Made by a program: the position numbers and the translations under genes. Shown here one piece after another: positions 1 through 64,000 of a stretch of DNA of 64,000 bases. The notes beneath the pieces are model-generated. The model was not told the DNA's origin, did not search any database, and was given only the letters and a program-made list of their open reading frames with translations. The DNA comes from Microbispora sp. H13382 (lineage in GTDB: Bacteria; Actinomycetota; Actinomycetes; Streptosporangiales; Streptosporangiaceae): the NCBI RefSeq assembly GCF_014161445.1, contig NZ_JABBXA010000001.1:682001-746000 (forward strand), given 5' to 3'. The stretch's first letter is position 1. Every line of letters starts with the position of its first letter.

Positions 1-1500
1 GTCTACGTCGACCCCAAGGACGTCGATCCGGCCAAGCGCGACCTGGTCGCCACCACGCTGGCACGGGAGCTGAACAAGCCCAAGGAGGAGATCGCCGCCG
101 CGCTGGCCAAGACCGAGCAGCGGTACATCCCGCTGGCCCGCGACGTCGAGCCGCCGCGGGCCAAGCGCATCATGGGCTTCGAGCTCAGGGGCGTCGGCGT
201 GAAGGAGACCTACCGCCGTCTCTACCCCGGCAACTCGCTCGCGGGCGGCCTGCTCGGCTTCGTCGGCGTCGACGGCAGGGGCCTGGAGGGCCTGGAGAGC
301 GCGTACGACGACATCCTGGCGGGCAAGGACGGCAAGCAGAGCATCGAGCTCGGCGCCAACCGGCAGCGCATTCCGATGACGCGCAGCCAGCGCGAGGCGC
401 CGGTGCCCGGGCGCGACGTGCGCCTGACCATCGACAGGGACATCCAGTGGGCCGCGGAGGAGTCGCTGGCCCGGCAGGTCCGCGAGACGGGGGCGCGCAG
501 CGGCAGCGTGATCGTCATGGACGTGCCGACCGGTCAGATCCTGGCCATGGCGAACGCGCCCCAGGCCAACCTCAACGCCTGGCAGTCCGCCCCGGCGGAG
601 GACCGCGCCAACCGCGCCGCGTCGGAGATCTTCGAGCCGGGCAGCACCAACAAGGTCATCACGGCGGCGGCGGCGATGGAGGCCGGCGTGGTCGCTCCCG
701 ACACCGCCTTCCGCGTGCCCGACCACATCCAGTGCGCCGACCGGCAGCTCAGGGACGCCCACCCGCATGAACCCGAGTTGCTGACGTTCACCGGAATCCT
801 CGCCGAGTCGAGCAACGTCGGCACGATCATGGTAGCGGACAAGATCTCCAGCCAGCGGCTGTACGACATGTTCCGGTCGTTCGGATTCGGCGCGCGCAGC
901 GGGGCGGGGATCCCGGGTGATCAGGCCGGTCTGCTGCCCCAGTGGCAGACGTGGTCGGGCAGCCAGCGCTGTACCATCGCCTACGGTCAGGGCATCTCGG
1001 TCACGGCGCTGCAGATGGCAGGCGTCTACCAGACGATCGCCAACGGCGGAGTGCGGGTGACCCCCTCGATCGTGGCGGGCACCACCGACGCGCACGGGGC
1101 GTTCGTGCCCAGCCCGGCCGCCAAGAGCACACGCGTGATCAGCGAGACGACCGCCCGGCGGATCGCGCTGATGCTGGAGGCCGCGGTGGGCCACGAGGGC
1201 ACGGGGAAGGAGGCCTCGATCGAGGGCTACCGTGTCGCCGGCAAGACGGGCACCGCCATGCGGTACGACGAGAAGTGCGCGGGATACTGCGGATACACCG
1301 CCACGTTCGTCGGCTTCACTCCCGCGGACCAGCCCCGGCTGATGGCCCTGGCGGTCATCCAGGATCCGAAGAAAGGCCACTACGGCGGCGCCATCGCCGC
1401 CCCGGTGTTCAAGGACGTCATGACTTTCGCGTTGAAGAGCAGGAAGATCCCCCCGACCGGCACGAAGGCGCCCGAGATGCTCCTTCGCCCGGCGGAGTGA
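1..1500 (+). CDS. ftsI: Peptidoglycan D,D-transpeptidase FtsI (PBP3), 5' end outside the window
   Basis: This is the 3' part of the septal class B penicillin-binding protein that cross-links septal peptidoglycan with FtsW. The frame is open from base 1, so at least the N-terminal anchor is missing. In window codons, the PBP dimer domain comes first, followed by the transpeptidase with all three motifs: SxxK in PGSTNK (Ser at codon 215), SxN as S270-S-N272, and KTGT (Lys at codon 415). A CAGYCGY segment just after KTGT holds two Cys close together, which might form a disulfide. The stop codon lies 61 bases before the murE start chosen here, in the usual dcw order. Confidence 0.95.
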   Translation, partial: VYVDPKDVDPAKRDLVATTLARELNKPKEEIAAALAKTEQRYIPLARDVEPPRAKRIMGFELRGVGVKETYRRLYPGNSLAGGLLGFVGVDGRGLEGLESAYDDILAGKDGKQSIELGANRQRIPMTRSQREAPVPGRDVRLTIDRDIQWAAEESLARQVRETGARSGSVIVMDVPTGQILAMANAPQANLNAWQSAPAEDRANRAASEIFEPGSTNKVITAAAAMEAGVVAPDTAFRVPDHIQCADRQLRDAHPHEPELLTFTGILAESSNVGTIMVADKISSQRLYDMFRSFGFGARSGAGIPGDQAGLLPQWQTWSGSQRCTIAYGQGISVTALQMAGVYQTIANGGVRVTPSIVAGTTDAHGAFVPSPAAKSTRVISETTARRIALMLEAAVGHEGTGKEASIEGYRVAGKTGTAMRYDEKCAGYCGYTATFVGFTPADQPRLMALAVIQDPKKGHYGGAIAAPVFKDVMTFALKSRKIPPTGTKAPEMLLRPAE

Positions 1501-1561
1501 CCGCGGAGTGACGGGAGTCGGAGTGGCCGGGACGAGCGACGGAGGGGGGTACGCTCTCGCC

Positions 1562-3151
1562 GTGCGTTCCCCGTCGTCCATGCGTCCCGAGACCGTCCAG
1601 GCCCGCCCGCTGTCCGCGCTGGCGTCCCTGCTCGGCACGTCGTCGGCCGTCCCGTCGCCCGGCGCGCGTGCGGTCCGCGGCACGGTCACCGGCATCACCC
1701 TCGACTCGCGCCGGGTGCGGCGCGGTGACCTTTACGTGGCCGCACCGGGCAACGCCCGGCACGGCGCGGAGTTCGCCGGAGACGCGCTGGCGGCGGGCGC
1801 GACGGCGATCCTGACCGACCCCGACGGCCGCGACCGTGCCGCCGCCACCGGGCTGCCGGTGCTCGTCGTGCCCGACCCGAGGGCGGTGCTGGGGCAGGTC
1901 GCCGCCTGGGTGTACGGCAGGCCGGCGGCCGGCATCACGCTCATCGGCGTCACGGGCACCAGCGGCAAGTCCACCAGCACGTACCTGCTGGAGGCGGGAC
2001 TGCGGGCGGCGGGCCACCGCACCGGCCTGGTCGGCGGTGTGGAGATCCGCGCCGGCGATGTGCGTTTCACCCCCGAGCTCACCACCCCCGAGGCGACCGA
2101 CCTGCAGGGGCTGTTCGCGCTGATGCGCGAGCGGGGCGTGGGCGCCGCGGCCATGGAGGTCTCCAGCCACGCCCTGGCCCTCGGCCGGGTCGACGGCCTC
2201 TTCTACGACGTGTCGATCTTCACCAACCTGTCGCAGGACCACCTGGACTTCCACCGGGACCTGGACGACTACTTCGCGGCCAAGGCCCGTCTGTTCACCC
2301 CGGAGTTCAGCCGGGCGGGCGTGGTGAACATCGACGACGCCCACGGACGCGAGCTGGCCGCCACGGCCAAGATCCCGATCACCACGTTCTCCGCCACCGG
2401 GGCGCCGGAGGCCGACTGGCGCGCCGAGGACGTGCGCCTCGGCCCCGCGGGCAGCCGGTTCCGCCTGGTCGGTCCCGGCGGGGTCGAGGCCGAGGTGTCG
2501 GTGGCCCTGCCCGGCCCGTTCAACGTGGCCAACACCCTCGGCGCGCTGGTGGCCCTGGTCGAGGCGGGGGTCCCGCTGCAGGCCGCGGTGACCGGCGTCC
2601 GTGACTTCGCGGGCGTGCCGGGCCGGATGGAGCGGGTGCCGGGCGCGGACGACGTGCAGGTGATCGTCGACTACGCGCACAAGCCGGGCGCGGTGGAGTC
2701 GGTCCTGCGCTCGCTGCGCGCGGTGCTCGGCGACGGGCCCGGAGGCCGCCTGGTGATCGTGCTGGGCTGCGGGGGCGACCGCGACCGCGGCAAGCGCCCG
2801 ATGATGGGCGAGGCCGCAGTCCGCCTCGCCGACCTGGCCGTGTTCACCAGCGACAACCCACGTACGGAGGACCCGCTCGCGATCCTCGCCGCGATGCTGG
2901 AGGGCGCGCTGCGGGTACCCATCGAGGAGCGGGGCCACGTGGTCGTGGAGCCGGACCGGGCGGCCGCCATCCGCCTGGCGATCTGCGGTGCCGCGCCCGG
3001 AGATGTGGTAGTTGTGGCCGGCAAGGGACACGAGCAGGGGCAGTATGCCGGGGGCCGGGTCGTCCCCTTCGACGACCGCGAGGTGGCCGCCGCGGCCATC
3101 GCGGAACGGAGCCTGGCACGGCGGGCGGCGCGGGAGGCCGCCGATGCGTGA
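1562..3151 (+). CDS. murE: UDP-MurNAc-L-Ala-D-Glu:meso-DAP ligase
   Basis: Cytoplasmic ATP-dependent ligase that adds the third amino acid of the peptidoglycan stem peptide. The ATP-binding motif GTSGKST has Lys136. The motif DNPR (431-434) is the family signature for meso-diaminopimelate rather than lysine, so the wall is predicted to be DAP type. The GTG at 1562 was chosen because a purine-rich GGAGGGGGG lies about 12 bases upstream. An in-frame GTG at 1508 would add 18 unconserved-looking residues, and ATG 1580 is also possible. About 529 residues, normal for MurE. Confidence 0.95.
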   Translation: MRSPSSMRPETVQARPLSALASLLGTSSAVPSPGARAVRGTVTGITLDSRRVRRGDLYVAAPGNARHGAEFAGDALAAGATAILTDPDGRDRAAATGLPVLVVPDPRAVLGQVAAWVYGRPAAGITLIGVTGTSGKSTSTYLLEAGLRAAGHRTGLVGGVEIRAGDVRFTPELTTPEATDLQGLFALMRERGVGAAAMEVSSHALALGRVDGLFYDVSIFTNLSQDHLDFHRDLDDYFAAKARLFTPEFSRAGVVNIDDAHGRELAATAKIPITTFSATGAPEADWRAEDVRLGPAGSRFRLVGPGGVEAEVSVALPGPFNVANTLGALVALVEAGVPLQAAVTGVRDFAGVPGRMERVPGADDVQVIVDYAHKPGAVESVLRSLRAVLGDGPGGRLVIVLGCGGDRDRGKRPMMGEAAVRLADLAVFTSDNPRTEDPLAILAAMLEGALRVPIEERGHVVVEPDRAAAIRLAICGAAPGDVVVVAGKGHEQGQYAGGRVVPFDDREVAAAAIAERSLARRAAREAADA

Positions 3152-3214
3152 GCCGATGCCGGGCCGTGCCCTGGCGGCCGATTTAGCGACGCGAAAGAGA
3201 GCAGGAAAGACACC

Positions 3215-4582
3215 ATGATCCCGTTGCCGCTGGCCCGGGTCGCCGAGATCACGTCCGGAACGCTGAACGCGGCGGCCGACCCCTCGGCCGTCGTCCGGGG
3301 ACCCGTCGTGATCGACTCGCGGGCGGCCGGACCGGGCTCGCTGTTCGTGGCGATCAAGGGCGAGCGGGCCGACGGGCACGACTTCGCCCGGCAGGCCCAC
3401 GACGCCGGCGCCGTCGCCGTCCTCGCCACCCGGCCCGTCGAGGCGCCGGCCGTGATCGTCGACGACCCGCTCGCGGCCCTGGCCTCGCTGGCCACGGCCG
3501 TGGTGTCGGAGCTGCCGGCCGCGACCGTGGTCGGTGTGACCGGATCCGCCGGCAAGACCACGACCAAGGACCTGCTGGCCGGCCTCACCGCCCGGCTCGG
3601 CCCCACCATCGCCCCCGTCGGCTCGTTCAACAACGAGATCGGCCACCCGCTGACCGTGCTGAAGGCCGATGAGGCCACCCGGTTCCTGGTCCTGGAGCTG
3701 AGCGCCCGCAACGTCGGTCACATCGCCTACCTGGCGAGGATCGCCCCGCCCCGCATCGGGGTGGTGCTCAACGTCGGCGACGCGCACCTCGGCGTGTTCG
3801 GCGGCAAGGAGGCGATCGCCCGGGCCAAGGGCGAACTGGTCGAGGCGCTGCCCGCCGACGGGGTGGCCGTGCTCAACGCCGACGACCCGCTGGTGCGCGC
3901 GATGGCCGGCCGTACGCGCGCGCGGGTGACCTACTTCGGGCGCTCGCCCGAGGCGCATGTGCGGGCGGAGGACGAGACGCTGGACGCGACCGGCCGCGCC
4001 TCGTTCACGCTGCGCACGCCGTCCGGCACGGCGCCGGTCCGGTTGCGCCTGCACGGCGCGCACCTCGTGGCCAACGCCCTCGCCGCGGCGGCGGCCGCCC
4101 ACGAGCTGGGGCTGCCGGTGGCGGACATCGCCGAGGAGCTGTCGGCGGCAGAGCCGCGCAGCCGGTGGCGCATGGAGGTCACCGAGCGGCCCGACGGCGT
4201 GACCGTGATCAACGACGCCTACAACGCCAGCCCCGACTCCGTGCGGGCCGCCATCGGCAGCCTCGCGGTCATCGGCGAGGGGCGGCGGCGGTTCGCGGTG
4301 ATCGCCGCGATGCGCGAGCTGGGCGAGCACGCTCCGGCGCTGAACGAGGAGTTCGGGCGGCTGGCCGCCGGCGTGGGGCTGGAGGCGCTGGTCGTCGTGG
4401 GGGAGGACGCCGAGCCCGTGCTCGCCGGCGCTCCCGCCGCGATCTACGCGCCCGACGTCGCGACGGCGGCCAGGGAGCTGTCGGACCGGCTCGCGCCGGG
4501 CGACGTGGTGCTGGTGAAGGGGCCGCGTGCGGCCGGGCTCGAGCGGGTCGCCGAGGCGATCCTCGGAGGTGACGCCCGGTGA
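3215..4582 (+). CDS. murF: UDP-MurNAc-tripeptide:D-Ala-D-Ala ligase
   Basis: Cytoplasmic ligase that completes the UDP-MurNAc-pentapeptide by adding D-Ala-D-Ala. The Mur ligase P-loop GSAGKTTT has Lys114, and the central domain carries the FNNEIGHP and NVGDAHL segments typical of MurF. The N-terminal domain (about 1-100) has the DSR motif of UDP-substrate binding. About 455 residues, normal length. The start ATG is preceded by AGCAGGAAAG. The 63-base gap to murE shows no promoter-like sequence, so the genes are probably co-transcribed. The stop overlaps the mraY start by 4 bases. Confidence 0.95.
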
Positions 4583-5655
4583 GGAACATCCTCATCGCGG
4601 GGGCGATCTCGCTGATTCTGTCCATGGTCGGCACGCCGCTGGCCATCCGGCTGTTCGCCCGCAGGGGCTACGGCCAGAACATCCGTGAGGAGGGGCCGTC
4701 GGGGCACTACGACAAGAAGGGCACCCCGACGATGGGCGGCACGGTGATCGTCATCGCGTCGCTGATCGGCTACTTCGTCGCCCACGGCGTGACCGTCTTC
4801 TCGGAGGTCGGCGACCCCCCGACGGCCTCGGGGCTGCTGGTGCTGTTCCTGATGACGGGCCTCGGCGCGGTCGGCTTCCTCGACGACTTCATCAAGATCT
4901 ACAAGCAGCGGAGCCTCGGGCTGCGCAGCGGCGCCAAGGCGGCCGGGCAGCTCGTCATCGGCGCGATCTTCGCGGTGCTCGTCCTGCGGTTCCCCAACGC
5001 CTACGCCGTGACCCCCGCGGAGACGCGGGTGTCGTTCCTGCGGGACATCGGGCCGTCGATCGGCCTGATCGGCTTCATGATCTGGGTCGTGTTCTTCATC
5101 GTGGGCTTCTCGAACGCGGTGAACCTGACCGACGGCCTCGACGGCCTGGCCTCCGGCGCCACCTGCCTGGTCCTCGCGGCGTACGTGCTGATCGGCAACT
5201 GGCAGCTGCGCAACAGCTGCACGACGGTCGGCTTCGGCCCCAACTGCTACTGGGTGCGAGATCCGCTCGACCTGGCGGTGGTCGCGGCGGCGGTGCTCGG
5301 CGCCTGTCTGGGCTTCCTGTGGTGGAACGCCCCGCCCGCCAAGATCTTCATGGGTGACACCGGATCGCTGGCCCTCGGCGGCGTGATCGCCGGCCTGGCC
5401 TTCACCACCCGGACCCAGCTCCTGCTCGTCATCCTGGGCGGCCTGTTCGCGATCATCACGATGTCGGTGATCATCCAGGTCGGGTCCTTCAAACTGACCC
5501 GCAGACGGGTCTTCCGGATGGCGCCCCTCCAGCACCACTTCGAGCTGTCGGGCTGGGCCGAGACGACGATCGTGGTGCGCTTCTGGCTGATCGCCGCGTT
5601 GTGCGTCGCCGCCGGTCTCGGACTGTTCTACCTCGAATGGATGCCGAAACAGTGA
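4579..5655 (+). CDS. mraY: Phospho-N-acetylmuramoyl-pentapeptide transferase MraY
   Basis: Integral membrane enzyme that transfers phospho-MurNAc-pentapeptide to undecaprenyl phosphate, making lipid I. About ten hydrophobic segments are seen. Active-site acidic residues are present: D102-D103 in FLDDF and D185 in [10 protein letters not shown], plus the cytoplasmic loop [19 protein letters not shown]. The PLQHHFE motif lies near the C-terminus. The GTG start overlaps the murF stop (GTGA) and has GGAGGTGA just upstream, which points to translational coupling. 358 residues, normal length. Confidence 0.96.
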
Positions 5656-7013
5656 ACGTCGTCGTCGCCGGCCTCGGCGTGTCGGGCGCCGCCGCGGCGC
5701 GGGCCCTGGCCGCCCGCGGCGAGCGTGTGACCGTCCTGGAGGCCGCGGACGGCGAGCGGCAGCGCGCGACGGCCGCCGAGCTCGCCGAGCTGGGTGTGGA
5801 GGTGCGCTTCGGCGAGCCCGCCCTGCCCGCCGGCGCCTCGCTCCTGGTCACCTCGCCGGGCTGGCGGCCCGCCACCCCGCTGCTCGTCGCCGCGGCGGAC
5901 GCGGGCGTCGAGGTCATCGGGGAGGTCGAGCTGGCCTGGCGGCTGCGGGAGGACCCGGCCGCCCCCTGGCTCGCGCTGACCGGCACCAACGGCAAGACCA
6001 CCGCCGTCCGCATGCTCGCCTCCATGCTGTCCGCCGCCGGGCACAAGGCCCTGGCCGTGGGCAACGTGGGCGTCCCCATCGTGGAGGCCGTGGACGGGCC
6101 GTACGACGTGCTTGCCGTGGAGCTGTCGAGTTTCCAGCTCCACTGGTCCTCGACCCCGGCCCCGCTCGCGGCGGCCGTGCTCAACGTCGCGCCGGACCAC
6201 ATCGACTGGCACGGCTCGATGGAGGAGTACGCCGCGGCGAAGGCCCGCGTCTTCGCTCACGCCGGGACCGTGGTCTACAACGCCGACGACCCGTGGTCGT
6301 CCCGCCTGGCCGAGCCGTACGCCTCGCGGGTGGGCTTCACGCTCGCCGTGCCCAGGCCCGGGCAGCTGGGAGTCGTGGAGGACCTGCTCGTCGACCGGGC
6401 CTTCGTCGCCGACCCGGCGACCTCGGCGGAGGAGCTGGCCTGCCTCGCCGACGTGCGGCCGTTCGCCCCGCACAACGTCGCCAACGCGCTCGCCGCGGCC
6501 GCCCTGGCCCGCGCGTTCGGCGTGCCGCCCGAGGCCGTACGCCGCGGCCTGCGGGAGTTCACCCCCGACCCGCACCGGATCGCGCACGTCGCCCGGGTCG
6601 GCGAGGTCGACTACGTGGACGATTCCAAGGCCACCAACCCGCACGCGGCCGCCGCGTCGCTGGCCGCCTACGAGTCGGTCGTGTGGATCGCGGGCGGGCA
6701 GCTCAAGGGCGCCGACGTCGACGAGCTCGTACGGCAGGCCGCGCCCCGGCTGCGCGGGGCGGTGCTGCTGGGGGCCGACCGGGACGTGATCCGCGAGGCA
6801 TTGGCGCGACACGCCGCGAATGTCCCCGTCGTGGACGTGCCGGGGCAAGACACTGGGGTCATGGACCGCGTCGTCGCCGAAGCCGCCCGGCTCGCCACCC
6901 CGGGCGACACCGTGCTGCTCGCCCCCGCCGGGGCCTCGCTGGACATGTTCGCCGGGTACGGAGCGCGTGGGGAGGCCTTCGCCCGAGCCGTGCAGCGGCT
7001 GGCGGACCGGTGA
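5637..7013 (+). CDS. murD: UDP-MurNAc-L-Ala:D-Glu ligase
   Basis: Adds D-glutamate to UDP-MurNAc-L-Ala. The N-terminal Rossmann-like domain begins [18 protein letters not shown]. The P-loop is TGTNGKTT (Lys120), followed by the central [14 protein letters not shown] segment and the C-terminal [11 protein letters not shown] motif. The start is ambiguous: ATG 5637 overlaps mraY by 19 bases, while GTG 5652 would give a 4-base GTGA overlap like its neighbours. The longer form was kept. 458 residues in this form, normal for MurD. Confidence 0.94.
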
Positions 7014-8437
7014 CGGGCCCCGCGCCCGGCCCCGCCGGCGCCGCGCCCGCGCGGAAGACCGATCGCCGGGAGCCCGAGCGTCAGGGGCCCGAGCCCATCG
7101 GCTGGGCCGCCGCCCAGCTCGCCGCGCTGCGCGAGCTGCTCGGCCGCCCGCTGACGTCCTACCATCTCGTGCTCGGCTGCAGTGCGCTGCTGCTGGCGCT
7201 CGGGCTGATGATGGTGCTGTCGGCGTCGAGCATCGAGGCGCTCCAGCGGACCGGCGACCCCTTCTACTGGTTCCTCAAGCAGGTCACGTCCGTGGCGATC
7301 GGGCTCCCCCTGATGTGGGTCTGCTCCCGGCTGCCGCAGCGGTTCTTCCGCCTGGCCGGCTATCCGCTGATGGGCCTGTCGATCCTCGGCCTGCTGATGG
7401 TCATCTTCCTCGGCCAGGAGCTGCTGGGCGCCCAGCGGTGGATCGTCATCGGCCCGTTCTCGGTCCAGCCGTCGGAGCCGGCGAAGCTGGCCCTGGTGCT
7501 GTGGGGGGCCGACCTGCTCGCCACGCGGGCACGCGCCGGGCGCATCGAGTGGCGACAGCTGCTGATCCCGCTGATGCCGGGCGTGGCCCTGCTGGCCGTC
7601 CTGGTCATGCTGGGGCGCGACCTCGGCACGACGCTCGTGCTCATGATGATCTTCCTCGCGCTGCTGTGGGTGGTCGGCGCGCCGGTGCGGCTGTTCGGCG
7701 GGATCCTCGCGCTGCTCGTGCTGGCGACCGCCACTATGATCATCGTCGAGCCGTACCGGCTCGGCCGTCTCACCGGTTTCATGCACGTGTGGGAGACCGC
7801 GCAGGACGAGGGGTTCCAGTCCGCCCAGGGGCTGATGGCGATCGGCTCGGGCGGCTGGTTCGGCCTCGGGCTCGGCGCGGGCCGGCAGAAGTGGAACTAC
7901 GTCCCGCACGCGGAGAGCGACTTCATCTTCTCCATCCTGGGCGAGGAGCTCGGGCTGATGGGGACGCTCGTGGTGGTCGCGCTGTTCGGCCTGCTCGGCT
8001 ACGCCGGGCTGCGCATCGCCATGCGGACGAAGGACCCCTTCGTCCGGCTGTCGGCCGCCGCCGTCACCGCCTGGATCGCCGGGCAGGCCGTGGTCAACAT
8101 CGGCGCGGTCATCGGGGTCTTCCCGGTCACCGGCATCCCGTTGCCCCTGGTGTCGTACGGCGGATCGGCGCTGCTGCCGACGCTCGCGGCGCTCGGCATG
8201 CTGCTGTCGTTCGCCAAGCAGGAGCCCGGAGCGGCCGAGGCGCTGGCCGCCCGTGGCCCGGGACCGGCCGCGCGGGCTCTAAGCTGGCTTGGCTTGAACG
8301 GCCGCGCCAGGCGGCCCGCGGCCTCGCGGGCACCGGCCCGGCAGCAGGCGGCACAGAAGGCACGGCCGCGGACGGCACGAAACGGAACGACGCGGGAACG
8401 GACGCGAGAACATCCGCGAGAACAGGGAGTGACATGA
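7010..8437 (+). CDS. ftsW: SEDS peptidoglycan glycosyltransferase FtsW
   Basis: Polytopic membrane polymerase of septal glycan strands and partner of FtsI. A basic, Pro/Ala-rich cytoplasmic N-terminus of about 50 residues precedes some ten hydrophobic segments. SEDS signatures are visible: [19 protein letters not shown], the [15 protein letters not shown] loop and [13 protein letters not shown]. The C-terminal tail (about 60 residues) is Arg/Ala-rich. The GTG start overlaps the murD stop by 4 bases, and the stop overlaps the murG ATG. 475 residues. Confidence 0.94.
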
Positions 8438-9513
8438 GGGTGGTCCTCGCCGGCGGCGGGACGGCCGGCCATATCGAGCCGGCGCTCGCGCTGGCCGACG
8501 CGCTTCGCCGGCTCGACCCGAGGATCGGCATCACCTGCCTCGGCACCGAGCGCGGCCTGGAGACCCGCCTGGTGCCCGCCCGGGGCTACGAGCTCGAACT
8601 CGTGCCCGCGGTGCCGCTGCCCCGCTCGCTCAGCCCCCAGCTCCTCACCGTGCCCGGCCGCCTGGCCGGGGCCATCGGCAGCGCCGCGGGCATCCTCGAC
8701 AGGGTCGGGGCGGACGTCCTGGTCGGCTTCGGCGGGTACGTCGCCACGCCCGGCTACCTCGGCGCCCGGCGGCGCGGGGTGCCGATCGTGGTCCACGAGG
8801 CCAACCCCCGGCCCGGCCTGGCCAACCGGCTCGGCGCCCGCCTCACCGAGCACGTCTTCACCGGCCACCCGGAGGCCGCGCTCCCGAACGCCGAGTACAT
8901 CGGCATCCCGCTGCGCCGCGAGATCAGCATGATGGACCGGCTGTCGATGGGCGACAAGGCGCGGTCGTACTTCGGGCTGGAGTCCGACCGGGTGACGCTG
9001 CTGGTGTTCGGCGGCTCGCAGGGCGCCCGCTCCATCAACCAGGCGGCGCTGGAGGCCGCGCCCTACCTGCGGGCGGCCGGCGTCCAGGTGCTGCACGTGA
9101 TCGGGCCCAAGAACACCGTCGAGGTGGAGCCCCCGCCGGGCGACCCGCAGTACGTGATCCTGCCGTACGTCGACCGGATGGACCTCGCCTACGCCGCCGC
9201 CGACCTCGTGCTGTCCCGCGCGGGCGCCATGACCTGCGCCGAGCTCACCGCGGTGGGGCTGCCCGCGGCGTTCGTGCCGCTTCCGCACGGCAACGGCGAG
9301 CAGCGCCTCAACGCCGAGCCGATCGTGCGGGGCGGGGGCGGCCTGCTGGTCGACGACGCGAACCTGTCGGCCGCCTGGATCGTCCAGACGCTGCTGCCGA
9401 TCCTGAACGACCCCGAGCGCGTGGTCGCGATGTCCGAGGCCGCGTCGCGGATGGGCCGCAAGGACGCGGACACGGCGCTCGCCCGCAAGGTGCTGGAGAT
9501 CGCTCACCGATGA
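8434..9513 (+). CDS. murG: UDP-GlcNAc:lipid I N-acetylglucosaminyltransferase
   Basis: Peripheral membrane GT-B glycosyltransferase that turns lipid I into lipid II. The N-terminal glycine-rich loop is [16 protein letters not shown]. The C-terminal UDP-GlcNAc-binding part shows [13 protein letters not shown] and [18 protein letters not shown]. In the acceptor loop, [15 protein letters not shown] is typical. Length 359, standard. ATG overlaps the ftsW stop (ATGA), and its own stop overlaps the murC ATG. Confidence 0.95.
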
Positions 9514-10934
9514 GTCTCGTCAAGCTCGTGGATCCCGTTCCCGCGGCCGCCCTGGGGCGGGTGCACTTCATCGGCATCGGCGGCGCCGGGATGTCGGGCA
9601 TCGCCCGGATCCTGCTCAAGCGGGGCGTGCCGGTGTCGGGCAGCGACGCGCGGCCCTCGGAGCTGCTGACCGAGCTGCGCGAGCTGGGCGCGGTCATCCA
9701 CGTCGGCCACGCCGCCTCCCACATCAAGAACGTGGACACGGTCGTGGTGTCCACCGCGATCCGCGACTCCAACCCCGAGCTGGGGGAGGCGCTGCGGCAG
9801 GACCTGCGGGTGATCCCGCGCGCCGCCGCGCTGGCGTCGGTCATGACCGGCCGCACCGGCATCGCCGTCGCCGGCACGCACGGCAAGACCACGACCACCT
9901 CGATGCTGACGGTGGCGTTGCAGAAGTGCGGTGAGGACCCGTCGTACTGCGTCGGCGGGCAGCTCGTGACGACCGGGCTCGGCGCCGACGACGGCGCGGG
10001 CGAGGTGTTCGTGGCGGAGGCCGACGAGAGCGACGGCTCGTTCCTCATGCTCGCCCCGGGCATCGCCGTGGTGACCAACGTCGAGGCCGACCATCTCGAC
10101 AACTACGGCGACCCCCAGGCCGTCCATGACAGCTTCGCCCGCTTCGTCGAGCGGATCGGTTCGCTGCTCGTGGTCTGCGCCGACGACCCGGGCGCCGCGG
10201 CCCTCGTGCCGATCGCGCGCGAGCGCGGCCTCACCGTCGTGACGTACGGCGAGAGCCGGGGCGCCGACCTGCGCACGACCGACGTGGTGCCGCGCGGCCT
10301 CGGCGTGGAGTTCGCCGTGGAGCTCGGCCCCGCCGCGCCCGGGGGACCGGGACGCGGCGAGGTGCGCCTCGCCGTGCCCGGCCGGCACAACGCGCTCAAC
10401 GCCACCGCGGTGATCGCCGTGGCACTCCACCTCGGCCTGCGCTTCGACGACGTCAAGGAGGGCCTGGCCGCCTTCGGCGGGGCCAAGCGGCGGTTCGAGT
10501 CGAAGGGCGAGGCCGGGGGCGTGACGGTCTACGACAGCTACGCCCACCACCCGACCGAGCTGACCGCCGACCTGCGCGCCGCCCGCGACGTCGTGACCGG
10601 CGACGGCCGGGTCATCGCGGTCTTCCAGCCGCACCTGTACTCGCGCACGCGGTTCTTCGCCGACGAGTTCGGCGCGGCGCTCGGCCTCGCCGACGAGGTG
10701 GTCGTGCTCGACGTGTACGGCGCGCGCGAGGACCCCGAGCCCGGGGTCTCCGGCGCCCTCGTCGCGGGGAAGGTCCCGCTTCCCGCCGAGCGGGTCGTGT
10801 ACGCGCCCGACCGGCAGGCCGTGCCCGCGCTCGTCGCCGGCCGGGCCCGGGCCGGCGACATCGTGCTCACGATGGGCGCGGGAGACGTGACGGAGCTCGG
10901 CCCGAGGATCGTCGCGGAGCTGTCCGCCCAGTGA
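9510..10934 (+). CDS. murC: UDP-N-acetylmuramate:L-alanine ligase
   Basis: Adds the first amino acid of the stem peptide. The N-terminal [16 protein letters not shown] nucleotide-binding segment is followed by the P-loop GTHGKTTTT (Lys126), [11 protein letters not shown] and the C-terminal DSYAHHPTE motif. 474 residues. The start codon overlaps the murG stop by four bases. The gene follows murG as in most actinobacterial dcw clusters. The next gene, ftsQ, begins 32 bases downstream. Confidence 0.95.
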
Positions 10935-10965
10935 TCCGGGACGCGAGCCGGAGCGTGGGGGACCG

Positions 10966-11637
10966 GTGAGGCGGGCCGTCCGGCGTTCGGCCCTCGCCAC
11001 CCTGCTGACCGGCGGGGTGGTGGGCGTCGCCACGTGGGTCGTGTTCTTCTCGCCCGTCCTCGGCGTGCGGGAGGTCGAGATCACCGGCAACAGCCGGATC
11101 CCCGCCGAGCAGCTGCGCCAGGCCGCGGGGGTGCGTACCGGCACCCCGCTCGCCACCGTGGACCTCGCCGAGGTCGAACGGCGGCTGCGGGCGATGCGGG
11201 CGGTCGAGTCGGCCGCGGTCGACCGCGGCTGGCCCGGGACGCTACGCGTCAGCGTTGTCGAGCGTGTCCCCGCCGCCGCCGTGCCCATGGGCCCGACGAC
11301 CGCGGTGATCGACCGGTACGGGGTCGTGCTGCAGCAGGTGACCGTGGCCCCGCCCCGGCTGCCGGTGCTGCGCGTCCAGCGGGCGGCCGCGGACGATCCC
11401 GCCACCAGGGCCGGGCTCACCGTGCTGCGGGCGCTACCGGACAGCGTGCTGGAGCGCCTGCGGGAGCTGCGTGTCCCCTCGCCCCGGTCGATCACGCTCA
11501 AACTCACGGACGGCCGTACGGTCGTCTGGGGGGACGCGGGGCGCTCGGCGCAGAAGGGACGTGTCCTGCTCGCCGCGCTCGCCAAGCCGGGTACCAGCTA
11601 CGATGTCAGCTCGCCGCAGGTGGTGACGGTCAGGTGA
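10966..11637 (+). CDS. ftsQ: Cell division protein FtsQ/DivIB
   Basis: Bitopic divisome protein. A short basic cytoplasmic N-terminus is followed by one membrane segment (about residues 8-27), then a POTRA domain with the typical VREVEITGNSRIPAEQL start, and a beta domain. The role, from the family, is to scaffold FtsL/FtsB and hold the transpeptidase complex. 223 residues is short but within the actinobacterial range. The GTG start is preceded by GTGGGGGACCG. The downstream 247 bases hold the ftsZ leader. Confidence 0.9.
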   Translation: MRRAVRRSALATLLTGGVVGVATWVVFFSPVLGVREVEITGNSRIPAEQLRQAAGVRTGTPLATVDLAEVERRLRAMRAVESAAVDRGWPGTLRVSVVERVPAAAVPMGPTTAVIDRYGVVLQQVTVAPPRLPVLRVQRAAADDPATRAGLTVLRALPDSVLERLRELRVPSPRSITLKLTDGRTVVWGDAGRSAQKGRVLLAALAKPGTSYDVSSPQVVTVR

Positions 11638-11742
11638 GATATCTCACGGGCCGGGAACGCATGATCCGAATTCGCCTCAGGGCGGGGCATCGTGCGAATA
11701 GGACAGCCCGCGACACGCCGGACGGCCTTGCGGCGCGGTTAG

Positions 11743-11772
11743 TTGACCCTGGGGGACGCGCAACCCTACTGT
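11743..11772 (+). promoter_or_regulatory. Candidate ftsZ promoter
   Basis: A -35-like TTGACC (11743-11748) and -10-like TACTGT (11767-11772) are separated by 18 bases in the ftsQ-ftsZ gap, about 110 bases before the ftsZ start. A single GACAC pentamer (11712-11716), the core of the WhiA target in Streptomyces, lies upstream. The promoter is inferred from spacing only; the pentamer may be chance. Confidence 0.45.
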
Positions 11773-11796
11773 CCGTATCAATCCTCAGGTTGACAT

Positions 11797-11827
11797 AACT
11801 CTAAATCTCAACTTGAGGGTGAGAGTT
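11797..11827 (+). promoter_or_regulatory. Nested inverted repeat in the ftsZ leader
   Basis: An AT-rich island in very GC-rich DNA. The outer arms AACTCT and AGAGTT (11797-11802, 11822-11827) enclose a perfect CTCAA-C-TTGAG (11807-11817). It ends 57 bases before the ftsZ GTG. It may fold in the mRNA leader or be a protein site. The symmetry is direct observation; the function is unknown. Confidence 0.5.
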
Positions 11828-11884
11828 CAGAAGACGGCGGGCCCTGCCCGCATGAAACGCAAACGAGCGGAAAGGCCCCTCGTC

Positions 11885-13381
11885 GTGGCAGCACCGCAGA
11901 ACTACCTCGCGGTCATCAAGGTCGTCGGCATCGGCGGCGGCGGAGTCAACGCCGTCAACCGGATGATCGAGGAGGGACTCAAGGGCGTCGAGTTCATCGC
12001 CATAAACACTGACGCCCAGGCGCTGCTGATGAGTGACGCCGACGTGAAGCTCGACGTGGGGCGCGAGCTCACGCGGGGCCTCGGCGCGGGCGCCAACCCG
12101 GAGGTGGGCCGCAAGGCCGCCGAGGACCACCGGGAGGAGATCGAGGAGGTCATCAAGGGCGCCGACATGGTCTTCGTGACCGCGGGCGAGGGCGGCGGCA
12201 CCGGGACCGGCGGCGCGCCGGTCGTGGCCAGCATCGCCCGCTCGCTCGGCGCGCTCACGATCGGCGTGGTCACCCGGCCCTTCAGCTTCGAGGGCAAGCG
12301 CCGGGCCATGCAGGCCGAGGCCGGCATCGAGACCCTCCGCGAGGAGGTCGACACGCTGATCGTCATTCCGAACGACCGGCTGCTGTCGATCTCCGATCGC
12401 CAGGTGAGCGTGCTCGACGCCTTCAAGGCCGCCGACCAGGTGCTGCTGTCCGGTGTGCAGGGCATCACCGACCTCATCACCACGCCCGGTCTGATCAACC
12501 TGGACTTCGCCGACGTGAAGTCGGTCATGTCCGGGGCGGGCTCGGCCCTCATGGGCATCGGCCACGCCAGGGGCGACGACCGGTCGGTCGCCGCCGCCGA
12601 GATGGCGGTCTCCAGCCCGCTGCTGGAGGCGAGCATCGACGGCGCCCACGGCGTGCTGCTGTCCATCGCGGGCGGCTCCGACCTGGGCCTGTTCGAGATC
12701 AACGAGGCGGCCCAGCTCGTCAGCAACGCCGCCGCGCCCGACGCGAACATCATCTTCGGCACGGTCATCGACGACGCGCTCGGCGACGAGGTGCGGGTCA
12801 CGGTCATCGCGGCCGGGTTCGACGAGCCAGAAGCGGCCGCGCCGGTGGCCGCGCCGCTGTCGCGGCCTCAGCAGGCGTCCCGTCCCGCGCCGGCCGCGCC
12901 CGCGGCCCGTCCCGCGCCCGCCCCGGCCAAGCCGGAGCCCGCGCAGCCGCCCGTACGGCCGGTGAGCGGCACGGTGGGCACGGTGGGCACTATGGGCACG
13001 GCGCAGCCCGCTCCCGCGCAGGCGCAGCCCGCGAACTCCGCGCCGCCGGCGACCCAGTTGCCGGTGAACGCGCATTCGGCCGGCTCCGCGCCGCCGCCGG
13101 CCCAGCCCGTGAGCCAGCCGGTCCAGCCCGTGAGCCAGCCGGTCCAGCAGGCGGCGTCCGCGCCGCAGGCCCAGCAGGCCGACGCGGTCACGCCGTTCCC
13201 GCGCGACGCGCAGGCCGACGGCGGACGCGACCAGAGCGTCACCGGGCCGCTGTCGATCCCGCGCCCCGCGCCCGAGCCGCCGACCCCGATCACCTCCAGG
13301 ACCACGCAGCCGGGTCCCCGGCGCCCGGTGGTGTTCGAGGAGCAGGAGGAGGAGCTCGACGTGCCGGACTTCCTCAAGTGA
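11885..13381 (+). CDS. ftsZ: Cell division GTPase FtsZ
   Basis: Tubulin-like GTPase that forms the Z ring. The start GTG gives the actinobacterial N-terminus [19 protein letters not shown]; upstream in-frame starts would add 24 residues not typical of the family. The GGGTGTG nucleotide loop is near residues 104-110, and NTDAQAL and the T7 region [11 protein letters not shown] are present. The globular part ends near residue 320. A long Pro/Ala/Gln-rich linker of about 160 residues includes repeated QPVSQPV units, and the conserved C-terminal peptide is DVPDFLK. 498 residues, longer than most because of the linker. Confidence 0.97.
13102..13143 (+). repeat. Two tandem 21-base units in the ftsZ linker
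   Basis: Two exact copies of a 21-base unit (13102-13122 and 13123-13143) encode repeated QPVSQPV in the disordered FtsZ linker. The linker length is therefore likely to vary between strains by slippage or unequal exchange. Shorter GTVGT repeats lie upstream near 12970. Confidence 0.8.
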
Positions 13382-13414
13382 TGCTGGACGTTCGTACGGC
13401 CGGAGGCGCGGTCC

Positions 13415-14113
13415 GTGGGTGACCGGCGCGAGGAGCTGGCTGCGGCCCTGGCCGAGGTGGAGCGGCGTGTCGAGGACGCCTGCCGGGCCGCGGGCCGGTC
13501 GCGATCGGAGATCACCCTGATCGCCGTGACGAAGACCTACCCGGCCTCCGACGTGCGGCTGCTCGCGGAGCTGGGCGTGTCGCACGTCGGCGAGAACCGC
13601 GACCAGGAGGCGGCGGCCAAGGCCGCCGAGTGCGCCGGCCTCGGCCTCACCTGGCACTTCATCGGCCAGCTGCAGTCCAACAAGGCCCGCTCGGTCGTCT
13701 CCTACGCCCACATGATCCACTCGGTGGACCGTCCGCGGCTGGTGGACGCGCTCGGTCGCGAGGCCGTACGCGCGGGGCGCGAGGTCGACTGCCTCGTCCA
13801 GGTAGGGCTGGGCGAGGGGGCGGGACGGGGCGGCGCCGCACCGGAGGAGGTGCCGGCGCTCGCCGGGCTCGTCGCGAAGGCGGAGGGGCTGCGCCTGCGG
13901 GGGGTCATGGCGGTCGCCCCGCTGGGGGAGGACCCGGCCGCCGCGTTCGCCCGGCTGCGCGCCGTCGCCGAGCGCGTCCGCGAGGAACATCCCGCCGCGG
14001 ACGTGATATCGGCCGGAATGAGTGGAGACATCCCTCAGGCTGTGATGAACGGCGCGACACACCTGCGAGTCGGTACGGCGTTGCTCGGCCGCAGAAAGCT
14101 CTTCGTCAGGTAA
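13415..14113 (+). CDS. PLP homeostasis protein, YggS/YlmE family
   Basis: Alanine-racemase-fold pyridoxal-phosphate-binding protein without known catalytic activity; the family buffers PLP levels. The PLP lysine is K40 in AVTKTYP. Further family motifs are GENRDQEAAAKA, WHFIGQLQSNKAR and SAGMSGDIPQAV. 232 residues. GTG 13415 has GGAGG eight bases upstream. It lies directly after ftsZ. The ylmD/yfiH multicopper-oxidase-like gene that sits between these two in Streptomyces and Mycobacterium is absent. Confidence 0.92.
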   Translation: MGDRREELAAALAEVERRVEDACRAAGRSRSEITLIAVTKTYPASDVRLLAELGVSHVGENRDQEAAAKAAECAGLGLTWHFIGQLQSNKARSVVSYAHMIHSVDRPRLVDALGREAVRAGREVDCLVQVGLGEGAGRGGAAPEEVPALAGLVAKAEGLRLRGVMAVAPLGEDPAAAFARLRAVAERVREEHPAADVISAGMSGDIPQAVMNGATHLRVGTALLGRRKLFVR

Positions 14114-14247
14114 TGTCCCCCAAGCGGACCGTGGTGTCCGCGCTCAGGTAGAGGTCGATCAGCGGTGAGCTCAAAGGGGGGTACGGCTACCGCCCTGGCC
14201 TTCCGAAGGGACCTTGAAGGCACCAGTAACGCGGAGGACGACGAGCG

Positions 14248-14775
14248 ATGGCCGGCGCGATGCGCAAGATGGCGGTCTACCTCGGTCTCGTGGAGGACGA
14301 CCGCTACGAAGACAGGTACGCGGCAGAGTACGGCACTGAGGAAGAGTACGGCGACGAGGAGTACGAGTCGCCGCGGCGCGGCTTCGCCGCCCCCTCGGGT
14401 ACGCACTCCGGGCCCCTGGAGCGCGAGGACGACACCGAGACGGCCGTCCCCGCTCCGCGTCCCCCCACGACCGTGCTGGAGCGCCGTACGACCGATCTGG
14501 CGCGCATCACCACCCTGCATCCCCGCACGTACAACGAGGCGCGGACGATCGGCGAGCACTTCCGCGAGGGCACGCCGGTCATCATGAATCTGACAGAAAT
14601 GGTCGACAGCGACGCCAAGCGCCTTGTCGATTTCGCGGCAGGTCTCGTCTTTGGCCTACACGGCAGCATCGAACGTGTTACCAACAAGGTGTTCCTGTTG
14701 TCCCCCGCCAACGTTGAGGTGACCGCCGAGGACAAGGCCAGAATCGCGGAACGCGGCTTCTTCAACCAGAGCTAG
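14248..14775 (+). CDS. sepF: Cell division protein SepF
   Basis: FtsZ-binding membrane anchor; in actinobacteria without FtsA it ties the Z ring to the membrane. The N-terminus [14 protein letters not shown] can form the amphipathic membrane-targeting helix. An acidic Tyr/Glu-rich linker follows, and the C-terminal SepF fold (about residues 80-170) has [20 protein letters not shown] and [14 protein letters not shown]. 175 residues. The RBS GGAGG lies about ten bases before the ATG. Position between the ylmE-like gene and yggT is the standard order. Confidence 0.95.
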
Positions 14776-14858
14776 AGTTCCATACATGAACAGTGACCGG
14801 CTTAGCGGTGCCCGTGCGGCCCGAGGACGGCTGGACCGAGGGGAGGCGGGGCTCGACC

Positions 14859-15146
14859 GTGGGGATCATTAGCGAGATCTTGGTCATCGCCCTGACCCTC
14901 TTCCTGGTTCTGCTGATCGGCAGAATGATCATAGATACGGTGCAGGCGTTCGCCCGCGCCTGGCGGCCCACCGGGGTCGTCCTGGTGCTGGCGGAGGTCG
15001 TCTACACGGTGACCGACCCGCCTCTCAAGTTCCTCCGCCGTTTCATTCCGCCCCTCAGGTTGGGTACGGTGGCCTTTGACCTGAGCTTCACAGTGCTGTT
15101 CATTGTGGTTTTGGTCTTGATCCAAGTCGTGAACGCGCTTCGTTGA
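14859..15146 (+). CDS. YggT-family membrane protein
   Basis: Small integral membrane protein of about 95 residues with two hydrophobic segments (about 4-24 and 70-92). They flank a cytoplasmic or periplasmic loop with TDPPLKFLRRFIPPLR, the YggT family signature. The family is commonly linked to sepF and divIVA in Gram-positive bacteria, and its biochemical role is not settled. GTG 14859 follows GGAGG with a 12-base gap. An in-frame GTG at 14793 would add 22 residues. Confidence 0.88.
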   Translation: MGIISEILVIALTLFLVLLIGRMIIDTVQAFARAWRPTGVVLVLAEVVYTVTDPPLKFLRRFIPPLRLGTVAFDLSFTVLFIVVLVLIQVVNALR

Positions 15147-15195
15147 TCGGGTACCGTCCGACCGGACAGACTCCAAGCGCGCCAAGGAGACCCAA

Positions 15196-16059
15196 ATGCC
15201 GTTGACGCCCGCCGATGTGCGGAACAAGCAGTTCAGTACCACCCGGCTGAGGCCGGGGTACGACGAGGAGGAGGTCGACGCGTTCCTCGACGAGGTCGAG
15301 GCCGAGTTGGACCGTCTCATCCAGGAGAACGAGGAGCTCCGCGCGAAGCTGGCCGAGTGCCTCAGGGGCAAGGTCCCCGGGGGTATGGGCATGCCCGGCT
15401 CCATGCAGATGGCTCCCGCTCCGGTGGCCGAGCCGAAGCCCGAGATGATGGCCCCCCAGCCGGAGCCGATCAAGCCTCCGGAGCCGGCCCGTCCGGAGCC
15501 GGTGCCCGTCGGCATGGGCCTGCCGCCCGCCGAGGACAACATGGACACCGCGGCCCGCGTGCTCGCCCTCGCCCAGCAGACGGCCGACCAGGCGATCGCC
15601 GACGCCCGTCGCGAGGCGGACGAGACCGTGACCCGCGCCCGGCGCGAGGCCGACGACATCCTCGGCAAGGCCCGCCGTCAGGCCGAGCAGATCATCGGCG
15701 ACGCCCGCGCCCGCGCCGAGACGCTCGAGCGCGACGCGCAGGAGCGGCACCGTCAGGCCATGGGCACCCTGGTGCAGACCCGCGACGAGCTGGAGCGCAA
15801 GGTCGAGGAGCTGCGCAGCTTCGAACGCGAGTACCGCAGCCGCCTCAAGCTCTACCTGGAGAACCAGCTCGCCGAGCTGAACGTCGCCGGTGAGGGCAGC
15901 GGAGGCTTCCCGATCGTGGGCGCCGCCCCGGCCATGGCCCACGCCGTCGCCCCCGGTCCCCAGCAGATGGGCGCCGCCCCCAACCCGTTCGGCCAGGAGC
16001 CCTCGCAGCACTCCGGCGCCTTCCCCGGTCCCGACGGCCCCCACAACGACCGCCGGTAA
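15196..16059 (+). CDS. divIVA: Polar growth protein DivIVA (Wag31)
   Basis: Coiled-coil protein that marks curved membranes at cell poles and organises tip growth in actinobacteria. The N-terminal DivIVA domain (about 1-60) has PADVRNKQFSTTRLRPGYDEEEVDAF by position, with the membrane-binding Phe/Arg turn. A Pro/Met-rich linker (about 65-115) precedes a long Ala/Arg/Glu coiled coil (about 116-230) and a disordered tail. 287 residues. RBS AAGGAG lies nine bases before ATG. Confidence 0.95.
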   Translation: MPLTPADVRNKQFSTTRLRPGYDEEEVDAFLDEVEAELDRLIQENEELRAKLAECLRGKVPGGMGMPGSMQMAPAPVAEPKPEMMAPQPEPIKPPEPARPEPVPVGMGLPPAEDNMDTAARVLALAQQTADQAIADARREADETVTRARREADDILGKARRQAEQIIGDARARAETLERDAQERHRQAMGTLVQTRDELERKVEELRSFEREYRSRLKLYLENQLAELNVAGEGSGGFPIVGAAPAMAHAVAPGPQQMGAAPNPFGQEPSQHSGAFPGPDGPHNDRR

Positions 16060-16104
16060 GCAGTGGCGGGTCCACACAGGACCCGATAGCTCGGAGAACC
16101 CCCC

Positions 16105-17859
16105 GTGATCCTCATCAGTGCCGCACTGGTCCTCGCCGCAATCGTCCTGCTCATCGCGGGCGTCGTGCTGGGGACACCCCCTCTCGTGATGTGGTCGATC
16201 GTCGTCAGCGTGCTGTCGGCGGTCTGCCTGCTGATCGGGGCACTGCTGAGGCGCCACGAGCTGTTCCCGGCCGGCGGGCGTGCCGCCGAGGGAACGGCTC
16301 CCACCCCCCCGGGTTCGTCCGTGCCCCAGCTCGCGCACGTCGGTGCCGTGAGCGGGGCGTACGGCGGAGCCCTCGCCGGGGCACCGGCGCATCCGGTTGC
16401 GACGCCCATGGTGGCGGCACCGCCGGTCACGCATCACGGGGCACTGCCCCCCCAGACCTTCCCGTCCCCGCCGCCCCAGCGGACGGGACCGATCACGCGG
16501 CCTCCGGCCGCCTCGGGGCGCGGCCTCGCCCCCGACGCGATCGTCCTCGTGATCCCCGGGCGCAAGCGCTTCCACCTGGCCACCTGCCGCCAGCTCGCCG
16601 GGCGAGAGACCGAGGAGCTGACCCACGAGGAGGCCCGCGAGGAGGGCTTCACCCCCTGCACCACCTGCCTCCCCGAAGCCTCCGCCCGTGTGGCCGAGCC
16701 GGAGGAGGCCGCGCCGCGCGACGGTTCGATCCGCGACGACTCGATCCGCGACGAGAGCCTGCGCGCCGAAGCCGCTCCCACGACCACCACGCCTGCGGCC
16801 GGGACCACCGGCACGACCGGCCGGGAACCGACCCGTCTCACGCCCGCTGACCCGGAGCCGCCCTTCGCGCGGCTTCCTCAGCCCGGCGTCCCGGGATCGC
16901 GCCTGCCCGAGCCGCCCGTCCCGCCCGCGCGGTCCGAGGACGCGCCGTCCGGCGACGAAACGCGTGAAGAGTCCCCTGAGACGCCGCGAATGACGTCCGG
17001 GGAGACGGCCGGCGAGGCGGACGCGCCCGGTGGTCCTAAGGCCGACACGGCCGCCGCGGCCGATGCCGGCGCCGAGAACGACGAGCACACACCGGTGGAC
17101 TGGTTCGGCCGGGGCGGGGCGCAGCCGTCCGATGCCGATGCTCCGGCGCCGGGGACCGCCGCCACGTCATGGTCCGCACCGGCCTGGTCTCCGCCGGCGG
17201 CGGGATCGGTGTCGGGCCCGGCGGACGACGAGACGGACGAGTCGATCACCGACACCGCGGAGCACGACTGGTTCAGCCCCGGCCGGGTCTCCCGGCCGTG
17301 GGACCCCGCACGATCCAAGACCGCCGAGGCGGCGAAGGACGCACCGTCGTCCGGGGACGGCGACCCCGCCGGCGACACGGCCGCGGAGAAGACGTCCGAA
17401 GAGGCTCCGGCCTCCCCGCAGGCGGCCCCCTCTTCCCGGGCGGACGACGAGCGGGCCCGTGACAACCAGACCCCCCGCAACCAGGGCGACCCCGGTGCGG
17501 ACGCGAACGCGGCGTCCCTCCCGGCCGACGCCCCCACGTCCCCGCCTGCGGGGACCGGAGAGCCGGTGGAGCCGGCAGAGACCCGCGAATCCGGGCGCGC
17601 CGGATTCGCGGCCTCGGCCGGCTCCACCTCCGGCTCGGCACCCGTGACCGGGACGAGTGGCGAGGACCGCGCCGCCGGGGCTGCGGAGCCGTCCGAGGAC
17701 GGGGACACGCAGGTGCGGGTCATGGTCGGCACACGCCGCTACCACATCCCCGGCTGCCCGCTGATCGCCGGCACGGACGACACGGGCATCGAGATCATGA
17801 CGCTGACCGAGGCCGGCGAGGCGGGCCTCACCCCCTGCTCGGTCTGCCGGAAGAGCTGA
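16105..17859 (+). CDS. Membrane protein with two HxxxC...CxxC modules and a long disordered region
   Basis: No named family recognised. Two N-terminal hydrophobic helices (about 3-22 and 28-47) are followed by a Pro/Ala/Glu/Asp-rich region of about 350 residues of low complexity. Two related modules of about 40 residues flank it. The first has H157-x3-C161 and C185-x2-C188, the second, at the very C-terminus, has H547-x3-C551 and C578-x2-C581. Both share a 'xxFH/YH...C..A......G.TPC..C' pattern that looks like a small zinc knuckle. The GTG start follows CGGAGAACC. Its place beside divIVA suggests, but does not show, a role at the pole or wall. Confidence 0.8.
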   Translation: MILISAALVLAAIVLLIAGVVLGTPPLVMWSIVVSVLSAVCLLIGALLRRHELFPAGGRAAEGTAPTPPGSSVPQLAHVGAVSGAYGGALAGAPAHPVATPMVAAPPVTHHGALPPQTFPSPPPQRTGPITRPPAASGRGLAPDAIVLVIPGRKRFHLATCRQLAGRETEELTHEEAREEGFTPCTTCLPEASARVAEPEEAAPRDGSIRDDSIRDESLRAEAAPTTTTPAAGTTGTTGREPTRLTPADPEPPFARLPQPGVPGSRLPEPPVPPARSEDAPSGDETREESPETPRMTSGETAGEADAPGGPKADTAAAADAGAENDEHTPVDWFGRGGAQPSDADAPAPGTAATSWSAPAWSPPAAGSVSGPADDETDESITDTAEHDWFSPGRVSRPWDPARSKTAEAAKDAPSSGDGDPAGDTAAEKTSEEAPASPQAAPSSRADDERARDNQTPRNQGDPGADANAASLPADAPTSPPAGTGEPVEPAETRESGRAGFAASAGSTSGSAPVTGTSGEDRAAGAAEPSEDGDTQVRVMVGTRRYHIPGCPLIAGTDDTGIEIMTLTEAGEAGLTPCSVCRKS

Positions 17860-17908
17860 CCGCGGGCGACCTCCGGGCTCCCGCCGGACCAGAAGACGTC
17901 CCGGTGGG

Positions 17909-18244
17909 TCAGTCCTCGCCGAACCGGATGCGTAGTTCCGCCATCTTCGACCGAAGCTCGCCTTCGGTGAACACGCCCTTGTCCATCAGCGCGTGGGCGA
18001 CGGCCAGCGCGGAACGCGCGTGGACCGGAAAGCGGCGATAGACGGTCTCTCCGAGCCGGTCCTCGGTCCGGCGGCGTTCCAGGGTGTCCAGCGCGCCTCG
18101 CGAGGCCAGGCACTCGCAGGTCGCCTGCATCCGGGACTCCCATGGAGTAGGGACGCGCTCCAGCGACGGCAGGTCGGTGTCACGGCGCTCCCCGATGGCT
18201 TCAAGCGTCTCCATGAGCACTGTGTAGGGTGTCTCACCGCTCAC
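17909..18244 (-). CDS. Thiocyanate hydrolase/nitrile hydratase beta-N-terminal-like accessory protein
   Basis: 111 residues with the 'PWE...CECLA.RG....ERRR....GETVY' pattern of the thiocyanate hydrolase beta subunit and the small P15K/P14K-type accessory proteins used for metal insertion in cobalt enzymes. The C-terminal half matches the helical N-terminal domain of nitrile hydratase beta subunits ([16 protein letters not shown]). The GTG at 18244 overlaps the upstream stop (GTGA) and has GGAGG just before it. Last gene of the operon. It could be the accessory chaperone or a second beta-like subunit. Confidence 0.72.
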
Positions 18245-18959
18245 TTGCCACCTCCGGGCACGCCCGCCGTCGGACAGACGAGTCCGGACCGCGGGGGTGC
18301 CTCGGCGGCCGTCCAACCCGGCTGCGGAAGAGCCACACCGATCATCGTGTCACCGGTGACGATGGCCGCGAGCTGCTCCTCGGTCCAGCCCTCGGTGCCT
18401 TCCGGGCGCATCGGCATGACCATGAACCGTGACTTCTGGTTGGAGTCGTGGACGCGTATCTCGACATCGGCGGGCAGGATCAGGCCGAACTCCGCGAGCA
18501 CCTGGCGCGGCTGGCGCACCATGCGCCGACGGTAGTTCGGGGTCCGATACCAGTCGGGTGACATGCCGAGCACCGGCCTCGGATAGCAGGAGCACAGGGT
18601 GCACACGATCACGTTGTGCACCTGCGGGGTGTTCTCCAGCACGTAGAAGTAGGTGTAGTCGCTCGGCGTGCCCGTCCCGGTCGGATCGAGCCAGTCCACC
18701 CCACCTCCTTGGAGGTCTCCGTCCCGTCGGCGAGCAGGCGTTCTTTGAAGGCCGGATCGAGCCAGGCCTTGGCCACCAGCCTCGACCCGTACATGGGGGT
18801 GCGGCTTTCGGCCCATTCGGAGAAACGGCGGTGGTCCTCCGCGGAGAAGACGCCCTTCTCGATCGCCAGTTCCCGTACGGCGAGCTCGAGGATCTCGAAC
18901 TCGTTGATCTCCTCGGGCTCCTGGACAGGAGCGTGGGGATCATGACTGTGGGTGCTCAT
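18241..18959 (-). pseudogene. Thiocyanate hydrolase gamma / nitrile hydratase alpha-type subunit, frameshifted
   Basis: Metal-binding catalytic subunit of the nitrile hydratase superfamily. The N-terminal part (ATG 18959 to 18700) reads [23 protein letters not shown] and [17 protein letters not shown]. The rest, in another frame, has the claw motif CTLCSC (18586-18603), which the family links to cobalt, then [21 protein letters not shown]. One extra G in the run at 18699-18702 would restore a product of about 239 residues, close to thiocyanate hydrolase gamma. Overlaps with both neighbours are 4 bases (ATGA, GTGA). A GTG at 18699 with AAGGAGG just upstream could instead start the C-terminal part separately. 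Sequencing error is also possible. Confidence 0.85.
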
Positions 18960-19261
18960 ACGCTTCGTTCTCCTTCACCGGCCGGTTCCAGCCAGCGTTC
19001 CGAGAATTCCGATTCCAGGGTGTCGAGGTCCGGGCCGGCGTAGTCCGGCCAGAGCTCTGTCTGCCTGAAGCGCACGACGTAGAACGGCTCGTGCCGGCCG
19101 TCCTCGTCACGGCCCCACGCCTCGTCCTCGGGAATGACCCTCGCGGGCCGGTCCTCGACCACGGTGCCGATCCGTCCGCGCGTGTAACCCTGGCAGCGCG
19201 TGTGGAACAGCGACGTCTCGTCGCGGACGACGACGCGGTCTCCGACCTTGAACCGTCTCAT
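18956..19261 (-). CDS. Thiocyanate hydrolase alpha / nitrile hydratase beta C-terminal-type subunit
   Basis: 101 residues forming the SH3-like beta-barrel that corresponds to the C-terminal domain of nitrile hydratase beta and to the alpha subunit of thiocyanate hydrolase. Seen directly: FKVGDRVVVRDE near the N-terminus, HTRCQGYTRGRIGTVVE, FYVVRFRQTELWPDY and TLESEFSERWLE. ATG 19261 overlaps the upstream stop (ATGA), and its stop overlaps the next ATG. The longer frame upstream (to 19369) lies inside the preceding gene and looks non-coding. Separate N- and C-terminal beta halves are the thiocyanate hydrolase arrangement and are also used by toyocamycin nitrile hydratase. Confidence 0.82.
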   Translation of the reverse strand: MRRFKVGDRVVVRDETSLFHTRCQGYTRGRIGTVVEDRPARVIPEDEAWGRDEDGRHEPFYVVRFRQTELWPDYAGPDLDTLESEFSERWLEPAGEGERSV

Positions 19262-19464
19262 GACAGCTCCTCCCTCCGCCGGGTCCGAATCTCGTCGACC
19301 TTCCTTCCGAGCTCGTCGGTCGTGACGATTCCCTTCTCTACGAGCACCCGGGCGGCGGTCGTGATCCACCGGGCGTAGTAGGGCAGCCCGTAGTACTGGG
19401 TGGCCCCGAGGTCGTTCTCCATGCGCCGCCGTATCTCGGCGTGTCCTTGGCGCAGGCTCGCCAT
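19258..19464 (-). CDS. Short thiocyanate hydrolase beta / nitrile hydratase beta N-terminal-type subunit
   Basis: 68 residues matching the helical part of thiocyanate hydrolase beta: GLPYYARWITTAARVLVEKG, then ITTDEL-like and KVDEIRTR segments. The family member from Thiobacillus is about 157 residues, so roughly the first 80 residues are missing here. An in-frame stop at 19486-19488 prevents extension, and no good RBS precedes ATG 19464. It may be a shortened functional subunit or a remnant. It starts 63 bases after the GMC oxidoreductase stop and overlaps the next gene by 4 bases. Confidence 0.68.
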   Translation of the reverse strand: MASLRQGHAEIRRRMENDLGATQYYGLPYYARWITTAARVLVEKGIVTTDELGRKVDEIRTRRREELS

Positions 19465-19527
19465 TTCAGCGGGGCCCCGAGTTCGTCACCCGGGGCTCCG
19501 CTGCGGCCTCCTCCGCCTTGGCGCCGC

Positions 19528-21102
19528 TCATCGGGCGGCGCGGAGGAGGTCGGCCGCCCGTTCCGCGACCATCACGGTCGGCGCGTGGGTGTTGCCGTGC
19601 GGGATGCGGGGGAAGACGGACGCGTCGGCGACGCGGAGGCCGGACACGCCGTGCACCCGCAGTTCGGGGTCGACCACGCCGCTGGTCTCGGTGCCGATGC
19701 GGGCGGTGCACGCCGGGTGGTAGGTGTGCTCCACCGTCCGCCGGACGTCCTCCTCGAGCTGGTCCCGCTTCAGGATGTGCGCCCCGGGGTGCAGTTCCCT
19801 GCCGAGGAACCCGCGCAGCGGCCCGGCCGCCGCGACCTCGCGAGCCCGCTCGACGGCCGTGACCATCGCGTCCACGTCCTCCGGTTCCGCGAGGTAGTTG
19901 AAGGTGATCGCCACCTTCTCCTGCGGGTCGGCGCCGCGCAGTCGCACACGGCCGGTGCTGGACGCACCGACCATGGAGCAGCCGATGCTGAACGCCGGGC
20001 GCGCGTAGGAGGTGAAGCCGTGGTTGTAGAAGTAGGCCGGCGCGGCGATGAACTGCATGTACGGCGCGTCGTCGCCTGAGCGGGTGTGGAAGAACGCCCC
20101 CGCCTCGCCGATGTTGGACGTGAGCAGGCCGCGGCGGCGCAGCAGGTAGTCGAGCAGTTGCACCGGTGACTGGGCCCCGGCGAGCGTCCCCTTGGCCGTC
20201 GTCTCGAAGACGATCATGGCCATCGGGTGGTCCATCAGGTGGGCGCCGACGTTGGGGTTGTCCACCACCACCGGGATCCCGTGCTCGGCCAGATGGTCGG
20301 CCGGTCCGATGCCCGACAGCATCAGGATCTGGGGGGTGTTGAACGCGCCGGCCGACAGCACGACCTCACGCTCGGCCTGGTAGGACTCGCGTCTGCCCGC
20401 GCGGACGACCTCGACACCGGTCGCGCGTCCGCCCTCGATGCGCAGTTTGAGGACGTGCGTGTCGGTGAGCACCGTCAGGTTCGGGCGCTTGCGCGCGGGA
20501 CGCAGGTAACCGTCCGCGGTGGTCCAGCGCTGCCCGCGGCGCTGAGTCAGCTGATACAGCCCGGCGCCCACCTGCTCGGCGCCGTTGAAGTCGTCGTTGC
20601 GCGGTATGCCGGTGTCGACCATGGCCGCCACGAGGCGTTCGCTCAGTTCGTTCGGCGAACGAGGATCTTCGACGTACAGCGGCCCGTCGGCGCCGTGGTA
20701 CTCGCCGGGGCCGCGCGAGTTGCGCTCGGCCCGCTTGAAGAGCGGAAGAACCTCGTCGTAGGACCAGCCGGTCGCACCGTTCGCGGCCCAGTGGTCGTAG
20801 TCGGAACGGTGACCGCGGATGTAGATCATCGCGTTCTGGCCGCTGCAGCCGCCTAGCATCTTCCCGCGCGGGTGGTAGAGGCTGCGCCCGCCCAGATGCG
20901 GTTCCGGCTCCGTGTAGAACTCCCAGTCGTGCCTGGTCCTGAACTGCTTGGCGAAGGCGGCGGGGATTCGGACGTTCGGATGACGGCCGGAGCCGCCGGC
21001 CTCGATGAGGAGGACCCTGACCGCGGGGTCCTGCGTCAGGCGCCCGGCCACCACGGCCCCCGCCGACCCGGCCCCGATCACGACGTAGTCGTAGCTGCCC
21101 AC
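19528..21102 (-). CDS. GMC-family FAD-dependent oxidoreductase
   Basis: 524 residues. The N-terminal FAD-binding Rossmann motif is [15 protein letters not shown], and the GMC signatures [21 protein letters not shown] and [15 protein letters not shown] are present. The C-terminal active site shows [10 protein letters not shown] (His) and [19 protein letters not shown] (His/Asn). The family oxidises alcohols such as choline, and also includes plant hydroxynitrile lyases; the substrate here is not evident. GTG start with GAGGAGAC upstream. First gene of the operon with the nitrile-hydratase-like subunits, so a linked pathway (alcohol, aldehyde or cyanohydrin to nitrile or thiocyanate) is possible but unproven. 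Confidence 0.9.
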
Positions 21103-21225
21103 CGTCTCCTCATCTCGTCGATCCGCTGTGAAGGCGTCGCACCGTGCTGTGGGAACTGTGGTTCCGGCTCCTGGATGCGGCTCTCACGATCACGCGGCCG
21201 CGTTGGGCGGAGACGTCGTGCCGAG

Positions 21226-21245
21226 TCGAGTCAGCGTTGACTCGA
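21226..21245. promoter_or_regulatory. Palindromic operator candidate upstream of the GMC/nitrile-hydratase-like operon
   Basis: Perfect 8-base inverted repeat TCGAGTCA-gcgt-TGACTCGA, centred about 130 bases before the GMC gene start. It lies between ileS and this operon, which both run on the minus strand. The symmetry suits a dimeric repressor site; the cognate regulator is not in the window. Confidence 0.45.
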
Positions 21246-21336
21246 TTCATGACAATAAGTTCCGACAGGAGACAGCACAAGGCTGTACGAGGAGAGGGTG
21301 ATCTCGGTGTGAGTTTCCCGATATTTCCGGCGTCGC

Positions 21337-21367
21337 GTCACCGGGGCCGTGGACCGGCCCCGGTGAC
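21337..21367 (-). terminator. Hairpin terminator after ileS
   Basis: Perfect 13-base arms GTCACCGGGGCCG and CGGCCCCGGTGAC with a 5-base loop, 18 bases beyond the ileS stop. No T-run follows, as is common for actinobacterial terminators. Confidence 0.75.
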
Positions 21368-21385
21368 ATCGGGCGACAGCCTGAC

Positions 21386-24300
21386 TCAGGCCTTGCGGAG
21401 GCGGAAGGACAGGCCGAGGTCGGCGTCCTCGTGGACCGGCAGGTCCTCGTCCGGGGCGCCTTCCGCGATCCGGGAGGCGAGCACCTCGTCGGCCACGGCG
21501 CCGGCGGCTCCGCGCAGCGCCTCGGCCAGCTCGCCGTCGGCCGACCACCACAGGTCGATGCGGTCGGTGATGGACAGCCCGGTGGACTTGCGGGCCTCCT
21601 GGACGAGCCGGACCACGTCGCGGACCAGGCCTGCCCGGCGCAGTTCGTCGGTGATCGCCAGGTCCAGGGCCACGGTTTCGCCGGTGCCGGTGTCCACCGC
21701 GCCGGTCTCCACGGCCCAGCCCGACTTGGGCTGCTCGGTCACGATCACGTCGTCCGCGCCCAGCTCCACCGTGCCCAGCTCCCCGGCCTCGACCGTCGCG
21801 GTCCCGCCCGAGCGCAGGGCCCGGGCCAGCGCCGCCGGGTCGGCCGCCGACACGGCGGCGGCGACGAGCTTGGTCTGCGAGCCGAACCGCTTGCCGAGGC
21901 TGCGGAAGTTGGGCTTGACCGTGAACGTCACCAGGTCGGCGGAGAACCCGGACAGGTCCTCCAGCCGCTGGACGTTCAGCTCGTCGGCGATCAGCTCGCG
22001 CAGCTCGGCGGGGAGCGCGGCCCAGCCGGGGGCGCCGACCAGCGCCCGGCCGAGCGGCTGGCGGGTCTTGACCGACGAGGACGCGCGGGCCGAACGGCCC
22101 AGCTCGACCAGCCGGCGCACCAGCGCCATCCACTCCGACAGCTCGGGGTCGAGCAGCGCGGAGTTCACCTCGGGCCAGGCGGCCAGGTGCACCGACGCCG
22201 GGGCGTCCGGGTCGCGCAGCACGTCCCACAGGTAGTCCGTGAGGAACGGCACCAGCGGGGCCATGAGCCGGGTGACGGTCTCCAGGCACTCGTACAGCGT
22301 CGCGAAGGCGGACGCCTCACCGGACCAGAAGCGGCGGCGCGAGCGGCGGACGTACCAGTTGGACAGGTCGTCCAGGAACTCGGTGAGCCGGCGACCGGCC
22401 CGGGCGGTGTCGAACTCCTCCATGGACGCGGTGACCTCGGCCACCGTACGGTGCAGCTCCGCCAGCGCCCACCGGTCGATCAGCGGCCGCTCGGCGTACG
22501 CCGGGGCCTCGGCCATCCGGGCCGGGGACCACGACTCGGCGTTGGCGTAGAGCGCGAAGAACGACGCGGTGTTCCAGTAGGTCAGCAGGACCTTGCGGAC
22601 GATCTCCTCCAGCGCGGCGTGGCCGATCCTGCGCGGGGCCCAGGGAGAGCCGGAGGTGGCCATGTACCAGCGCAGGGCGTCGGCGCCGTGCTGGTCCATC
22701 AGCGGCATCGGCCGCAGCACGTTGCCCAGGTGCTTGCTCATCTTGCGGCCGTCCTCGGCGAGGATCAGGCCGAGGCAGAGCACGTTCTCGTACGACGACC
22801 GGTCGAACACCAGCGTGCCGACGGTCATCATCGAGTAGAACCAGCCGCGGGTCTGGTCGATCGCCTCGCAGATGAACTGGCCGGGGAAGGAGCTCTCGAA
22901 GATCTCCTTGTTGACCAGCGGCGCGCCCCACTGCGCGAACGGCATGGCGCCCGAGTCGTACCAGACGTCGATCACGTCGGGCACGCGCCGCGCCTCCGCC
23001 TGACACGCCGGGCAGGGGAAGGTCACGTCGTCGACGTACGGGCGGTGCGGGTCGAGCCCGGTCAGGTCGCGGCCCGCCAGCTCGCCCAGCTCCTCCAGCG
23101 AGCCGACGCAGGTGACGTGCTCCTCGTCCCGGGAGCAGACCCACAGCGGCAGCGGCGTGCCCCAGTAGCGGGACCGCGACAGCGCCCAGTCGACGTTGTT
23201 ACGGAGCCACTCGCCGTACCGGCCGTGCTTGATGGTCTCGGGGAACCAGTTGGTGCGCTCGTTCTCCGCGAGGAGCCGATCCTTGATCTCCGTGGTCCTG
23301 ATGTACCAGGACGGCAGCGCGTAGTAGAGCAGCGGGGTGTGGCAGCGCCAGCAGTGCGGGTAGCTGTGCTCGAAGTGCTCGCCGCGGAACAGCAGGCCGC
23401 GCTCGCGGAGGTTGTCGGTGAGCGGCTCGTCGGCGTCCTTGAAGAACAGGCCGCCCACGAACGGCACGTCCGGCAGGAACCGCCCGTCCGGGCCGATCGG
23501 GTTGACCACGGGCAGGCCGTACCGCTTGCAGACCGTCATGTCGTCGGCGCCGAAGGCGGGGGCCTGGTGGACCAGGCCGGTGCCGTCCTCGACCGTGACG
23601 TACGTGCCGAGCACGACGTAGTGGGCATCCTCGATGTCCACCAGGTCGAAGGGGCGCCGGTAGGCGGTGTGCTCCAGCTCGGAGCCCTTGTAGGTGGCCA
23701 GCACCTCGGCGTCCTCGCCGAGGACCCGCCGCAGCAGCGGCTCGGCCACCACGAGCACCTCGTCGCCGCGCCGGGCCGCGACGTACGTCACGTCGGGGTG
23801 CACGGCGACCGCGGTGTTGGACACCAGGGTCCAGGGCGTGGTGGTCCAGATCAGCAGCGAGGCGCCCAGCTCGGCCGGCGGGCCGGACACGACGGGCATC
23901 CGCACGTACACCGACGGGCTGGAGACGGTCTCGTAGCCGCCGGGCTGGCCGAGCTCGTGGTCGGACAGGCCGGTACCGCAACGGGGGCAGTACGGCGTGA
24001 TGCGGTGGTCGCGGAACAGCAGGCCCTTGTCCCAGACGACCTTGAGCGACCACCAGACGGCCTCGACGTACTGGGGGTCCATGGTGCGGTAGGCCTGGGA
24101 CATGTCGACCCAGTAGCCCATCCGCTCGGTCATCTCCTCGAACGCGTCCACGTGCCGCAGCACCGACTCGCGGCAGCGCGCGTTGAACTCGGCGATGCCG
24201 TACGACTCGATCTCGGGCTTGCCGGACAGGCCGAGTTCCTTCTCGACGGCGACCTCGACGGGCAGGCCGTGGCAGTCCCAGCCGGCCTTGCGGGGGACGT

Positions 24301-24544
24301 GGTAGCCGCGCATCGACTTGTAGCGGGGGAAGACGTCCTTGAAGACGCGGGCCTCGACGTGGTGCACGCCGGGCATGCCGTTGGCGGTGGGCGGGCCCTC
24401 GTAGAACACCCAGGACGGGCCGCCGGCGTTCTGCTCCAGCGAGCGCTCGAAGACCTTCCCGTCCCGCCAGCGTTCGAGGACCTCGTGCTCGAGGGCCGGC
24501 AGGTCGACCTGCGCGGGAAGTGAGCGGAAGTGATGGGAAGACAT
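21386..24544 (-). CDS. ileS: Isoleucyl-tRNA synthetase
   Basis: Class I aminoacyl-tRNA synthetase of 1052 residues. The HIGH-like motif is PGVHHVEA (degenerate first position, usual in this IleRS type), the editing domain has TTTPWTL, and the KMSKH loop is DGRKMSKHLGN. It is followed by the anticodon-binding domain and a C-terminal extension. Start ATG 24544 was chosen because it fits the normal N-terminus and follows the T-box leader. Longer reading frames run into that leader. It resembles the eukaryote-like IleRS class, which is often less sensitive to mupirocin; that last point is inference from the family. Confidence 0.95.
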   Translation of the reverse strand: MSSHHFRSLPAQVDLPALEHEVLERWRDGKVFERSLEQNAGGPSWVFYEGPPTANGMPGVHHVEARVFKDVFPRYKSMRGYHVPRKAGWDCHGLPVEVAVEKELGLSGKPEIESYGIAEFNARCRESVLRHVDAFEEMTERMGYWVDMSQAYRTMDPQYVEAVWWSLKVVWDKGLLFRDHRITPYCPRCGTGLSDHELGQPGGYETVSSPSVYVRMPVVSGPPAELGASLLIWTTTPWTLVSNTAVAVHPDVTYVAARRGDEVLVVAEPLLRRVLGEDAEVLATYKGSELEHTAYRRPFDLVDIEDAHYVVLGTYVTVEDGTGLVHQAPAFGADDMTVCKRYGLPVVNPIGPDGRFLPDVPFVGGLFFKDADEPLTDNLRERGLLFRGEHFEHSYPHCWRCHTPLLYYALPSWYIRTTEIKDRLLAENERTNWFPETIKHGRYGEWLRNNVDWALSRSRYWGTPLPLWVCSRDEEHVTCVGSLEELGELAGRDLTGLDPHRPYVDDVTFPCPACQAEARRVPDVIDVWYDSGAMPFAQWGAPLVNKEIFESSFPGQFICEAIDQTRGWFYSMMTVGTLVFDRSSYENVLCLGLILAEDGRKMSKHLGNVLRPMPLMDQHGADALRWYMATSGSPWAPRRIGHAALEEIVRKVLLTYWNTASFFALYANAESWSPARMAEAPAYAERPLIDRWALAELHRTVAEVTASMEEFDTARAGRRLTEFLDDLSNWYVRRSRRRFWSGEASAFATLYECLETVTRLMAPLVPFLTDYLWDVLRDPDAPASVHLAAWPEVNSALLDPELSEWMALVRRLVELGRSARASSSVKTRQPLGRALVGAPGWAALPAELRELIADELNVQRLEDLSGFSADLVTFTVKPNFRSLGKRFGSQTKLVAAAVSAADPAALARALRSGGTATVEAGELGTVELGADDVIVTEQPKSGWAVETGAVDTGTGETVALDLAITDELRRAGLVRDVVRLVQEARKSTGLSITDRIDLWWSADGELAEALRGAAGAVADEVLASRIAEGAPDEDLPVHEDADLGLSFRLRKA

Positions 24545-24822
24545 CGTCGGGCGGAACCTCCACGCGGTGGCTGTGACAGCGCTGCTGACATGGCGTGAAG
24601 GGACGAAGCCGCCAGACGGCTCCGCGGTACCACCCTTCTTGACGCCCGGCCGGTGGCGGGCGCCCTCTCGTTTTCTCTCCGCTGCCGGTTCTACTCGGCC
24701 GGGACGGCCTTTCCTCCGGCGGCTCCGGGGTGATCTTCCCTCCACGGCCCGCCCCGGGCTCACACCGTCCCCGGGTCGCTGAGCGGGCGGATGTGGAGGT
24801 ACTCGTCCCCATCAACGCCTTG
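24545..24822 (-). promoter_or_regulatory. T-box riboswitch in the ileS leader
   Basis: The conserved T-box GGGTGGTACCGCGG is at 24635-24622 on the minus strand. Upstream in the transcript are the AGTA bulge (24803-24800) in GACGAGTACC and the isoleucine specifier codon ATC (24792-24790). Instead of a T-tailed terminator, the region before the start holds CCACCGCGTGGAGG, in which the SD (24561-24557) sits at the foot of a small hairpin, and CCACC can also pair with GGTGG of the T-box. This is the layout of translational T-boxes known in actinobacteria: uncharged tRNA-Ile would free the SD. Confidence 0.9.
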
Positions 24823-25065
24823 CAGACTAAGACGATAACGCAACCCGGCCGCGAGGGCTTCCCGATATACGGGCGACGATCCGGGTGAGACCCGGCTCGT
24901 CGTGGGAATACGGGGGAGGACGCCCTGCGGGGTGCGCACGGGTGATGTACGACTCCTCTCCGGCGGCACCAGTCGCGACAAAGAGATCGAAATTGGGGGC
25001 GACGAGGAGGAGCTGGCCGAATACGTCATCCGGGTACGGGTGGGGTAAAAGCCTCGGCGAGTCCG

Positions 25066-25094
25066 TTGCCGATCCGTTATCGGCGACTTATTCT
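25066..25094 (+). promoter_or_regulatory. Candidate promoter of the dksA-lspA-rluD operon
   Basis: TTGCCG (25066-25071) and TATTCT (25089-25094) are 17 bases apart, 77 bases before the DksA-family start. A short inverted repeat GCCGAT-ccgtt-ATCGGC (25068-25084) lies inside it and could be an operator. The rest of the stretch 24823-25171 shows no gene. Confidence 0.5.
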
Positions 25095-25171
25095 GCCCGG
25101 ACCGGCCCTATGTGCGCCCTGCCCCGAGGGGCATGGGCTCGAAGGGTTCCTGGGCGAAGGGGAGGCCCGCA

Positions 25172-25567
25172 ATGACGACGCGCACGGCGAGAACCGCCAT
25201 CGGTGAGGACGTCTGGTCCGAGGAGGAGCTCGCCGAGGTCCGCGAGCGGCTGCGGCACGAGATCGAGGAGTTGCGCGCCGACATCGCCAGGGCGGAGGAG
25301 CAGCTCGCGTCCGGTGACGTGAGCCAGGGCGCGGGGGACGATCCGGCCGATGCCGGGGCCAAGACGTATGAGCGTGAGCGTGAGATCGCCCTTACCCTGA
25401 ATGCGCGCGACCTGCTCGCGCAGAACGAGCGGGCGATCGCCCGCGTCGAGGCAGGGACTTACGGAGAGTGCGAATCGTGCCACAAGCCGATCGGCAAGGA
25501 GCGCCTGAGGGCATTCCCGAGAGCGACGCTGTGCGTAGTGTGCAAGCAGCGGGAGGAGCGCCGCTGA
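25172..25567 (+). CDS. DksA/TraR-family zinc-finger protein
   Basis: 131 residues. A long N-terminal coiled coil (about 15-65, SEEELAEVRERLRHEIEELR by position) is followed by a C4 zinc finger: CESCHKPIG and [11 protein letters not shown] at the C-terminus. The family acts on RNA polymerase through its secondary channel. The coiled-coil tip acidic pair of true DksA cannot be assigned with confidence. ATG 25172 follows GGGGAGG. The 3' end overlaps the start of lspA in another frame. Confidence 0.88.
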   Translation: MTTRTARTAIGEDVWSEEELAEVRERLRHEIEELRADIARAEEQLASGDVSQGAGDDPADAGAKTYEREREIALTLNARDLLAQNERAIARVEAGTYGECESCHKPIGKERLRAFPRATLCVVCKQREERR

Positions 25568-26151
25568 GCGGCGCCGACCCGGCGAGGGCCAACCGGGCGC
25601 GGAGGATCGCCCTTCTCGCCGTCCTGGCCGCGGTCGTCTACGTGCTCGACCAGGTCAGCAAGTTCCTGGTCGTGGAGTTCCTGGAGCACGAGGAGCCACT
25701 CACCGTCGTTCCCGGCGCGCTCGTGCTGACCGTGATCCGCAACGCCGGCGCCGCCTTCAGCATCGGCACCGGCATGACGATCGTGTTCACGGTGATCGCG
25801 CTGGCCGTCGTCGTCGCGATCGTGCGTACGGCGCGGCAGTTGCGCAGCCTGCCCTGGGCGATCACGCTCGGCCTGCTGCTGGGCGGCGCGGTCGGCAACC
25901 TGACCGACCGCGTCTTCCGGTCGCCGGCGCCGTTCCAGGGGCACGTCGTCGACTTCATCCAGGTGTTCCCCGTCACGCGGTTCCCGGTGTTCAACGTCGC
26001 CGACTCGGCCATCGTGTGCGGTGGCGTGCTCGCCGTGTTCCTCGCCTGGCGCGGCTACCAGATCGACGGCACCCGCCAGACGGACGAGCAGCCCGAGAAG
26101 CACGCGGACGAGCAGACCGGCGAGCGGGCGGGGGAGCGGGCCGATGGGTGA
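25531..26151 (+). CDS. lspA: Lipoprotein signal peptidase
   Basis: Membrane aspartyl protease that cleaves prolipoproteins after lipidation. Four hydrophobic segments. The catalytic Asp residues are in GNLTDRVF and FNVADSAI, and the [10 protein letters not shown] motif is present. A charged C-terminal tail of about 30 residues follows. Start uncertain: GTG 25531, GTG 25540 and GTG 25468 are all in frame and overlap the upstream gene. The best SD (GGGAGGAG, 25551-25558) would serve a CTG at 25564 that overlaps the upstream stop. Confidence 0.93.
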
Positions 26152-27073
26152 CCAGCGCAGCCTGCCCGTCCCCGACGGCCTGGAGGGTGAGCGTCTCGAC
26201 GCCGCCCTGGCCCGGCTGTTCGGCTTCTCCCGCACCCGCGCGGCCGAACTGATCGCCTCGGGGGACGTGCTGGTCGACGGCGCCGTCCCGGCGAAGTCCG
26301 ACCGCGTCCACGCCGGGGCCTGGCTGGACGTCACGATCCCGCCGCCCCCCGCGGCGCCGATGCCCGTGGCCGAGCCCGTCCCGGGCATGACGATCCTGCA
26401 CGAGGACGACGACATCGTCGTCGTGAGCAAGCCGATCGGCGTCGCGGCGCACCCGACCGTCGGCTGGACCGGCCCCACCGTGATCGGCGGCCTGCTCGGC
26501 GCCGGCCACCGGGTGTCCACGAGCGGCGCGGCCGAGCGCCAGGGCATCGTCCACAGGCTCGACGCCAACACCACCGGCGTGATGGTCGTCGCCAAGAGCG
26601 AGCGGGCCTACTCGCACCTCAAGCGGGCGTTCAAGGAACGCACCGTCGACAAGCGCTACCACGCGCTCGTCCAGGGGCACATGGACCCGCTGCGCGGCAC
26701 CGTGGACGCTCCGATCGACCGGCATCCGTCGGGCGACGGGCGCTTCGCGGTGGTGGCCGGGGGCAAGGACTCGGTCACGCACTACGACACGATCGAGGCG
26801 TTCCGGGCGGCGTCGCTGCTCGACATCAAGCTGGAGACCGGCAGGACCCACCAGATCCGGGTCCACATGGCCGCGCTCCGGCATCCGTGCGTGGGCGACC
26901 TGATGTACGGCGCCGACCCCACCCTCGCCGCCCGTCTCGGCGTGAGCCGGCAGTGGCTGCACGCGGTCTCACTGTCGTTCGAGCACCCGGCGACGGGGGA
27001 GTGGATGACCTTCACCAGCGACTACCCCGGCGACCTGGCCCGCGCGCTGGAGATCCTCGCGGACGAGGGCTGA
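26144..27073 (+). CDS. RluD-family 23S rRNA pseudouridine synthase
   Basis: 309 residues. An N-terminal S4 RNA-binding domain (about 1-75, [20 protein letters not shown] by position) is followed by the RluA-type catalytic domain with the Asp in [15 protein letters not shown] and the RTHQIRVH motif. Its target, by family, is uridines in helix 69 of 23S rRNA. ATG overlaps the lspA stop by 8 bases, and lspA-rluD order is the usual actinobacterial one. It is convergent with the kinase gene that ends 11 bases downstream. Confidence 0.92.
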
Positions 27074-27083
27074 CGGGGGCCCG

Positions 27084-28676
27084 TCACGCGTCCCAGTCGT
27101 TCTCCGGCTGGGTGTAGCCGTCGGGGATGTCACCGGTGTGCTCGTCCGTGGCGGCCTTGTGGCCCTCGCCTTTTCCCGGGCCTCCACTCTTGCCCTGGGT
27201 CGGCGCGACGGATCCGCCGCCCTTCCCGGACTTGGGTGCGGAGGGCTGCCCCTTGCTCGACCCGTTGCCGGATCCGTTGCCGGGGTGGTTCGCCTGGCCG
27301 GAGCCCTTGGGCTTGGACGCGTCCTCGTCGGGCTTCCCCTTGGGCTTCTCCTTGGGCTTCGCGCCGCCGGGATCGCCGGCCGGATTTCCGCCGGGCCCGT
27401 TCCCCGGCCGGCCGCGGTCGTCCGGACGGCTCCCGGAGTTCGCCACGGGCTGGGTGGCCGTCTTCCTCTCCGCCTCGCGGCTCTCGGTCCGCCTGCCGCT
27501 CTTGGCGGTCTCGACGGCCTCGGGGGTCCTGGTCGCGAAGACCGTCACCGTGGGCGTGCTCACCACGGTGGTCCCCCGGGGGTCGGCCGGAGGCCGGGCG
27601 GTCGCGAACGCGACGGTGCCCGCCGCCAGGCCGACGAGCGCGACGAGGACCCCTGAGCCCGCCGCCAGCGCCCAGGGGCTGCGGCGTCCCTCCACCGGCA
27701 CGTGGGCGGGGACCGGGGTCGGCGCCGGGGTGATCCCGGGCAGAGGCGCGGGAGTGGGCGCGGGAGCCGGCGCGGTGCCCTCGAACCCGGGCATCAGCCG
27801 GGCGAGCCTGGGCGGGTGCCGCGGGCGCGGCACGACCGGGCCGGTCACCTGGCCGGTGGCCACGGCGTGCAGGTGCTGCGCGGCATAGTCCGCGCTCATC
27901 CTGAGGTCCGGGTCCTTGACCAGCAGGCCCTCGATGACCGGCGCCAGCGGGCCGGCGTTGTGCATCGGGCCGGCCTCCTCGTACATGACCGCGGCCAGCG
28001 TCGCCAGCGCGTGGCCCCGGTTGAACGGCGAGCGCCCCTCGACGGCCATGAACAGCGTCACCCCGAGCGACCACAGGTCCGACGCCCGCTGCGCCTGCCG
28101 GCCCGCCGCCCGCTCCGGGGCGATGAACGCCGGGGTGCCGATCAGCATGCCGGTGCGGGTGACCGGCGAGTCGTCCTCCATCGCGGCGATGCCGAAGTCC
28201 GTCAGCACGACCCGGCCGTCGTCGGCGAGCAGCACGTTGTCGGGCTTGACGTCCCGGTGCAGCACCCCGTTCGCGTGGGCGACGCGCAGCGCGGCCAGCA
28301 CCTGCGACCCGATCTCCGCGGCCCGCCGGGGCGGCAGGGGGCCCTCGTCGCGGATGACCGACCCGAGCGTCCGGGACGGGATCAGTTCCAGGACGATCCA
28401 GGGGTAGCCGTTCTCCTCGAAGGCGTCGTACACTGCCGCCACGCTCGGATGGCTCAACCGCCCGGCGGCCCTGGCCTCGCGGAAGGTCCTGATCGTGAAG
28501 ACCTCCCGCTCCGGGCCGGTGAGCTCGGCTGACGCGAGTAGCTCCTTGACGGCGACCTCCCGTTCGAGCACCTGGTCGACGGCTCGCCACACGGTGCCCA
28601 TGCCGCCCCGCCCCAGCGGCTCGATCAGGCGATAGCGTCCTGCCACGACACGTTCGGAGGTCTGCGCTTCAGCCAT
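27084..28676 (-). CDS. Membrane Ser/Thr protein kinase with a disordered extracellular tail
   Basis: 530 residues. PknB-type kinase domain (about 14-270): glycine loop GRGGMG, ATP lysine K44, catalytic HRDVKPDN (D142), DFG (D160) and GTPAFIAPE activation segment. A Pro-rich juxtamembrane region precedes one membrane helix (about 335-357). The extracellular part of about 170 residues is Gly/Lys/Pro-rich with no PASTA or recognisable sensor domain. ATG 28676. Same orientation as the next kinase upstream, 93 bases away. Confidence 0.92.
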   Translation of the reverse strand: MAEAQTSERVVAGRYRLIEPLGRGGMGTVWRAVDQVLEREVAVKELLASAELTGPEREVFTIRTFREARAAGRLSHPSVAAVYDAFEENGYPWIVLELIPSRTLGSVIRDEGPLPPRRAAEIGSQVLAALRVAHANGVLHRDVKPDNVLLADDGRVVLTDFGIAAMEDDSPVTRTGMLIGTPAFIAPERAAGRQAQRASDLWSLGVTLFMAVEGRSPFNRGHALATLAAVMYEEAGPMHNAGPLAPVIEGLLVKDPDLRMSADYAAQHLHAVATGQVTGPVVPRPRHPPRLARLMPGFEGTAPAPAPTPAPLPGITPAPTPVPAHVPVEGRRSPWALAAGSGVLVALVGLAAGTVAFATARPPADPRGTTVVSTPTVTVFATRTPEAVETAKSGRRTESREAERKTATQPVANSGSRPDDRGRPGNGPGGNPAGDPGGAKPKEKPKGKPDEDASKPKGSGQANHPGNGSGNGSSKGQPSAPKSGKGGGSVAPTQGKSGGPGKGEGHKAATDEHTGDIPDGYTQPENDWDA

Positions 28677-28769
28677 GCTTGTCGCGCTACCCCACTTGGG
28701 CGAACGCATGCGACATCGTTGCTCTTCAGGGGCGAAATCGCCCGCGACCTGCGGATCTTAACCGAATCG

Positions 28770-30605
28770 TTATTTCGGGCGAAAGGTGCGCTCGAAGACG
28801 CGGAAATAGGACAAACCGGAAGTCCATCGGGAGTCGGAGACCTGCCAGTAGAGGGCGACGCAGCGGCCGTCGTCGAGCCTGAAGGCGCGGTCGAGCACCC
28901 GTACCCTGCCGGCGTCGGTCTGGTGCGTGAACTCCCAGTCCGCGGCGGGCACACCGAGGTATTCCGCGGACGTGATGCCGATGCGCTCGTAGCCGCGCAG
29001 GTACCCCTTCTTGGTCGAGGCCGCCTCCACCGTGCGCACCGCGGCCATCGGGTCGGTGGTCTCCCACGGGGTCAGGTCCACCTGCAGGTAGTCACGCCCG
29101 CTCGGGTGGTGGAAGCGCACCCGGGTGGCCTCCCTGCCGTACGGGACCCAGCCGGAGGGCAGGGCGATCGAGAAGCCGAGCGGGTCGCGATGGACCTTCC
29201 ATCCGGCGGGCAGCGCGGCCGCCGTCGGCGTGGGGCGCTCCGAGGACGGCTCCTCCGACGGCTCCTCCGACGGCTCCTCGGTCGGTGTCGCCGAGGGCTC
29301 CGGAGTAGGCTCGGCGTCGCCCGAGGTGGCATCCGAGCCCGTGGTGGGGCCGTAGCCCGTCGGCGTGAGGTCTTCGGCGGCGGTCCCGCCTCCGTTCAGC
29401 GTGCTGTAGCCGTACCAGCCGCCCGCGGCGAGGGCCACGAGCAGCAGTGGTAACAGGACGAACAGGGTCACCCTGGCGGCGGAGCCGCGCTTCGCGGGGC
29501 GCGCACCCGGTGCGGTGTGCGTGCCGGGGTGGCCTCCCGGCGGGAACGTCTGGCCGCCGTACGGATGGGCGCCGTACGGCGGCGGGGGGCCGGCCGGGCT
29601 CTGGCTCCAGGCGCCGGGCTGCCCCGGTTGCGCCGGTTGCCCCGGCATGGACGGCGAACTGTTCCAGGGGCCGCCGTAGGGCTGCTGGGGACCGGAGGGG
29701 GTCTGCGGCCACGGGCCCGCGGACGGCTGCCCGGTCGGCGCGCCGTTCCAGGGGCCGGGCTCGGGCCCCGGTCCGGGGGGAAGGGGCTCCTGCCCGGCCG
29801 ACAGGGCCGCGTTGAGCAGGGCGGCTGCCTCGGCCGCGCCGATGCGCCGGGCCGGGTCCTTGCGCAGCAGGCCCTCGAGCGCCGGCGTCAGTGCGCCCGC
29901 TCGCAGGGGCGGGGCCGGTTCGTCGTGCAGGATGGCCGCCATCGTGGCCACGGGGGAGTTGCGGTCGAACGGAGTCCTGCCCTCGACCGCCGCGTACAGC
30001 GTGGCGCCGAGGGACCACAGGTCGGACTCGGGGGTCGCGGGGTGGCCGTTCAGCCGCTCCGGCGGCATGAACGCGGGGGTGCCGGTGATGCCGCCGGTCA
30101 TGGTCAGCCCGGCCTCCTCCGGCATCGTCGCGATGCCGAAGTCGGTGAGCACCACCCGGGTCTCCCCGTTGAGCAGCACGTTCTCCGGCTTGACGTCCCG
30201 GTGGAGCACTCCCGCGGCGTGCGCGGTGCACAGCGCGTCGAGCACCTGCAGGCCGATCGCGGCGACCCGGGCGGGCGGGAGCGTGCCCTGGTCGCGCAGC
30301 ACCTGGCCCAGTGACTGCGACTGCACCAGCTGCATCACGATCCAGGGACGGCCGTCCTCCTCGATCACGTCGTGGACGACGACGACGTTCGGGTGGTCGA
30401 TGCGGCCGGCCGCCCGCGCCTCCCGGATGGTGCGCCGGTTGAAGGTCTCCCTGTCCTCTTCCGAGGTGGGGTGGTAGAGCACCTCTTTCACGGCCACCGT
30501 ACGGTCGAGCAGGTCGTCGTGGGCACGCCAGACGACGCCCATGCCCCCGCGGCCGATCGGTTCGAGCAGGTGGTACCTGCCCGCCACCCGACGCTCCTCG
30601 TCCAC
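28770..30605 (-). CDS. Membrane Ser/Thr protein kinase with extracellular GFSIALP-type domain
   Basis: 611 residues. Kinase domain (about 8-265) with GRGGMG, K40, HRDVKPEN (D137), DFG and GTPAFMPPE. A Gly/Pro/Gln-rich cytoplasmic linker, one membrane helix (about 375-397), and a Thr/Glu/Pro-rich linker with EPSEEPSEEPS follow. The C-terminal domain of about 140 residues has GWKVHRDPLGFSIALPSGW and AADWEFTHQ. The same kind of domain ends the kinase at 44419-46554 and resembles PsbP/LpqN-like folds. GTG 30605 was chosen for the GGAGG eight bases upstream; a TTG at 30620 is possible. Confidence 0.91.
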   Translation of the reverse strand: MDEERRVAGRYHLLEPIGRGGMGVVWRAHDDLLDRTVAVKEVLYHPTSEEDRETFNRRTIREARAAGRIDHPNVVVVHDVIEEDGRPWIVMQLVQSQSLGQVLRDQGTLPPARVAAIGLQVLDALCTAHAAGVLHRDVKPENVLLNGETRVVLTDFGIATMPEEAGLTMTGGITGTPAFMPPERLNGHPATPESDLWSLGATLYAAVEGRTPFDRNSPVATMAAILHDEPAPPLRAGALTPALEGLLRKDPARRIGAAEAAALLNAALSAGQEPLPPGPGPEPGPWNGAPTGQPSAGPWPQTPSGPQQPYGGPWNSSPSMPGQPAQPGQPGAWSQSPAGPPPPYGAHPYGGQTFPPGGHPGTHTAPGARPAKRGSAARVTLFVLLPLLLVALAAGGWYGYSTLNGGGTAAEDLTPTGYGPTTGSDATSGDAEPTPEPSATPTEEPSEEPSEEPSSERPTPTAAALPAGWKVHRDPLGFSIALPSGWVPYGREATRVRFHHPSGRDYLQVDLTPWETTDPMAAVRTVEAASTKKGYLRGYERIGITSAEYLGVPAADWEFTHQTDAGRVRVLDRAFRLDDGRCVALYWQVSDSRWTSGLSYFRVFERTFRPK

Positions 30606-30830
30606 CCTGTCCTCCTCCAAATCTCCTGAATGGTCCCACAGGCCGGCGCGCGGCAGTCCGCCCCGAACCTCGCGAGACCGGAAGAAGCGCGCGGTGAACG
30701 ACGGGCGAACCCGATGCCCACTTGTTATCGGACGTTATATAAGGAGGATTCGGTCGGGCGGCGGCGCGACGACATGCGAAAACGCGGCTTCTCACACTTT
30801 CCGTCGCGGTGCGGTTATATTTCGCGCGTC

Positions 30831-30859
30831 TTGTCCGGTTTATTCCGTTCTAATACTGT
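30831..30859 (+). promoter_or_regulatory. Candidate promoter of the M14 peptidase gene
   Basis: TTGTCC (30831-30836) and TACTGT (30854-30859) with a 17-base spacer, 74 bases before the start codon. It lies in an AT-rich part of the 328-base gap between divergent genes. The gap also holds TAAGGAGG (30740-30747) but no credible ORF follows it. Confidence 0.5.
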
Positions 30860-30933
30860 CCGCAGTGACTTTGTCGTTTCCCGGATGGGTGCTCCTCCCG
30901 AGACATCCCCCCGTCCCCCCGCCTGGAGGCGAG

Positions 30934-33762
30934 ATGCGGTTACGCACGACGTTGTGCGGAAGATCCCCCTACGGCATCGCGTTCGGCGCCGCGGTCCTGA
31001 TGTCGGCCGTGCTCACGCTGACGCCGGCGTCCCCCGCGCAGGCCGGCCCGGCCGGCAAGGCGCCCGCGCGGTGCGACACCGACCCGAACGCCCACCTGGC
31101 CGGAGTGCCCGCTCCGGAGCAGTTCTTCGGCTTCCCCCTGGGCAAGGGACAGCCCCGGGTGCTCACGACCGAAGAGATCAAGAAGTACGTGGACGCCGTG
31201 GCAGGCGCCTCGGACCGCGTGGTCACGGGCACGGTGGCGCACAGCGTCACCGGCCAGGACCTGCCGTACGCCATCGTGTCCGACTCCCACAACATGGTCC
31301 CGGGGCAGCTCAAGAAGATCGCGGACCAGATCCGCTCGCTGCGCGACCCGAGGTCGCTGAAGGCGGACAAGGCGGCGCGCATCGCCGCCGACTCGCCCGC
31401 CATCGTCTGGATCGCCGGCAACGTCCACGGCGGCGAGAAGAGTGGCGCCGACGCCGCCCTCAAGACGCTGTACGAGCTGGCCGGCGGCCTGTCCTGCGAC
31501 GTCGCCAAGCGCAACGACAACCTGGTCACGGTCATCATGCCGACCCAGAACCCGGACGGCCGCGACGCGAACCGCAGGCAGAACGAGTACGGCTTCGACC
31601 TCAACCGGGACTGGTTCGCCCGCACCCAGCCGGAGACCGACGGCAAGATCGAGATGCTCCGCCGGTTCCCGCCGCAGGTCTTCGTCGACGCGCACGAGAT
31701 GGGCGGGCGGCAGTACTTCTTCCCGCCCAACGCCGACCCGATCCACCACGAGATCGCCGACCAGCCGGTGGACTGGATCAACCGCATCGGCGCGGCGAAC
31801 GCCGCGGGCTTCGGCTACAACGGCGCCTGCGGCGGCGCGGTCACCACCGAGTGCTACTTCAACTACGCGACCTACGACCTGTTCTACATGGGCTACGGCG
31901 ACACGGTCCCGGCCGCCGGCTTCGGCGCCGCCGGGATGACGTTCGAGAAGGGCAGCTCGTCGGCGGTCGAGGACCGGGTGCAGCAGCAGTTCAACACCCA
32001 GTGGGCGACGACCGGCTGGGCCGCCGACAACAGGCGCGAGGTCCTGGACGGCTACTTCAAGATCTGGCAGACCGCGCTCGCCGAGGGGGCCGCCGGCGCC
32101 CTGGAGCCGAACGAGGTCGTCCAGCCGTCCAATACGGTCCGGTTCCCGGTGCCCGACATCACGATCCGGTCGTACTTCCTGCTGCCCGACCGGCAGCTCG
32201 GCGACGTGCGCCGGCTGGTGGAGCGGCTGCGCCGCATGGACGTCGAGGTCTACCGGGTGAGCAAGCCCGTGAAGGTGCCCTCCGCGCGGGTCTTCGGCGG
32301 CCGGACGGCCGGCGACGTGACGGTCCCCGAAGGGGCCTACTGGATTCCGATGGACCAGCCGCAGAAGCACTGGATCCAGGCGGTCATGGGAGAGGACCCG
32401 TACGTCCCGTTCCCCTACTTCTACGACGTCTCCTCCTGGAGCAACCCCCTGCTCGCGGGCGTGAACGCCATCTCCACCGGCGACGAGCTGTCGCCGAAGG
32501 CCACCCTCGTCAAGGACGTCGACGGCGGCGTCGCCTCCGCCGCGCCCCGGGGCGGGTCCTACTCCTACCCGATGGACTCGGCCGCCGCCTCCGAGCTGAC
32601 CTTCCGGCTGCTCGGCGCGGGCGTGCCGCTCACGCGTGACGCCGGCAGCGGGGTCGTCAGCCTGCCCGCCACGGCGATGAACCGCGGCGAGCTGGACAAG
32701 CTCGCCCGCTCGCTGGGCGTGACGGTCGAGGGCGGCGCCGCCCCGGCCGCCGGCGCCGCGCTGCGCACGCCCGACGTCGGCCTGTTCGCCGGCACCGGCG
32801 TCTCCACCACCTCCGGGTCGTACGGCGAGGCCCGCTACGTGCTCGGCGACCGCTGGGGCCTCGGGCTCACGCCGGTGACCACGGCCGACGTCAACGGCAA
32901 CACCCCGGCCTTCACCGAGCGGACCGTGCTGCTCGTCCCGGACGGCAGCAGCTCCAACGGCGGGCTGACCGCGCAGGGCCTGGCCAACCTCAGGCAGTGG
33001 GTGGCCGCGGGCGGCACGTACGTCGGGCTGCGCAACGAGGGCACCCGGGTCGCCCGGGCCGCCGGCCTCACCTCCACGACCGAGAAGGCCAAGCCGACCG
33101 GCTACCAGGTCATCGGCTCGCACTTCCGGGTCGACGTGACCCCCGGCACCCCGGTGTCCCTCGGCCGACCGGCGGAGGATTTCCAGTTCAACAACGGCGA
33201 CCCCATCCTCAGCCCCAGCCAGACCGGGGTGAACGTGCTCACCTACCCCTCCGACGACACGTTCTGGTCCAACGGCTACACCGTGGGCGCCGAGGCGCTC
33301 AAGGGCACCGTCTCCCTGGTCGACGAGCCGACCGGCGCCGGACGCGCCGTGCTGTTCGCCTACAACCCGCTGTTCCGGGCGTACAACGAGAACGGCATCC
33401 ACCTGCTCGCCAACGCGCTGCTGTACCCGGCGGGCGCGTCGCAGCCATCGCCGCAGGCGAAGCAGCGGATCGCCCCGGTCCCGGATCCGCTGCGCGTCGA
33501 CGCGGCGGCGACGGAGGAGCCGCCGAACCTCGGCGGGGAGTGGCGGCCGATCGTCGTCCAGGTGGCCGACGCCGACCTCGCGCGGACCCGCGCGGTGGTC
33601 GAGCGCTACACGGACACGGCGCTGACCGCGTCCGCGGACGGCTCGTCCTACGTCACCATCCCGAACCCCGACGGCCTGTCCGCCGACGAGCACCCGTTCG
33701 TCCGCGACCTGGTCCGCGACCTCGGCGCGGCGGGCATCCCGCTCCGCTCCGTCGTCGCCTGA
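30934..33762 (+). CDS. Secreted M14-family zinc carboxypeptidase
   Basis: 942 residues. A Sec signal peptide (about 1-33, ending near PAQAG) precedes the M14 catalytic domain. The zinc ligands are in GNVHGGEKSG (His and Glu) and DAHEMGG (His), with the general base likely in MTFEKGSSS. PDGRDANRRQNEYGFDLNRDW gives the substrate-binding Asn-Arg. The C-terminal third shows a glutamine-amidotransferase-like fold (TVLLVPDGSS, RQWVAAGGTYVGL) of unknown role. ATG with GGAGGCG upstream. A strong hairpin separates it from the next protease gene. Confidence 0.92.
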   Translation: MRLRTTLCGRSPYGIAFGAAVLMSAVLTLTPASPAQAGPAGKAPARCDTDPNAHLAGVPAPEQFFGFPLGKGQPRVLTTEEIKKYVDAVAGASDRVVTGTVAHSVTGQDLPYAIVSDSHNMVPGQLKKIADQIRSLRDPRSLKADKAARIAADSPAIVWIAGNVHGGEKSGADAALKTLYELAGGLSCDVAKRNDNLVTVIMPTQNPDGRDANRRQNEYGFDLNRDWFARTQPETDGKIEMLRRFPPQVFVDAHEMGGRQYFFPPNADPIHHEIADQPVDWINRIGAANAAGFGYNGACGGAVTTECYFNYATYDLFYMGYGDTVPAAGFGAAGMTFEKGSSSAVEDRVQQQFNTQWATTGWAADNRREVLDGYFKIWQTALAEGAAGALEPNEVVQPSNTVRFPVPDITIRSYFLLPDRQLGDVRRLVERLRRMDVEVYRVSKPVKVPSARVFGGRTAGDVTVPEGAYWIPMDQPQKHWIQAVMGEDPYVPFPYFYDVSSWSNPLLAGVNAISTGDELSPKATLVKDVDGGVASAAPRGGSYSYPMDSAAASELTFRLLGAGVPLTRDAGSGVVSLPATAMNRGELDKLARSLGVTVEGGAAPAAGAALRTPDVGLFAGTGVSTTSGSYGEARYVLGDRWGLGLTPVTTADVNGNTPAFTERTVLLVPDGSSSNGGLTAQGLANLRQWVAAGGTYVGLRNEGTRVARAAGLTSTTEKAKPTGYQVIGSHFRVDVTPGTPVSLGRPAEDFQFNNGDPILSPSQTGVNVLTYPSDDTFWSNGYTVGAEALKGTVSLVDEPTGAGRAVLFAYNPLFRAYNENGIHLLANALLYPAGASQPSPQAKQRIAPVPDPLRVDAAATEEPPNLGGEWRPIVVQVADADLARTRAVVERYTDTALTASADGSSYVTIPNPDGLSADEHPFVRDLVRDLGAAGIPLRSVVA

Positions 33763-33778
33763 TCCCACGCAGGAAACC

Positions 33779-33811
33779 GGGCCGAGCGGCCGCCCCCCGG
33801 CCGCTCGGCCC
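33779..33811 (+). terminator. Strong hairpin between the two peptidase genes
   Basis: Perfect 14-base arms GGGCCGAGCGGCCG and CGGCCGCTCGGCCC with a 5-base C loop, ending 15 bases before the M1 peptidase ATG. It may terminate or attenuate read-through. The following M1 gene has no clear promoter in the remaining gap. Confidence 0.7.
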
Positions 33812-33826
33812 CATGAAAGGACTCCC

Positions 33827-35257
33827 ATGACATCGTCCCGTTCGCGCCGGGCGACGCGGATCGGCGGCGCCGCGCTCGCGGCCGCGCTGCTCACCGCGAC
33901 CCAGGCGACCACGGCTCTCGCGGCTCCCGGGAACCCCGGGGAACCGCGCTACTCCGCGGGCGCCCCCTCGCTCGGCGACCCGTACTTCCCCGACCAGGGC
34001 AACGGCGGCTACGACGTGCGGCACTACGACGTGACGTTCTCCTACGACCCCGCCACCAAGGTCATGGACGCCACGACGGTGATCACCGCGGTCGCCACCC
34101 AGGACCTCGACCAGTTCGACCTGGACTTCCGCGGCCCGGAGATCACGTCGCTGAAGGTGGGCAAGCACCCGGCCGGCTATCGGCGGGACGGGCAGGAGCT
34201 CGTCGTCACCCCGCGGCCGAAGCTCAAGACCGGGGAGACCTTCACGGTCACGGTGTCGTACGCCGGGACGCCGCCGGTCATCACCGACCCCGACGGCTCG
34301 ATCGAGGGCTGGGTGCCGACCGACGACGGCGTCTTCGTGCCGGGCGAGCCGCAGGGCGCGCCGGCGTGGCTGCCCTCCAACGACAGCCCCGCCGACAAGG
34401 CGACCTTCACCTTCCGTGCGACCGTCCCCGAGGGCGTCACGGTGGTCGGCAACGGCCGCCTGGTGTCCAAGACGACCGCGAACGGCGAGACGACGTTCGT
34501 GTGGGACTCGGCCGAGCCGATGGCGACCTACCTCGCCACGGTGACCCTGGGGAACTTCGTCGTCAACGAGACGACCACGCCGAGCGGGATCCCGGTCTAC
34601 ACGGCCGTGGACCCGCGCCTGGTGACCCAGTCGGCCGCGGCCGTCGCGCGGATCCCCGACATCCTGGAGTACTTCTCCTCGATCTTCGGGCCGTACCCGT
34701 TCAACCAGGCGGGCGCCATCATCGACCGTGCGCCGAACGTCGGCTACGCCCTGGAGAGCCAGACCAAGCCGATCTTCTCCAGCGCGCCCAGCGTCGGCAC
34801 GATGGCGCACGAGCTCGCGCACCAGTGGTACGGCGACAGCGTGAGCGTCGGAAAGTGGTCCGACATCTGGCTGAACGAGGGCTTCGCGACGTACGCGACC
34901 TGGCTGTGGACCGAGCACACCGGGGGCGCCACCGCCCAGCAGACGTTCAACGGCGCGAGCAACTACGGCCGGGCGGCGACCTCGTCGTTCTGGCAGATCG
35001 TCACGGCCGACCCCGGCCCCGAGGACATGTTCGGCAACGTGCCGTACAACCGCGGCGCGATGACGCTGCACGCGCTGCGCGGCAAGATCGGCGACACCGC
35101 CTTCTTCACGCTGATCAAGGACTGGGCGGCGCAGCACCGGTACGGCAACACGAGCACCGCCGACTTCGTCACGGCGGCGGAGAAGGTCTCGGGCATGGAC
35201 CTGAAGGCGTTCTTCGACGTGTGGCTGTTCCAGAAGGGCAAGCCCGCCTCCTGGTGA
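33827..35257 (+). CDS. Secreted M1-family zinc metallopeptidase
   Basis: 476 residues. A signal peptide (about 1-33, cleavage near ALAAPG) is followed by an N-terminal beta-sandwich domain (about 55-240) and the gluzincin domain with HELAHQWYG (HExxH) and the third ligand Glu in NEGFATYA. It lacks the long C-terminal helical domain of full aminopeptidase N (about 850 residues), as many actinobacterial secreted M1 enzymes do. The pairing with the M14 enzyme suggests joint breakdown of extracellular peptides. Confidence 0.93.
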   Translation: MTSSRSRRATRIGGAALAAALLTATQATTALAAPGNPGEPRYSAGAPSLGDPYFPDQGNGGYDVRHYDVTFSYDPATKVMDATTVITAVATQDLDQFDLDFRGPEITSLKVGKHPAGYRRDGQELVVTPRPKLKTGETFTVTVSYAGTPPVITDPDGSIEGWVPTDDGVFVPGEPQGAPAWLPSNDSPADKATFTFRATVPEGVTVVGNGRLVSKTTANGETTFVWDSAEPMATYLATVTLGNFVVNETTTPSGIPVYTAVDPRLVTQSAAAVARIPDILEYFSSIFGPYPFNQAGAIIDRAPNVGYALESQTKPIFSSAPSVGTMAHELAHQWYGDSVSVGKWSDIWLNEGFATYATWLWTEHTGGATAQQTFNGASNYGRAATSSFWQIVTADPGPEDMFGNVPYNRGAMTLHALRGKIGDTAFFTLIKDWAAQHRYGNTSTADFVTAAEKVSGMDLKAFFDVWLFQKGKPASW

Positions 35258-35264
35258 CGCGTTT

Positions 35265-35296
35265 CCGGCGGCTCCCCCGGCAGGGGGGGCCGCCGG
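35265..35296. terminator. Bidirectional hairpin between convergent genes
   Basis: Arms CCGGCGGCTCCCCC and GGGGGGGCCGCCGG with loop GGCA, pairing over 14 bases with one T-G pair. It sits exactly between the M1 peptidase stop (35257) and the response regulator stop (35298), so it can serve both directions. Confidence 0.75.
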
Positions 35297-35297
35297 T

Positions 35298-35933
35298 TCA
35301 GGGACGCAGGTGCAGGGCGAGCTGGATCCGGTCGCGCAGGCCCAGCTTGCGCAGCACGCTGGACACGTGGTTCTTGACGGTCCCCTCGGTGATGAACAGC
35401 CGCGCCGCGATCTCCCTGTTGGCGGCCCCGGCGGCGACCATCCGCGCCACCTCCACCTCGCGGGCGGACAGCAGCTCCTGCCCGCGGAAGGCGACCGGGC
35501 TCACCGGCAGGTGCCGCAGCTCGGCGACCAGGCGGGCCGCCACGGGGCTGCCCAGCACGGTCTCCCCGCGGCTCACCCGGTGCACGGCCGAGACCAGCTC
35601 CTCCGGCGAGCAGTCCTTCAGCAGGTAGCCGGTCGCGCCGCCGCGCAGCGCGCCGAAGATGTACTCGTCCTCGTCGAACGTGCTGAGCACGACGACCGCC
35701 ACCTCCGGGTGCTCGGCGGCCAGGCGGCCGATCAGCTCCACGCCGTTCATGCCCGGCATGCGCATGTCCACCAGCGCCACGTGCGGGCGACGGCCGGCGA
35801 TCACCCGCAGCGCCTCGTGCCCGTCGGCCGCCTCACCCACGACCTCGATGCCGTCCTCGACCTCGAGCAGCTTGCGCAGCCCCTCGCGCAGCAGCGCCTG
35901 GTCGTCCACCAGCACGACCCTGACCGGGGTCAT
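35298..35933 (-). CDS. LuxR/NarL-family response regulator
   Basis: 211 residues. A receiver domain (1-120) with acidic pair D10-D11, phospho-acceptor D56 in VDMRMPG, and Lys in LLKDCS is followed by a C-terminal LuxR-type helix-turn-helix (LSAREVEVARMVAAGAANREI by position). ATG overlaps the kinase stop by 4 bases (ATGA), so it is co-translated with its partner. The divergent cysteine-peptide gene cluster, with a palindrome in the shared upstream region, is a likely target. Confidence 0.95.
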   Translation of the reverse strand: MTPVRVVLVDDQALLREGLRKLLEVEDGIEVVGEAADGHEALRVIAGRRPHVALVDMRMPGMNGVELIGRLAAEHPEVAVVVLSTFDEDEYIFGALRGGATGYLLKDCSPEELVSAVHRVSRGETVLGSPVAARLVAELRHLPVSPVAFRGQELLSAREVEVARMVAAGAANREIAARLFITEGTVKNHVSSVLRKLGLRDRIQLALHLRP

Positions 35934-37081
35934 GCCCGCACCTCCGACGACGGCAGCTCCGCGCGCAACTCGAAGCCTCCGCCCGGTCTGTTGGCGCCGG
36001 CCAGCGTGCCGCCGAGGGCCCTGGCCCGCTCCGCCAGCGACGTCAGCCCGAAGCCGCCGGCCGGCCGGTCGTCCCTGCCCTTCCCGTCGTCACTGACCAT
36101 GAGGACGACACGGCCGTCGCCGAAGGCGAGCGTGCCGCGCACGTGCTCCGCCTTCGCGTGCCGCAGCGCGTTGGTGAGCCCCTCCTGCAGCACCCGGTAG
36201 AGGACGAGCTCGGTGTCGGGCTCCAGCCGCCGCTCCTCGCCCCGCACCTCGAAGCTCACGCTGATCCCGGTGCCGTCGAACGACGCCGCGAGCCGTTCGA
36301 GCGCGGCGCTGCCGACGCGGCCGTCCAGCGCGAGCGGCCGCAGCGCGCGCACCCAGCGCCGCGCGTCGGTCAGCGCCTCCGCGGTGAGCTCCTTGGCCTG
36401 GCGGACCTCCGCCCAGGCGGCCTCGGGGCGGCGCTCGCGGAAGCGCTCGGCGTTCTCCAGGCCCATCTTGATGACCGTGAGGTGGTGGCCGACCGAGTCG
36501 TGCATCTCCGCCGCCATCCGCGCCCGCTCCTCGGCGACGGCCAGCTCCCTGATGCGTTCCAGCAACCCCTGGGCCTCCTCGCGCCTGCGCCGCGCCTCCA
36601 GAGTGGACGCCGCCATGCCCAGGCCGACCGCGGAGAACACCGCCATCGTGGCGGCCTGGGCGAGGCCCTCCGTGGCCGGTCTGCCCGTGAGCAGCGGCAC
36701 GACCGCGCACAGGACCGTGACGCAGGACAGGAGAGCGGTCGCGACGCGCATGCCGTACACGAAGGCGAGGTTGGCCATCGCGATGAGGACCAGGGGCATG
36801 TGCGTCTCGACGGACCCCGTGACTCCCAGCGCGAGCGTCGCCGCCAGGAACAGCGGCGCCACCCAACGGCGGCGCGCCGCCCGCTGCCACGGCAGCGCCG
36901 GCCAGAGTGCCGCGACCAGCGCGAGGTTGGCGGCGAACAGCACGTACTCCGGCATGCCGCTGCCGCGGCCGGTCGCGACCGCCTCCGCGAGGCCGATGGT
37001 CAGCAGGGCCGCCATCGCCCAGAACGCGACGTTCAACAGGAACGGCCGGTCGGCGTCGCGCAACCAGTCGAAACGCGCCAT
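35930..37081 (-). CDS. NarL-type sensor histidine kinase
   Basis: 383 residues. Five or six N-terminal hydrophobic segments (about 15-160) with no large extracellular domain, so the signal may be membrane-borne. The HisKA_3 dimerisation domain has the phospho-acceptor His in EMHDSVGHHLTVIK. The HATPase_c domain shows EGLTNALRHA and the DDGKG and GGFGLTSLAERA boxes. ATG 37081. The divergent start of the peptide cluster is 186 bases away. Confidence 0.94.
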   Translation of the reverse strand: MARFDWLRDADRPFLLNVAFWAMAALLTIGLAEAVATGRGSGMPEYVLFAANLALVAALWPALPWQRAARRRWVAPLFLAATLALGVTGSVETHMPLVLIAMANLAFVYGMRVATALLSCVTVLCAVVPLLTGRPATEGLAQAATMAVFSAVGLGMAASTLEARRRREEAQGLLERIRELAVAEERARMAAEMHDSVGHHLTVIKMGLENAERFRERRPEAAWAEVRQAKELTAEALTDARRWVRALRPLALDGRVGSAALERLAASFDGTGISVSFEVRGEERRLEPDTELVLYRVLQEGLTNALRHAKAEHVRGTLAFGDGRVVLMVSDDGKGRDDRPAGGFGLTSLAERARALGGTLAGANRPGGGFELRAELPSSEVRA

Positions 37082-37131
37082 GACTCGACCCTAGATCTCC
37101 GCGGCGCGAATGTGACCGGCCGCCGGGAAAA

Positions 37132-37149
37132 CCATGACCGCGGTCATGG
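37132..37149. promoter_or_regulatory. 18-base perfect palindrome between the two-component system and the cysteine-peptide gene
   Basis: CCATGACCGCGGTCATGG is fully self-complementary. It lies 51 bases upstream of the histidine kinase start and 118 bases upstream of the peptide start, in the divergent promoter region. It is a plausible binding site for the LuxR-type response regulator; the link is inferred from position and symmetry. Confidence 0.5.
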
Positions 37150-37267
37150 CCGCGTCCATGCGCCGCTGAATGCGCCGGGGGTGTCGAACGCATGCCTTTC
37201 CCATGCACGTCATTCCTAGTGTTTCCGGTGTCGGACAAACCGGCCCCTTCCTGAAAAGGGAGGAAAC

Positions 37268-37498
37268 ATGAAAGAGGTGCGATTGATGATCCGGACTCTC
37301 GAGTCGCTCACCGACCGGATGCTGAGCGCGGTGGTTCCCGCGGCCGAGGCGCAAGCCATGGCTCCGCAGTGCAAGCCCGTCTTCAGCGAGAACGTCACCT
37401 GCGGTGGCTACCCCTTCCCCGTCAAGACCGTCACGACGAGCATCTGCATCGACTTCGACGCCCGGACCTTCTACATCCAGAAGTCGGGCGGCTGCTGA
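37268..37498 (+). CDS. Candidate precursor of a secreted four-cysteine peptide
   Basis: 76 residues, no family recognised. The first 30 residues form a charged amphipathic helix (RTLESLTDRMLSAVVPAAEAQA by position) rather than a Sec signal, ending in AQA, which looks like a signal-peptidase-type cleavage site. The remaining 46 residues are polar and contain four Cys (35, 45, 60 and the C-terminal 76). AGGGAGGAAAC directly precedes ATG 37268; ATG 37286 is a second option. Downstream genes encode a thioredoxin-like protein, an ABC exporter and a signal peptidase, which supports maturation to a disulfide-bonded exported peptide. Confidence 0.8.
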   Translation: MKEVRLMIRTLESLTDRMLSAVVPAAEAQAMAPQCKPVFSENVTCGGYPFPVKTVTTSICIDFDARTFYIQKSGGC

Positions 37499-37594
37499 CC
37501 GATCGGAAGCCGCGGGAAACCGGAGCGAATTCGCGGTGAGACGCACAAGCCGAGGTTCCCGGTTCCGGCCGTGATTCGCCGTGCGCGGTGACCC

Positions 37595-37629
37595 GCCGCC
37601 CGGATCACACGAGGTGTGATCCGGGCGGC
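37595..37629 (+). terminator. Very stable hairpin after the precursor gene
   Basis: Perfect 16-base arms GCCGCCCGGATCACAC and GTGTGATCCGGGCGGC with loop GAG, between the precursor and the thioredoxin-like gene. It would end most transcripts after the precursor, or protect their 3' ends, giving more precursor than export enzyme. Confidence 0.75.
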
Positions 37630-37674
37630 GTTCGCGCGGGTGTGAATGCCAATACCTGAGACGTGGGAGTCCTC

Positions 37675-38241
37675 GTGTCGATCTTCGCAGTGTCGTTCGC
37701 CGGTCTCGTCGGCGTACTCAATCTTCTGCTGACGGCGGGCGTGATCCGCCGTCTTCGCGCGTACGACGGCCTGCGGGCCGGGGGCTCCGGTCCGGGGCCC
37801 TGGCAGACCGTGTACAAGCCCTCGCGCGCGATGCGCGCCGCCGGCGAGCGGGTGGGCACGTTCCGCGGGCACACGGTGCGCGGTGAGCCGGTCGGCGACG
37901 AGTTCTTCGCCGGGGGCACCACGCTGGTCGGGGCGTTCACCGCGGGCTGCCAGGCGTGCGAGGAGCGCCTGCCGGAGTTCGCGGAGCTCGCGGCGGCCTT
38001 CCCCGGCGACGGCGCGCGGGTGCTGGCGCTGCTCGTCGGCGACGCCGGCGACCTCGCCGACAAGATCCGGCTGCTCGAGAAGATCGCCACCGTGGTGGTG
38101 GAGCCGGATCGGAGCGGGCCGGTGGGTGAGGCGCTGGGAGTCAGGGCGTACCCCGCGCTGGCGCTGGTCGACCCGGGCGGCGTGGTCAACGCCTCCGGGT
38201 CCGGCCTGGAGCACCTGTTCCTCGATCCGGCGGAGGTCTGA
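37675..38241 (+). CDS. Membrane-anchored thioredoxin-like protein of the peptide cluster
   Basis: 188 residues. An N-terminal membrane helix (about 3-23) precedes an extracytoplasmic thioredoxin fold of the TlpA/MauD kind with CQAC active site (C92, C95) and a cis-Pro in RAYPALALVD. It probably makes or repairs disulfides in the exported four-Cys peptide. GTG 37675 was chosen for GGGAG five bases upstream; GTG 37663 is possible. The stop is two bases before the ABC transporter start, so the two are coupled. Confidence 0.85.
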   Translation: MSIFAVSFAGLVGVLNLLLTAGVIRRLRAYDGLRAGGSGPGPWQTVYKPSRAMRAAGERVGTFRGHTVRGEPVGDEFFAGGTTLVGAFTAGCQACEERLPEFAELAAAFPGDGARVLALLVGDAGDLADKIRLLEKIATVVVEPDRSGPVGEALGVRAYPALALVDPGGVVNASGSGLEHLFLDPAEV

Positions 38242-38243
38242 CG

Positions 38244-40103
38244 GTGGGCGGGATCGTCGAGGCCCTGCGGATGACCTGGCGGGCCGGCCGGCTGCACACG
38301 GGCGTGTTCGTGGTGTTCACGGTGCTGGGCGCGGTGGCGCCGGTCGCGGTGGCGTGGCTGACCAAGCTGCTCCTGGACGGTGTCACGGCCCGGGGCGGCG
38401 CCGGGGCGGTGCTCGGGCCAGGTGTCGCCCTGGCCGCCGCCGGGCTGGTCATGGCGCTGGTGCCGCACGTCCTCCGGTACACCTCGGCCGAGACCGGCCG
38501 CCGGGTCGGCCTGCTGGCGCAGGAGCGGCTGTTCGCGGTGACCGAGCGGTTCGTGGGCATGGCCAGGTTCGAGGACCCGGCCTTCCTCAACCGGCTGCGG
38601 ATGGCGCTGCAGCACGGCGGCACCACCCCGGGCGTGGTCGTCGCCGGCGCGCTGTCCACGGCGGGCGCCGTCGTCACCGGACTGGGGTTCCTCGGCTCGC
38701 TGCTGGTCTTCTCGCCGTGGATGCCCGTCCTGGTGCTCGCCTCCGCCGCACCGGTGCTCTGCGTGGAGCTGCGGCTGGCACGCCGCCGGGCCGGCCTCCA
38801 CTGGCGGCTGACCCCCGTGGAGCGCCGGGAGATCTTCTTCCGGGACCTGCTGACCGACGCCCAGGCCGCCAAGGAGATCCGGCTGTTCGGCATCGGCGCC
38901 CACCTGCGCGAGCGCATGTCGGCCCAGCGCCGCCGGGCCGACGGCGAGAACCGGCGGCAGGACCGCCGGGAACTGCACGCGCAGGGGCTGACCAGCCTGC
39001 TCGGCGCCGCGGTGGCGGGCGGGGCGACGATCTGGGCGGTGCTCGCGGCGGCGGGCGGCCGCGTCACCGTCGGCGACGTCTCCCTGCTGGTGGCGGCGGT
39101 GGCCGGGGTGCAGGCGGCGGGCCTGGCCATCGTCGACGGGATCGCCCGGTCGCACCAGCAGCTCCTGCTCTTCACGCACTTTCGCGAGGTCCTGTCCGCA
39201 GGGTCCGACCTGCCGGTGCCCGCGAGCCCCAGGGAGGCCGCCCCGCTGGCCCGCGGCATCGAGTTCCGCGACGTGTGGTTCCGCTACTCGCCCGGCCACC
39301 CCTGGACGTTGCGCGGGCTGAACCTCACCATCCCGCACGGTCGCACCGTGGGTGTGGTCGGCCGCAACGGCGCGGGCAAGAGCACCCTCGTCAAGCTGCT
39401 GTGCCGGATGTACGACCCGGAGCGCGGGGCGATCCTGTGGGACGGGGTGGACCTGCGGGACCTGGACCCGGCCGAGCTGCGGTCCCGGATCAGCGCGGTC
39501 TTCCAGGACTACATGGAATACGACCTGACAGCGGCGGAGAACATCGGCCTGGGGGACCTGGCCTGTCTCGGCGACCGGGACCGCATCGCCGCGGCGGCGC
39601 GGGACGCCGGGGCCCACGAGTTCGTCACCGCGCTGCCGGACTCCTACGACACCCTGCTGTCCCGGCTCTTCTTCCAGGGGGACGACCAGGAGGACGGCGA
39701 CGCCGCCGGCGAGACGGGGGTCACCCTGTCCGGCGGGCAGTGGCAGCGGCTGGCCCTGGCCCGCGCGCATCTGCGGGCCGGGCGCGACCTCATGATCCTC
39801 GACGAGCCCAGCTCCGGCCTGGACGCCGAGGCCGAGTACCGCATCCACCACGCCCTGCGGGAGCGGCGGGCGGGGCGGACCAGCGTGCTCGTCTCGCACC
39901 GCCTCAACACCCTGCGGGACGCCGACACGCTGGTGGTCCTGGCGGACGGCGCGGTCGCGGAACAGGGCACTCACGAGGAGCTGATGGCCCTGGACGGCGT
40001 CTACGCCGGCCTGTTCCGCATGCAGGCCGAGGGCTACGCGGAGCCGCTGCCCCCGCAGGTCGAGGACCTGCTGGAGCTGGTGCGAGGGAAGTTCGGCCGG
40101 TGA
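38244..40103 (+). CDS. ABC exporter (fused membrane and ATPase domains) of the peptide cluster
   Basis: 619 residues. The type I exporter membrane domain has about six hydrophobic segments (about 20-310). The ATPase domain has Walker A GRNGAGKST, Q-loop VFQDYMEY, signature LSGGQ, Walker B LMILDEP and the switch His in VSHRL. There is no N-terminal C39 peptidase domain, so leader removal must come from another enzyme, fitting the S26 peptidase next door. It resembles exporters from lanthipeptide-type clusters. GTG start follows CGGAGGTCTGAC. Confidence 0.9.
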   Translation: MGGIVEALRMTWRAGRLHTGVFVVFTVLGAVAPVAVAWLTKLLLDGVTARGGAGAVLGPGVALAAAGLVMALVPHVLRYTSAETGRRVGLLAQERLFAVTERFVGMARFEDPAFLNRLRMALQHGGTTPGVVVAGALSTAGAVVTGLGFLGSLLVFSPWMPVLVLASAAPVLCVELRLARRRAGLHWRLTPVERREIFFRDLLTDAQAAKEIRLFGIGAHLRERMSAQRRRADGENRRQDRRELHAQGLTSLLGAAVAGGATIWAVLAAAGGRVTVGDVSLLVAAVAGVQAAGLAIVDGIARSHQQLLLFTHFREVLSAGSDLPVPASPREAAPLARGIEFRDVWFRYSPGHPWTLRGLNLTIPHGRTVGVVGRNGAGKSTLVKLLCRMYDPERGAILWDGVDLRDLDPAELRSRISAVFQDYMEYDLTAAENIGLGDLACLGDRDRIAAAARDAGAHEFVTALPDSYDTLLSRLFFQGDDQEDGDAAGETGVTLSGGQWQRLALARAHLRAGRDLMILDEPSSGLDAEAEYRIHHALRERRAGRTSVLVSHRLNTLRDADTLVVLADGAVAEQGTHEELMALDGVYAGLFRMQAEGYAEPLPPQVEDLLELVRGKFGR

Positions 40104-40606
40104 CCGCCGCACCGCTGCCGTTCGTCCTCACCCTGGTCGCCGCCCTCGCCGCGGGCGTGGTCGCGGGCCTGGTCTGGGCGCGCAGGCGACTGCTGATGGT
40201 GAGCGTCTCCGGGGACAGCATGCGCCCCACCTACCGGTCCGGCGACCGGGTGCTGGTGCGGCGCGTCCCCGCCGGCCGCGTCCGGCGGGAGGACGTCGTC
40301 GTGGCCGACGTCTCCGGGGTCCTGGCGAAGCGCGCGGCGGCCCTCGGGCCGAGCCGGGTCGCTGTCGCTCCCCGGACGGGCTATGTGGTCAAGCGGGTCG
40401 CCGCGCTGCCGGGCGACCCCGTCCCCGCCCGGGTCCCCCGTACGGCGGGGGAGACCGCCGTGCCCCGGGGGGCCTTCGTCCTGCTCGGCGACAACGCCGG
40501 CCACAGCACGGACTCCCGGCACTTCGGCTACGTCCCCGCCACCGGCCTCGTCGGGAAGGTGGTCCGCGTTCTCCCCGCGCGGGCAGCGGGCGGCCGGAGG
40601 CGCTGA
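40100..40606 (+). CDS. S26-family signal peptidase of the peptide cluster
   Basis: 168 residues. One N-terminal membrane helix (about 8-27), catalytic Ser40 in SGDSMRPTY, catalytic Lys98 in YVVKRVAALPGD, and the LGDNAGHSTDSRHFG box. Smaller than housekeeping LepB. GTG overlaps the ABC stop by 4 bases. Together with the AQA site in the 76-residue precursor, this suggests a dedicated leader peptidase. No maturation enzyme such as a lanthionine synthetase is present nearby. Confidence 0.9.
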   Translation: MTAAPLPFVLTLVAALAAGVVAGLVWARRRLLMVSVSGDSMRPTYRSGDRVLVRRVPAGRVRREDVVVADVSGVLAKRAAALGPSRVAVAPRTGYVVKRVAALPGDPVPARVPRTAGETAVPRGAFVLLGDNAGHSTDSRHFGYVPATGLVGKVVRVLPARAAGGRRR

Positions 40607-40630
40607 GAGCCGGGGCGGGAGTCATGCGAA

Positions 40631-40664
40631 AGGGCCGCGGAGGGAAAGACCTCCCCGCGGCCCT
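40631..40664. terminator. Hairpin between the convergent signal peptidase and SARP genes
   Basis: AGGGCCGCGG (40631-40640) pairs with CCGCGGCCCT (40655-40664), and an inner AGG/CCT extension is possible across a bulge. It lies between stops at 40606 and 40693. Confidence 0.65.
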
Positions 40665-40692
40665 CGTCGTGCGACCGTGCCTCCTCGGGCCG

Positions 40693-41493
40693 CTAGAAGA
40701 CGGCCTCCGGCTGGGGGACGACGGCGCCCCGGACGGCGTCGTCGTCCCGGCGGAGCACGGCGACGTGGAGTCCGTTCAGCTCGGCCGACGGGTCGAGGCC
40801 GAGCCGGCCGCCGAGCACGGCCGTGGCGCGCCCCCAGGCCGAGATCGCCCCGGCCACGTCGCCGCCCAGGTAGCAGGCGCGCATGAGGTGCGCCCAGCTG
40901 GTCTCCCGGAAGGGGGCGTCGCCCAGCACCTCCAGGATCTCGGGGATGAGATCGGTCGTGCGGCCCAAGCCCAGGCGGGCCTCCACCAGGCGCTCCCGCA
41001 CCGTCAGGTGCAGCTCGGCGAAGGCGGTGAACCGCGACCGCAGCAGCTCCGAGGCGGTGCAGTCCTGTCCGATCGGCCCCTGCCACAGATCGAGGGCCCC
41101 GCTGAGCGCCTCCTCGGCCGCGCGGGGTTGCCGGGCGCGCAGCCGGGCGAAGCCCTCCATGGCGAGCCGCCTGAACATGACCGCGTCCACCTCCTCGGGC
41201 ACGGCGAGCAGCCGGTAGCCGCCCTCGCCGCCGCCTCCCCGGAGAGTGACCAGGCGGTCGCGCAGCCCCAGGGCCGCCAGGCGGGTACGCAGCCGGGCGA
41301 CGTGCAGTCTCAGGTTCTTGCGGGCCGAGCCGGGCGGGTCCTCCCACAGGTATCTCATCAGTTGCTCCACCGGCACCGAGCGTCCCTCTTCGAGCAGCAG
41401 CGCGGCGAGCAGCCCCCTCACCGGGGCCGATCCGATGGCCAGGGACGCGTCGTCGTGGCCGACCTGAACACGTCCCAGCAGGCGGAAGAGCAT
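40693..41493 (-). CDS. SARP-type transcriptional regulator (wHTH plus BTAD)
   Basis: 266 residues. An OmpR-like winged helix (about 1-95, with NLRLHVARLRTRLAA) is followed by the BTAD helical domain (about 100-250). No NB-ARC or TPR extension, so it belongs to the small SARP group that activates secondary metabolite clusters. ATG 41493 has AGAAAGG seven bases upstream. Convergent with the signal peptidase gene, so it is a candidate activator of the peptide cluster. Confidence 0.88.
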   Translation of the reverse strand: MLFRLLGRVQVGHDDASLAIGSAPVRGLLAALLLEEGRSVPVEQLMRYLWEDPPGSARKNLRLHVARLRTRLAALGLRDRLVTLRGGGGEGGYRLLAVPEEVDAVMFRRLAMEGFARLRARQPRAAEEALSGALDLWQGPIGQDCTASELLRSRFTAFAELHLTVRERLVEARLGLGRTTDLIPEILEVLGDAPFRETSWAHLMRACYLGGDVAGAISAWGRATAVLGGRLGLDPSAELNGLHVAVLRRDDDAVRGAVVPQPEAVF

Positions 41494-41712
41494 GTCGTGG
41501 CCTTTCTCGGGCACTCGATTCTGCGGCCTCAGGGAGGGCCGGAACATCGCGCCGCGGGGTGGGAAGGGCCGGGATGGCCACTGAGCGGGGACCCACAGGA
41601 GGGCCTGCGTCGACGTCGACGCGGGCGGGGGTTCGCCTTCTCACGTCCCACGGCCAACGCGTCGCTCCCAGCGCGTCCACGTTGACGGGCCTGGCCGTTG
41701 TTCTCATCCTGC

Positions 41713-41724
41713 CCCGTATACGGG
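41713..41724. promoter_or_regulatory. 12-base palindrome upstream of the SARP gene
   Basis: CCCGTATACGGG, about 220 bases before the SARP start in the 294-base gap to the MocR gene. Symmetric and AT-centred in GC-rich DNA. Its use as an operator is only suggested. Confidence 0.3.
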
Positions 41725-41787
41725 AGGGACGAGGATAGCCAGTTGACCGGCATTAACGGTCTTTAGTGGACAGGTGCGCGCGCCGCG

Positions 41788-43203
41788 TCAGCAGGGGCAG
41801 GGCACCGTGTGGTCCAGGCAGCGAGTGATCTTCGCGAGTGTGCGGGACAGCACCGCCTCGGTCAGGTGGTTGTGGCTGACGAGGAAACCGTTCCGAGGCC
41901 GTAGCAGGCCGCTCCACTCGTACCGCGCGGTGGTCGGCGTCACGATCCCCCGCCGTTCCAACGCCAGGGCGATCCGGCCGGCGGGCATGTCGGGACGCAG
42001 TTCGACGTACACGTGCGACCCCGACCGCGTGCCGCTCAGCCGCTCCACGGCAGGGTGATCGGTCAGGGCCTCCACCACGAGTTGCCGCTTGGCCTGGTAC
42101 GCGTGACGCAGCCGGTCGACGCGGGCCCGGGTCTCGGCCGAGCCGAGCATCTCGGCCACGGCGCGCTGCGCCACCGCGACCGTGCCCGACTGCCGCAGCG
42201 ACAGGTGCTCGGCCAGCTGCCGCAGCCGGCGTCCGCGGGCGAGGATGTAGCCGGTGCACACCACGTCCGGGAGCAGCCGGCACAGGCAGCCCACGTAGAC
42301 GACGTCGTCGGTGCGGTGCCGGCTAAGGTCCCACAACGACTGCGGCCGGATCGCCTCGGTGAAGTCGTGGTCCCGGTCGTCCTCCACGATCAGCGCGCCG
42401 CGGGTGACGGCCAGCTCGACCAGCGCGCGCCGCCGCGACAGGGACAGCTCCACCCCCAGCGGCATCTGGTGGGAGGGGCGCACCACGACCGCCCCAGCGG
42501 CGCGGGGCACGGCCTCCACCAGCGCCCCTTCGGCGTCCACGGGCACGGGCACGGTGACGACGTCGTGCTGGCGCAGCAGCCGGATCACCGTGGGCAGGCA
42601 GGGGTCCTCGACCGCCGCGACGGTGCCCGGCTGTATCGCGACCGCCGCCACCATGTCCAGCGACTGGCGGACACCGGTGGTGATCAGCACGTTCTCCGGG
42701 TCGGCCTCCAGGCCGCGTACCGCCCGCAGGTGCGCGGCCACCGCGCGGCGCAGCACCGCCTCGCCGGGCACCTCCACCGCGTCCGGGATCCGGTGCGCGG
42801 CCCGGCGCCACGCGGCCCGCCACACCGGCACCGGGAAGTCCTCCCCGGACGGCTGGTCGGGGGACAGGTCGACGAGCGTCCTGCGGACCCGGTCCGCGGG
42901 CGGCTTGCCCCGGTACGGCTCCCCGGCGGCCTTATCCGGCCCGGCCCGCCTGACGTAGGTCCCCGACCTGCGCCTGCTCTCTATCAGGTTCTCGGCTTCC
43001 AGAGTGCGATAGGCCTCCTGCACCACCGGCCGGGACACCCGCAGCAGCTCGGCGAGGGTCCGGCTGGACGGCAGGCGCGTGTCCGGCGGCAGGCGGCCGT
43101 CCAGGACGGCCTGCCTCAGCTGCCTGGACAGTTGGGCCGCCATCGACTCGGCGGAACCACGTGCCAGCTCGACATAGATCGACAGAGTCGTCGCCGTCCG
43201 CAT
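41788..43203 (-). CDS. MocR/GabR-type regulator with a degenerate PLP site
   Basis: 471 residues. An N-terminal GntR winged helix (about 8-85: RLPSSRTLAELLRVSRPVVQEAYR by position) is fused to an aminotransferase-like domain (about 110-460). The segment that should carry the PLP lysine (GTFSK in GabR) reads GCLCRLL, with Arg309 in place of Lys. The EDDYD motif reads EDDRD. So it probably cannot form the usual internal aldimine. ATG 43203 follows AAGGGG. An alternative GTG lies at 43224. The target genes are unknown; the SARP and peptide genes are the nearest neighbours. Confidence 0.88.
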   Translation of the reverse strand: MRTATTLSIYVELARGSAESMAAQLSRQLRQAVLDGRLPPDTRLPSSRTLAELLRVSRPVVQEAYRTLEAENLIESRRRSGTYVRRAGPDKAAGEPYRGKPPADRVRRTLVDLSPDQPSGEDFPVPVWRAAWRRAAHRIPDAVEVPGEAVLRRAVAAHLRAVRGLEADPENVLITTGVRQSLDMVAAVAIQPGTVAAVEDPCLPTVIRLLRQHDVVTVPVPVDAEGALVEAVPRAAGAVVVRPSHQMPLGVELSLSRRRALVELAVTRGALIVEDDRDHDFTEAIRPQSLWDLSRHRTDDVVYVGCLCRLLPDVVCTGYILARGRRLRQLAEHLSLRQSGTVAVAQRAVAEMLGSAETRARVDRLRHAYQAKRQLVVEALTDHPAVERLSGTRSGSHVYVELRPDMPAGRIALALERRGIVTPTTARYEWSGLLRPRNGFLVSHNHLTEAVLSRTLAKITRCLDHTVPCPC

Positions 43204-43441
43204 CATGCCCCTTCGGCTCTTCACAACTACGGTTCACGCGCTGGTGGTGCCGCGGCCGGCGGAGTGTGAGGAGCCCGGCAGACCATGCCGGTTCCGCGGG
43301 AACGGCCACTCCGGCGTCGCGTTCCCGGGCAAGGCAATCTCAGACGACTTTCAGTTCGCTTACAGAAGCGTTGCAAAATGCGGCGAGGCCTTGAAACGCG
43401 TCATGCCGGGAAAGGGCGAGTGCGCCGAACGTGACCGCCGC

Positions 43442-43729
43442 TCAGGAGGGGCACATGAGGCAGGTCAGAGCGCGCTCGAGCGCGGCGGGGGTCGGCCAGG
43501 GGACCCTGACCAGGTGCCCGAGTCCCGGCCGCGACGAGGCGCCGTAGCGGTCCAGCTCCCACAGCCACACCTCGTCGTTGGCCGGCTCTCCCGTCAGCAT
43601 CTCCGCCGCCTCTCTGAGCTGTCCCAAAGCAGGACCGGTCGGCCAGGATGCCGCGGACGGGGCGTGCCGCTCCGGATACGGCGGCCCTGCGGAGTCGGCG
43701 TTCCCGAGGAGCGGGGGTGAACTTTTCAC
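43442..43729 (-). CDS. Small hypothetical protein
   Basis: Up to 95 residues, no family recognised. The last 60 residues show strong G/C at third codon positions and read as a plausible folded segment (NDEVWLWELDRYG, VRVPWPTPAALERAL), with a Cys pair in the C-terminal CLMC. The start is weakly supported: GTG 43729 lacks a good RBS and an internal ATG (MLTGEP) follows GGCGGAG. It lies alone between the MocR gene and a divergent secreted-protein gene. Confidence 0.5.
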   Translation of the reverse strand: MKSSPPLLGNADSAGPPYPERHAPSAASWPTGPALGQLREAAEMLTGEPANDEVWLWELDRYGASSRPGLGHLVRVPWPTPAALERALTCLMCPS

Positions 43730-43848
43730 CGGTTCCGCCGCGTCTCCTGAGCACCGGATCGAGTGGGGAGCGGGATCGTTGACCCGCCGGAAGGACCGGC
43801 CTACCGTGCGGGTCGCACGTCCCCGTCCTGTCGTCAGTCGGAGGTCCC

Positions 43849-44340
43849 GTGTTCCGCACCGCCGCAGCGCGCCTCGTCCCCCTGGCCGCCGCCGTCCTCG
43901 TGGCGGCCACCGCGCTCCCCGCCTCGGCCGAGGTCGTCGATCCCGCTCCCATCGGCCCCCACCAGTACTTCTACGGTTTCGTCAACGGCCAGACCGGCCA
44001 CGCGACCATCAAGATGGCGTGCTTCGGGCCGGTATTCCCAGGACAGACCGGTCATCCGCTCGCCGGGCAGACCGTTGAGGTGCGGCCCGTCGCGATCTCG
44101 TCGTCGGCGGCGAGCGCCGGCTACACCGGCAGCGGCGGCACCACGATCGCGGTGGACCTGGGCGACCCGTCAACCGTTGCGAGGGCGCTCACGCTGCGCT
44201 ACTACGGGGTCAAGGCCGAGATCCCGGTCACCGCGACGCTGCCGTGCTACGGCTCCGGGAAGGTGACGTTCACGCCGGTGCCCACCAGCTGGACCGCCCG
44301 TGAGGCGACCGTCGTGGTCGACTACGTCGGCCAGCCCTGA
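43849..44340 (+). CDS. Small secreted protein of unknown function
   Basis: 163 residues. A clear Sec signal peptide (about 1-27, cleavage near ASAEVV) is followed by a beta-rich domain with HQYFYGFVNGQTGHATIKMACFG by position. Two Cys in the mature part (MACFG and LPCYG) may form a disulfide. GTG start with GGAGGTCCC upstream. No catalytic motif is visible. Confidence 0.8.
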   Translation: MFRTAAARLVPLAAAVLVAATALPASAEVVDPAPIGPHQYFYGFVNGQTGHATIKMACFGPVFPGQTGHPLAGQTVEVRPVAISSSAASAGYTGSGGTTIAVDLGDPSTVARALTLRYYGVKAEIPVTATLPCYGSGKVTFTPVPTSWTAREATVVVDYVGQP

Positions 44341-44365
44341 CCGCATCGCCTCACCGCCGTGCCAT

Positions 44366-44394
44366 GCCGGGCACCCGCGTAGTGGGTGCCCGGC
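44366..44394. terminator. Hairpin between convergent genes
   Basis: Perfect 11-base arms GCCGGGCACCC and GGGTGCCCGGC with a 7-base loop, between the secreted-protein stop (44340) and the kinase stop (44419). Confidence 0.75.
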
Positions 44395-44418
44395 GGTCAC
44401 CGGCGCGCCCGGTCCCCG

Positions 44419-46554
44419 CTATTTCGCCGGCTTGAAGGTGGCGGCCATGGTCTCGAAGAGCTTCTTCTTCTTTTTCCAGTCCTTGTCCTGGGTCTTGTAG
44501 AGCAGCGCGTAGCCGTTGTTCTTGTCGGTGACGAAGCCGCGGTCGATCACACGGGACCGGTAGCGGCTGTCGCCGAAGGTGAACTCCCAGTCGGCCGCGG
44601 TCTTCCAGTAGCCCTTGACCTCTTTGATGGCGATGAGCTTGTAGCCGGGGAAGTTCCGGCTCATGCCCGGCACGTCGCGCTGCCAGACCTTCAGCGCGTC
44701 CGACTCGGGGCTGGAGGTGTGGTGCACCTCCAGGTAGGTGTGCGAGTCCCCGCGGAAGCGAACCTCACCGTTGCCCCTGCCGTCGGCGTGCCACCCCTTC
44801 GGCAGGGCGATGGAGAACCCGCTCGAGTGCTTGTACTTGTGCCAGCCGTCGGGGACGTCCCCGGGGCCGGGGCCGTCGCTGTCCGGGGAGGGCTCGGGGG
44901 ACGCCGACGTCGCCGGCTCGTCCGAGGGGGACGCCGACGGCTCGGCGGAGGACGGCGCGGCCGAGGAGGGCGCCGAGGCGGAGGGCTTCTCGGTGGTCTT
45001 CCCGGTCGACGGGTCCGATCCGGCGGCGGGCTTGCCTCCCGGGTCGTCCCCGCCCGCCTTCAGCCCGAGATAGCCCGCGATACCCGCGATGACCAGCAGC
45101 GCCGGAACGAGGACCAGCGCGACCTTCAGCAGGCCGCCCCGCGACCTGGGCTCGACCGGGGTGGTGGACGCGGCGTGCCACGCCGCCCCGCCCTGTGCCG
45201 CCCCGCCCTGTGCCGGCGGCGCCGCGGGCGGCTCCTGCCGCAGCCCGGCGAGCCGGTCGCCGGCGTCGGCGATCCCGGCCGCCTCGGCGGAGGCCTCCGG
45301 CGCCTCGCGGTTCTCCTCGGCGACCGCGCCGCCGACCGCACGGCCGACCGTGCCGGAGGCGACGGCGGGGGCGACCTTGGTGGTCCCGTCCTCGCCGTCC
45401 TTGTGGTCCTTACGGTCCTTGCCGTCCTTGTCGCCGGCCGCCGGATCGCCTTCGTCCGAGGGCGTCGTACGGGCGGGCGGGGCGGCCTGCACGCCGGTCT
45501 CCGGCATGGGCGCCGGGACGTCGCCCTCCTGAGGGGTCCCGGGCTCGTCCTGGACGACGGGGATGGGCGAGGTGATCTCACCGGGACCCGCGGCCGCGTC
45601 GCCGGGCTCCGCGGGCGGCGCGGGACGCTCGCCGCGCCGCGGCGAGGACTCCGGCGGTGAGGAGGACACGGGCGGGTACGGCGCCGCGCCCCGGGGCGCC
45701 TTGCCTTCGGCGGCCGCGGGCCGGGACGGCGGCGGGGCGAGGTCCCGCGACGCCCGCTTGAGCAGGCGGGTCAGCTCCTCGTAACCGGCCCGGTCGGCGG
45801 GCTCCTTGGCGAGCATCCGCAGCAGCACGGCACCGAGCGCGCCCGCGCGCCGCGGCGGCGCCGGGTCCTCGTTCAGCACGGCGTGCATGGTGGCCATCGC
45901 CATGCCGCGGTCGTGCGGGGGCTTGCCCTCGACCGCCGTGTAGAGCGTGGCGCCCAGCGACCACAGGTCCGACTCGCGCTGCGCGGCCTCGCCGCGAAGC
46001 CGTTCCGGGGCGATGAAGGCGGGGGTGCCGACGAGGCCGGTGCGGGTCATGGTGGAGTCGGCTTCGAGCCGGGCGATGCCGAAGTCGGTCAGGACCACCC
46101 GGCCGTCGTCGGTGAGCAGCACGTTCTCGGGCTTGACGTCGCGGTGCAGCACGCCCTGCCGATGCGCGGCGCGCAGCGCGTCCAGGATCTGCAGCCCGAT
46201 CTCGACGGTGCGCTCGGGGGACAGCGGGCCGTCCTCCCTGATCACCTGCCCGAGCGAGCGGGACGGCACCAGCTGCATGATGATCCAGGGCCGGTCGTCC
46301 TCCTCGATGACGTCGTGGACGACCACCACGTTCGGGTGGGTGAGGCGCCCGGCGGCCCGGGCCTCGCGCATGGTCCGGCGGTTGAGGTCGCTGAGCTCGT
46401 CGCCCATGGCGCTGTCGTAGCGGACCTCCTTCACCGCGACCGCGCGGTCCAGCAACTCGTCGTGGGCGCGCCAGACGACGCCCATGCCACCCCGGCCGAT
46501 CGGCTCCACCAACTGGTACCGGCCTCCGACGAGCCGGCCTTCCGCACGCGACAC
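44419..46554 (-). CDS. Membrane Ser/Thr protein kinase with extracellular GFSIALP-type domain
   Basis: 711 residues. Kinase domain (about 10-270): GRGGMG, K42, HRDVKPEN, DFG, GTPAFIAPE. A long low-complexity cytoplasmic linker (about 275-480) has a repeated DGKDRKDHKDGED segment. A membrane helix follows (about 490-510), then a Ser/Ala/Pro linker. The final 150 residues have GFSIALPKGW and AADWEFTFGD, related to the end of the kinase at 28770-30605. GTG start with AGGAAGGGG upstream. The pair likely arose by duplication, with the M14/M1/peptide region now between them. Confidence 0.92.
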   Translation of the reverse strand: MSRAEGRLVGGRYQLVEPIGRGGMGVVWRAHDELLDRAVAVKEVRYDSAMGDELSDLNRRTMREARAAGRLTHPNVVVVHDVIEEDDRPWIIMQLVPSRSLGQVIREDGPLSPERTVEIGLQILDALRAAHRQGVLHRDVKPENVLLTDDGRVVLTDFGIARLEADSTMTRTGLVGTPAFIAPERLRGEAAQRESDLWSLGATLYTAVEGKPPHDRGMAMATMHAVLNEDPAPPRRAGALGAVLLRMLAKEPADRAGYEELTRLLKRASRDLAPPPSRPAAAEGKAPRGAAPYPPVSSSPPESSPRRGERPAPPAEPGDAAAGPGEITSPIPVVQDEPGTPQEGDVPAPMPETGVQAAPPARTTPSDEGDPAAGDKDGKDRKDHKDGEDGTTKVAPAVASGTVGRAVGGAVAEENREAPEASAEAAGIADAGDRLAGLRQEPPAAPPAQGGAAQGGAAWHAASTTPVEPRSRGGLLKVALVLVPALLVIAGIAGYLGLKAGGDDPGGKPAAGSDPSTGKTTEKPSASAPSSAAPSSAEPSASPSDEPATSASPEPSPDSDGPGPGDVPDGWHKYKHSSGFSIALPKGWHADGRGNGEVRFRGDSHTYLEVHHTSSPESDALKVWQRDVPGMSRNFPGYKLIAIKEVKGYWKTAADWEFTFGDSRYRSRVIDRGFVTDKNNGYALLYKTQDKDWKKKKKLFETMAATFKPAK

Positions 46555-46671
46555 TCGAACCCCTTCCTGGACTCATGAATCGTCCCATGGATGGCAAAGG
46601 GATCAACCGCGTCCATCGCCGACGATCCCGGAATCCGAGACAGATCGGTTCGAGTCGTGGCCCGTCGCTGC

Positions 46672-46677
46672 TAAGGT
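46672..46677 (+). promoter_or_regulatory. Candidate -10 element of the structured leader RNA
   Basis: TAAGGT fits the actinobacterial TANNNT pattern. Its last base is 7 bases before an A that begins an ATG at 46685, so transcription could start at the start codon. The -35 region (TTCGAG, 17 bases upstream) is weak. Confidence 0.35.
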
Positions 46678-46684
46678 CCTAGTT

Positions 46685-46738
46685 ATGGGTACGTACAGCT
46701 CGTTTAGGAGGCCGGCTCCGGGAGGGCCGGTCGCGTGA
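46685..46738 (+). CDS. Possible 17-residue leader peptide
   Basis: ATG to TGA, 17 codons, with one Tyr and one Phe codon (TYSSF) and a Pro/Gly-rich end. If transcription starts at 46685 the message would be leaderless. The codons from 46711 on form the 5' arm of the long stem described next. Low confidence that it is translated. Confidence 0.25.
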   Translation: MGTYSSFRRPAPGGPVA

Positions 46739-46800
46739 AGGTGAGCTAGCGACCATCCGGAGCCGGCTTGAGGCAGGGACGCCAGCGTCTCTGCCTTTTT
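46711..46800 (+). ncRNA. Structured leader or small RNA ending in an intrinsic terminator
   Basis: An outer stem GCCGGCTCCGG (46711-46721) / CCGGAGCCGGC (46757-46767) encloses an inner stem GGTCGC (46729-46734) / GCGACC (46749-46754). Right after it, a terminator hairpin GGCAGGGACG-ccag-CGTCTCTGCC (46772-46795) ends in TTTTT, the only clear T-tailed terminator in this window. It ends 46 bases before the chorismate mutase ATG. It could be an attenuator for that gene or an independent small RNA. No known RNA family was recognised. Confidence 0.65.
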
Positions 46801-46845
46801 CGTTTCGCACGTCCGGTTTTCGCACGCGGCCACGGAGGAGCCCAC

Positions 46846-47784
46846 ATGACGAAGGCAGCCCAACTCGACCGCGACGCCGTACGGATCGGTGATCTCGTGA
46901 TCGGCGACGGGCTACCCGTGGTGGTCGTCGGCGGCCAGGACGCCCGCTGGCTGCGCCTGCGCGGCGACGGTGGCCCGCCCGGCGACGGGACGGTCGCCGA
47001 GGCCAGGGCGAGCTGGGCGGGCCCGCTGCTGGTGGAGCCCGCCTCGGTCGCCGACCTGCCCACCGTGGCCCGGCACGCCGACGGAGTGGTGGTCGGGGCG
47101 GCCTGGGCGTGCGATCCCGGCCTCGTCCGCGCCGCGGCCCGGCTCGGGCTGCCCGTCGTCCTGCAGCGGGGCGTCGTGGGCGGGCGGACGGCGACGCTGG
47201 AGGAGTGGCTGACCGCGGTGGACGACTGCGCGGCCGAGGACAACGAGGCGATCGTGCTCTGCGAGAGCGGCGGGCGCGCCGAGCCGGAGGACGCCGCGCC
47301 CGACCTCGGGCTCATGCGCGCGGCGCGGGAGCGCACCGGCCGCCCCGTGCTCGCCGGGCTGGGCGGCGACGGCGCGCTGGCGGACGCGGCGGTGGCGGCG
47401 GGGGCGGACGGCCTGCTGGTCGGCCCGGGCGCGCCCGTGCGGGCTCTCGCGGCGGCGCACGAGGCGGCCACCGTCGTGGCGGCGATCCTGCGGCCGGAGG
47501 TACCCGAGACCCTCGACGCGGCCCGGGGCGCGATCGACCGCGTGGACGCGGCCCTCGCCATGCTCCTCGAACGCCGGGCCGGGCTGGCCGGGCGGATCCA
47601 GCGCCTCAAGCCCGTCGGCGGTTTCCGGGGCCGGGACATGGAGCGCGAGCGCCGCCTCGTCACGGCCATGGCCCGCCGCGCCCCCAGCCTCGGCGCCGGG
47701 CTGCTCGCCCCGATCATGAACGCCGTGATCGAGGCCGGACTGCGTCTGTCGGAGGAGACGCGGGACGGCGAGGAGCGGAGATAA
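46846..47784 (+). CDS. Chorismate mutase fused to a degenerate DAHP-synthase-like domain
   Basis: 312 residues. The C-terminal part (about 222-312) is an AroQ chorismate mutase: DAARGAIDRVDAALAMLLERRAGLAGRI by position, with the conserved Arg and Lys/Arg positions. The N-terminal part (about 1-215) follows the type I-beta DAHP synthase barrel (LPVVLQRGVVGGRTATLEEWL, IVLCESGGR). The catalytic Lys of 'LLKRG' is Gln107, the GPCS metal-Cys motif is missing, and the DPSH motif is not seen. So only the mutase is likely active and the barrel may be regulatory. RBS GGAGGAG precedes ATG. Confidence 0.82.
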   Translation: MTKAAQLDRDAVRIGDLVIGDGLPVVVVGGQDARWLRLRGDGGPPGDGTVAEARASWAGPLLVEPASVADLPTVARHADGVVVGAAWACDPGLVRAAARLGLPVVLQRGVVGGRTATLEEWLTAVDDCAAEDNEAIVLCESGGRAEPEDAAPDLGLMRAARERTGRPVLAGLGGDGALADAAVAAGADGLLVGPGAPVRALAAAHEAATVVAAILRPEVPETLDAARGAIDRVDAALAMLLERRAGLAGRIQRLKPVGGFRGRDMERERRLVTAMARRAPSLGAGLLAPIMNAVIEAGLRLSEETRDGEERR

Positions 47785-47863
47785 ACTCTGCTTCACCTGA
47801 GTCCCACTGGTTCGCGATCACGGCGTAGGCTCTGGTCCGCGGTCCGGTGACGATGGGGGTCTC

Positions 47864-50800
47864 ATGGGTGATTCGTTTGTGCATCTGCACGTCCACACCG
47901 AGTACTCGATGCTCGACGGAGCGGCGCGGCTGAAGCAGATGTTCAAACTCGTGGGCGAGCTGGAGATGCCCGCGATCGCGATCACCGACCACGGCAACAT
48001 GCACGGCGCCTACGACTTCTACAAGCAGGCGACCGCCGCCGGGGTGAAGCCCATCCTCGGCATCGAGGCGTACGTCGCGCCCGAGTCGCGCATGCACAAG
48101 AAGCCGGTGCTGTGGGGCGAGCCGCACCAGAAGAGCGACGACGTCTCGGCGGGTGGCTACTACACCCACATGACGATCTGGGCCCGGAACAAGGCCGGGC
48201 TGCAGAACCTGATGAAGCTCAGCTCGCGCGCCTACACCGAGGGCTTCGTCCGCAAGTGGGCCCGGATGGACGCCGACATCCTCGCCGAGCACGCCGAGGG
48301 CCTGATGGCCACAACCGGCTGCCCCTCCGGCGAGGTGCAGACCCGCCTGCGGCTCGGCCAGTACGACCAGGCGCTCAAGGCCGCGGCGAAGTACCAGGAG
48401 ATCTTCGGGAAGGACAACTACTTCCTGGAGATCATGGACCACGGTCTCGACATCGAGCGGCGGGTCCGCGACGGCCTCATCCGGATCAGCCGGGAGCTGG
48501 ACATTCCGCCGGTCGTCACCAACGACTCCCACTACACGTACGAGTCCGACGCGGCCGGCCACGACGCCCTCCTGTGCATCCAGACGGGCAAGCAGCTCAG
48601 TGACCCCGACCGGTTCCGGTTCGACGGCAGCGGCTACTACGTCAAGTCCGCCGACGAGATGCGGGCGGTCGACTCCTCCGACATCTGGCAGGAGGGCTGC
48701 CGCAACACGCTGCTGGTGGCCGAGAAGGTCGACCCCGAGGGCTTCTTCCCGTACCACAACCTGATGCCGACCTACCCGATCCCCGAGGGGATGTCGGAGG
48801 AGGAGTACTTCCGGCAGCAGGTCTGGGAGGGCATGAAGCGCCGCTTCCCTGGCGGCGTGGACGAGGAGCACCGCACCTGGGTCGAGAACGAGATCGGCGT
48901 CATCCTCCAGATGGGCTTCCCGAGCTACTTCCTCGTGGTCGCCGACTTCATCATGTGGGCGAAGAACAACGGCATCCGGGTCGGTCCCGGCCGTGGTTCC
49001 GCCGCCGGCTCGCTGGTCGCGTACGCGCTGGGCATCACCGACCTCGACCCGATCCCGCACGGCCTGATCTTCGAGCGGTTCCTCAACCCCGAGCGCGTCT
49101 CGATGCCCGACATCGACATCGACTTCGACGAGCGCCGGCGCGCCGACGTGATCCGCTACGTGACCGAGAAGTGGGGCGCCGACAAGGTCGCCATGATCGC
49201 CACGTTCGGCACCATCAAGGCGAAAGCGGCCGTGAAGGACGCCGGTCGCGTCCTCGGGTACCCGTACGCGCTGGGCGACCGCATCTCCAAGGCGTTCCCC
49301 CCGGCCGTGATGGGCAAGGACATCCCGCTGTCGGGCATCTTCGACGGCGACCACCCGCGCTACAACGAGGCGGGCGAGCTGCGCAAGCTGTACGAGGAGG
49401 ACGTCGACGTGAAGTCGACGATCGACCTCGGGCGCGGCCTGGAGGGCCTGATCCGGCAGACCGGTGTGCACGCCGCGGGCGTCATCATGTCGGCCGAGCC
49501 GCTGACCGACCACATCCCGATCATGCGCCGCGACTCCGACGGCGCGATCATCACGCAGTTCGACTACCCGACCTGCGAGACGCTCGGCCTGCTGAAGATG
49601 GACTTCCTGGGCCTGCGCAACCTCACGATCATCGACGACTGCCTGAAGATGATCGAGGGCAACACCGGGAACCGGATCGAGCTGCTCGACCTGCCGCTGG
49701 ACGACACCAGGACGTACGAGCTGCTGGCCAAGGGCGACACGCTCGGCATCTTCCAGCTGGACGGCGGCGGCATGCGCACGCTGCTGCGGCTGATGAAGCC
49801 CGACAACTTCGAGGACATCTCCGCGGCCCTCGCGCTCTACCGCCCCGGCCCGATGGGCGCCAACTCGCACACCAACTACGCCCTGCGCAAGAACGGCCAG
49901 CAGGAGATCACCCCGATCCACCCCGAGCTGGAGGAGCCGCTCAAGGACATCCTCAGCACGACCTACGGCCTGATCGTGTATCAGGAGCAGGTCATGGCCA
50001 TCGCGCAGAAGGTGGCCAACTACACGCTCGGCGGCGCCGACCTGCTCCGCCGCGCGATGGGCAAGAAGAAGAAGTCCGAGCTGGACAAGCAGTTCGAGTT
50101 CTTCGAGAAGGGCATGAAGGAGAACGGGTTCTCCGCAGCGGCCATCAAGGCCCTGTGGGACATCCTTCTCCCGTTCTCCGACTACGCGTTCAACAAGGCG
50201 CACACCGCCGGGTACGGCCTGGTGTCGTACTGGACCGCCTATCTCAAGGCCAACTACCCGGCCGAGTACATGGCGGCCCTGCTGACCAGCGTCAAGGACG
50301 ACAAGGACAAGTCGGCCCTCTACCTCAACGAGTGCCGCCGCATGGGCATCAAGGTGCTCCCGCCGGACGTCAACGACTCGGACTTCGACTTCACCCCGCG
50401 CGGCACCGACATCCGGTTCGGCCTGTCGGCCATCCGCAACGTCGGCGCGAACGTCGTGGACGGCGTCATCGCGGCGCGCAAGGAGAAGGGCAGGTTCACC
50501 GATTTCAAGGACTTCCTGCGCAAGGTCCCCGCGATCGTCTGCAACAAGCGGGTCATCGAGTCGCTGATCAAGTCGGGCGCGTTCGACTCGTACGGGCACG
50601 TGCGCAAGGGCCTGCTCATGGTGCACGAGCAGGCGGTGGACGCGATCATCGACATCAAGAAGAACGAGGCCATCGGCCAGGACTCGCTGTTCGGCGCGAT
50701 CGACGGCGCCGAGGACCAGACCTTCGACGTGCAGATCCCGCCGGGGGAGTGGGACAAGACGACGCTGCTGCAGTTCGAGCGGGAGATGCTCGGCCTGTAC

Positions 50801-51385
50801 GTCTCCGACCACCCGTTGTTCGGCGTGGAGCACATCCTGTCGGCGGGCGCCGACTGCTCGATCGCGGCCCTGCAGGACGACAGCCGTTCCGACGGGCAGG
50901 TCGTCACGGTCGGCGGCATCCTGTCGGGCCTGCAGCGCAAGGTGACCAAGAAGGGTGACACCTGGGTCCTCACGATGCTGGAGGACCTGGAGGGCTCGAT
51001 CGAGGTCATGATCTTCCCGTCGGCCTACCAGCTCTGCGCGACCGTGCTCGCCGAGGACGCGATCGTCTTCGTCAAGGGCAGGATCGACAAGCGGGAGGAC
51101 GTCGCGAAGATCATCGCGATGGAGGTGACCGCGCCGGACCTCACGGCCGAGTCGGGCGGACCGCTGGTGGTGAGCATGCCGATCAACCGCTGCACGCCGC
51201 CTGTCGTGGGCCGGCTCAAGGAGGTGCTCACCACCCACCCGGGGACCACGGAGGTCCACCTCCAGGTGCACAACGGGCCGCGTACGACGGTCATGCGGCT
51301 GGACGACCGGCTCCGCGTGAGTCCCTCGCCCGCCCTGATGGGCGACCTCAAGCAGCTGCTCGGCCCGGCCTGTCTGGCCGGTTGA
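47864..51385 (+). CDS. dnaE: DNA polymerase III alpha subunit
   Basis: Replicative polymerase of 1173 residues. The N-terminal PHP domain ([13 protein letters not shown]), the C-family polymerase active site ([32 protein letters not shown]), the fingers and thumb, a helix-hairpin-helix region and an OB-fold near the C-terminus are present. ATG with GGGGG upstream. The last 38 bases overlap the convergent penicillin-binding protein gene on the other strand. Confidence 0.97.
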
Positions 51386-53558
51386 CCGGCTGCTCGGCCT
51401 CCCGCTCCCGCTCCCGCTTCTTCTTCTCCTTCTCCTTCTTGCGCTGCTTCTCCAACGCCTCCTTCAGGCCCGGTGTGAACCCACCGCCGAACCGGGCCAT
51501 GTCCGGTGGGACGAAGCCGTACACGGGGGTGTCCCGCAGGGCGGCGCGCATCGAGTCCACCCAGATCGGGCCGGGCAGCGAGGCGCCCTGCACCGCGCCG
51601 TAGTAGCGGCCGCCGATGGTGACGCCGGTGAGCGGATAGCGGTAGGAGCCGCGGATGTCGCCCACGCTGACGGCGGCCGCGAGGCCCGGCGTGTACCCGG
51701 CGAACCAGGCCGAGGTGTAGCCGTTGTTGGTGCCCGTCTTGCCCGCGGCGGGCCGCCCGATGGACTGGCCGCGCATCGTGCCCTTGGAGAAGACCCCCGT
51801 GAGCACGTGGCTCACCGCGTCGGCGACCTCGGGCTCGAGCGCGCTCACGCACGCCGGCGGGATGTCGGTGCGGGTGCCGTCGCGCTCCACCACGGCGGTG
51901 ATGGCCAGCGGCCGGCAGTAACGGCCGCGGGCGGCCAGCGCCGCGTACGCCGCCGCCACGGTGGTGGGGTCCATCTCGTTGGCCCCCAGCGTGAACGTCG
52001 GCACCTCGTGCAGCGGCGCGCCGTCCGCCCGCCTGATGCCCAGTGACCTGGCCGTCCGCACCACGTCGCACAGGCCGACCTCGCGCTCCAGCCGCATGTA
52101 GAAGATGTTCACCGACTGCCAGGTGCCCATCTCCAGGCTGTACGGCCCGCCGCCGCCCTCGCCGCCCGCGTTGTGGATGACCGTTTTCGGGTCGTTGACG
52201 GTCCTGCCCGAGCAGTCGCGGTAGCCGTACGACGGGACGTACGCGCCGGGGATCGTGAAGCCGTCGCCGAACCGCATCCCCTGCTTGAGCGCGGTGGCCA
52301 GCGTGAACACCTTGAACGTGGAGCCCGCCTGCAGGCCGAGCCCGCCGCCGTGCGCGGTGTCGGCCGCCAGATTGTAGGTGGTGGCGGGCCCGAGGTCGCG
52401 GTCGTGCGGGTTGCGTCCGTACCGCTTGCTCACCGCCATCGCGCGGATGTGCCCGGTGCCCGGCTCGATCATGGTTTCCGACGCCACCTGGTTGTCGCGC
52501 GGCCTGACCCGCACGGCGATGGCACGTGCCGCGGCCCGCTGCGCGACCGGGTCGATGGTCGTCCAGATGGTCAGCCCGCCCCGCTGCAGGCGCCGCTCCC
52601 GGTCGGCCCTGGTGTATCCGAACGCGGGGTTGCCGAGCACCTCGCGTTCCACGTACACGCAGAAGAAGGGGTAGGCGCTGCCGGCGCAGCCGCCGGGCTC
52701 GGGCCGCAGGCGCAGCCCCAGCGGCTCGGCCGCGGCGGCGCGCGCCACGTTCCCGTCGATCATCCTCAGCTCGGCCATCCGGCCGAGAACCAGGTCGCGC
52801 CGGGCCCGCAGCCGGTCCCTGTGCTCGTCGCCCAAAGAGGGATCGGTGTCGTACGGCGTGCGCACGGCGCCGGCGAGCGTCGCGGCCTGCGTGAGCGTCA
52901 GGTCGGCGGCGTCGACGCCGAAGAACCGCTTGGCCGCGGCCTGCACGCCGAACGCCCCCGCGCCGAAGTAGGCGATGTTGAGGTAACGCTCGAGGATCTG
53001 GTCCTTGGTGTATTTGCGCTCCAGCGCCAGTGCGTACCGCAGCTCGTCGAGTTTGCGGCGGAACGAGCGCACGAGGGCCTGCGCCCGCTCGTCCTCCGAC
53101 TCGGCCTGGTTCAGCATGATGTTCTTGACGAGCTGCTGGCTGATGGACGAGCCGCCCTGCCGGATCCCGCCGGCCCGGGTGTTGGTGACGAATGCACGCA
53201 GCGTGCCCTTGAGGTCGAGACCGCCGTGCTCGTAGAACCGGGCGTCCTCGATGGCCACGATGGCCTGGCGCATGACCGGGGCGACCGCGCTCAGCGGCAC
53301 CGACTGCCGGTTCTGGTAGTAGAACTGCGCGATCTGACGTCCGTTGCGGTCGAGCAGCCGTGTCACCTCGGGCAGCGGCTCCTCACGCAGCGGCGAGGGC
53401 AGGTAGGTGAGGGTGGACGCGGCGCTCCTGGCCGCCAGGCCGGCTCCGCCCACGAAGGGCATCACCAGCCCGGCGACCAGGGTGCCCCCGGCTGTGCCGC
53501 ACAGGCCCAGCGCGAGGACGGCGCGCCCGAAAGCGACGCCGAGAAGACGAGAGGTCAC
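51348..53558 (-). CDS. Class A penicillin-binding protein (glycosyltransferase/transpeptidase)
   Basis: 736 residues. A short N-terminus and one membrane helix (about 10-35) are followed by the GT51 glycosyltransferase ([40 protein letters not shown]-like). The transpeptidase has SxxK in GSTFKV, SVN and KTGT. The C-terminus is a highly charged [16 protein letters not shown] tail, cytoplasm-like in composition but predicted outside. Starts with GTG 53558. It lies directly downstream of murA, 52 bases apart, probably co-transcribed. Confidence 0.94.
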
Positions 53559-53601
53559 GGGATATCAGTGCGACCTCTGGCGTTTGTCCAAACCCGGGAG
53601 C

Positions 53602-53615
53602 CGTAAAGCTTTACG
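53602..53615. repeat. 14-base perfect palindrome overlapping the murA stop
   Basis: CGTAAAGCTTTACG covers the TAA stop of murA and lies 43 bases before the class A PBP start. AT-rich centre in GC-rich DNA. It might be an operator for the PBP gene; no further support. Confidence 0.35.
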
Positions 53616-54915
53616 TGATCCTGTTGATCTTCAATCCGAGGGAGGTGAACTGTTCGAACGGTCTGTGGTAGCCGCGTTCGATGTGGTTGACGCCCCGCAG
53701 GGTCGAGGTGCCCTCGGCCACGGCGGCGGCCAGCACCGCGGAGAACCCGGCGCGGATGTCGGGGAGCGTGACGTCGGCCCCGCGCAGGTTGGAGACTCCG
53801 CGAACGACCGCCGAGTGCTTGGCGTTGGTGTCGTGATAGCGGCACGCCGGGCCGCCCAGGCACTGGGCGAACACCTCGATCTCGCACCCCATCTTCTGCA
53901 GCGCGGGCACGTACACGAGCCGGTTCTCGAACACCGTCTCGTGCAGCACCGACATGCCCTCGGCGCGGGTGAACAGCACCATCAGCGGCGTCTGCCAGTC
54001 CGTCATGAAACCGGGGTGGGTGTCGGTCTGCACCGCCGCCGCGCGCAGGCCGTCCGGGGCCGAGGCGCACAGCCACTCGTCGGTGATCTCGAACCGCGCG
54101 CCCATCCGCGCCAGCGTGGTGATGGCGGTGACGAGCCGGTCCTGGTGGCAGCCGTGCACGCGCACCTCGCCGCCCGTCACCAGGCCCGCCACGAGGTACG
54201 AGAACGCCTCGATGCGGTCGCCGGCCAGCCAGGTGGAGGCGCCGTGCAGCTTCTCGACGCCCTCGATGACGATGCGCCGGTCCGGGCTCAGCTCGATCAT
54301 CGCGCCCATGCGCTGGAGGAACAGTGCCAGCTCCACCACCTCGGGCTCCATCGCCGCGCCCTTGATGACGGTCTTGCCCTCCGCGAGCACCGCCGTCATG
54401 AGGATCGTCTCGGTGGCGCCCACGCTGGGATAGGGGAGCGTGATGCGGTTGCCGCGCAGCCGGCTCGCCTTGGCGGTGATGCCGTTGTCGCCGACCTCGA
54501 TCTCCGCGCCCATCGACCGCAGCGCCTCGACGTGGAAGTTGACCGGCCGCCTGCCGATGGGGTCGCCGCCGACGAGGGGGACGAACGCCTCGCCCGCCAG
54601 GTGCAGCAGCGGGCCGAGCATCAGGATCGGGATGCGGTTGAGACCGGTGTACTCCTCCGGCACGCGCGGCCGGATCTCACTGCCCCGTTCGATGGCGATC
54701 TCACCAGGGGTGATCTCCACATGGATGCCGAGGGCTTCGAGCATGGCGGCGGTCAGCCCCACCTCGCCGACCTCGGGGGCGTTGTGCAGAATGCTCGGAC
54801 CTGTCCCGAGCATCGCCGCCACCATGTGCTTGGAAACCGCGTTCTTCGATCCCCGGACCTCCACGTCTCCCCGCAACGGGCCGGACGGGTCGATCTGCCA
54901 TACCTCTTCGCTCAC
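53611..54915 (-). CDS. murA: UDP-GlcNAc 1-carboxyvinyltransferase (MurA) with Asp at the catalytic Cys position
   Basis: First committed step of peptidoglycan synthesis. 434 residues. The N-terminal GSKNAVSKH holds K24-N25. The loop that usually reads GGCxIGxRP reads GGDPIGRRPV, giving Asp118, as in Mycobacterium and Chlamydia MurA, which are naturally fosfomycin resistant. Other family segments are GATETILMTAVLAEG and DRIEAFSYLVAG. GTG 54915 was chosen for AAGGAGG upstream. Streptomyces carries two MurA paralogues; this may be the second. Confidence 0.9.
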   Translation of the reverse strand: MSEEVWQIDPSGPLRGDVEVRGSKNAVSKHMVAAMLGTGPSILHNAPEVGEVGLTAAMLEALGIHVEITPGEIAIERGSEIRPRVPEEYTGLNRIPILMLGPLLHLAGEAFVPLVGGDPIGRRPVNFHVEALRSMGAEIEVGDNGITAKASRLRGNRITLPYPSVGATETILMTAVLAEGKTVIKGAAMEPEVVELALFLQRMGAMIELSPDRRIVIEGVEKLHGASTWLAGDRIEAFSYLVAGLVTGGEVRVHGCHQDRLVTAITTLARMGARFEITDEWLCASAPDGLRAAAVQTDTHPGFMTDWQTPLMVLFTRAEGMSVLHETVFENRLVYVPALQKMGCEIEVFAQCLGGPACRYHDTNAKHSAVVRGVSNLRGADVTLPDIRAGFSAVLAAAVAEGTSTLRGVNHIERGYHRPFEQFTSLGLKINRIT

Positions 54916-55016
54916 TCGGCCTCCTTGGCCCACACCGATGCCGCGCGTCCCCTGCACCCGGCTTCAGCAAGAGTAACGGGATCGGACCCGATTACCATGT
55001 GGGTACTATCGGGACG

Positions 55017-55502
55017 GTGCGGCATCTGAGGGGCAATCTGGCGACGACCGTCGTGACCGTCCTCGTGCTCGCCGTCCTCGGCGCGGTCGCCGGATACGTG
55101 TGGTCGGCGCTGGCCCCCGCCACGCGGTACGTGCTGGTCGACGGCACGCCGCACCTGGCCGACCCGGAGACGCAGTCCCTCATCGAGGCCGACGGCTGGT
55201 TCGCCGCCGTCACCGGCGCGTTCGGCCTGGTCTGCGCGGTCGCGGGGTATGTGCTGTCGCGCGACAGGCCGGTCGGGGTCCTCGTGGGGCTCGCGGCCGG
55301 CGGGCTGCTCGCCGGGTATGTCGCGATGCTGGTCGGCGGCACGGCCAAGGGCGTGGTCCAGGCGGCGGGACCGGGCGGCTACACCACCACGACCTCACTC
55401 GACCTGACCGCGCACGGAGTGCTGTTCGCCTGGCCGCTCGTCGCCACCGCGGTCTTCTGGGTCGTCGAGTTCGCCGTGACCTACAACCAGCGCGCCCGTT
55501 AG
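55017..55502 (+). CDS. Membrane protein of unknown function (DUF2567-like)
   Basis: 161 residues with four hydrophobic segments (about 8-28, 59-77, 84-108 and 131-150) and an extracellular loop between the first two (TRYVLVDGTPHLADPETQ). It resembles actinobacterial membrane proteins annotated DUF2567, but this is recall, not a search. A -10-like TACTAT (55004-55009) ends 7 bases before GTG 55017, so the message may be leaderless. GTG 54999 is an alternative start. Confidence 0.75.
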   Translation: MRHLRGNLATTVVTVLVLAVLGAVAGYVWSALAPATRYVLVDGTPHLADPETQSLIEADGWFAAVTGAFGLVCAVAGYVLSRDRPVGVLVGLAAGGLLAGYVAMLVGGTAKGVVQAAGPGGYTTTTSLDLTAHGVLFAWPLVATAVFWVVEFAVTYNQRAR

Positions 55503-55536
55503 ACCCTGTCGCTAGGCCCCGTCGCTAGGCCCCGTC
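55498..55536. repeat. Three tandem 13-base units at the ends of two convergent genes
   Basis: GTTAGACCCTGTC, then two exact copies of GCTAGGCCCCGTC. The first unit includes the TAG stop of the + gene and the last includes the TAG stop of the - strand amidase. The layout suggests local duplication that replaced the terminator region. Confidence 0.8.
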
Positions 55537-56940
55537 GAGGCCCGGCACGGTCCGCCAGAGGCCGGTCGCCTGCTCGAAGGCGTGCCCGAGACGCAGGACC
55601 TCCATGTCGGCCCACGGCCTGCCCACGATCTGCAGGCCGACCGGAAGGCCCTCGGGCGTGAACCCGCACGGCACCGACATCGCGGGCGCGTGCAGCACGC
55701 TGACCCAGTAGCACGAGCGCATCCACGCCAGGTAGTCGGGCATCTCCACCCCGGCCACCTCCGTGACGTACGGCTGCTCGACCGGGAACGGCGGCACCTG
55801 GCTGACGGGCGCCACGAGGAAGTCGTACCGCCCGAAGAACTTCCGCACGCGGTGGAACAGCCCGGTGCGCAGCCGCTCGGCCCGGGCGAGGTCGGCGCCG
55901 GTGACCTTCCGCCCCTGCTCCACGTTCCAGGCCACGTTGGGGCCCACCTCGGGGAGGTCGCCGAAACTGAGCGCGTAGTACCACGACCGGTAGACGCGGA
56001 ACGCCTCCTCGGCGTCGGACAGGTCCAGGTCCACCTGCTCGACCTTGGCGCCCAGCGCGGCCAGCGTCTCGGCCGCCCGCGCCGTCGCCGCGGCCGTCCG
56101 CGGATCGACCGGGAGGCCGCCCAGATCGGGGCTGAAGGCGACGCGGACGCCGGCGAGGTCCATGTTGGCGAGGTGCAGGTCCAGCGGCGCCGCGAACGTC
56201 TCACCGTCCTCGCGGATCGAGAACGGTGAGACCGGGTCGAACCCGGCGATGGCCGACATGAACAGCGCCAGGTCGGCGGCAGTGCGGGCCATCGGGCCCG
56301 GCACGCTGAGCGTGAACCAGGCCGCCGTCGCCGACTTCGCCGGCACCCGCCCCGGGGTGGGCCGAAGGCCCGCCACATTGCAGAACGACGCGGGATTGCG
56401 CAGCGACCCGCCCATGTCGGAGCCGTCTGCGAGCGGCACCATCCGGCACGCCAGCGCCGCCGCGGCGCCGCCGCTGCTGCCGCCCGCGCTCTTCGACAGG
56501 TCGTAGGGGTTGCGCGTCGCCCCGAACACCTCGTTGACCGTGTGCGAGCCGGTGCCGAACTCCGGGGTGTTCGTCTTGCCGAGCGCGATACCGCCCGCCT
56601 CGCGGATGCGCCGCACCAGCGGGTCGTCCTCGGTGGGCACGTGGTTCGCGAAGGCCGGCGAGCCGTACGTGGTCCGCACGCCCGCGGTGTCGGCGAGGTC
56701 CTTGTGCGCGACCGGGATGCCGTGCAGCGGGCCGCGCACGTGCCCGCGCCGCAGGTCATCGTCGGCGCGCGCGGCCTGGTCGAGCGCCCGCTCGGCGGTC
56801 AGCGTCACGACGGCGTTGACCCGCGGGTTCGTCTCGTCGATGCGCCGCAGGCATGCCTCGGTCAGTTCGACCGCGCTCACCTCGCGGGCCCGAAGCAGCG
56901 CGGCCATCTCGGTTGCGGTGAGGTCGGCCAGCTCGTTCAT
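55525..56940 (-). CDS. Amidase-signature family hydrolase
   Basis: 471 residues. The Ser-cisSer-Lys triad is visible: Lys in PVAHKDLADT, cis-Ser in SAGGSSGGAAAA and nucleophile Ser in GSDMGGSLRNPA. No signal peptide, so cytoplasmic. The family hydrolyses small amides; this one is not GatA, as it lacks its partners and carries another C-terminus. ATG with GGGGGAGAT upstream. A possible functional link to the nitrile-hydratase-like operon (amide product) is only speculative given the 35-kb distance. Confidence 0.9.
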   Translation of the reverse strand: MNELADLTATEMAALLRAREVSAVELTEACLRRIDETNPRVNAVVTLTAERALDQAARADDDLRRGHVRGPLHGIPVAHKDLADTAGVRTTYGSPAFANHVPTEDDPLVRRIREAGGIALGKTNTPEFGTGSHTVNEVFGATRNPYDLSKSAGGSSGGAAAALACRMVPLADGSDMGGSLRNPASFCNVAGLRPTPGRVPAKSATAAWFTLSVPGPMARTAADLALFMSAIAGFDPVSPFSIREDGETFAAPLDLHLANMDLAGVRVAFSPDLGGLPVDPRTAAATARAAETLAALGAKVEQVDLDLSDAEEAFRVYRSWYYALSFGDLPEVGPNVAWNVEQGRKVTGADLARAERLRTGLFHRVRKFFGRYDFLVAPVSQVPPFPVEQPYVTEVAGVEMPDYLAWMRSCYWVSVLHAPAMSVPCGFTPEGLPVGLQIVGRPWADMEVLRLGHAFEQATGLWRTVPGLDGA

Positions 56941-57017
56941 ATCTCCCCCGTTCCCTACGGTCTCCGGCCAGTTTCACGGCCTGTGAGCCGTACGGGCGAC
57001 GGCAACACTCGACAGGT

Positions 57018-57515
57018 TCAGGCCTTGGCGATGGGGGCGGTCACCGCCTGGGCGAGCCGGATGAGGTTGTCCGGCGCCGTCTCGATCTGCAGGCCACGCC
57101 GCCCGGCGGAGAAGTAGATCGTCTCGAAGCCGAGCGCCGACTGGTCCACCACGGTCGGCAGCCGCTTGCGCTGTCCCAGCGGGCTGATGCCCCCCACCAC
57201 GTAGCCGGTGACACGCTCCACCTTCGCCGCGTCGGCCATCGCCGCCCGCTTGCCCTTCAGCGCCGCGGCGAACGCCTTGAGGTCGAGCTTGCCCGCCACC
57301 GGTACGACCGCGACCGCCAGGCCCGCCTCGGTCTCCGCCACCAGCGTCTTGAAGATCCGCTCGTAGGGCAGGCCGAGCGCGTCGGCCGCCTCCTCGCCGT
57401 ACGCCTGGGCGTTCGGGTCGTGGTCGTAGGGGTGAAGGGTGAACTCCGCCTTGGCCTGCGTGAGGGCGACGGTCGCCGGAGTGCCCTGGCCGCCCTTGCT
57501 CTTGGTCTTGCTCAC
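57018..57515 (-). CDS. Cys-tRNA(Pro)/Cys-tRNA(Cys) deacylase, YbaK/EbsC family
   Basis: 165 residues with the YbaK-like fold: LHPYDHDPNAQAYGEEAADALG by position, the conserved Lys of the FKTLV segment, and GGISPLGQRKRLPTVVD. It removes mischarged amino acids from tRNA in the family. GTG 57515 gives SKTKSKGGQGTPATVALTQ, the usual start of actinobacterial members; longer frames look unreal. Confidence 0.9.
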   Translation of the reverse strand: MSKTKSKGGQGTPATVALTQAKAEFTLHPYDHDPNAQAYGEEAADALGLPYERIFKTLVAETEAGLAVAVVPVAGKLDLKAFAAALKGKRAAMADAAKVERVTGYVVGGISPLGQRKRLPTVVDQSALGFETIYFSAGRRGLQIETAPDNLIRLAQAVTAPIAKA

Positions 57516-57571
57516 GACGGCAAGCCTAGTGCGGACGCTCCTTCCCGATTCGCCCCCTGTGGACGACCCCG

Positions 57572-57928
57572 TCACCGCAGGACGGAGCGCACGGCCTCGG
57601 GGGAGCGGGCCACCACGGCGGTCCCGTCGTCGGCGGTGATGATCGGCCGCTGGATCAGGATCGGGTGAGCGGTCATGGCCTCGATCCACCGCCCGCGGGC
57701 CGCCTCGTCGCGCGGCCACGACTCGATGCCCAGCTCCGCCGCGACGGGCTCGCCGAGGCGGGCGACGTCCCAGGGCTCCAGTCCGAGGCGGCGCAGCATC
57801 TCGGCGAGCTCCTCCGCGCTCGGCGGGTCCTCCAGGTAGTGCCGAATCGTGTACCCGGCGCCCTCGGCATCCAGAAGCGACAGAGCCGACCGGCACTTCG
57901 AGCAGGCCGGATTGATCCAGATCTCCAT
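57572..57928 (-). CDS. ArsC/Spx-like thioredoxin-fold protein
   Basis: 118 residues. The N-terminal INPACSKCRSAL has a CxxC pair whose first Cys matches the ArsC nucleophile. The RHYLEDPPSAEELAEML and HPILIQRPI segments are typical of ArsC-like reductases. The downstream Arg of the triad is in IQRPI. There is no arsenic operon around, so the substrate is uncertain. ATG 57928. The 212 bases upstream hold no clear gene. Confidence 0.88.
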   Translation of the reverse strand: MEIWINPACSKCRSALSLLDAEGAGYTIRHYLEDPPSAEELAEMLRRLGLEPWDVARLGEPVAAELGIESWPRDEAARGRWIEAMTAHPILIQRPIITADDGTAVVARSPEAVRSVLR

Positions 57929-58140
57929 GGGATCATTGTCCCGCGTCACGGTGGGGGCGGGCTCGCTAACGCTGCCGGAAAGGCGCGAACCGGCCGAGGT
58001 AGGTGAAGGCCCAGCGGTCTGTGCCGCCCTTGCGCGGATGTTCCAGGGGCCGTCCGAGCCGTTCCCGCAGGCGTGTCCTCCACGCCCTCCAGGGGCTGGA
58101 GGCTGCCCGAACCCCTCCCCGCGCCGGGGCATGAGTCAGG

Positions 58141-58803
58141 TCAGACGGCTCCCGCCTGATCCGGCCCGTTGTGGTGGCTGCGAACGAGGGGGAGGAATAG
58201 CTCGTCGACGATCGATCGGATGCGGGGCGGCTTCAGGGGTTTGAGGTCCATGAGCAGGTCGTGGCGCACCAGGTCGAACGGCATGGCGAGCACCGCGGGA
58301 GGGATTCGTTCCAGGTCGATTTCGCCACGGTCATGGGCACGCTGGTAGATGGCCCGAACGCGTGGAAGCCGCTGGTCGCCGATGATCCTGTCGCGTGCCT
58401 GGGCGGGGGTGAGCCCGGTGCCGGCCAGTAGCCCCGAGAAGGCGGTGGCCGCGGCGATGGCGGAGAAGGCGGCGCGGGCCTCGCCCATGGCGGTCAGCGC
58501 GGCGAGGAGGTCGCCGCGCAGCGTGCCGGTGTCGGGGAGGTCGACCGGATGGCTGTTCCGATAGTGCTCCAGCGCGGCGAGCACGAGCTGGTCCTTGTTG
58601 GCCCAGCGGCGGTAGAGCACGGCGATGCCGGTGCCGGCACGGGACGCGACGGACTCCATGGTCAGCTTCGCGAAGCCGACCTCGACCAGCTCGTCCCAGG
58701 CTGCGTCCAGCAACGCGGCCTCGAGTTCGGGCCCGCGTCGGCGTTGGCGAGAGGGCTCGGCGCCGGCTGTGGTCACGACTCCCATCATAAGGAAGGTTTG
58801 CAT
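58141..58803 (-). CDS. TetR-family transcriptional regulator
   Basis: 220 residues. The N-terminal TetR helix-turn-helix (about 25-72: LTMESVASRAGTGIAVLYRRWANKD by position) is followed by a variable ligand domain. It is divergent from the MFS exporter gene, 64 bases apart, with an inverted repeat between them, so it is likely the local repressor. The start could also be one of two ATGs six or seven codons later. Confidence 0.9.
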   Translation of the reverse strand: MQTFLMMGVVTTAGAEPSRQRRRGPELEAALLDAAWDELVEVGFAKLTMESVASRAGTGIAVLYRRWANKDQLVLAALEHYRNSHPVDLPDTGTLRGDLLAALTAMGEARAAFSAIAAATAFSGLLAGTGLTPAQARDRIIGDQRLPRVRAIYQRAHDRGEIDLERIPPAVLAMPFDLVRHDLLMDLKPLKPPRIRSIVDELFLPLVRSHHNGPDQAGAV

Positions 58804-58829
58804 TCCCTAGCAAAGCCGCCCTACTCTCC

Positions 58830-58851
58830 TAAGAGATGGATTCCACTCTTA
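58830..58851. promoter_or_regulatory. Candidate TetR operator
   Basis: TAAGAG and CTCTTA (58830-58835 and 58846-58851) separated by 10 bases, between the divergent TetR and MFS genes and 17 bases before the MFS ATG. Size and position fit a TetR site that blocks exporter expression. Confidence 0.55.
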
Positions 58852-58867
58852 ATGTGAGGGCGGGGCG

Positions 58868-60328
58868 ATGACAGAGACCACCGAGGCGAGGCTGTCGCCG
58901 CAGGTGAAGAACGCGCTGATCGCGCTGATCGTGGGCGGGATCGCGGCGATCCTCGACTCGACGATGGTCACGCTGGCGATCCACACGCTGGCGGTGAAGC
59001 TGCACTCGACCGCCGACACGATCCAGTGGGTCACCACCGGTTTCCTGCTGGCGATGGCCGTCGCGATCCCGGTCACCGGGTGGGCGGAGCGCCGCTGGGG
59101 CGGCAAGCGGGCCTGGATGGCCGCGCTGGTGCTGTTCGTGCTCGCCTCGGTGCTGTGCGCGGTGGCGTGGGACGACGCCGGCCTGATCGGGTTCCGGGCG
59201 CTGCAGGGCTTCGGTGCCGGGCTGATCTTCCCGTTGATGCAGACGCTCGCGGTGAGAGCCGCGGGCGGGCGTGTCAGCAGCCGGCTGATGGCGGCCGTCA
59301 GCCTGCCGATCGCGCTTGGTCCGATCCTCGGCCCGGTGATCGGCGGCGTGATACTCAACTGGCTGAGCTGGCGCTGGCTGTTCCTCGTCAACGTGCCGGT
59401 GATCGCCGCCGGGCTGCTGCTGGCGTGGCGGTTCCTGCCTGCCGACCGTCCCGGCTCCTCAGCCGGGCGCGGGCGCCTGGACTGGATCGGCCTGGTGCTG
59501 CTCGCGCCGGCGCTGACGGGGATCCTGCTCGGCCTCTCAAAGCTGTCGGAGCATGGCGGGATCGGCCACGCCGGGGTGCTGGTGCCGCTGTCGGCCGGGG
59601 TCGTCCTGCTGGGCGCGTTCATCGCCTGGGCGTCCCGGCCTGGCGAGCGCGAGCCGATCGTCGACGTGCGGCTGCTGCGCGTGCGCTCGCTTGGCAGTGC
59701 GTCCGCGGTCCTGTTCACCGCCGGCGCGGCGATGTACGCCGGCATGTTCCTGCTGCCGCTGTACTACCAGCAGCTGCGGGGCGACAGCGTGCTGGGCGCC
59801 GGGCTGCTGATGATCCCGCAGGGCGTGGGCGCGCTCGCCTCGCGCTTCCTGATCGGCAAGGTGGTCGACCGGTTCGGGGCGCGAGCCGTGACGATCGCCG
59901 GCTTCCTGCTCGCCGCCGTCGCCACCGTCCCGTTCGCGCTCGCCGGGCCGGACACGAGCCTGCCGTGGCTGGGAGCCGTGCTGTTGGTTCGCGGTCTGGG
60001 GATCGGGGCGGTGCTGATCCCTCCGATGTCCCTCGCCTACCGGGACATCCAACCGGCAGGCATCCCGCACGCCACCATGAACACCCGCATCGTCCAGCAG
60101 GTGGGCGCCTCGTTCGGCACCGCGATCGTGGCCGTCGTCCTGCAGTCGCTCCTCGGCCACGGCGCCACCGGCGCATTCCAGGGCGCGTTCTGGTGGGCGG
60201 CCGGCATCGCCGTCGCCGCGGTCGTCCCCGCCATCGCTCTGCCGGCGGGCAAGCCGGCGAACCGCCGACCGGCCGCAGAGCCGGTGCGCGACGACGAGGC
60301 CGCGAGCAGCCGAGTGGCGGAGGTCTGA
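58868..60328 (+). CDS. MFS drug exporter, DHA2 (EmrB/QacA) family
   Basis: 486 residues with about 14 hydrophobic segments. Motif A-like GWAERRWGGKRAW follows the second helix, and motif C-like LGPILGPVIGGVI lies in the fifth. LDSTMVTLAIHTL in helix 1 is the DHA2 D1-type motif. Proton-coupled efflux of hydrophobic or cationic compounds is the family role; the substrate is unknown. ATG with GGGCGGGG upstream. Controlled probably by the divergent TetR. Confidence 0.93.
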   Translation: MTETTEARLSPQVKNALIALIVGGIAAILDSTMVTLAIHTLAVKLHSTADTIQWVTTGFLLAMAVAIPVTGWAERRWGGKRAWMAALVLFVLASVLCAVAWDDAGLIGFRALQGFGAGLIFPLMQTLAVRAAGGRVSSRLMAAVSLPIALGPILGPVIGGVILNWLSWRWLFLVNVPVIAAGLLLAWRFLPADRPGSSAGRGRLDWIGLVLLAPALTGILLGLSKLSEHGGIGHAGVLVPLSAGVVLLGAFIAWASRPGEREPIVDVRLLRVRSLGSASAVLFTAGAAMYAGMFLLPLYYQQLRGDSVLGAGLLMIPQGVGALASRFLIGKVVDRFGARAVTIAGFLLAAVATVPFALAGPDTSLPWLGAVLLVRGLGIGAVLIPPMSLAYRDIQPAGIPHATMNTRIVQQVGASFGTAIVAVVLQSLLGHGATGAFQGAFWWAAGIAVAAVVPAIALPAGKPANRRPAAEPVRDDEAASSRVAEV

Positions 60329-60349
60329 GGACGGCAGTGATGGGCATGA

Positions 60350-61084
60350 CGGCCGCCTACAAGGCATCGACCTGCGCTGGGTGTCGGTGCCGAGCCGGGC
60401 GACGTGATCGTGTCGATCGGCACCTCCGGCGTAGTGTCCACCGTTTCCAACGTGCCGACCGCAGACCCGAGCGGGATCGTGGCCGGGTTCGCCGACACGA
60501 CCGGCCGGTTCCTGCCGCTGGTGTGCACGCTCAATGCCGCCCGGGTGCTCGACGCGGCCGCGACCATGCTGCGGGTGGACCACGCAGAGCTGTCGGCGCT
60601 GGCGCTGTCCGCCCCGCCGGGCGCCGACGGGCGGACCCTGGTGCCCTACCTGGAGGGCGAGCGCACACCGAACCGCCCGCACGCCACCGGAGCCGTGCAC
60701 GGCCTGGCCCTGCGGACCTCGACCCCCGCGCACCTGGCTCGCGCGGCGGTCGAGGGCATGCTGTGCGCGCTCGCCGACGGGCTGGACGCAATGATCGCGC
60801 AGGGCACGACGGTCAACCGGGTCATCCTCGTCGGCGGTGGCGCCCGCTCGGAGGCGGTGCGCCGGATCGCGCCTACTGTCTTCGGCCGCCCCGTGCTCGT
60901 CCCACCACTGGGGGAGTACGTCGCCGACGGCGCCGCCCGCCAGGCGGCCTGGGTGTTGTCGGGCGGGCAGCGGCCGCCGTCGTGGACGGTCGGGCAGGTT
61001 GAGATGCACGAGGCGGACGCCGTGCCGGCGATCCGCGAACGGTACGCCGTGGCCCGCGCGAACGTCCTCGACCGCGCCGGCTGA
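60350..61084 (+). pseudogene. C-terminal remnant of a xylulokinase (FGGY family)
   Basis: About 244 codons matching only the second half of xylulokinase. It begins in-frame after a stop at 60347-60349 and is recognisable from [19 protein letters not shown], then [28 protein letters not shown] and [12 protein letters not shown]. Full-length enzymes are about 480 residues, and the N-terminal substrate domain is missing. The fragment starts about 20 bases after the MFS stop, so insertion of the TetR/MFS pair may have cut the gene. A GTG at 60404 could give a 226-residue product of unknown use. Confidence 0.8.
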
Positions 61085-61129
61085 CGGCGGCGGCACCGGT
61101 GCCGGAATCACCGGCAGCGGGGCCCGCGG

Positions 61130-62521
61130 TCACGCCAGCGAGATGGTGATCGCGCCGCCGCGTGGGTCGGCTCCGGACAGCATCGACGAGGGCACACGGA
61201 AGACCCGGCCGGGGGAGACCGGCCACGGCAACGTGCGGCGGGCGATCTCGCGGCCGTCCTGAGTCACGACGACCCGGGCGATCGGGCGGTGCTCGGCCGG
61301 CCACAGCAGGATCCGGCGGCGCGGCGGCGCGCCCGCACCCGGCCGGATCAGGCCGGGGAAGACCCATCGGAACGGCGCCTCGGCCCGCAGCGGGATCGCA
61401 CCCGCGAAAGTGCCGCCTGTCTCGCCGCCTCCGGCGTCTCCAGGCTCGTCATCGCCGTGAGCACCGCCCGTGCTCGTCCCGGGACCCGTTCCGCTGCCGG
61501 AGGGAGGTGCCGCGTCAGGGAGATCCCTCGCGGCGGACTGGTCCACGGTGCGGGAGGCGGCGGGGGAGGGCGCGGCGAGGTACGTCTGGACGTGCCGCAC
61601 CACGTGACGGCCGTCGAGGGCCGCCACGTCGGCGGTGTCCACCGGGTGGACCAGGTTGCCGACGGCGAAGACTCCGAGGCGGCTGGTGGTCAGGGTGTTG
61701 TCCACCAACGGGCTTCTGCTGCCCGGGTCCATCGCCAGCCCGGCCGCCCGGGCCAGCTCGTTGTCCGGAACCCAGCCGCCCGTGAACACCACCGTGTCGC
61801 AGGGCACCGTACGGCGCTCGCCCGTGCGCAGGTCCTCGACCTCCACGGACTCGACGGCGTCGCGGCCGTTGATCCGCACGACCCTGGTGGCGGTGGCGAC
61901 CGGTACGCGCAGCCCGGCCCGGCCCGGCACGCTGAACGCCGCGTACGACTCGGCGCGGGCGTGCTCGCTGGTCATCAGCACCGTACGGCAGCCCGCCTCG
62001 CGCAGCGTGAGCACGGCCGACCAGCTCACCGGCTCGGCCCCGACGACGACGGCCCGCGTGCCGACCCTGCCGCGATGCAGGTGGACGACGTTCTGCAGCT
62101 GCCCGGTCGTCAGCACACCGGGCGGGCGGTCACCCGGCACCATCCGGGCCGTACGGGGACGCTCCCTGGCGCCGGTGGCCAGGACGACGGCGCGGGCGTC
62201 CACCCGCAGGCGGCCCTCCGGTGTGGTGACGTCCAGGACGCGCTGCCCGGCCCACCCGGTGACCATGGCCGAGGTCCGCACCAGCGCTCCCGCCTCCAGC
62301 GCGCGGTTGGCCAGCAGGCGGGCGTACGCCGGGCCGGTCATCAGCGTGCGCAGGTCCCGCAGGCCGTACCCCGTGTGGTCGCTGTGCCGGGGAATGCCGC
62401 CGGCCTCGCGTTCCCGGTCGAGCACGAGGACCCGCAGGCCGGCGGCCGCGAGACCGGCGGCGGCGGTCAGCCCGGAAGGGCCGCCGCCCACGACGGCGAC
62501 GTCGGTGGTGAGGCGCATCAC
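61130..62521 (-). CDS. FAD/NAD(P)-binding oxidoreductase, GlpB-like partner
   Basis: 463 residues. The N-terminal FAD motif is VAVVGGGPSGLTAAAGL, and ATGARERPRTARM is present. A second nucleotide-binding motif (AVVVGAEPVSWSAVL) lacks the canonical glycines. TSRLGVFAVGNLVHP gives the C-terminal FAD contact. A Gly/Ser/Thr-rich insert (about 330-380) and a C-terminal beta domain follow. The start overlaps the stop of the GlpA-like gene by 4 bases (ATGA, start 62521; a second ATG at 62518). Confidence 0.88.
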   Translation of the reverse strand: MMRLTTDVAVVGGGPSGLTAAAGLAAAGLRVLVLDREREAGGIPRHSDHTGYGLRDLRTLMTGPAYARLLANRALEAGALVRTSAMVTGWAGQRVLDVTTPEGRLRVDARAVVLATGARERPRTARMVPGDRPPGVLTTGQLQNVVHLHRGRVGTRAVVVGAEPVSWSAVLTLREAGCRTVLMTSEHARAESYAAFSVPGRAGLRVPVATATRVVRINGRDAVESVEVEDLRTGERRTVPCDTVVFTGGWVPDNELARAAGLAMDPGSRSPLVDNTLTTSRLGVFAVGNLVHPVDTADVAALDGRHVVRHVQTYLAAPSPAASRTVDQSAARDLPDAAPPSGSGTGPGTSTGGAHGDDEPGDAGGGETGGTFAGAIPLRAEAPFRWVFPGLIRPGAGAPPRRRILLWPAEHRPIARVVVTQDGREIARRTLPWPVSPGRVFRVPSSMLSGADPRGGAITISLA

Positions 62522-63963
62522 GATCCCTCCACGCGGGCGAGGCGCTCGGAGATCTCGGCTCCGCAGTAGAAGCCCTGGCAGCGGCCCATCGTGGCCCGGG
62601 TGCGGCGGCGCAGGCCGTCGAGGTCGGCCGGGGGGAGTGGGGAGTCCAGGGCGTCCCTGATCTCACCGGCGGTGACCCGCTCACAGAAGCAGACGACGGT
62701 CCCGTACGCCGGGTCCCGGCGGATGAGGTCGTCGCACATGTACGGCCGGGGGAACGCCTCTCCGATATTGGGCATCCGGGGCGGATCGGGCAGATCGTCG
62801 CGTACGGAGGTGACGAGGCCCGCCTCGGCCAGCAGCCCGGCGGCGTGCTCGGCGAGCGCCATGGACGAGGTCAGCCCGGTCGACCGGATGCCGCCGAGCA
62901 CGAGGTACCGCTGCGCGGCGTCCAGGTGGACCTGGTAGTCGCCGTGCTCGGTGGCCGCCCGCAGCCCGGCGTAGGAGGCCGTGACCTCCTCCTTCAGCAG
63001 CGCCGGCATGAGCGCGAGGCCCTTGTCGACGAGGAACGCGAACCCCTCCTCAGAGGTGGAGGTGTCGGCGTGGTCGCGCAGGTCCTCCGCCGTCGGGCCG
63101 AGCATCACGTTGCCGTAGATGGTCGGGCTGATCAGCACGCCCTTGCCACGTGAGCCGGGCACGGGAAGCACGATGCGGTTCGCCAGCGGCCTGGCCATCT
63201 TGTCGAAGACCAGCAGCTCGCCCCGGCGCGGGGTGACCGTGAACCGCTCGTGGCCGAACATGCGGTCGACCGCGCCGGACCCCAGCCCCGCGGCGTTGAC
63301 GACCCAGCGGGCCCGCAGCGGGCCCCGGTTCGTCACGAGCACGGTCTCCTCGCCGCCGTCGTGCTCGACGCCCTCGACCCGCGTGTTCAGCAGCACGTCG
63401 GCGCCCCGGGCCAGCGCCTCCGTGGCGTACGCGAGCGTGGTGGTCCACGGGCAGATGATCGACTCGCCGGGCACGGTCAGCCCGCCGAGCGCGCCCGGGC
63501 CGAGGGCCGGGACCAGCCGGTAGACCTCGTCCGCGCCCACGACCTCGCACTCCCGGTAGCCGTTCTTCACCGCCTTGTCCGCCAGTCCGGCCAGCACGGC
63601 GAGCTCCTCGGCGGTCCACGCGACCAGCACCGCGCCCGTCGGCTCGACCGGGATGCCGGCGCGCTCGGCGTACCCGCCGAGCAGCTCGTGTCCCCGCCGC
63701 ACCAGCCGCGACTCGAGCGTGCCCGGCGTCGCGTCGAAGCCGGTGTGCAGGATCGCCGTGTTGGCCTTGCTGGTGCCGTCGCCGACGTCCGAGCGCGCCT
63801 CGACCAGCGCCACCGTCAAGGACCGGCCGTCGCGTTCACACCCTGTCACTTGCCGTCCTGCCAGCTCGCGGGCCACGGCGGCGCCCACGACGCCGCCGCC
63901 GACGACCGCCACGTCGACCGTCCTCTCCGGCAGCGGCCCGGACCTGCTGACTCCTCGGCTCAC
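62518..63963 (-). CDS. GlpA-like FAD-dependent dehydrogenase with BFD-type iron-sulfur site
   Basis: 481 residues. The N-terminal FAD motif VAVVGGGVVGAAVAREL and DAO-fold segments such as GTSKANTAILHTGFDA resemble glycerol-3-phosphate dehydrogenase and L-2-hydroxyglutarate oxidase. The C-terminus has CFC and CQGFYC, the four Cys of a BFD-like [2Fe-2S] domain as in GlpA. With the next gene it forms a two-subunit dehydrogenase; no GlpC subunit is visible. GTG start overlaps an upstream stop by 3-4 bases. Confidence 0.88.
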   Translation of the reverse strand: MSRGVSRSGPLPERTVDVAVVGGGVVGAAVARELAGRQVTGCERDGRSLTVALVEARSDVGDGTSKANTAILHTGFDATPGTLESRLVRRGHELLGGYAERAGIPVEPTGAVLVAWTAEELAVLAGLADKAVKNGYRECEVVGADEVYRLVPALGPGALGGLTVPGESIICPWTTTLAYATEALARGADVLLNTRVEGVEHDGGEETVLVTNRGPLRARWVVNAAGLGSGAVDRMFGHERFTVTPRRGELLVFDKMARPLANRIVLPVPGSRGKGVLISPTIYGNVMLGPTAEDLRDHADTSTSEEGFAFLVDKGLALMPALLKEEVTASYAGLRAATEHGDYQVHLDAAQRYLVLGGIRSTGLTSSMALAEHAAGLLAEAGLVTSVRDDLPDPPRMPNIGEAFPRPYMCDDLIRRDPAYGTVVCFCERVTAGEIRDALDSPLPPADLDGLRRRTRATMGRCQGFYCGAEISERLARVEGS

Positions 63964-64000
63964 GCGCCCCTCCCCGTCTCGATCGCGGCGCGGACGCCCC
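63960..64000 (-). CDS. 3' end of an upstream gene (partial)
   Basis: Last codons of a frame entering from outside the window, ending in TGA that overlaps the GlpA-like GTG start (GTGA). Only about 12 residues are visible, so the product cannot be named. The overlap supports it being the upstream gene of the same operon. Confidence 0.3.
   Translation of the reverse strand, partial: GVRAAIETGRGA

Follow-up and report, generated by a model that had tools for sequence, protein, structure and literature searches.

The gene cluster at 37268..40606 of the window, the whole 64,000-nucleotide stretch of Microbispora sp. H13382 DNA analysed here, probably belongs to a large family of actinomycete peptides that are made by the ribosome, secreted and stabilised by disulfides. 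Judged by sequence, the members have a common amphipathic leader (D-R-L-L...P...A-x-A), a short, hypervariable core whose cysteine count is even, and constant neighbouring genes. In the mechanism that we propose, export would go through the ABC transporter and not through Sec, with the leader helix delivering the precursor, and a dedicated S26 peptidase would cleave after A-x-A at the outer face. A membrane thioredoxin, usually together with MauE, would oxidise or reshuffle the cysteines into disulfides, two in the case of the window peptide. Given the fast change of the core, antagonism is the most likely function of the mature product, which would resemble a bacteriocin or a defensin.

The Microbispora cluster

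All cluster genes were found at the positions given here in the genome of Microbispora, a soil bacterium. The precursor peptide gene is an open reading frame of 76 aa (37268..37498, plus strand) with GGGAGGA ahead of its outer ATG. This frame and its ribosome-binding site were taken as the precursor in a preliminary description made from the sequence; the frame is in place, but translation probably begins further in, at the ATG at 37286, giving 70 aa. This inner ATG and an AGAGGTG site ahead of it are kept in the window, in the homologue of M. catharanthi (genome G007; 66% over residues 6-76) and in a second homologue from Planomonospora, where the outer in-frame start position is a stop codon. 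A profile alignment and 110 distinct relatives support a leader of 24 residues with an A-x-A end, MIRTLESLTDRMLSAVVPAAEAQA (37286..37357, plus strand). It scores 52.5 bits against the leader profile (E 6e-13 in its own genome), the window sequence being one of the 19 seeds, and a helix covers residues 6-16, which lie in a low-confidence part of the structure model. The predicted mature core, drawn from alignment and model, has 46 residues (37358..37495, plus strand) and four cysteines, one of them C-terminal, just as the tail after AQA had been described. The four cysteine columns are common to the window core and its relatives in a core alignment of three species, and the core is modelled as three-stranded beta with a mean pLDDT of 83.8 from an alignment of three rows only. 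Comparison with the sister species shows constraint on the leader, with pN.057 and pS.254, but none on the core, with pN.271 and pS.316.

The interval between the precursor and thioredoxin genes contains a 17-bp hairpin (37594..37630, plus strand), also found in M. catharanthi. The RNA fold of 37580-37645 reaches -47.7 kcal/mol (z -5.94), and a terminator scan detected nothing; a read-through terminator or an mRNA stabiliser is possible. The next gene encodes a membrane-anchored thioredoxin-like protein of 192 aa (37663..38241, plus strand) with CQAC at 37948-37959, which we take to be MauD/TlpA-like. It matches Pfam AhpC-TSA at 29.1 bits (cut-off 26) and resembles ResA and DsbE weakly, with scores under their NCBIfam cut-offs. 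The ABC exporter of 619 aa (38244..40103, plus strand; Pfam ABC_tran) joins a permease to an ATPase, gave no C39 match in the Pfam search, and is 92% identical to its M. catharanthi counterpart. The last gene encodes an S26 (type I) signal peptidase of 168 aa (40100..40606, plus strand), scoring 76.7 bits with Pfam Peptidase_S26 and 82.1 bits with the NCBIfam signal peptidase I model (TIGR02227, cut-off 47). Its presumed catalytic residues are a serine at 40217-40219 and a lysine at 40391-40393. In alignments with rows from 121 loci, some places being present twice, the serine column is kept in 106/106, the lysine column in 104/104, and the thioredoxin CxxC in 115/116 loci having the gene. The thioredoxin and ABC genes are two bases apart, and the ABC and S26 genes overlap by four. 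Coordinates and profile matches agree with the preliminary description on the CQAC thioredoxin, the C39-less exporter, the S26 gene and their tight junctions. They also agree on the absence of a lanthionine synthetase, a YcaO protein or a radical SAM enzyme nearby: no LanC-like (PF05147), YcaO (PF02624) or radical-SAM (PF04055) match lies at the window coordinates, and such matches (E 0.001) do exist elsewhere in the genome.

Regulatory genes flank the cluster on both sides. A BTAD/SARP-type regulator (40693..41547, minus strand; Pfam BTAD) belongs to a family found in 37/81 ABC-seeded loci, the window among them, and possibly governs the cluster. A response regulator (35298..35933, minus strand) and a histidine kinase (35930..37081, minus strand; Pfam HisKA_3/HATPase_c) adjoin the precursor gene, and they lie upstream in M. 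catharanthi too. Their tie to the peptide cluster is uncertain. If the pair senses the mature disulfide peptide, the product would be a signal and not a weapon, which we think unlikely. Of the 81 ABC-seeded loci, only 12 have a member of the response-regulator family and only 7 one of the kinase family, and a window-type core is convincing in 2/341 genomes of the taxonomic family, a sample to which Planomonospora probably does not belong since its relative is absent from those matches. The strong core variation within one genus also fits arms-race peptides better.

The precursor, thioredoxin, ABC and S26 genes of the preliminary gene set are all present, but the set is incomplete, as MauE is usual in the relatives and absent here. 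The alignment with M. catharanthi, which keeps the gene (about 560 bp) in place, puts the break point at 37631..37645 with an uncertainty of several bases, and both flanks of the missing gene align. The S26 gene is changing fast against the sister species (pN.102, pS.140), with a pN/pS of about 0.73 versus 0.31 for the ABC gene. These two features suggest that the window copy may be decaying and may yield no peptide, even if the family is real. The same genome also has a cluster (G000:C3) that lacks S26 and whose core has no leader. However, none of the four reading frames is interrupted and the key residues are present, the leader is under constraint, the four-cysteine cluster of Planomonospora likewise shows no MauE within 6 kb, and other MauE genes are available elsewhere in the Microbispora genome. 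We regard decay as a minority reading. In a working cluster without its own MauE, another cluster would supply the protein, or the thioredoxin would use a different partner.

Leader family and core cysteines

The leader family has a consensus of roughly M-x-R-T-L-x-x-L-x-D-R-L-L-x-x-x-V-P-x-x-E-A-x-A. The 19 profile seeds were chosen by eye from 23 rows, leaving out the near-duplicates L010, L011 and L020 and a match without cysteines (L015). With the leader-only profile, 173 ORFs of the fetched loci scored at least 20 bits, corresponding to 110 distinct short precursors; the search covered ORFs complete within the loci, and a match had to reach the last profile column. Three matches, all of one six-cysteine precursor with a G-E-A end, were dropped for ending before that column. 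This precursor came from G076 and scored 29 bits. A reversed and eight column-shuffled leader profiles gave no match at 20 bits, and one of them gave a single match at 12 bits.

In all 110 distinct precursors (at least 20 bits, aligned through to the last column) the core is no longer than 130 aa and holds four cysteines or more. The cysteine number is even in 108/110 and, once similar cores are removed, in 77/79. Among control ORFs it is even in 618/919 of those with at least four cysteines (p about 2e-11) and in 122/170 of those with six or more (p about 2e-9), both p values ignoring shared ancestry. The cores carry 4 to 10 cysteines, most commonly six and rarely four, and the label of a four-cysteine system therefore does not suit the family. 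All 79 non-redundant precursors end their leader in A-x-A, partly because every seed leader carried this motif. The cores differ strongly even inside one genus.

The very high cysteine content, 17% of core residues, and the weak, sub-threshold likeness of the thioredoxin to ResA and DsbE would also suit peptides that bind metal or act as redox buffers, like metallothioneins or bufferins, and that the thioredoxin and MauE keep reduced. We consider such a function very improbable: metal binding does not need the even cysteine number seen in nearly all cores, and the spacing between cysteines varies freely. Disulfide-stabilised cores are the preferred reading.

The A-x-A end can also be read as that of a short, weak Sec signal peptide, with the S26 enzyme being an ordinary peptidase, as its signal peptidase I score would allow, and the ABC transporter serving immunity or another substrate. 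Type I peptidase cleavage at AFA/AYA is postulated for cinnamycin-type leaders in the available text of PMC12837462, and the most hydrophobic leader of our set reaches a 12-mer hydropathy of 1.76. However, the best 12-residue hydropathy averages 0.77 (0.99 for the window), versus 1.95-2.6 for three window N-termini that look Sec-like by eye. A charged D-R also sits in the middle of the leader, and few neighbours are as constant as the exporter gene, present in 38 of 40 loci picked by leader. A Sec route seems unlikely compared with ABC export.

Gene company and spread

The same genes recur from whichever member the search is started. Among 80 ABC-seeded loci, truncated contigs included, the thioredoxin was found in 77 (50 bits), S26 in 71 and MauE in 63 (both 60 bits), and the leader in 53 (12 bits). 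A further 14 loci outside the 53 have a divergent leader; these were picked by eye among regex matches, and the regex itself required A-x-A-like ends and cysteines. In the 40 loci selected from leader matches, the thioredoxin is present in 37, S26 in 38, and both of these together with the exporter in 33. When the search starts from thioredoxin genes in 15 genomes of the genus, 36/41 places show a clear leader ORF no more than about 7 kb away, and the remaining five have a divergent leader (four) or a core without leader (one). In genus g87, an even-cysteine core and the thioredoxin gene occur in 11/11 fetched loci and MauE in 10/11, with some redundancy: L235-L238 nearly duplicate one seed family, hardly differing among themselves or from L158, L241 repeats L195, L239 resembles L156, and L245 resembles L068. 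These loci are about 3 kb long, and S26 and ABC were seen in one each. The genome search proposed in the preliminary description, for a similar leader beside the same three genes, thus finds the arrangement, including the A-x-A-ending leader, across actinomycetes. That description had also named lack of leader or cysteine-pattern conservation as evidence against it; the leader and the even cysteine number do recur. No recurrent modifying enzyme or immunity gene appeared among the ORFs of at least 70 aa in the 81 ABC-seeded loci when neighbour families were clustered at E 1e-8.

A best leader match at E ≤1e-4 was obtained in 97/297 sampled genomes of the window's taxonomic family, and one at E ≤0.001 in 38/392 genomes of g87. 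Nine diverse precursors searched at E 1 had no match in NCBIfam or Pfam, and those on a Streptomyces clavuligerus plasmid, whose copy of the cluster includes all five gene types, are annotated as 'hypothetical protein'. The family would be unnamed because cluster finders mostly rely on modifying enzymes, none of which is common here. It is an evenly balanced question whether these peptides form a distinct RiPP-like class across much of the Actinomycetes, with disulfide-only cores, a non-Sec A-x-A leader, leader removal by a type I signal peptidase of the cluster's own, and folding by a dedicated MauE/thioredoxin pair. Such a class would have been overlooked for want of a family model of its precursors, and it would be a large, still unexploited reservoir of stapled miniproteins with antimicrobial or antagonist function. 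If the products are antagonists, the family would provide disulfide-stabilised miniproteins from a source that is simple, modular and evolvable, and it would serve as a model for one leader combining ABC export with signal-peptidase cleavage.

Comparison with known systems

Pediocin-type operons, with a precursor, the thioredoxin-like PedC and an ABC exporter, are in outline like the present system. They differ in a double-glycine leader cut by the C39 domain of the exporter, and they have neither an S26 peptidase nor MauE. A pediocin-like bacteriocin was rejected on the missing C39 match in the window exporter. Lanthipeptides, YcaO-dependent RiPPs and sactipeptides were rejected as well, their enzymes being neither at the window coordinates nor recurrent in the 81 loci.

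Class I lasso clusters (sviceucin, MS-271, humidimycin) also combine a DoxX-family protein, a thioredoxin-domain CxxC protein, a cysteine-containing peptide and ABC transporters, and their peptides have two disulfides, as proposed for the window peptide (PMC9266682, PMC7168211). As described there, however, a cyclase and a leader protease are encoded in lasso clusters; no such enzyme family recurred among the ORFs of at least 70 aa in the present loci, and the window core is not a lasso-type 21-mer. In the available text of PMC9266682, the DoxX/thioredoxin pair is dispensable for the disulfides, a point against the role proposed here for the thioredoxin, and knockout of the thioredoxin-like SviF leaves the lasso peptide still made, but then in mycelia only. 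Actifensin of Actinomyces is similar in being actinobacterial, with a short leader, ABC transporters, a disulfide-bonded core, variable homologues and several genes per operon in places (PMC6989792). It differs in a GA-type leader end and a subtilisin-like protease, and the available part of PMC6989792 does not list thioredoxin, MauE or S26 genes. The window core, with four cysteines, does not fit the fixed pattern C-X5-12-C-X3-C-X9-10-C-X4-5-C-X-C of actifensin and the C6 defensins (PMC6989792). Cinnamycin-type lanthipeptides share the A-x-A leader cut, postulated to occur via a type I signal peptidase, but their clusters contain modification enzymes and the peptidase is a general one, not encoded in the cluster (PMC12837462, as far as its available text goes).

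A precedent comes from decRiPPter, which flagged MauE-linked, cysteine-rich candidate RiPP families in Streptomyces and suggested a role of mauE in precursor modification, one family also having mauD (PMC7794033). 'Undescribed', the word used in the preliminary description, is therefore too strong, although our literature search found no paper on the present leader or gene set. The available text of PMC7794033 mentions neither a common leader nor an S26 peptidase or exporter for these families, and its precursors have at least eight cysteines, whereas the window precursor has four and its cluster lacks MauE. As in the present family, a cysteine-rich precursor adjoins a mauE homologue (PMC7794033), and the two are likely identical.

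Gene content and precursor start of the window cluster

The four genes placed by the preliminary description are all open reading frames at the positions it gave: a precursor gene (37268-37498, counted from the outer ATG), a thioredoxin gene (37663-38241), an ABC exporter gene (38244-40103), and an S26 peptidase gene (40100-40606). For the last three, Pfam and NCBIfam give concordant assignments; the precursor matches no model in either library. The exporter, described as lacking a C39 domain, indeed has no C39 match, and it is 92% identical to that of M. catharanthi CR1-09. The reported absence of a nearby lanthionine synthetase, YcaO, or radical SAM enzyme also held, as searches of the whole 8.7-Mb genome found several LanC-like, YcaO, and radical-SAM proteins, none of them at window coordinates.

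The ATG at 37268, previously taken as the precursor start, has the good ribosome-binding site claimed for it. As the true start we prefer the inner ATG at 37286, because its preceding AGAGGTG and the ATG itself are conserved as a pair in M. catharanthi and Planomonospora, a stop codon occupies the outer in-frame start position in Planomonospora, and the family leader consensus likewise begins at the inner ATG. The precursor would thus have 70 residues, a leader of 24 and a core of 46. A very stable 17-bp hairpin (37594-37630, z -5.94), with no T-run after it, separates the precursor and thioredoxin genes and is present in M. catharanthi too. Beside the cluster (30541-35257) lie two genes that, judged by eye from their motifs, likely encode a carboxypeptidase-like and an aminopeptidase-like secreted enzyme; no tie to the peptide cluster was seen.

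A shared leader with variable, cysteine-rich cores

Against 149 genomes, the window precursor had a single clear orthologue, in M. catharanthi (66% identity), and many weak matches, chiefly to its leader half. Many of the weak matches proved to be short ORFs that share the leader but have quite different Cys-rich tails, and the others are chance matches. A 24-column leader profile built from 19 leaders matched 161 of 297 genomes of the window's family at E ≤0.1 and, by our own count, 97 of 297 at E ≤1e-4. In a class-wide sample it matched 106 of 394 genomes at E ≤0.1, mostly at chance level outside the family. In genus g87, sampled as a check, a 34-row profile had matches at E 0.001 in 38 of 392 genomes. 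When the leader-only profile was run against 33,554 locus ORFs, 173 matches reached at least 20 bits, whereas reversed and column-shuffled profiles gave none at 20 bits. The 170 matches that extend to the last column represent 110 distinct precursors, all with cores of at most 130 residues and at least four Cys; the remaining three are one further six-Cys precursor whose leader ends in G-E-A. Eleven additional g87 loci yielded 11 Cys-rich cores, at least five being copies or near-copies of precursors already in the set. Precursors can occur in tandem, as in one locus with seven (L102, G076:C28:340500-359000), where six stand consecutively ahead of the thioredoxin gene, one of them with a G-E-A rather than an A-x-A leader end.

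The 110 cores carry 4 (8 cores), 5 (1), 6 (58), 8 (31), 9 (1), or 10 (11) Cys, and the count is even in 77 of 79 once similar cores are removed. A four-Cys threshold alone would bias the counts towards even numbers, so the control was a set of unrelated ORFs that also have four or more Cys; 618 of 919 were even. The excess gives p ~2e-11 against this rate and p = 2e-9 when the control is limited to ORFs having at least six Cys, both made optimistic by shared ancestry. The trend is nonetheless clear, and the Cys of the cores are probably paired.

Neighbour genes and the missing MauE

Homologues of the window's thioredoxin, ABC exporter, and S26 peptidase were counted in 40 loci chosen from leader matches. 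The thioredoxin was present in 37 (absent from L113, L119, and L122), the exporter in 38 (absent from L090 and L109), S26 in 38 (absent from L104 and L112), and all three in 33. When the exporter was used as the seed in a named collection, 80 loci were obtained, with, inside 6 kb, thioredoxin in 77, S26 in 71, MauE in 63, the leader in 53, and all four in 38. The hosts were Microbispora, Planomonospora, Planobispora, Nonomuraea, Actinomadura, Streptomyces, Embleya, Lentzea, Nocardiopsis, Thermobifida, Pseudonocardia, Catellatospora, Micromonospora, Kribbella, Actinoplanes, and others. A large linear S. clavuligerus plasmid (NZ_CP065235.1:378912-392672) carries a complete cluster with two precursors, which are annotated, like the thioredoxin, as hypothetical proteins; plasmid records gave 29 matches, and all 12 among the matches listed are from S. 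clavuligerus. Thioredoxin seeding in 15 Microbispora genomes found 41 places in 14 genomes: 36 with a clear leader ORF, four with a divergent leader (L229 and L230 at 10 bits, two in L246 by eye), and one with a leaderless core. This last place, in the window's genome (L223, G000:C3:176000-190000, about 6188-9639), has MauE, thioredoxin, and ABC genes and an eight-Cys core, with no recognisable leader before the core and no convincing S26 gene, and looks like a decayed sister cluster.

Clustering of neighbour ORFs brought out a further protein, about 170-205 residues long and bearing a CxCFG motif, which Pfam identifies as MauE; both Cys are conserved in 96 of 96 loci having the gene (some places counted twice). 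In M. catharanthi the gene follows the hairpin and precedes that of the thioredoxin. Both flanks align with the window, from which about 560 bp including the MauE gene are absent. The window's genome has six MauE-domain places elsewhere: C20, C22, and C44 are within relatives of the window cluster, C3 is within the leaderless cluster, and around C1:772877 and C12 there were no thioredoxin, exporter, or leader matches. When neighbour ORFs of at least 70 residues were clustered over 81 loci, the families recurring in more than seven of them, beyond the cluster genes, were a BTAD/SARP regulator in 37 loci and a response regulator in 12, and a kinase family reached seven. Thus, no modifying enzyme is common to the loci among these ORFs.

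Proposed mechanism and comparison with known systems

The mechanism we propose is grounded in the observed gene content, leader and core anatomy, and conservation. With some places counted twice, 115 of 116 thioredoxins carry CxxC and 115 of 115 carry the Pro that comes later, and among the S26 enzymes the Ser is intact in 106 of 106 and the Lys in 104 of 104. Over few sites, pN/pS between the window and M. catharanthi was.057/.254 for the leader,.271/.316 for the core,.082/.202 for thioredoxin,.042/.134 for ABC, and.102/.140 for S26; set against silent sites, protein change in this species pair is quicker in S26 than in thioredoxin or ABC. A nine-member subfamily, pooled and also with few sites, gave.018/.145 for the leader and.179/.277 for the core. 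The AlphaFold2 core model (three-row alignment) is a three-stranded beta sheet with a mean pLDDT of 83.8, and comparison with PDB folds found no outstanding match. From its strand register we infer a 1-3 and 2-4 Cys pairing. The whole-precursor model places a low-confidence helix at leader residues 6-16. Because the leader's hydrophobic stretch is weak (best 12-mer hydropathy 0.99 in the window, against 1.95-2.6 for three Sec-like N-termini), the exporter would be the component that recognises it. The S26 enzyme would cut after A-x-A, and the thioredoxin, usually together with MauE, may close the disulfides. Of the steps, this one carries the most doubt, because disulfides in class I lasso clusters did not require the DoxX/thioredoxin pair, and it was release that was affected when the thioredoxin-like protein was lost (PMC9266682).

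The conserved leader with a free core, patchy presence (a window-type core is convincing in 2 of 341 genomes), tandem copies, and SARP regulators fit antagonistic peptides as products. No recurrent immunity gene was found among neighbour ORFs of at least 70 residues, which argues against a simple self-toxic bacteriocin.

The peptide cluster family is genuine and widespread, and its parts make functional sense together. Within it, the window copy, with four Cys and no MauE, is of a rare kind and may or may not be active. Pediocin operons, with the thioredoxin-like PedC, provide one comparison system. The decRiPPter survey of Streptomyces lists three mauE-linked candidate families, one of which has mauD as well. 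Their precursors each have at least eight Cys, and a modification role was suggested; the available part of its text describes no leader, S26/exporter set, or product (PMC7794033). These families very probably belong to the present one, and literature searches found no other paper on the leader or gene set. Actifensin resembles the predicted product but is made by other machinery (PMC6989792), and the A-x-A idea is common to cinnamycin-like leaders (PMC12837462). We file the cluster as a variation on known disulfide-bonded bacteriocin/RiPP logic, with the chances evenly balanced that its chemistry will justify a class of its own.
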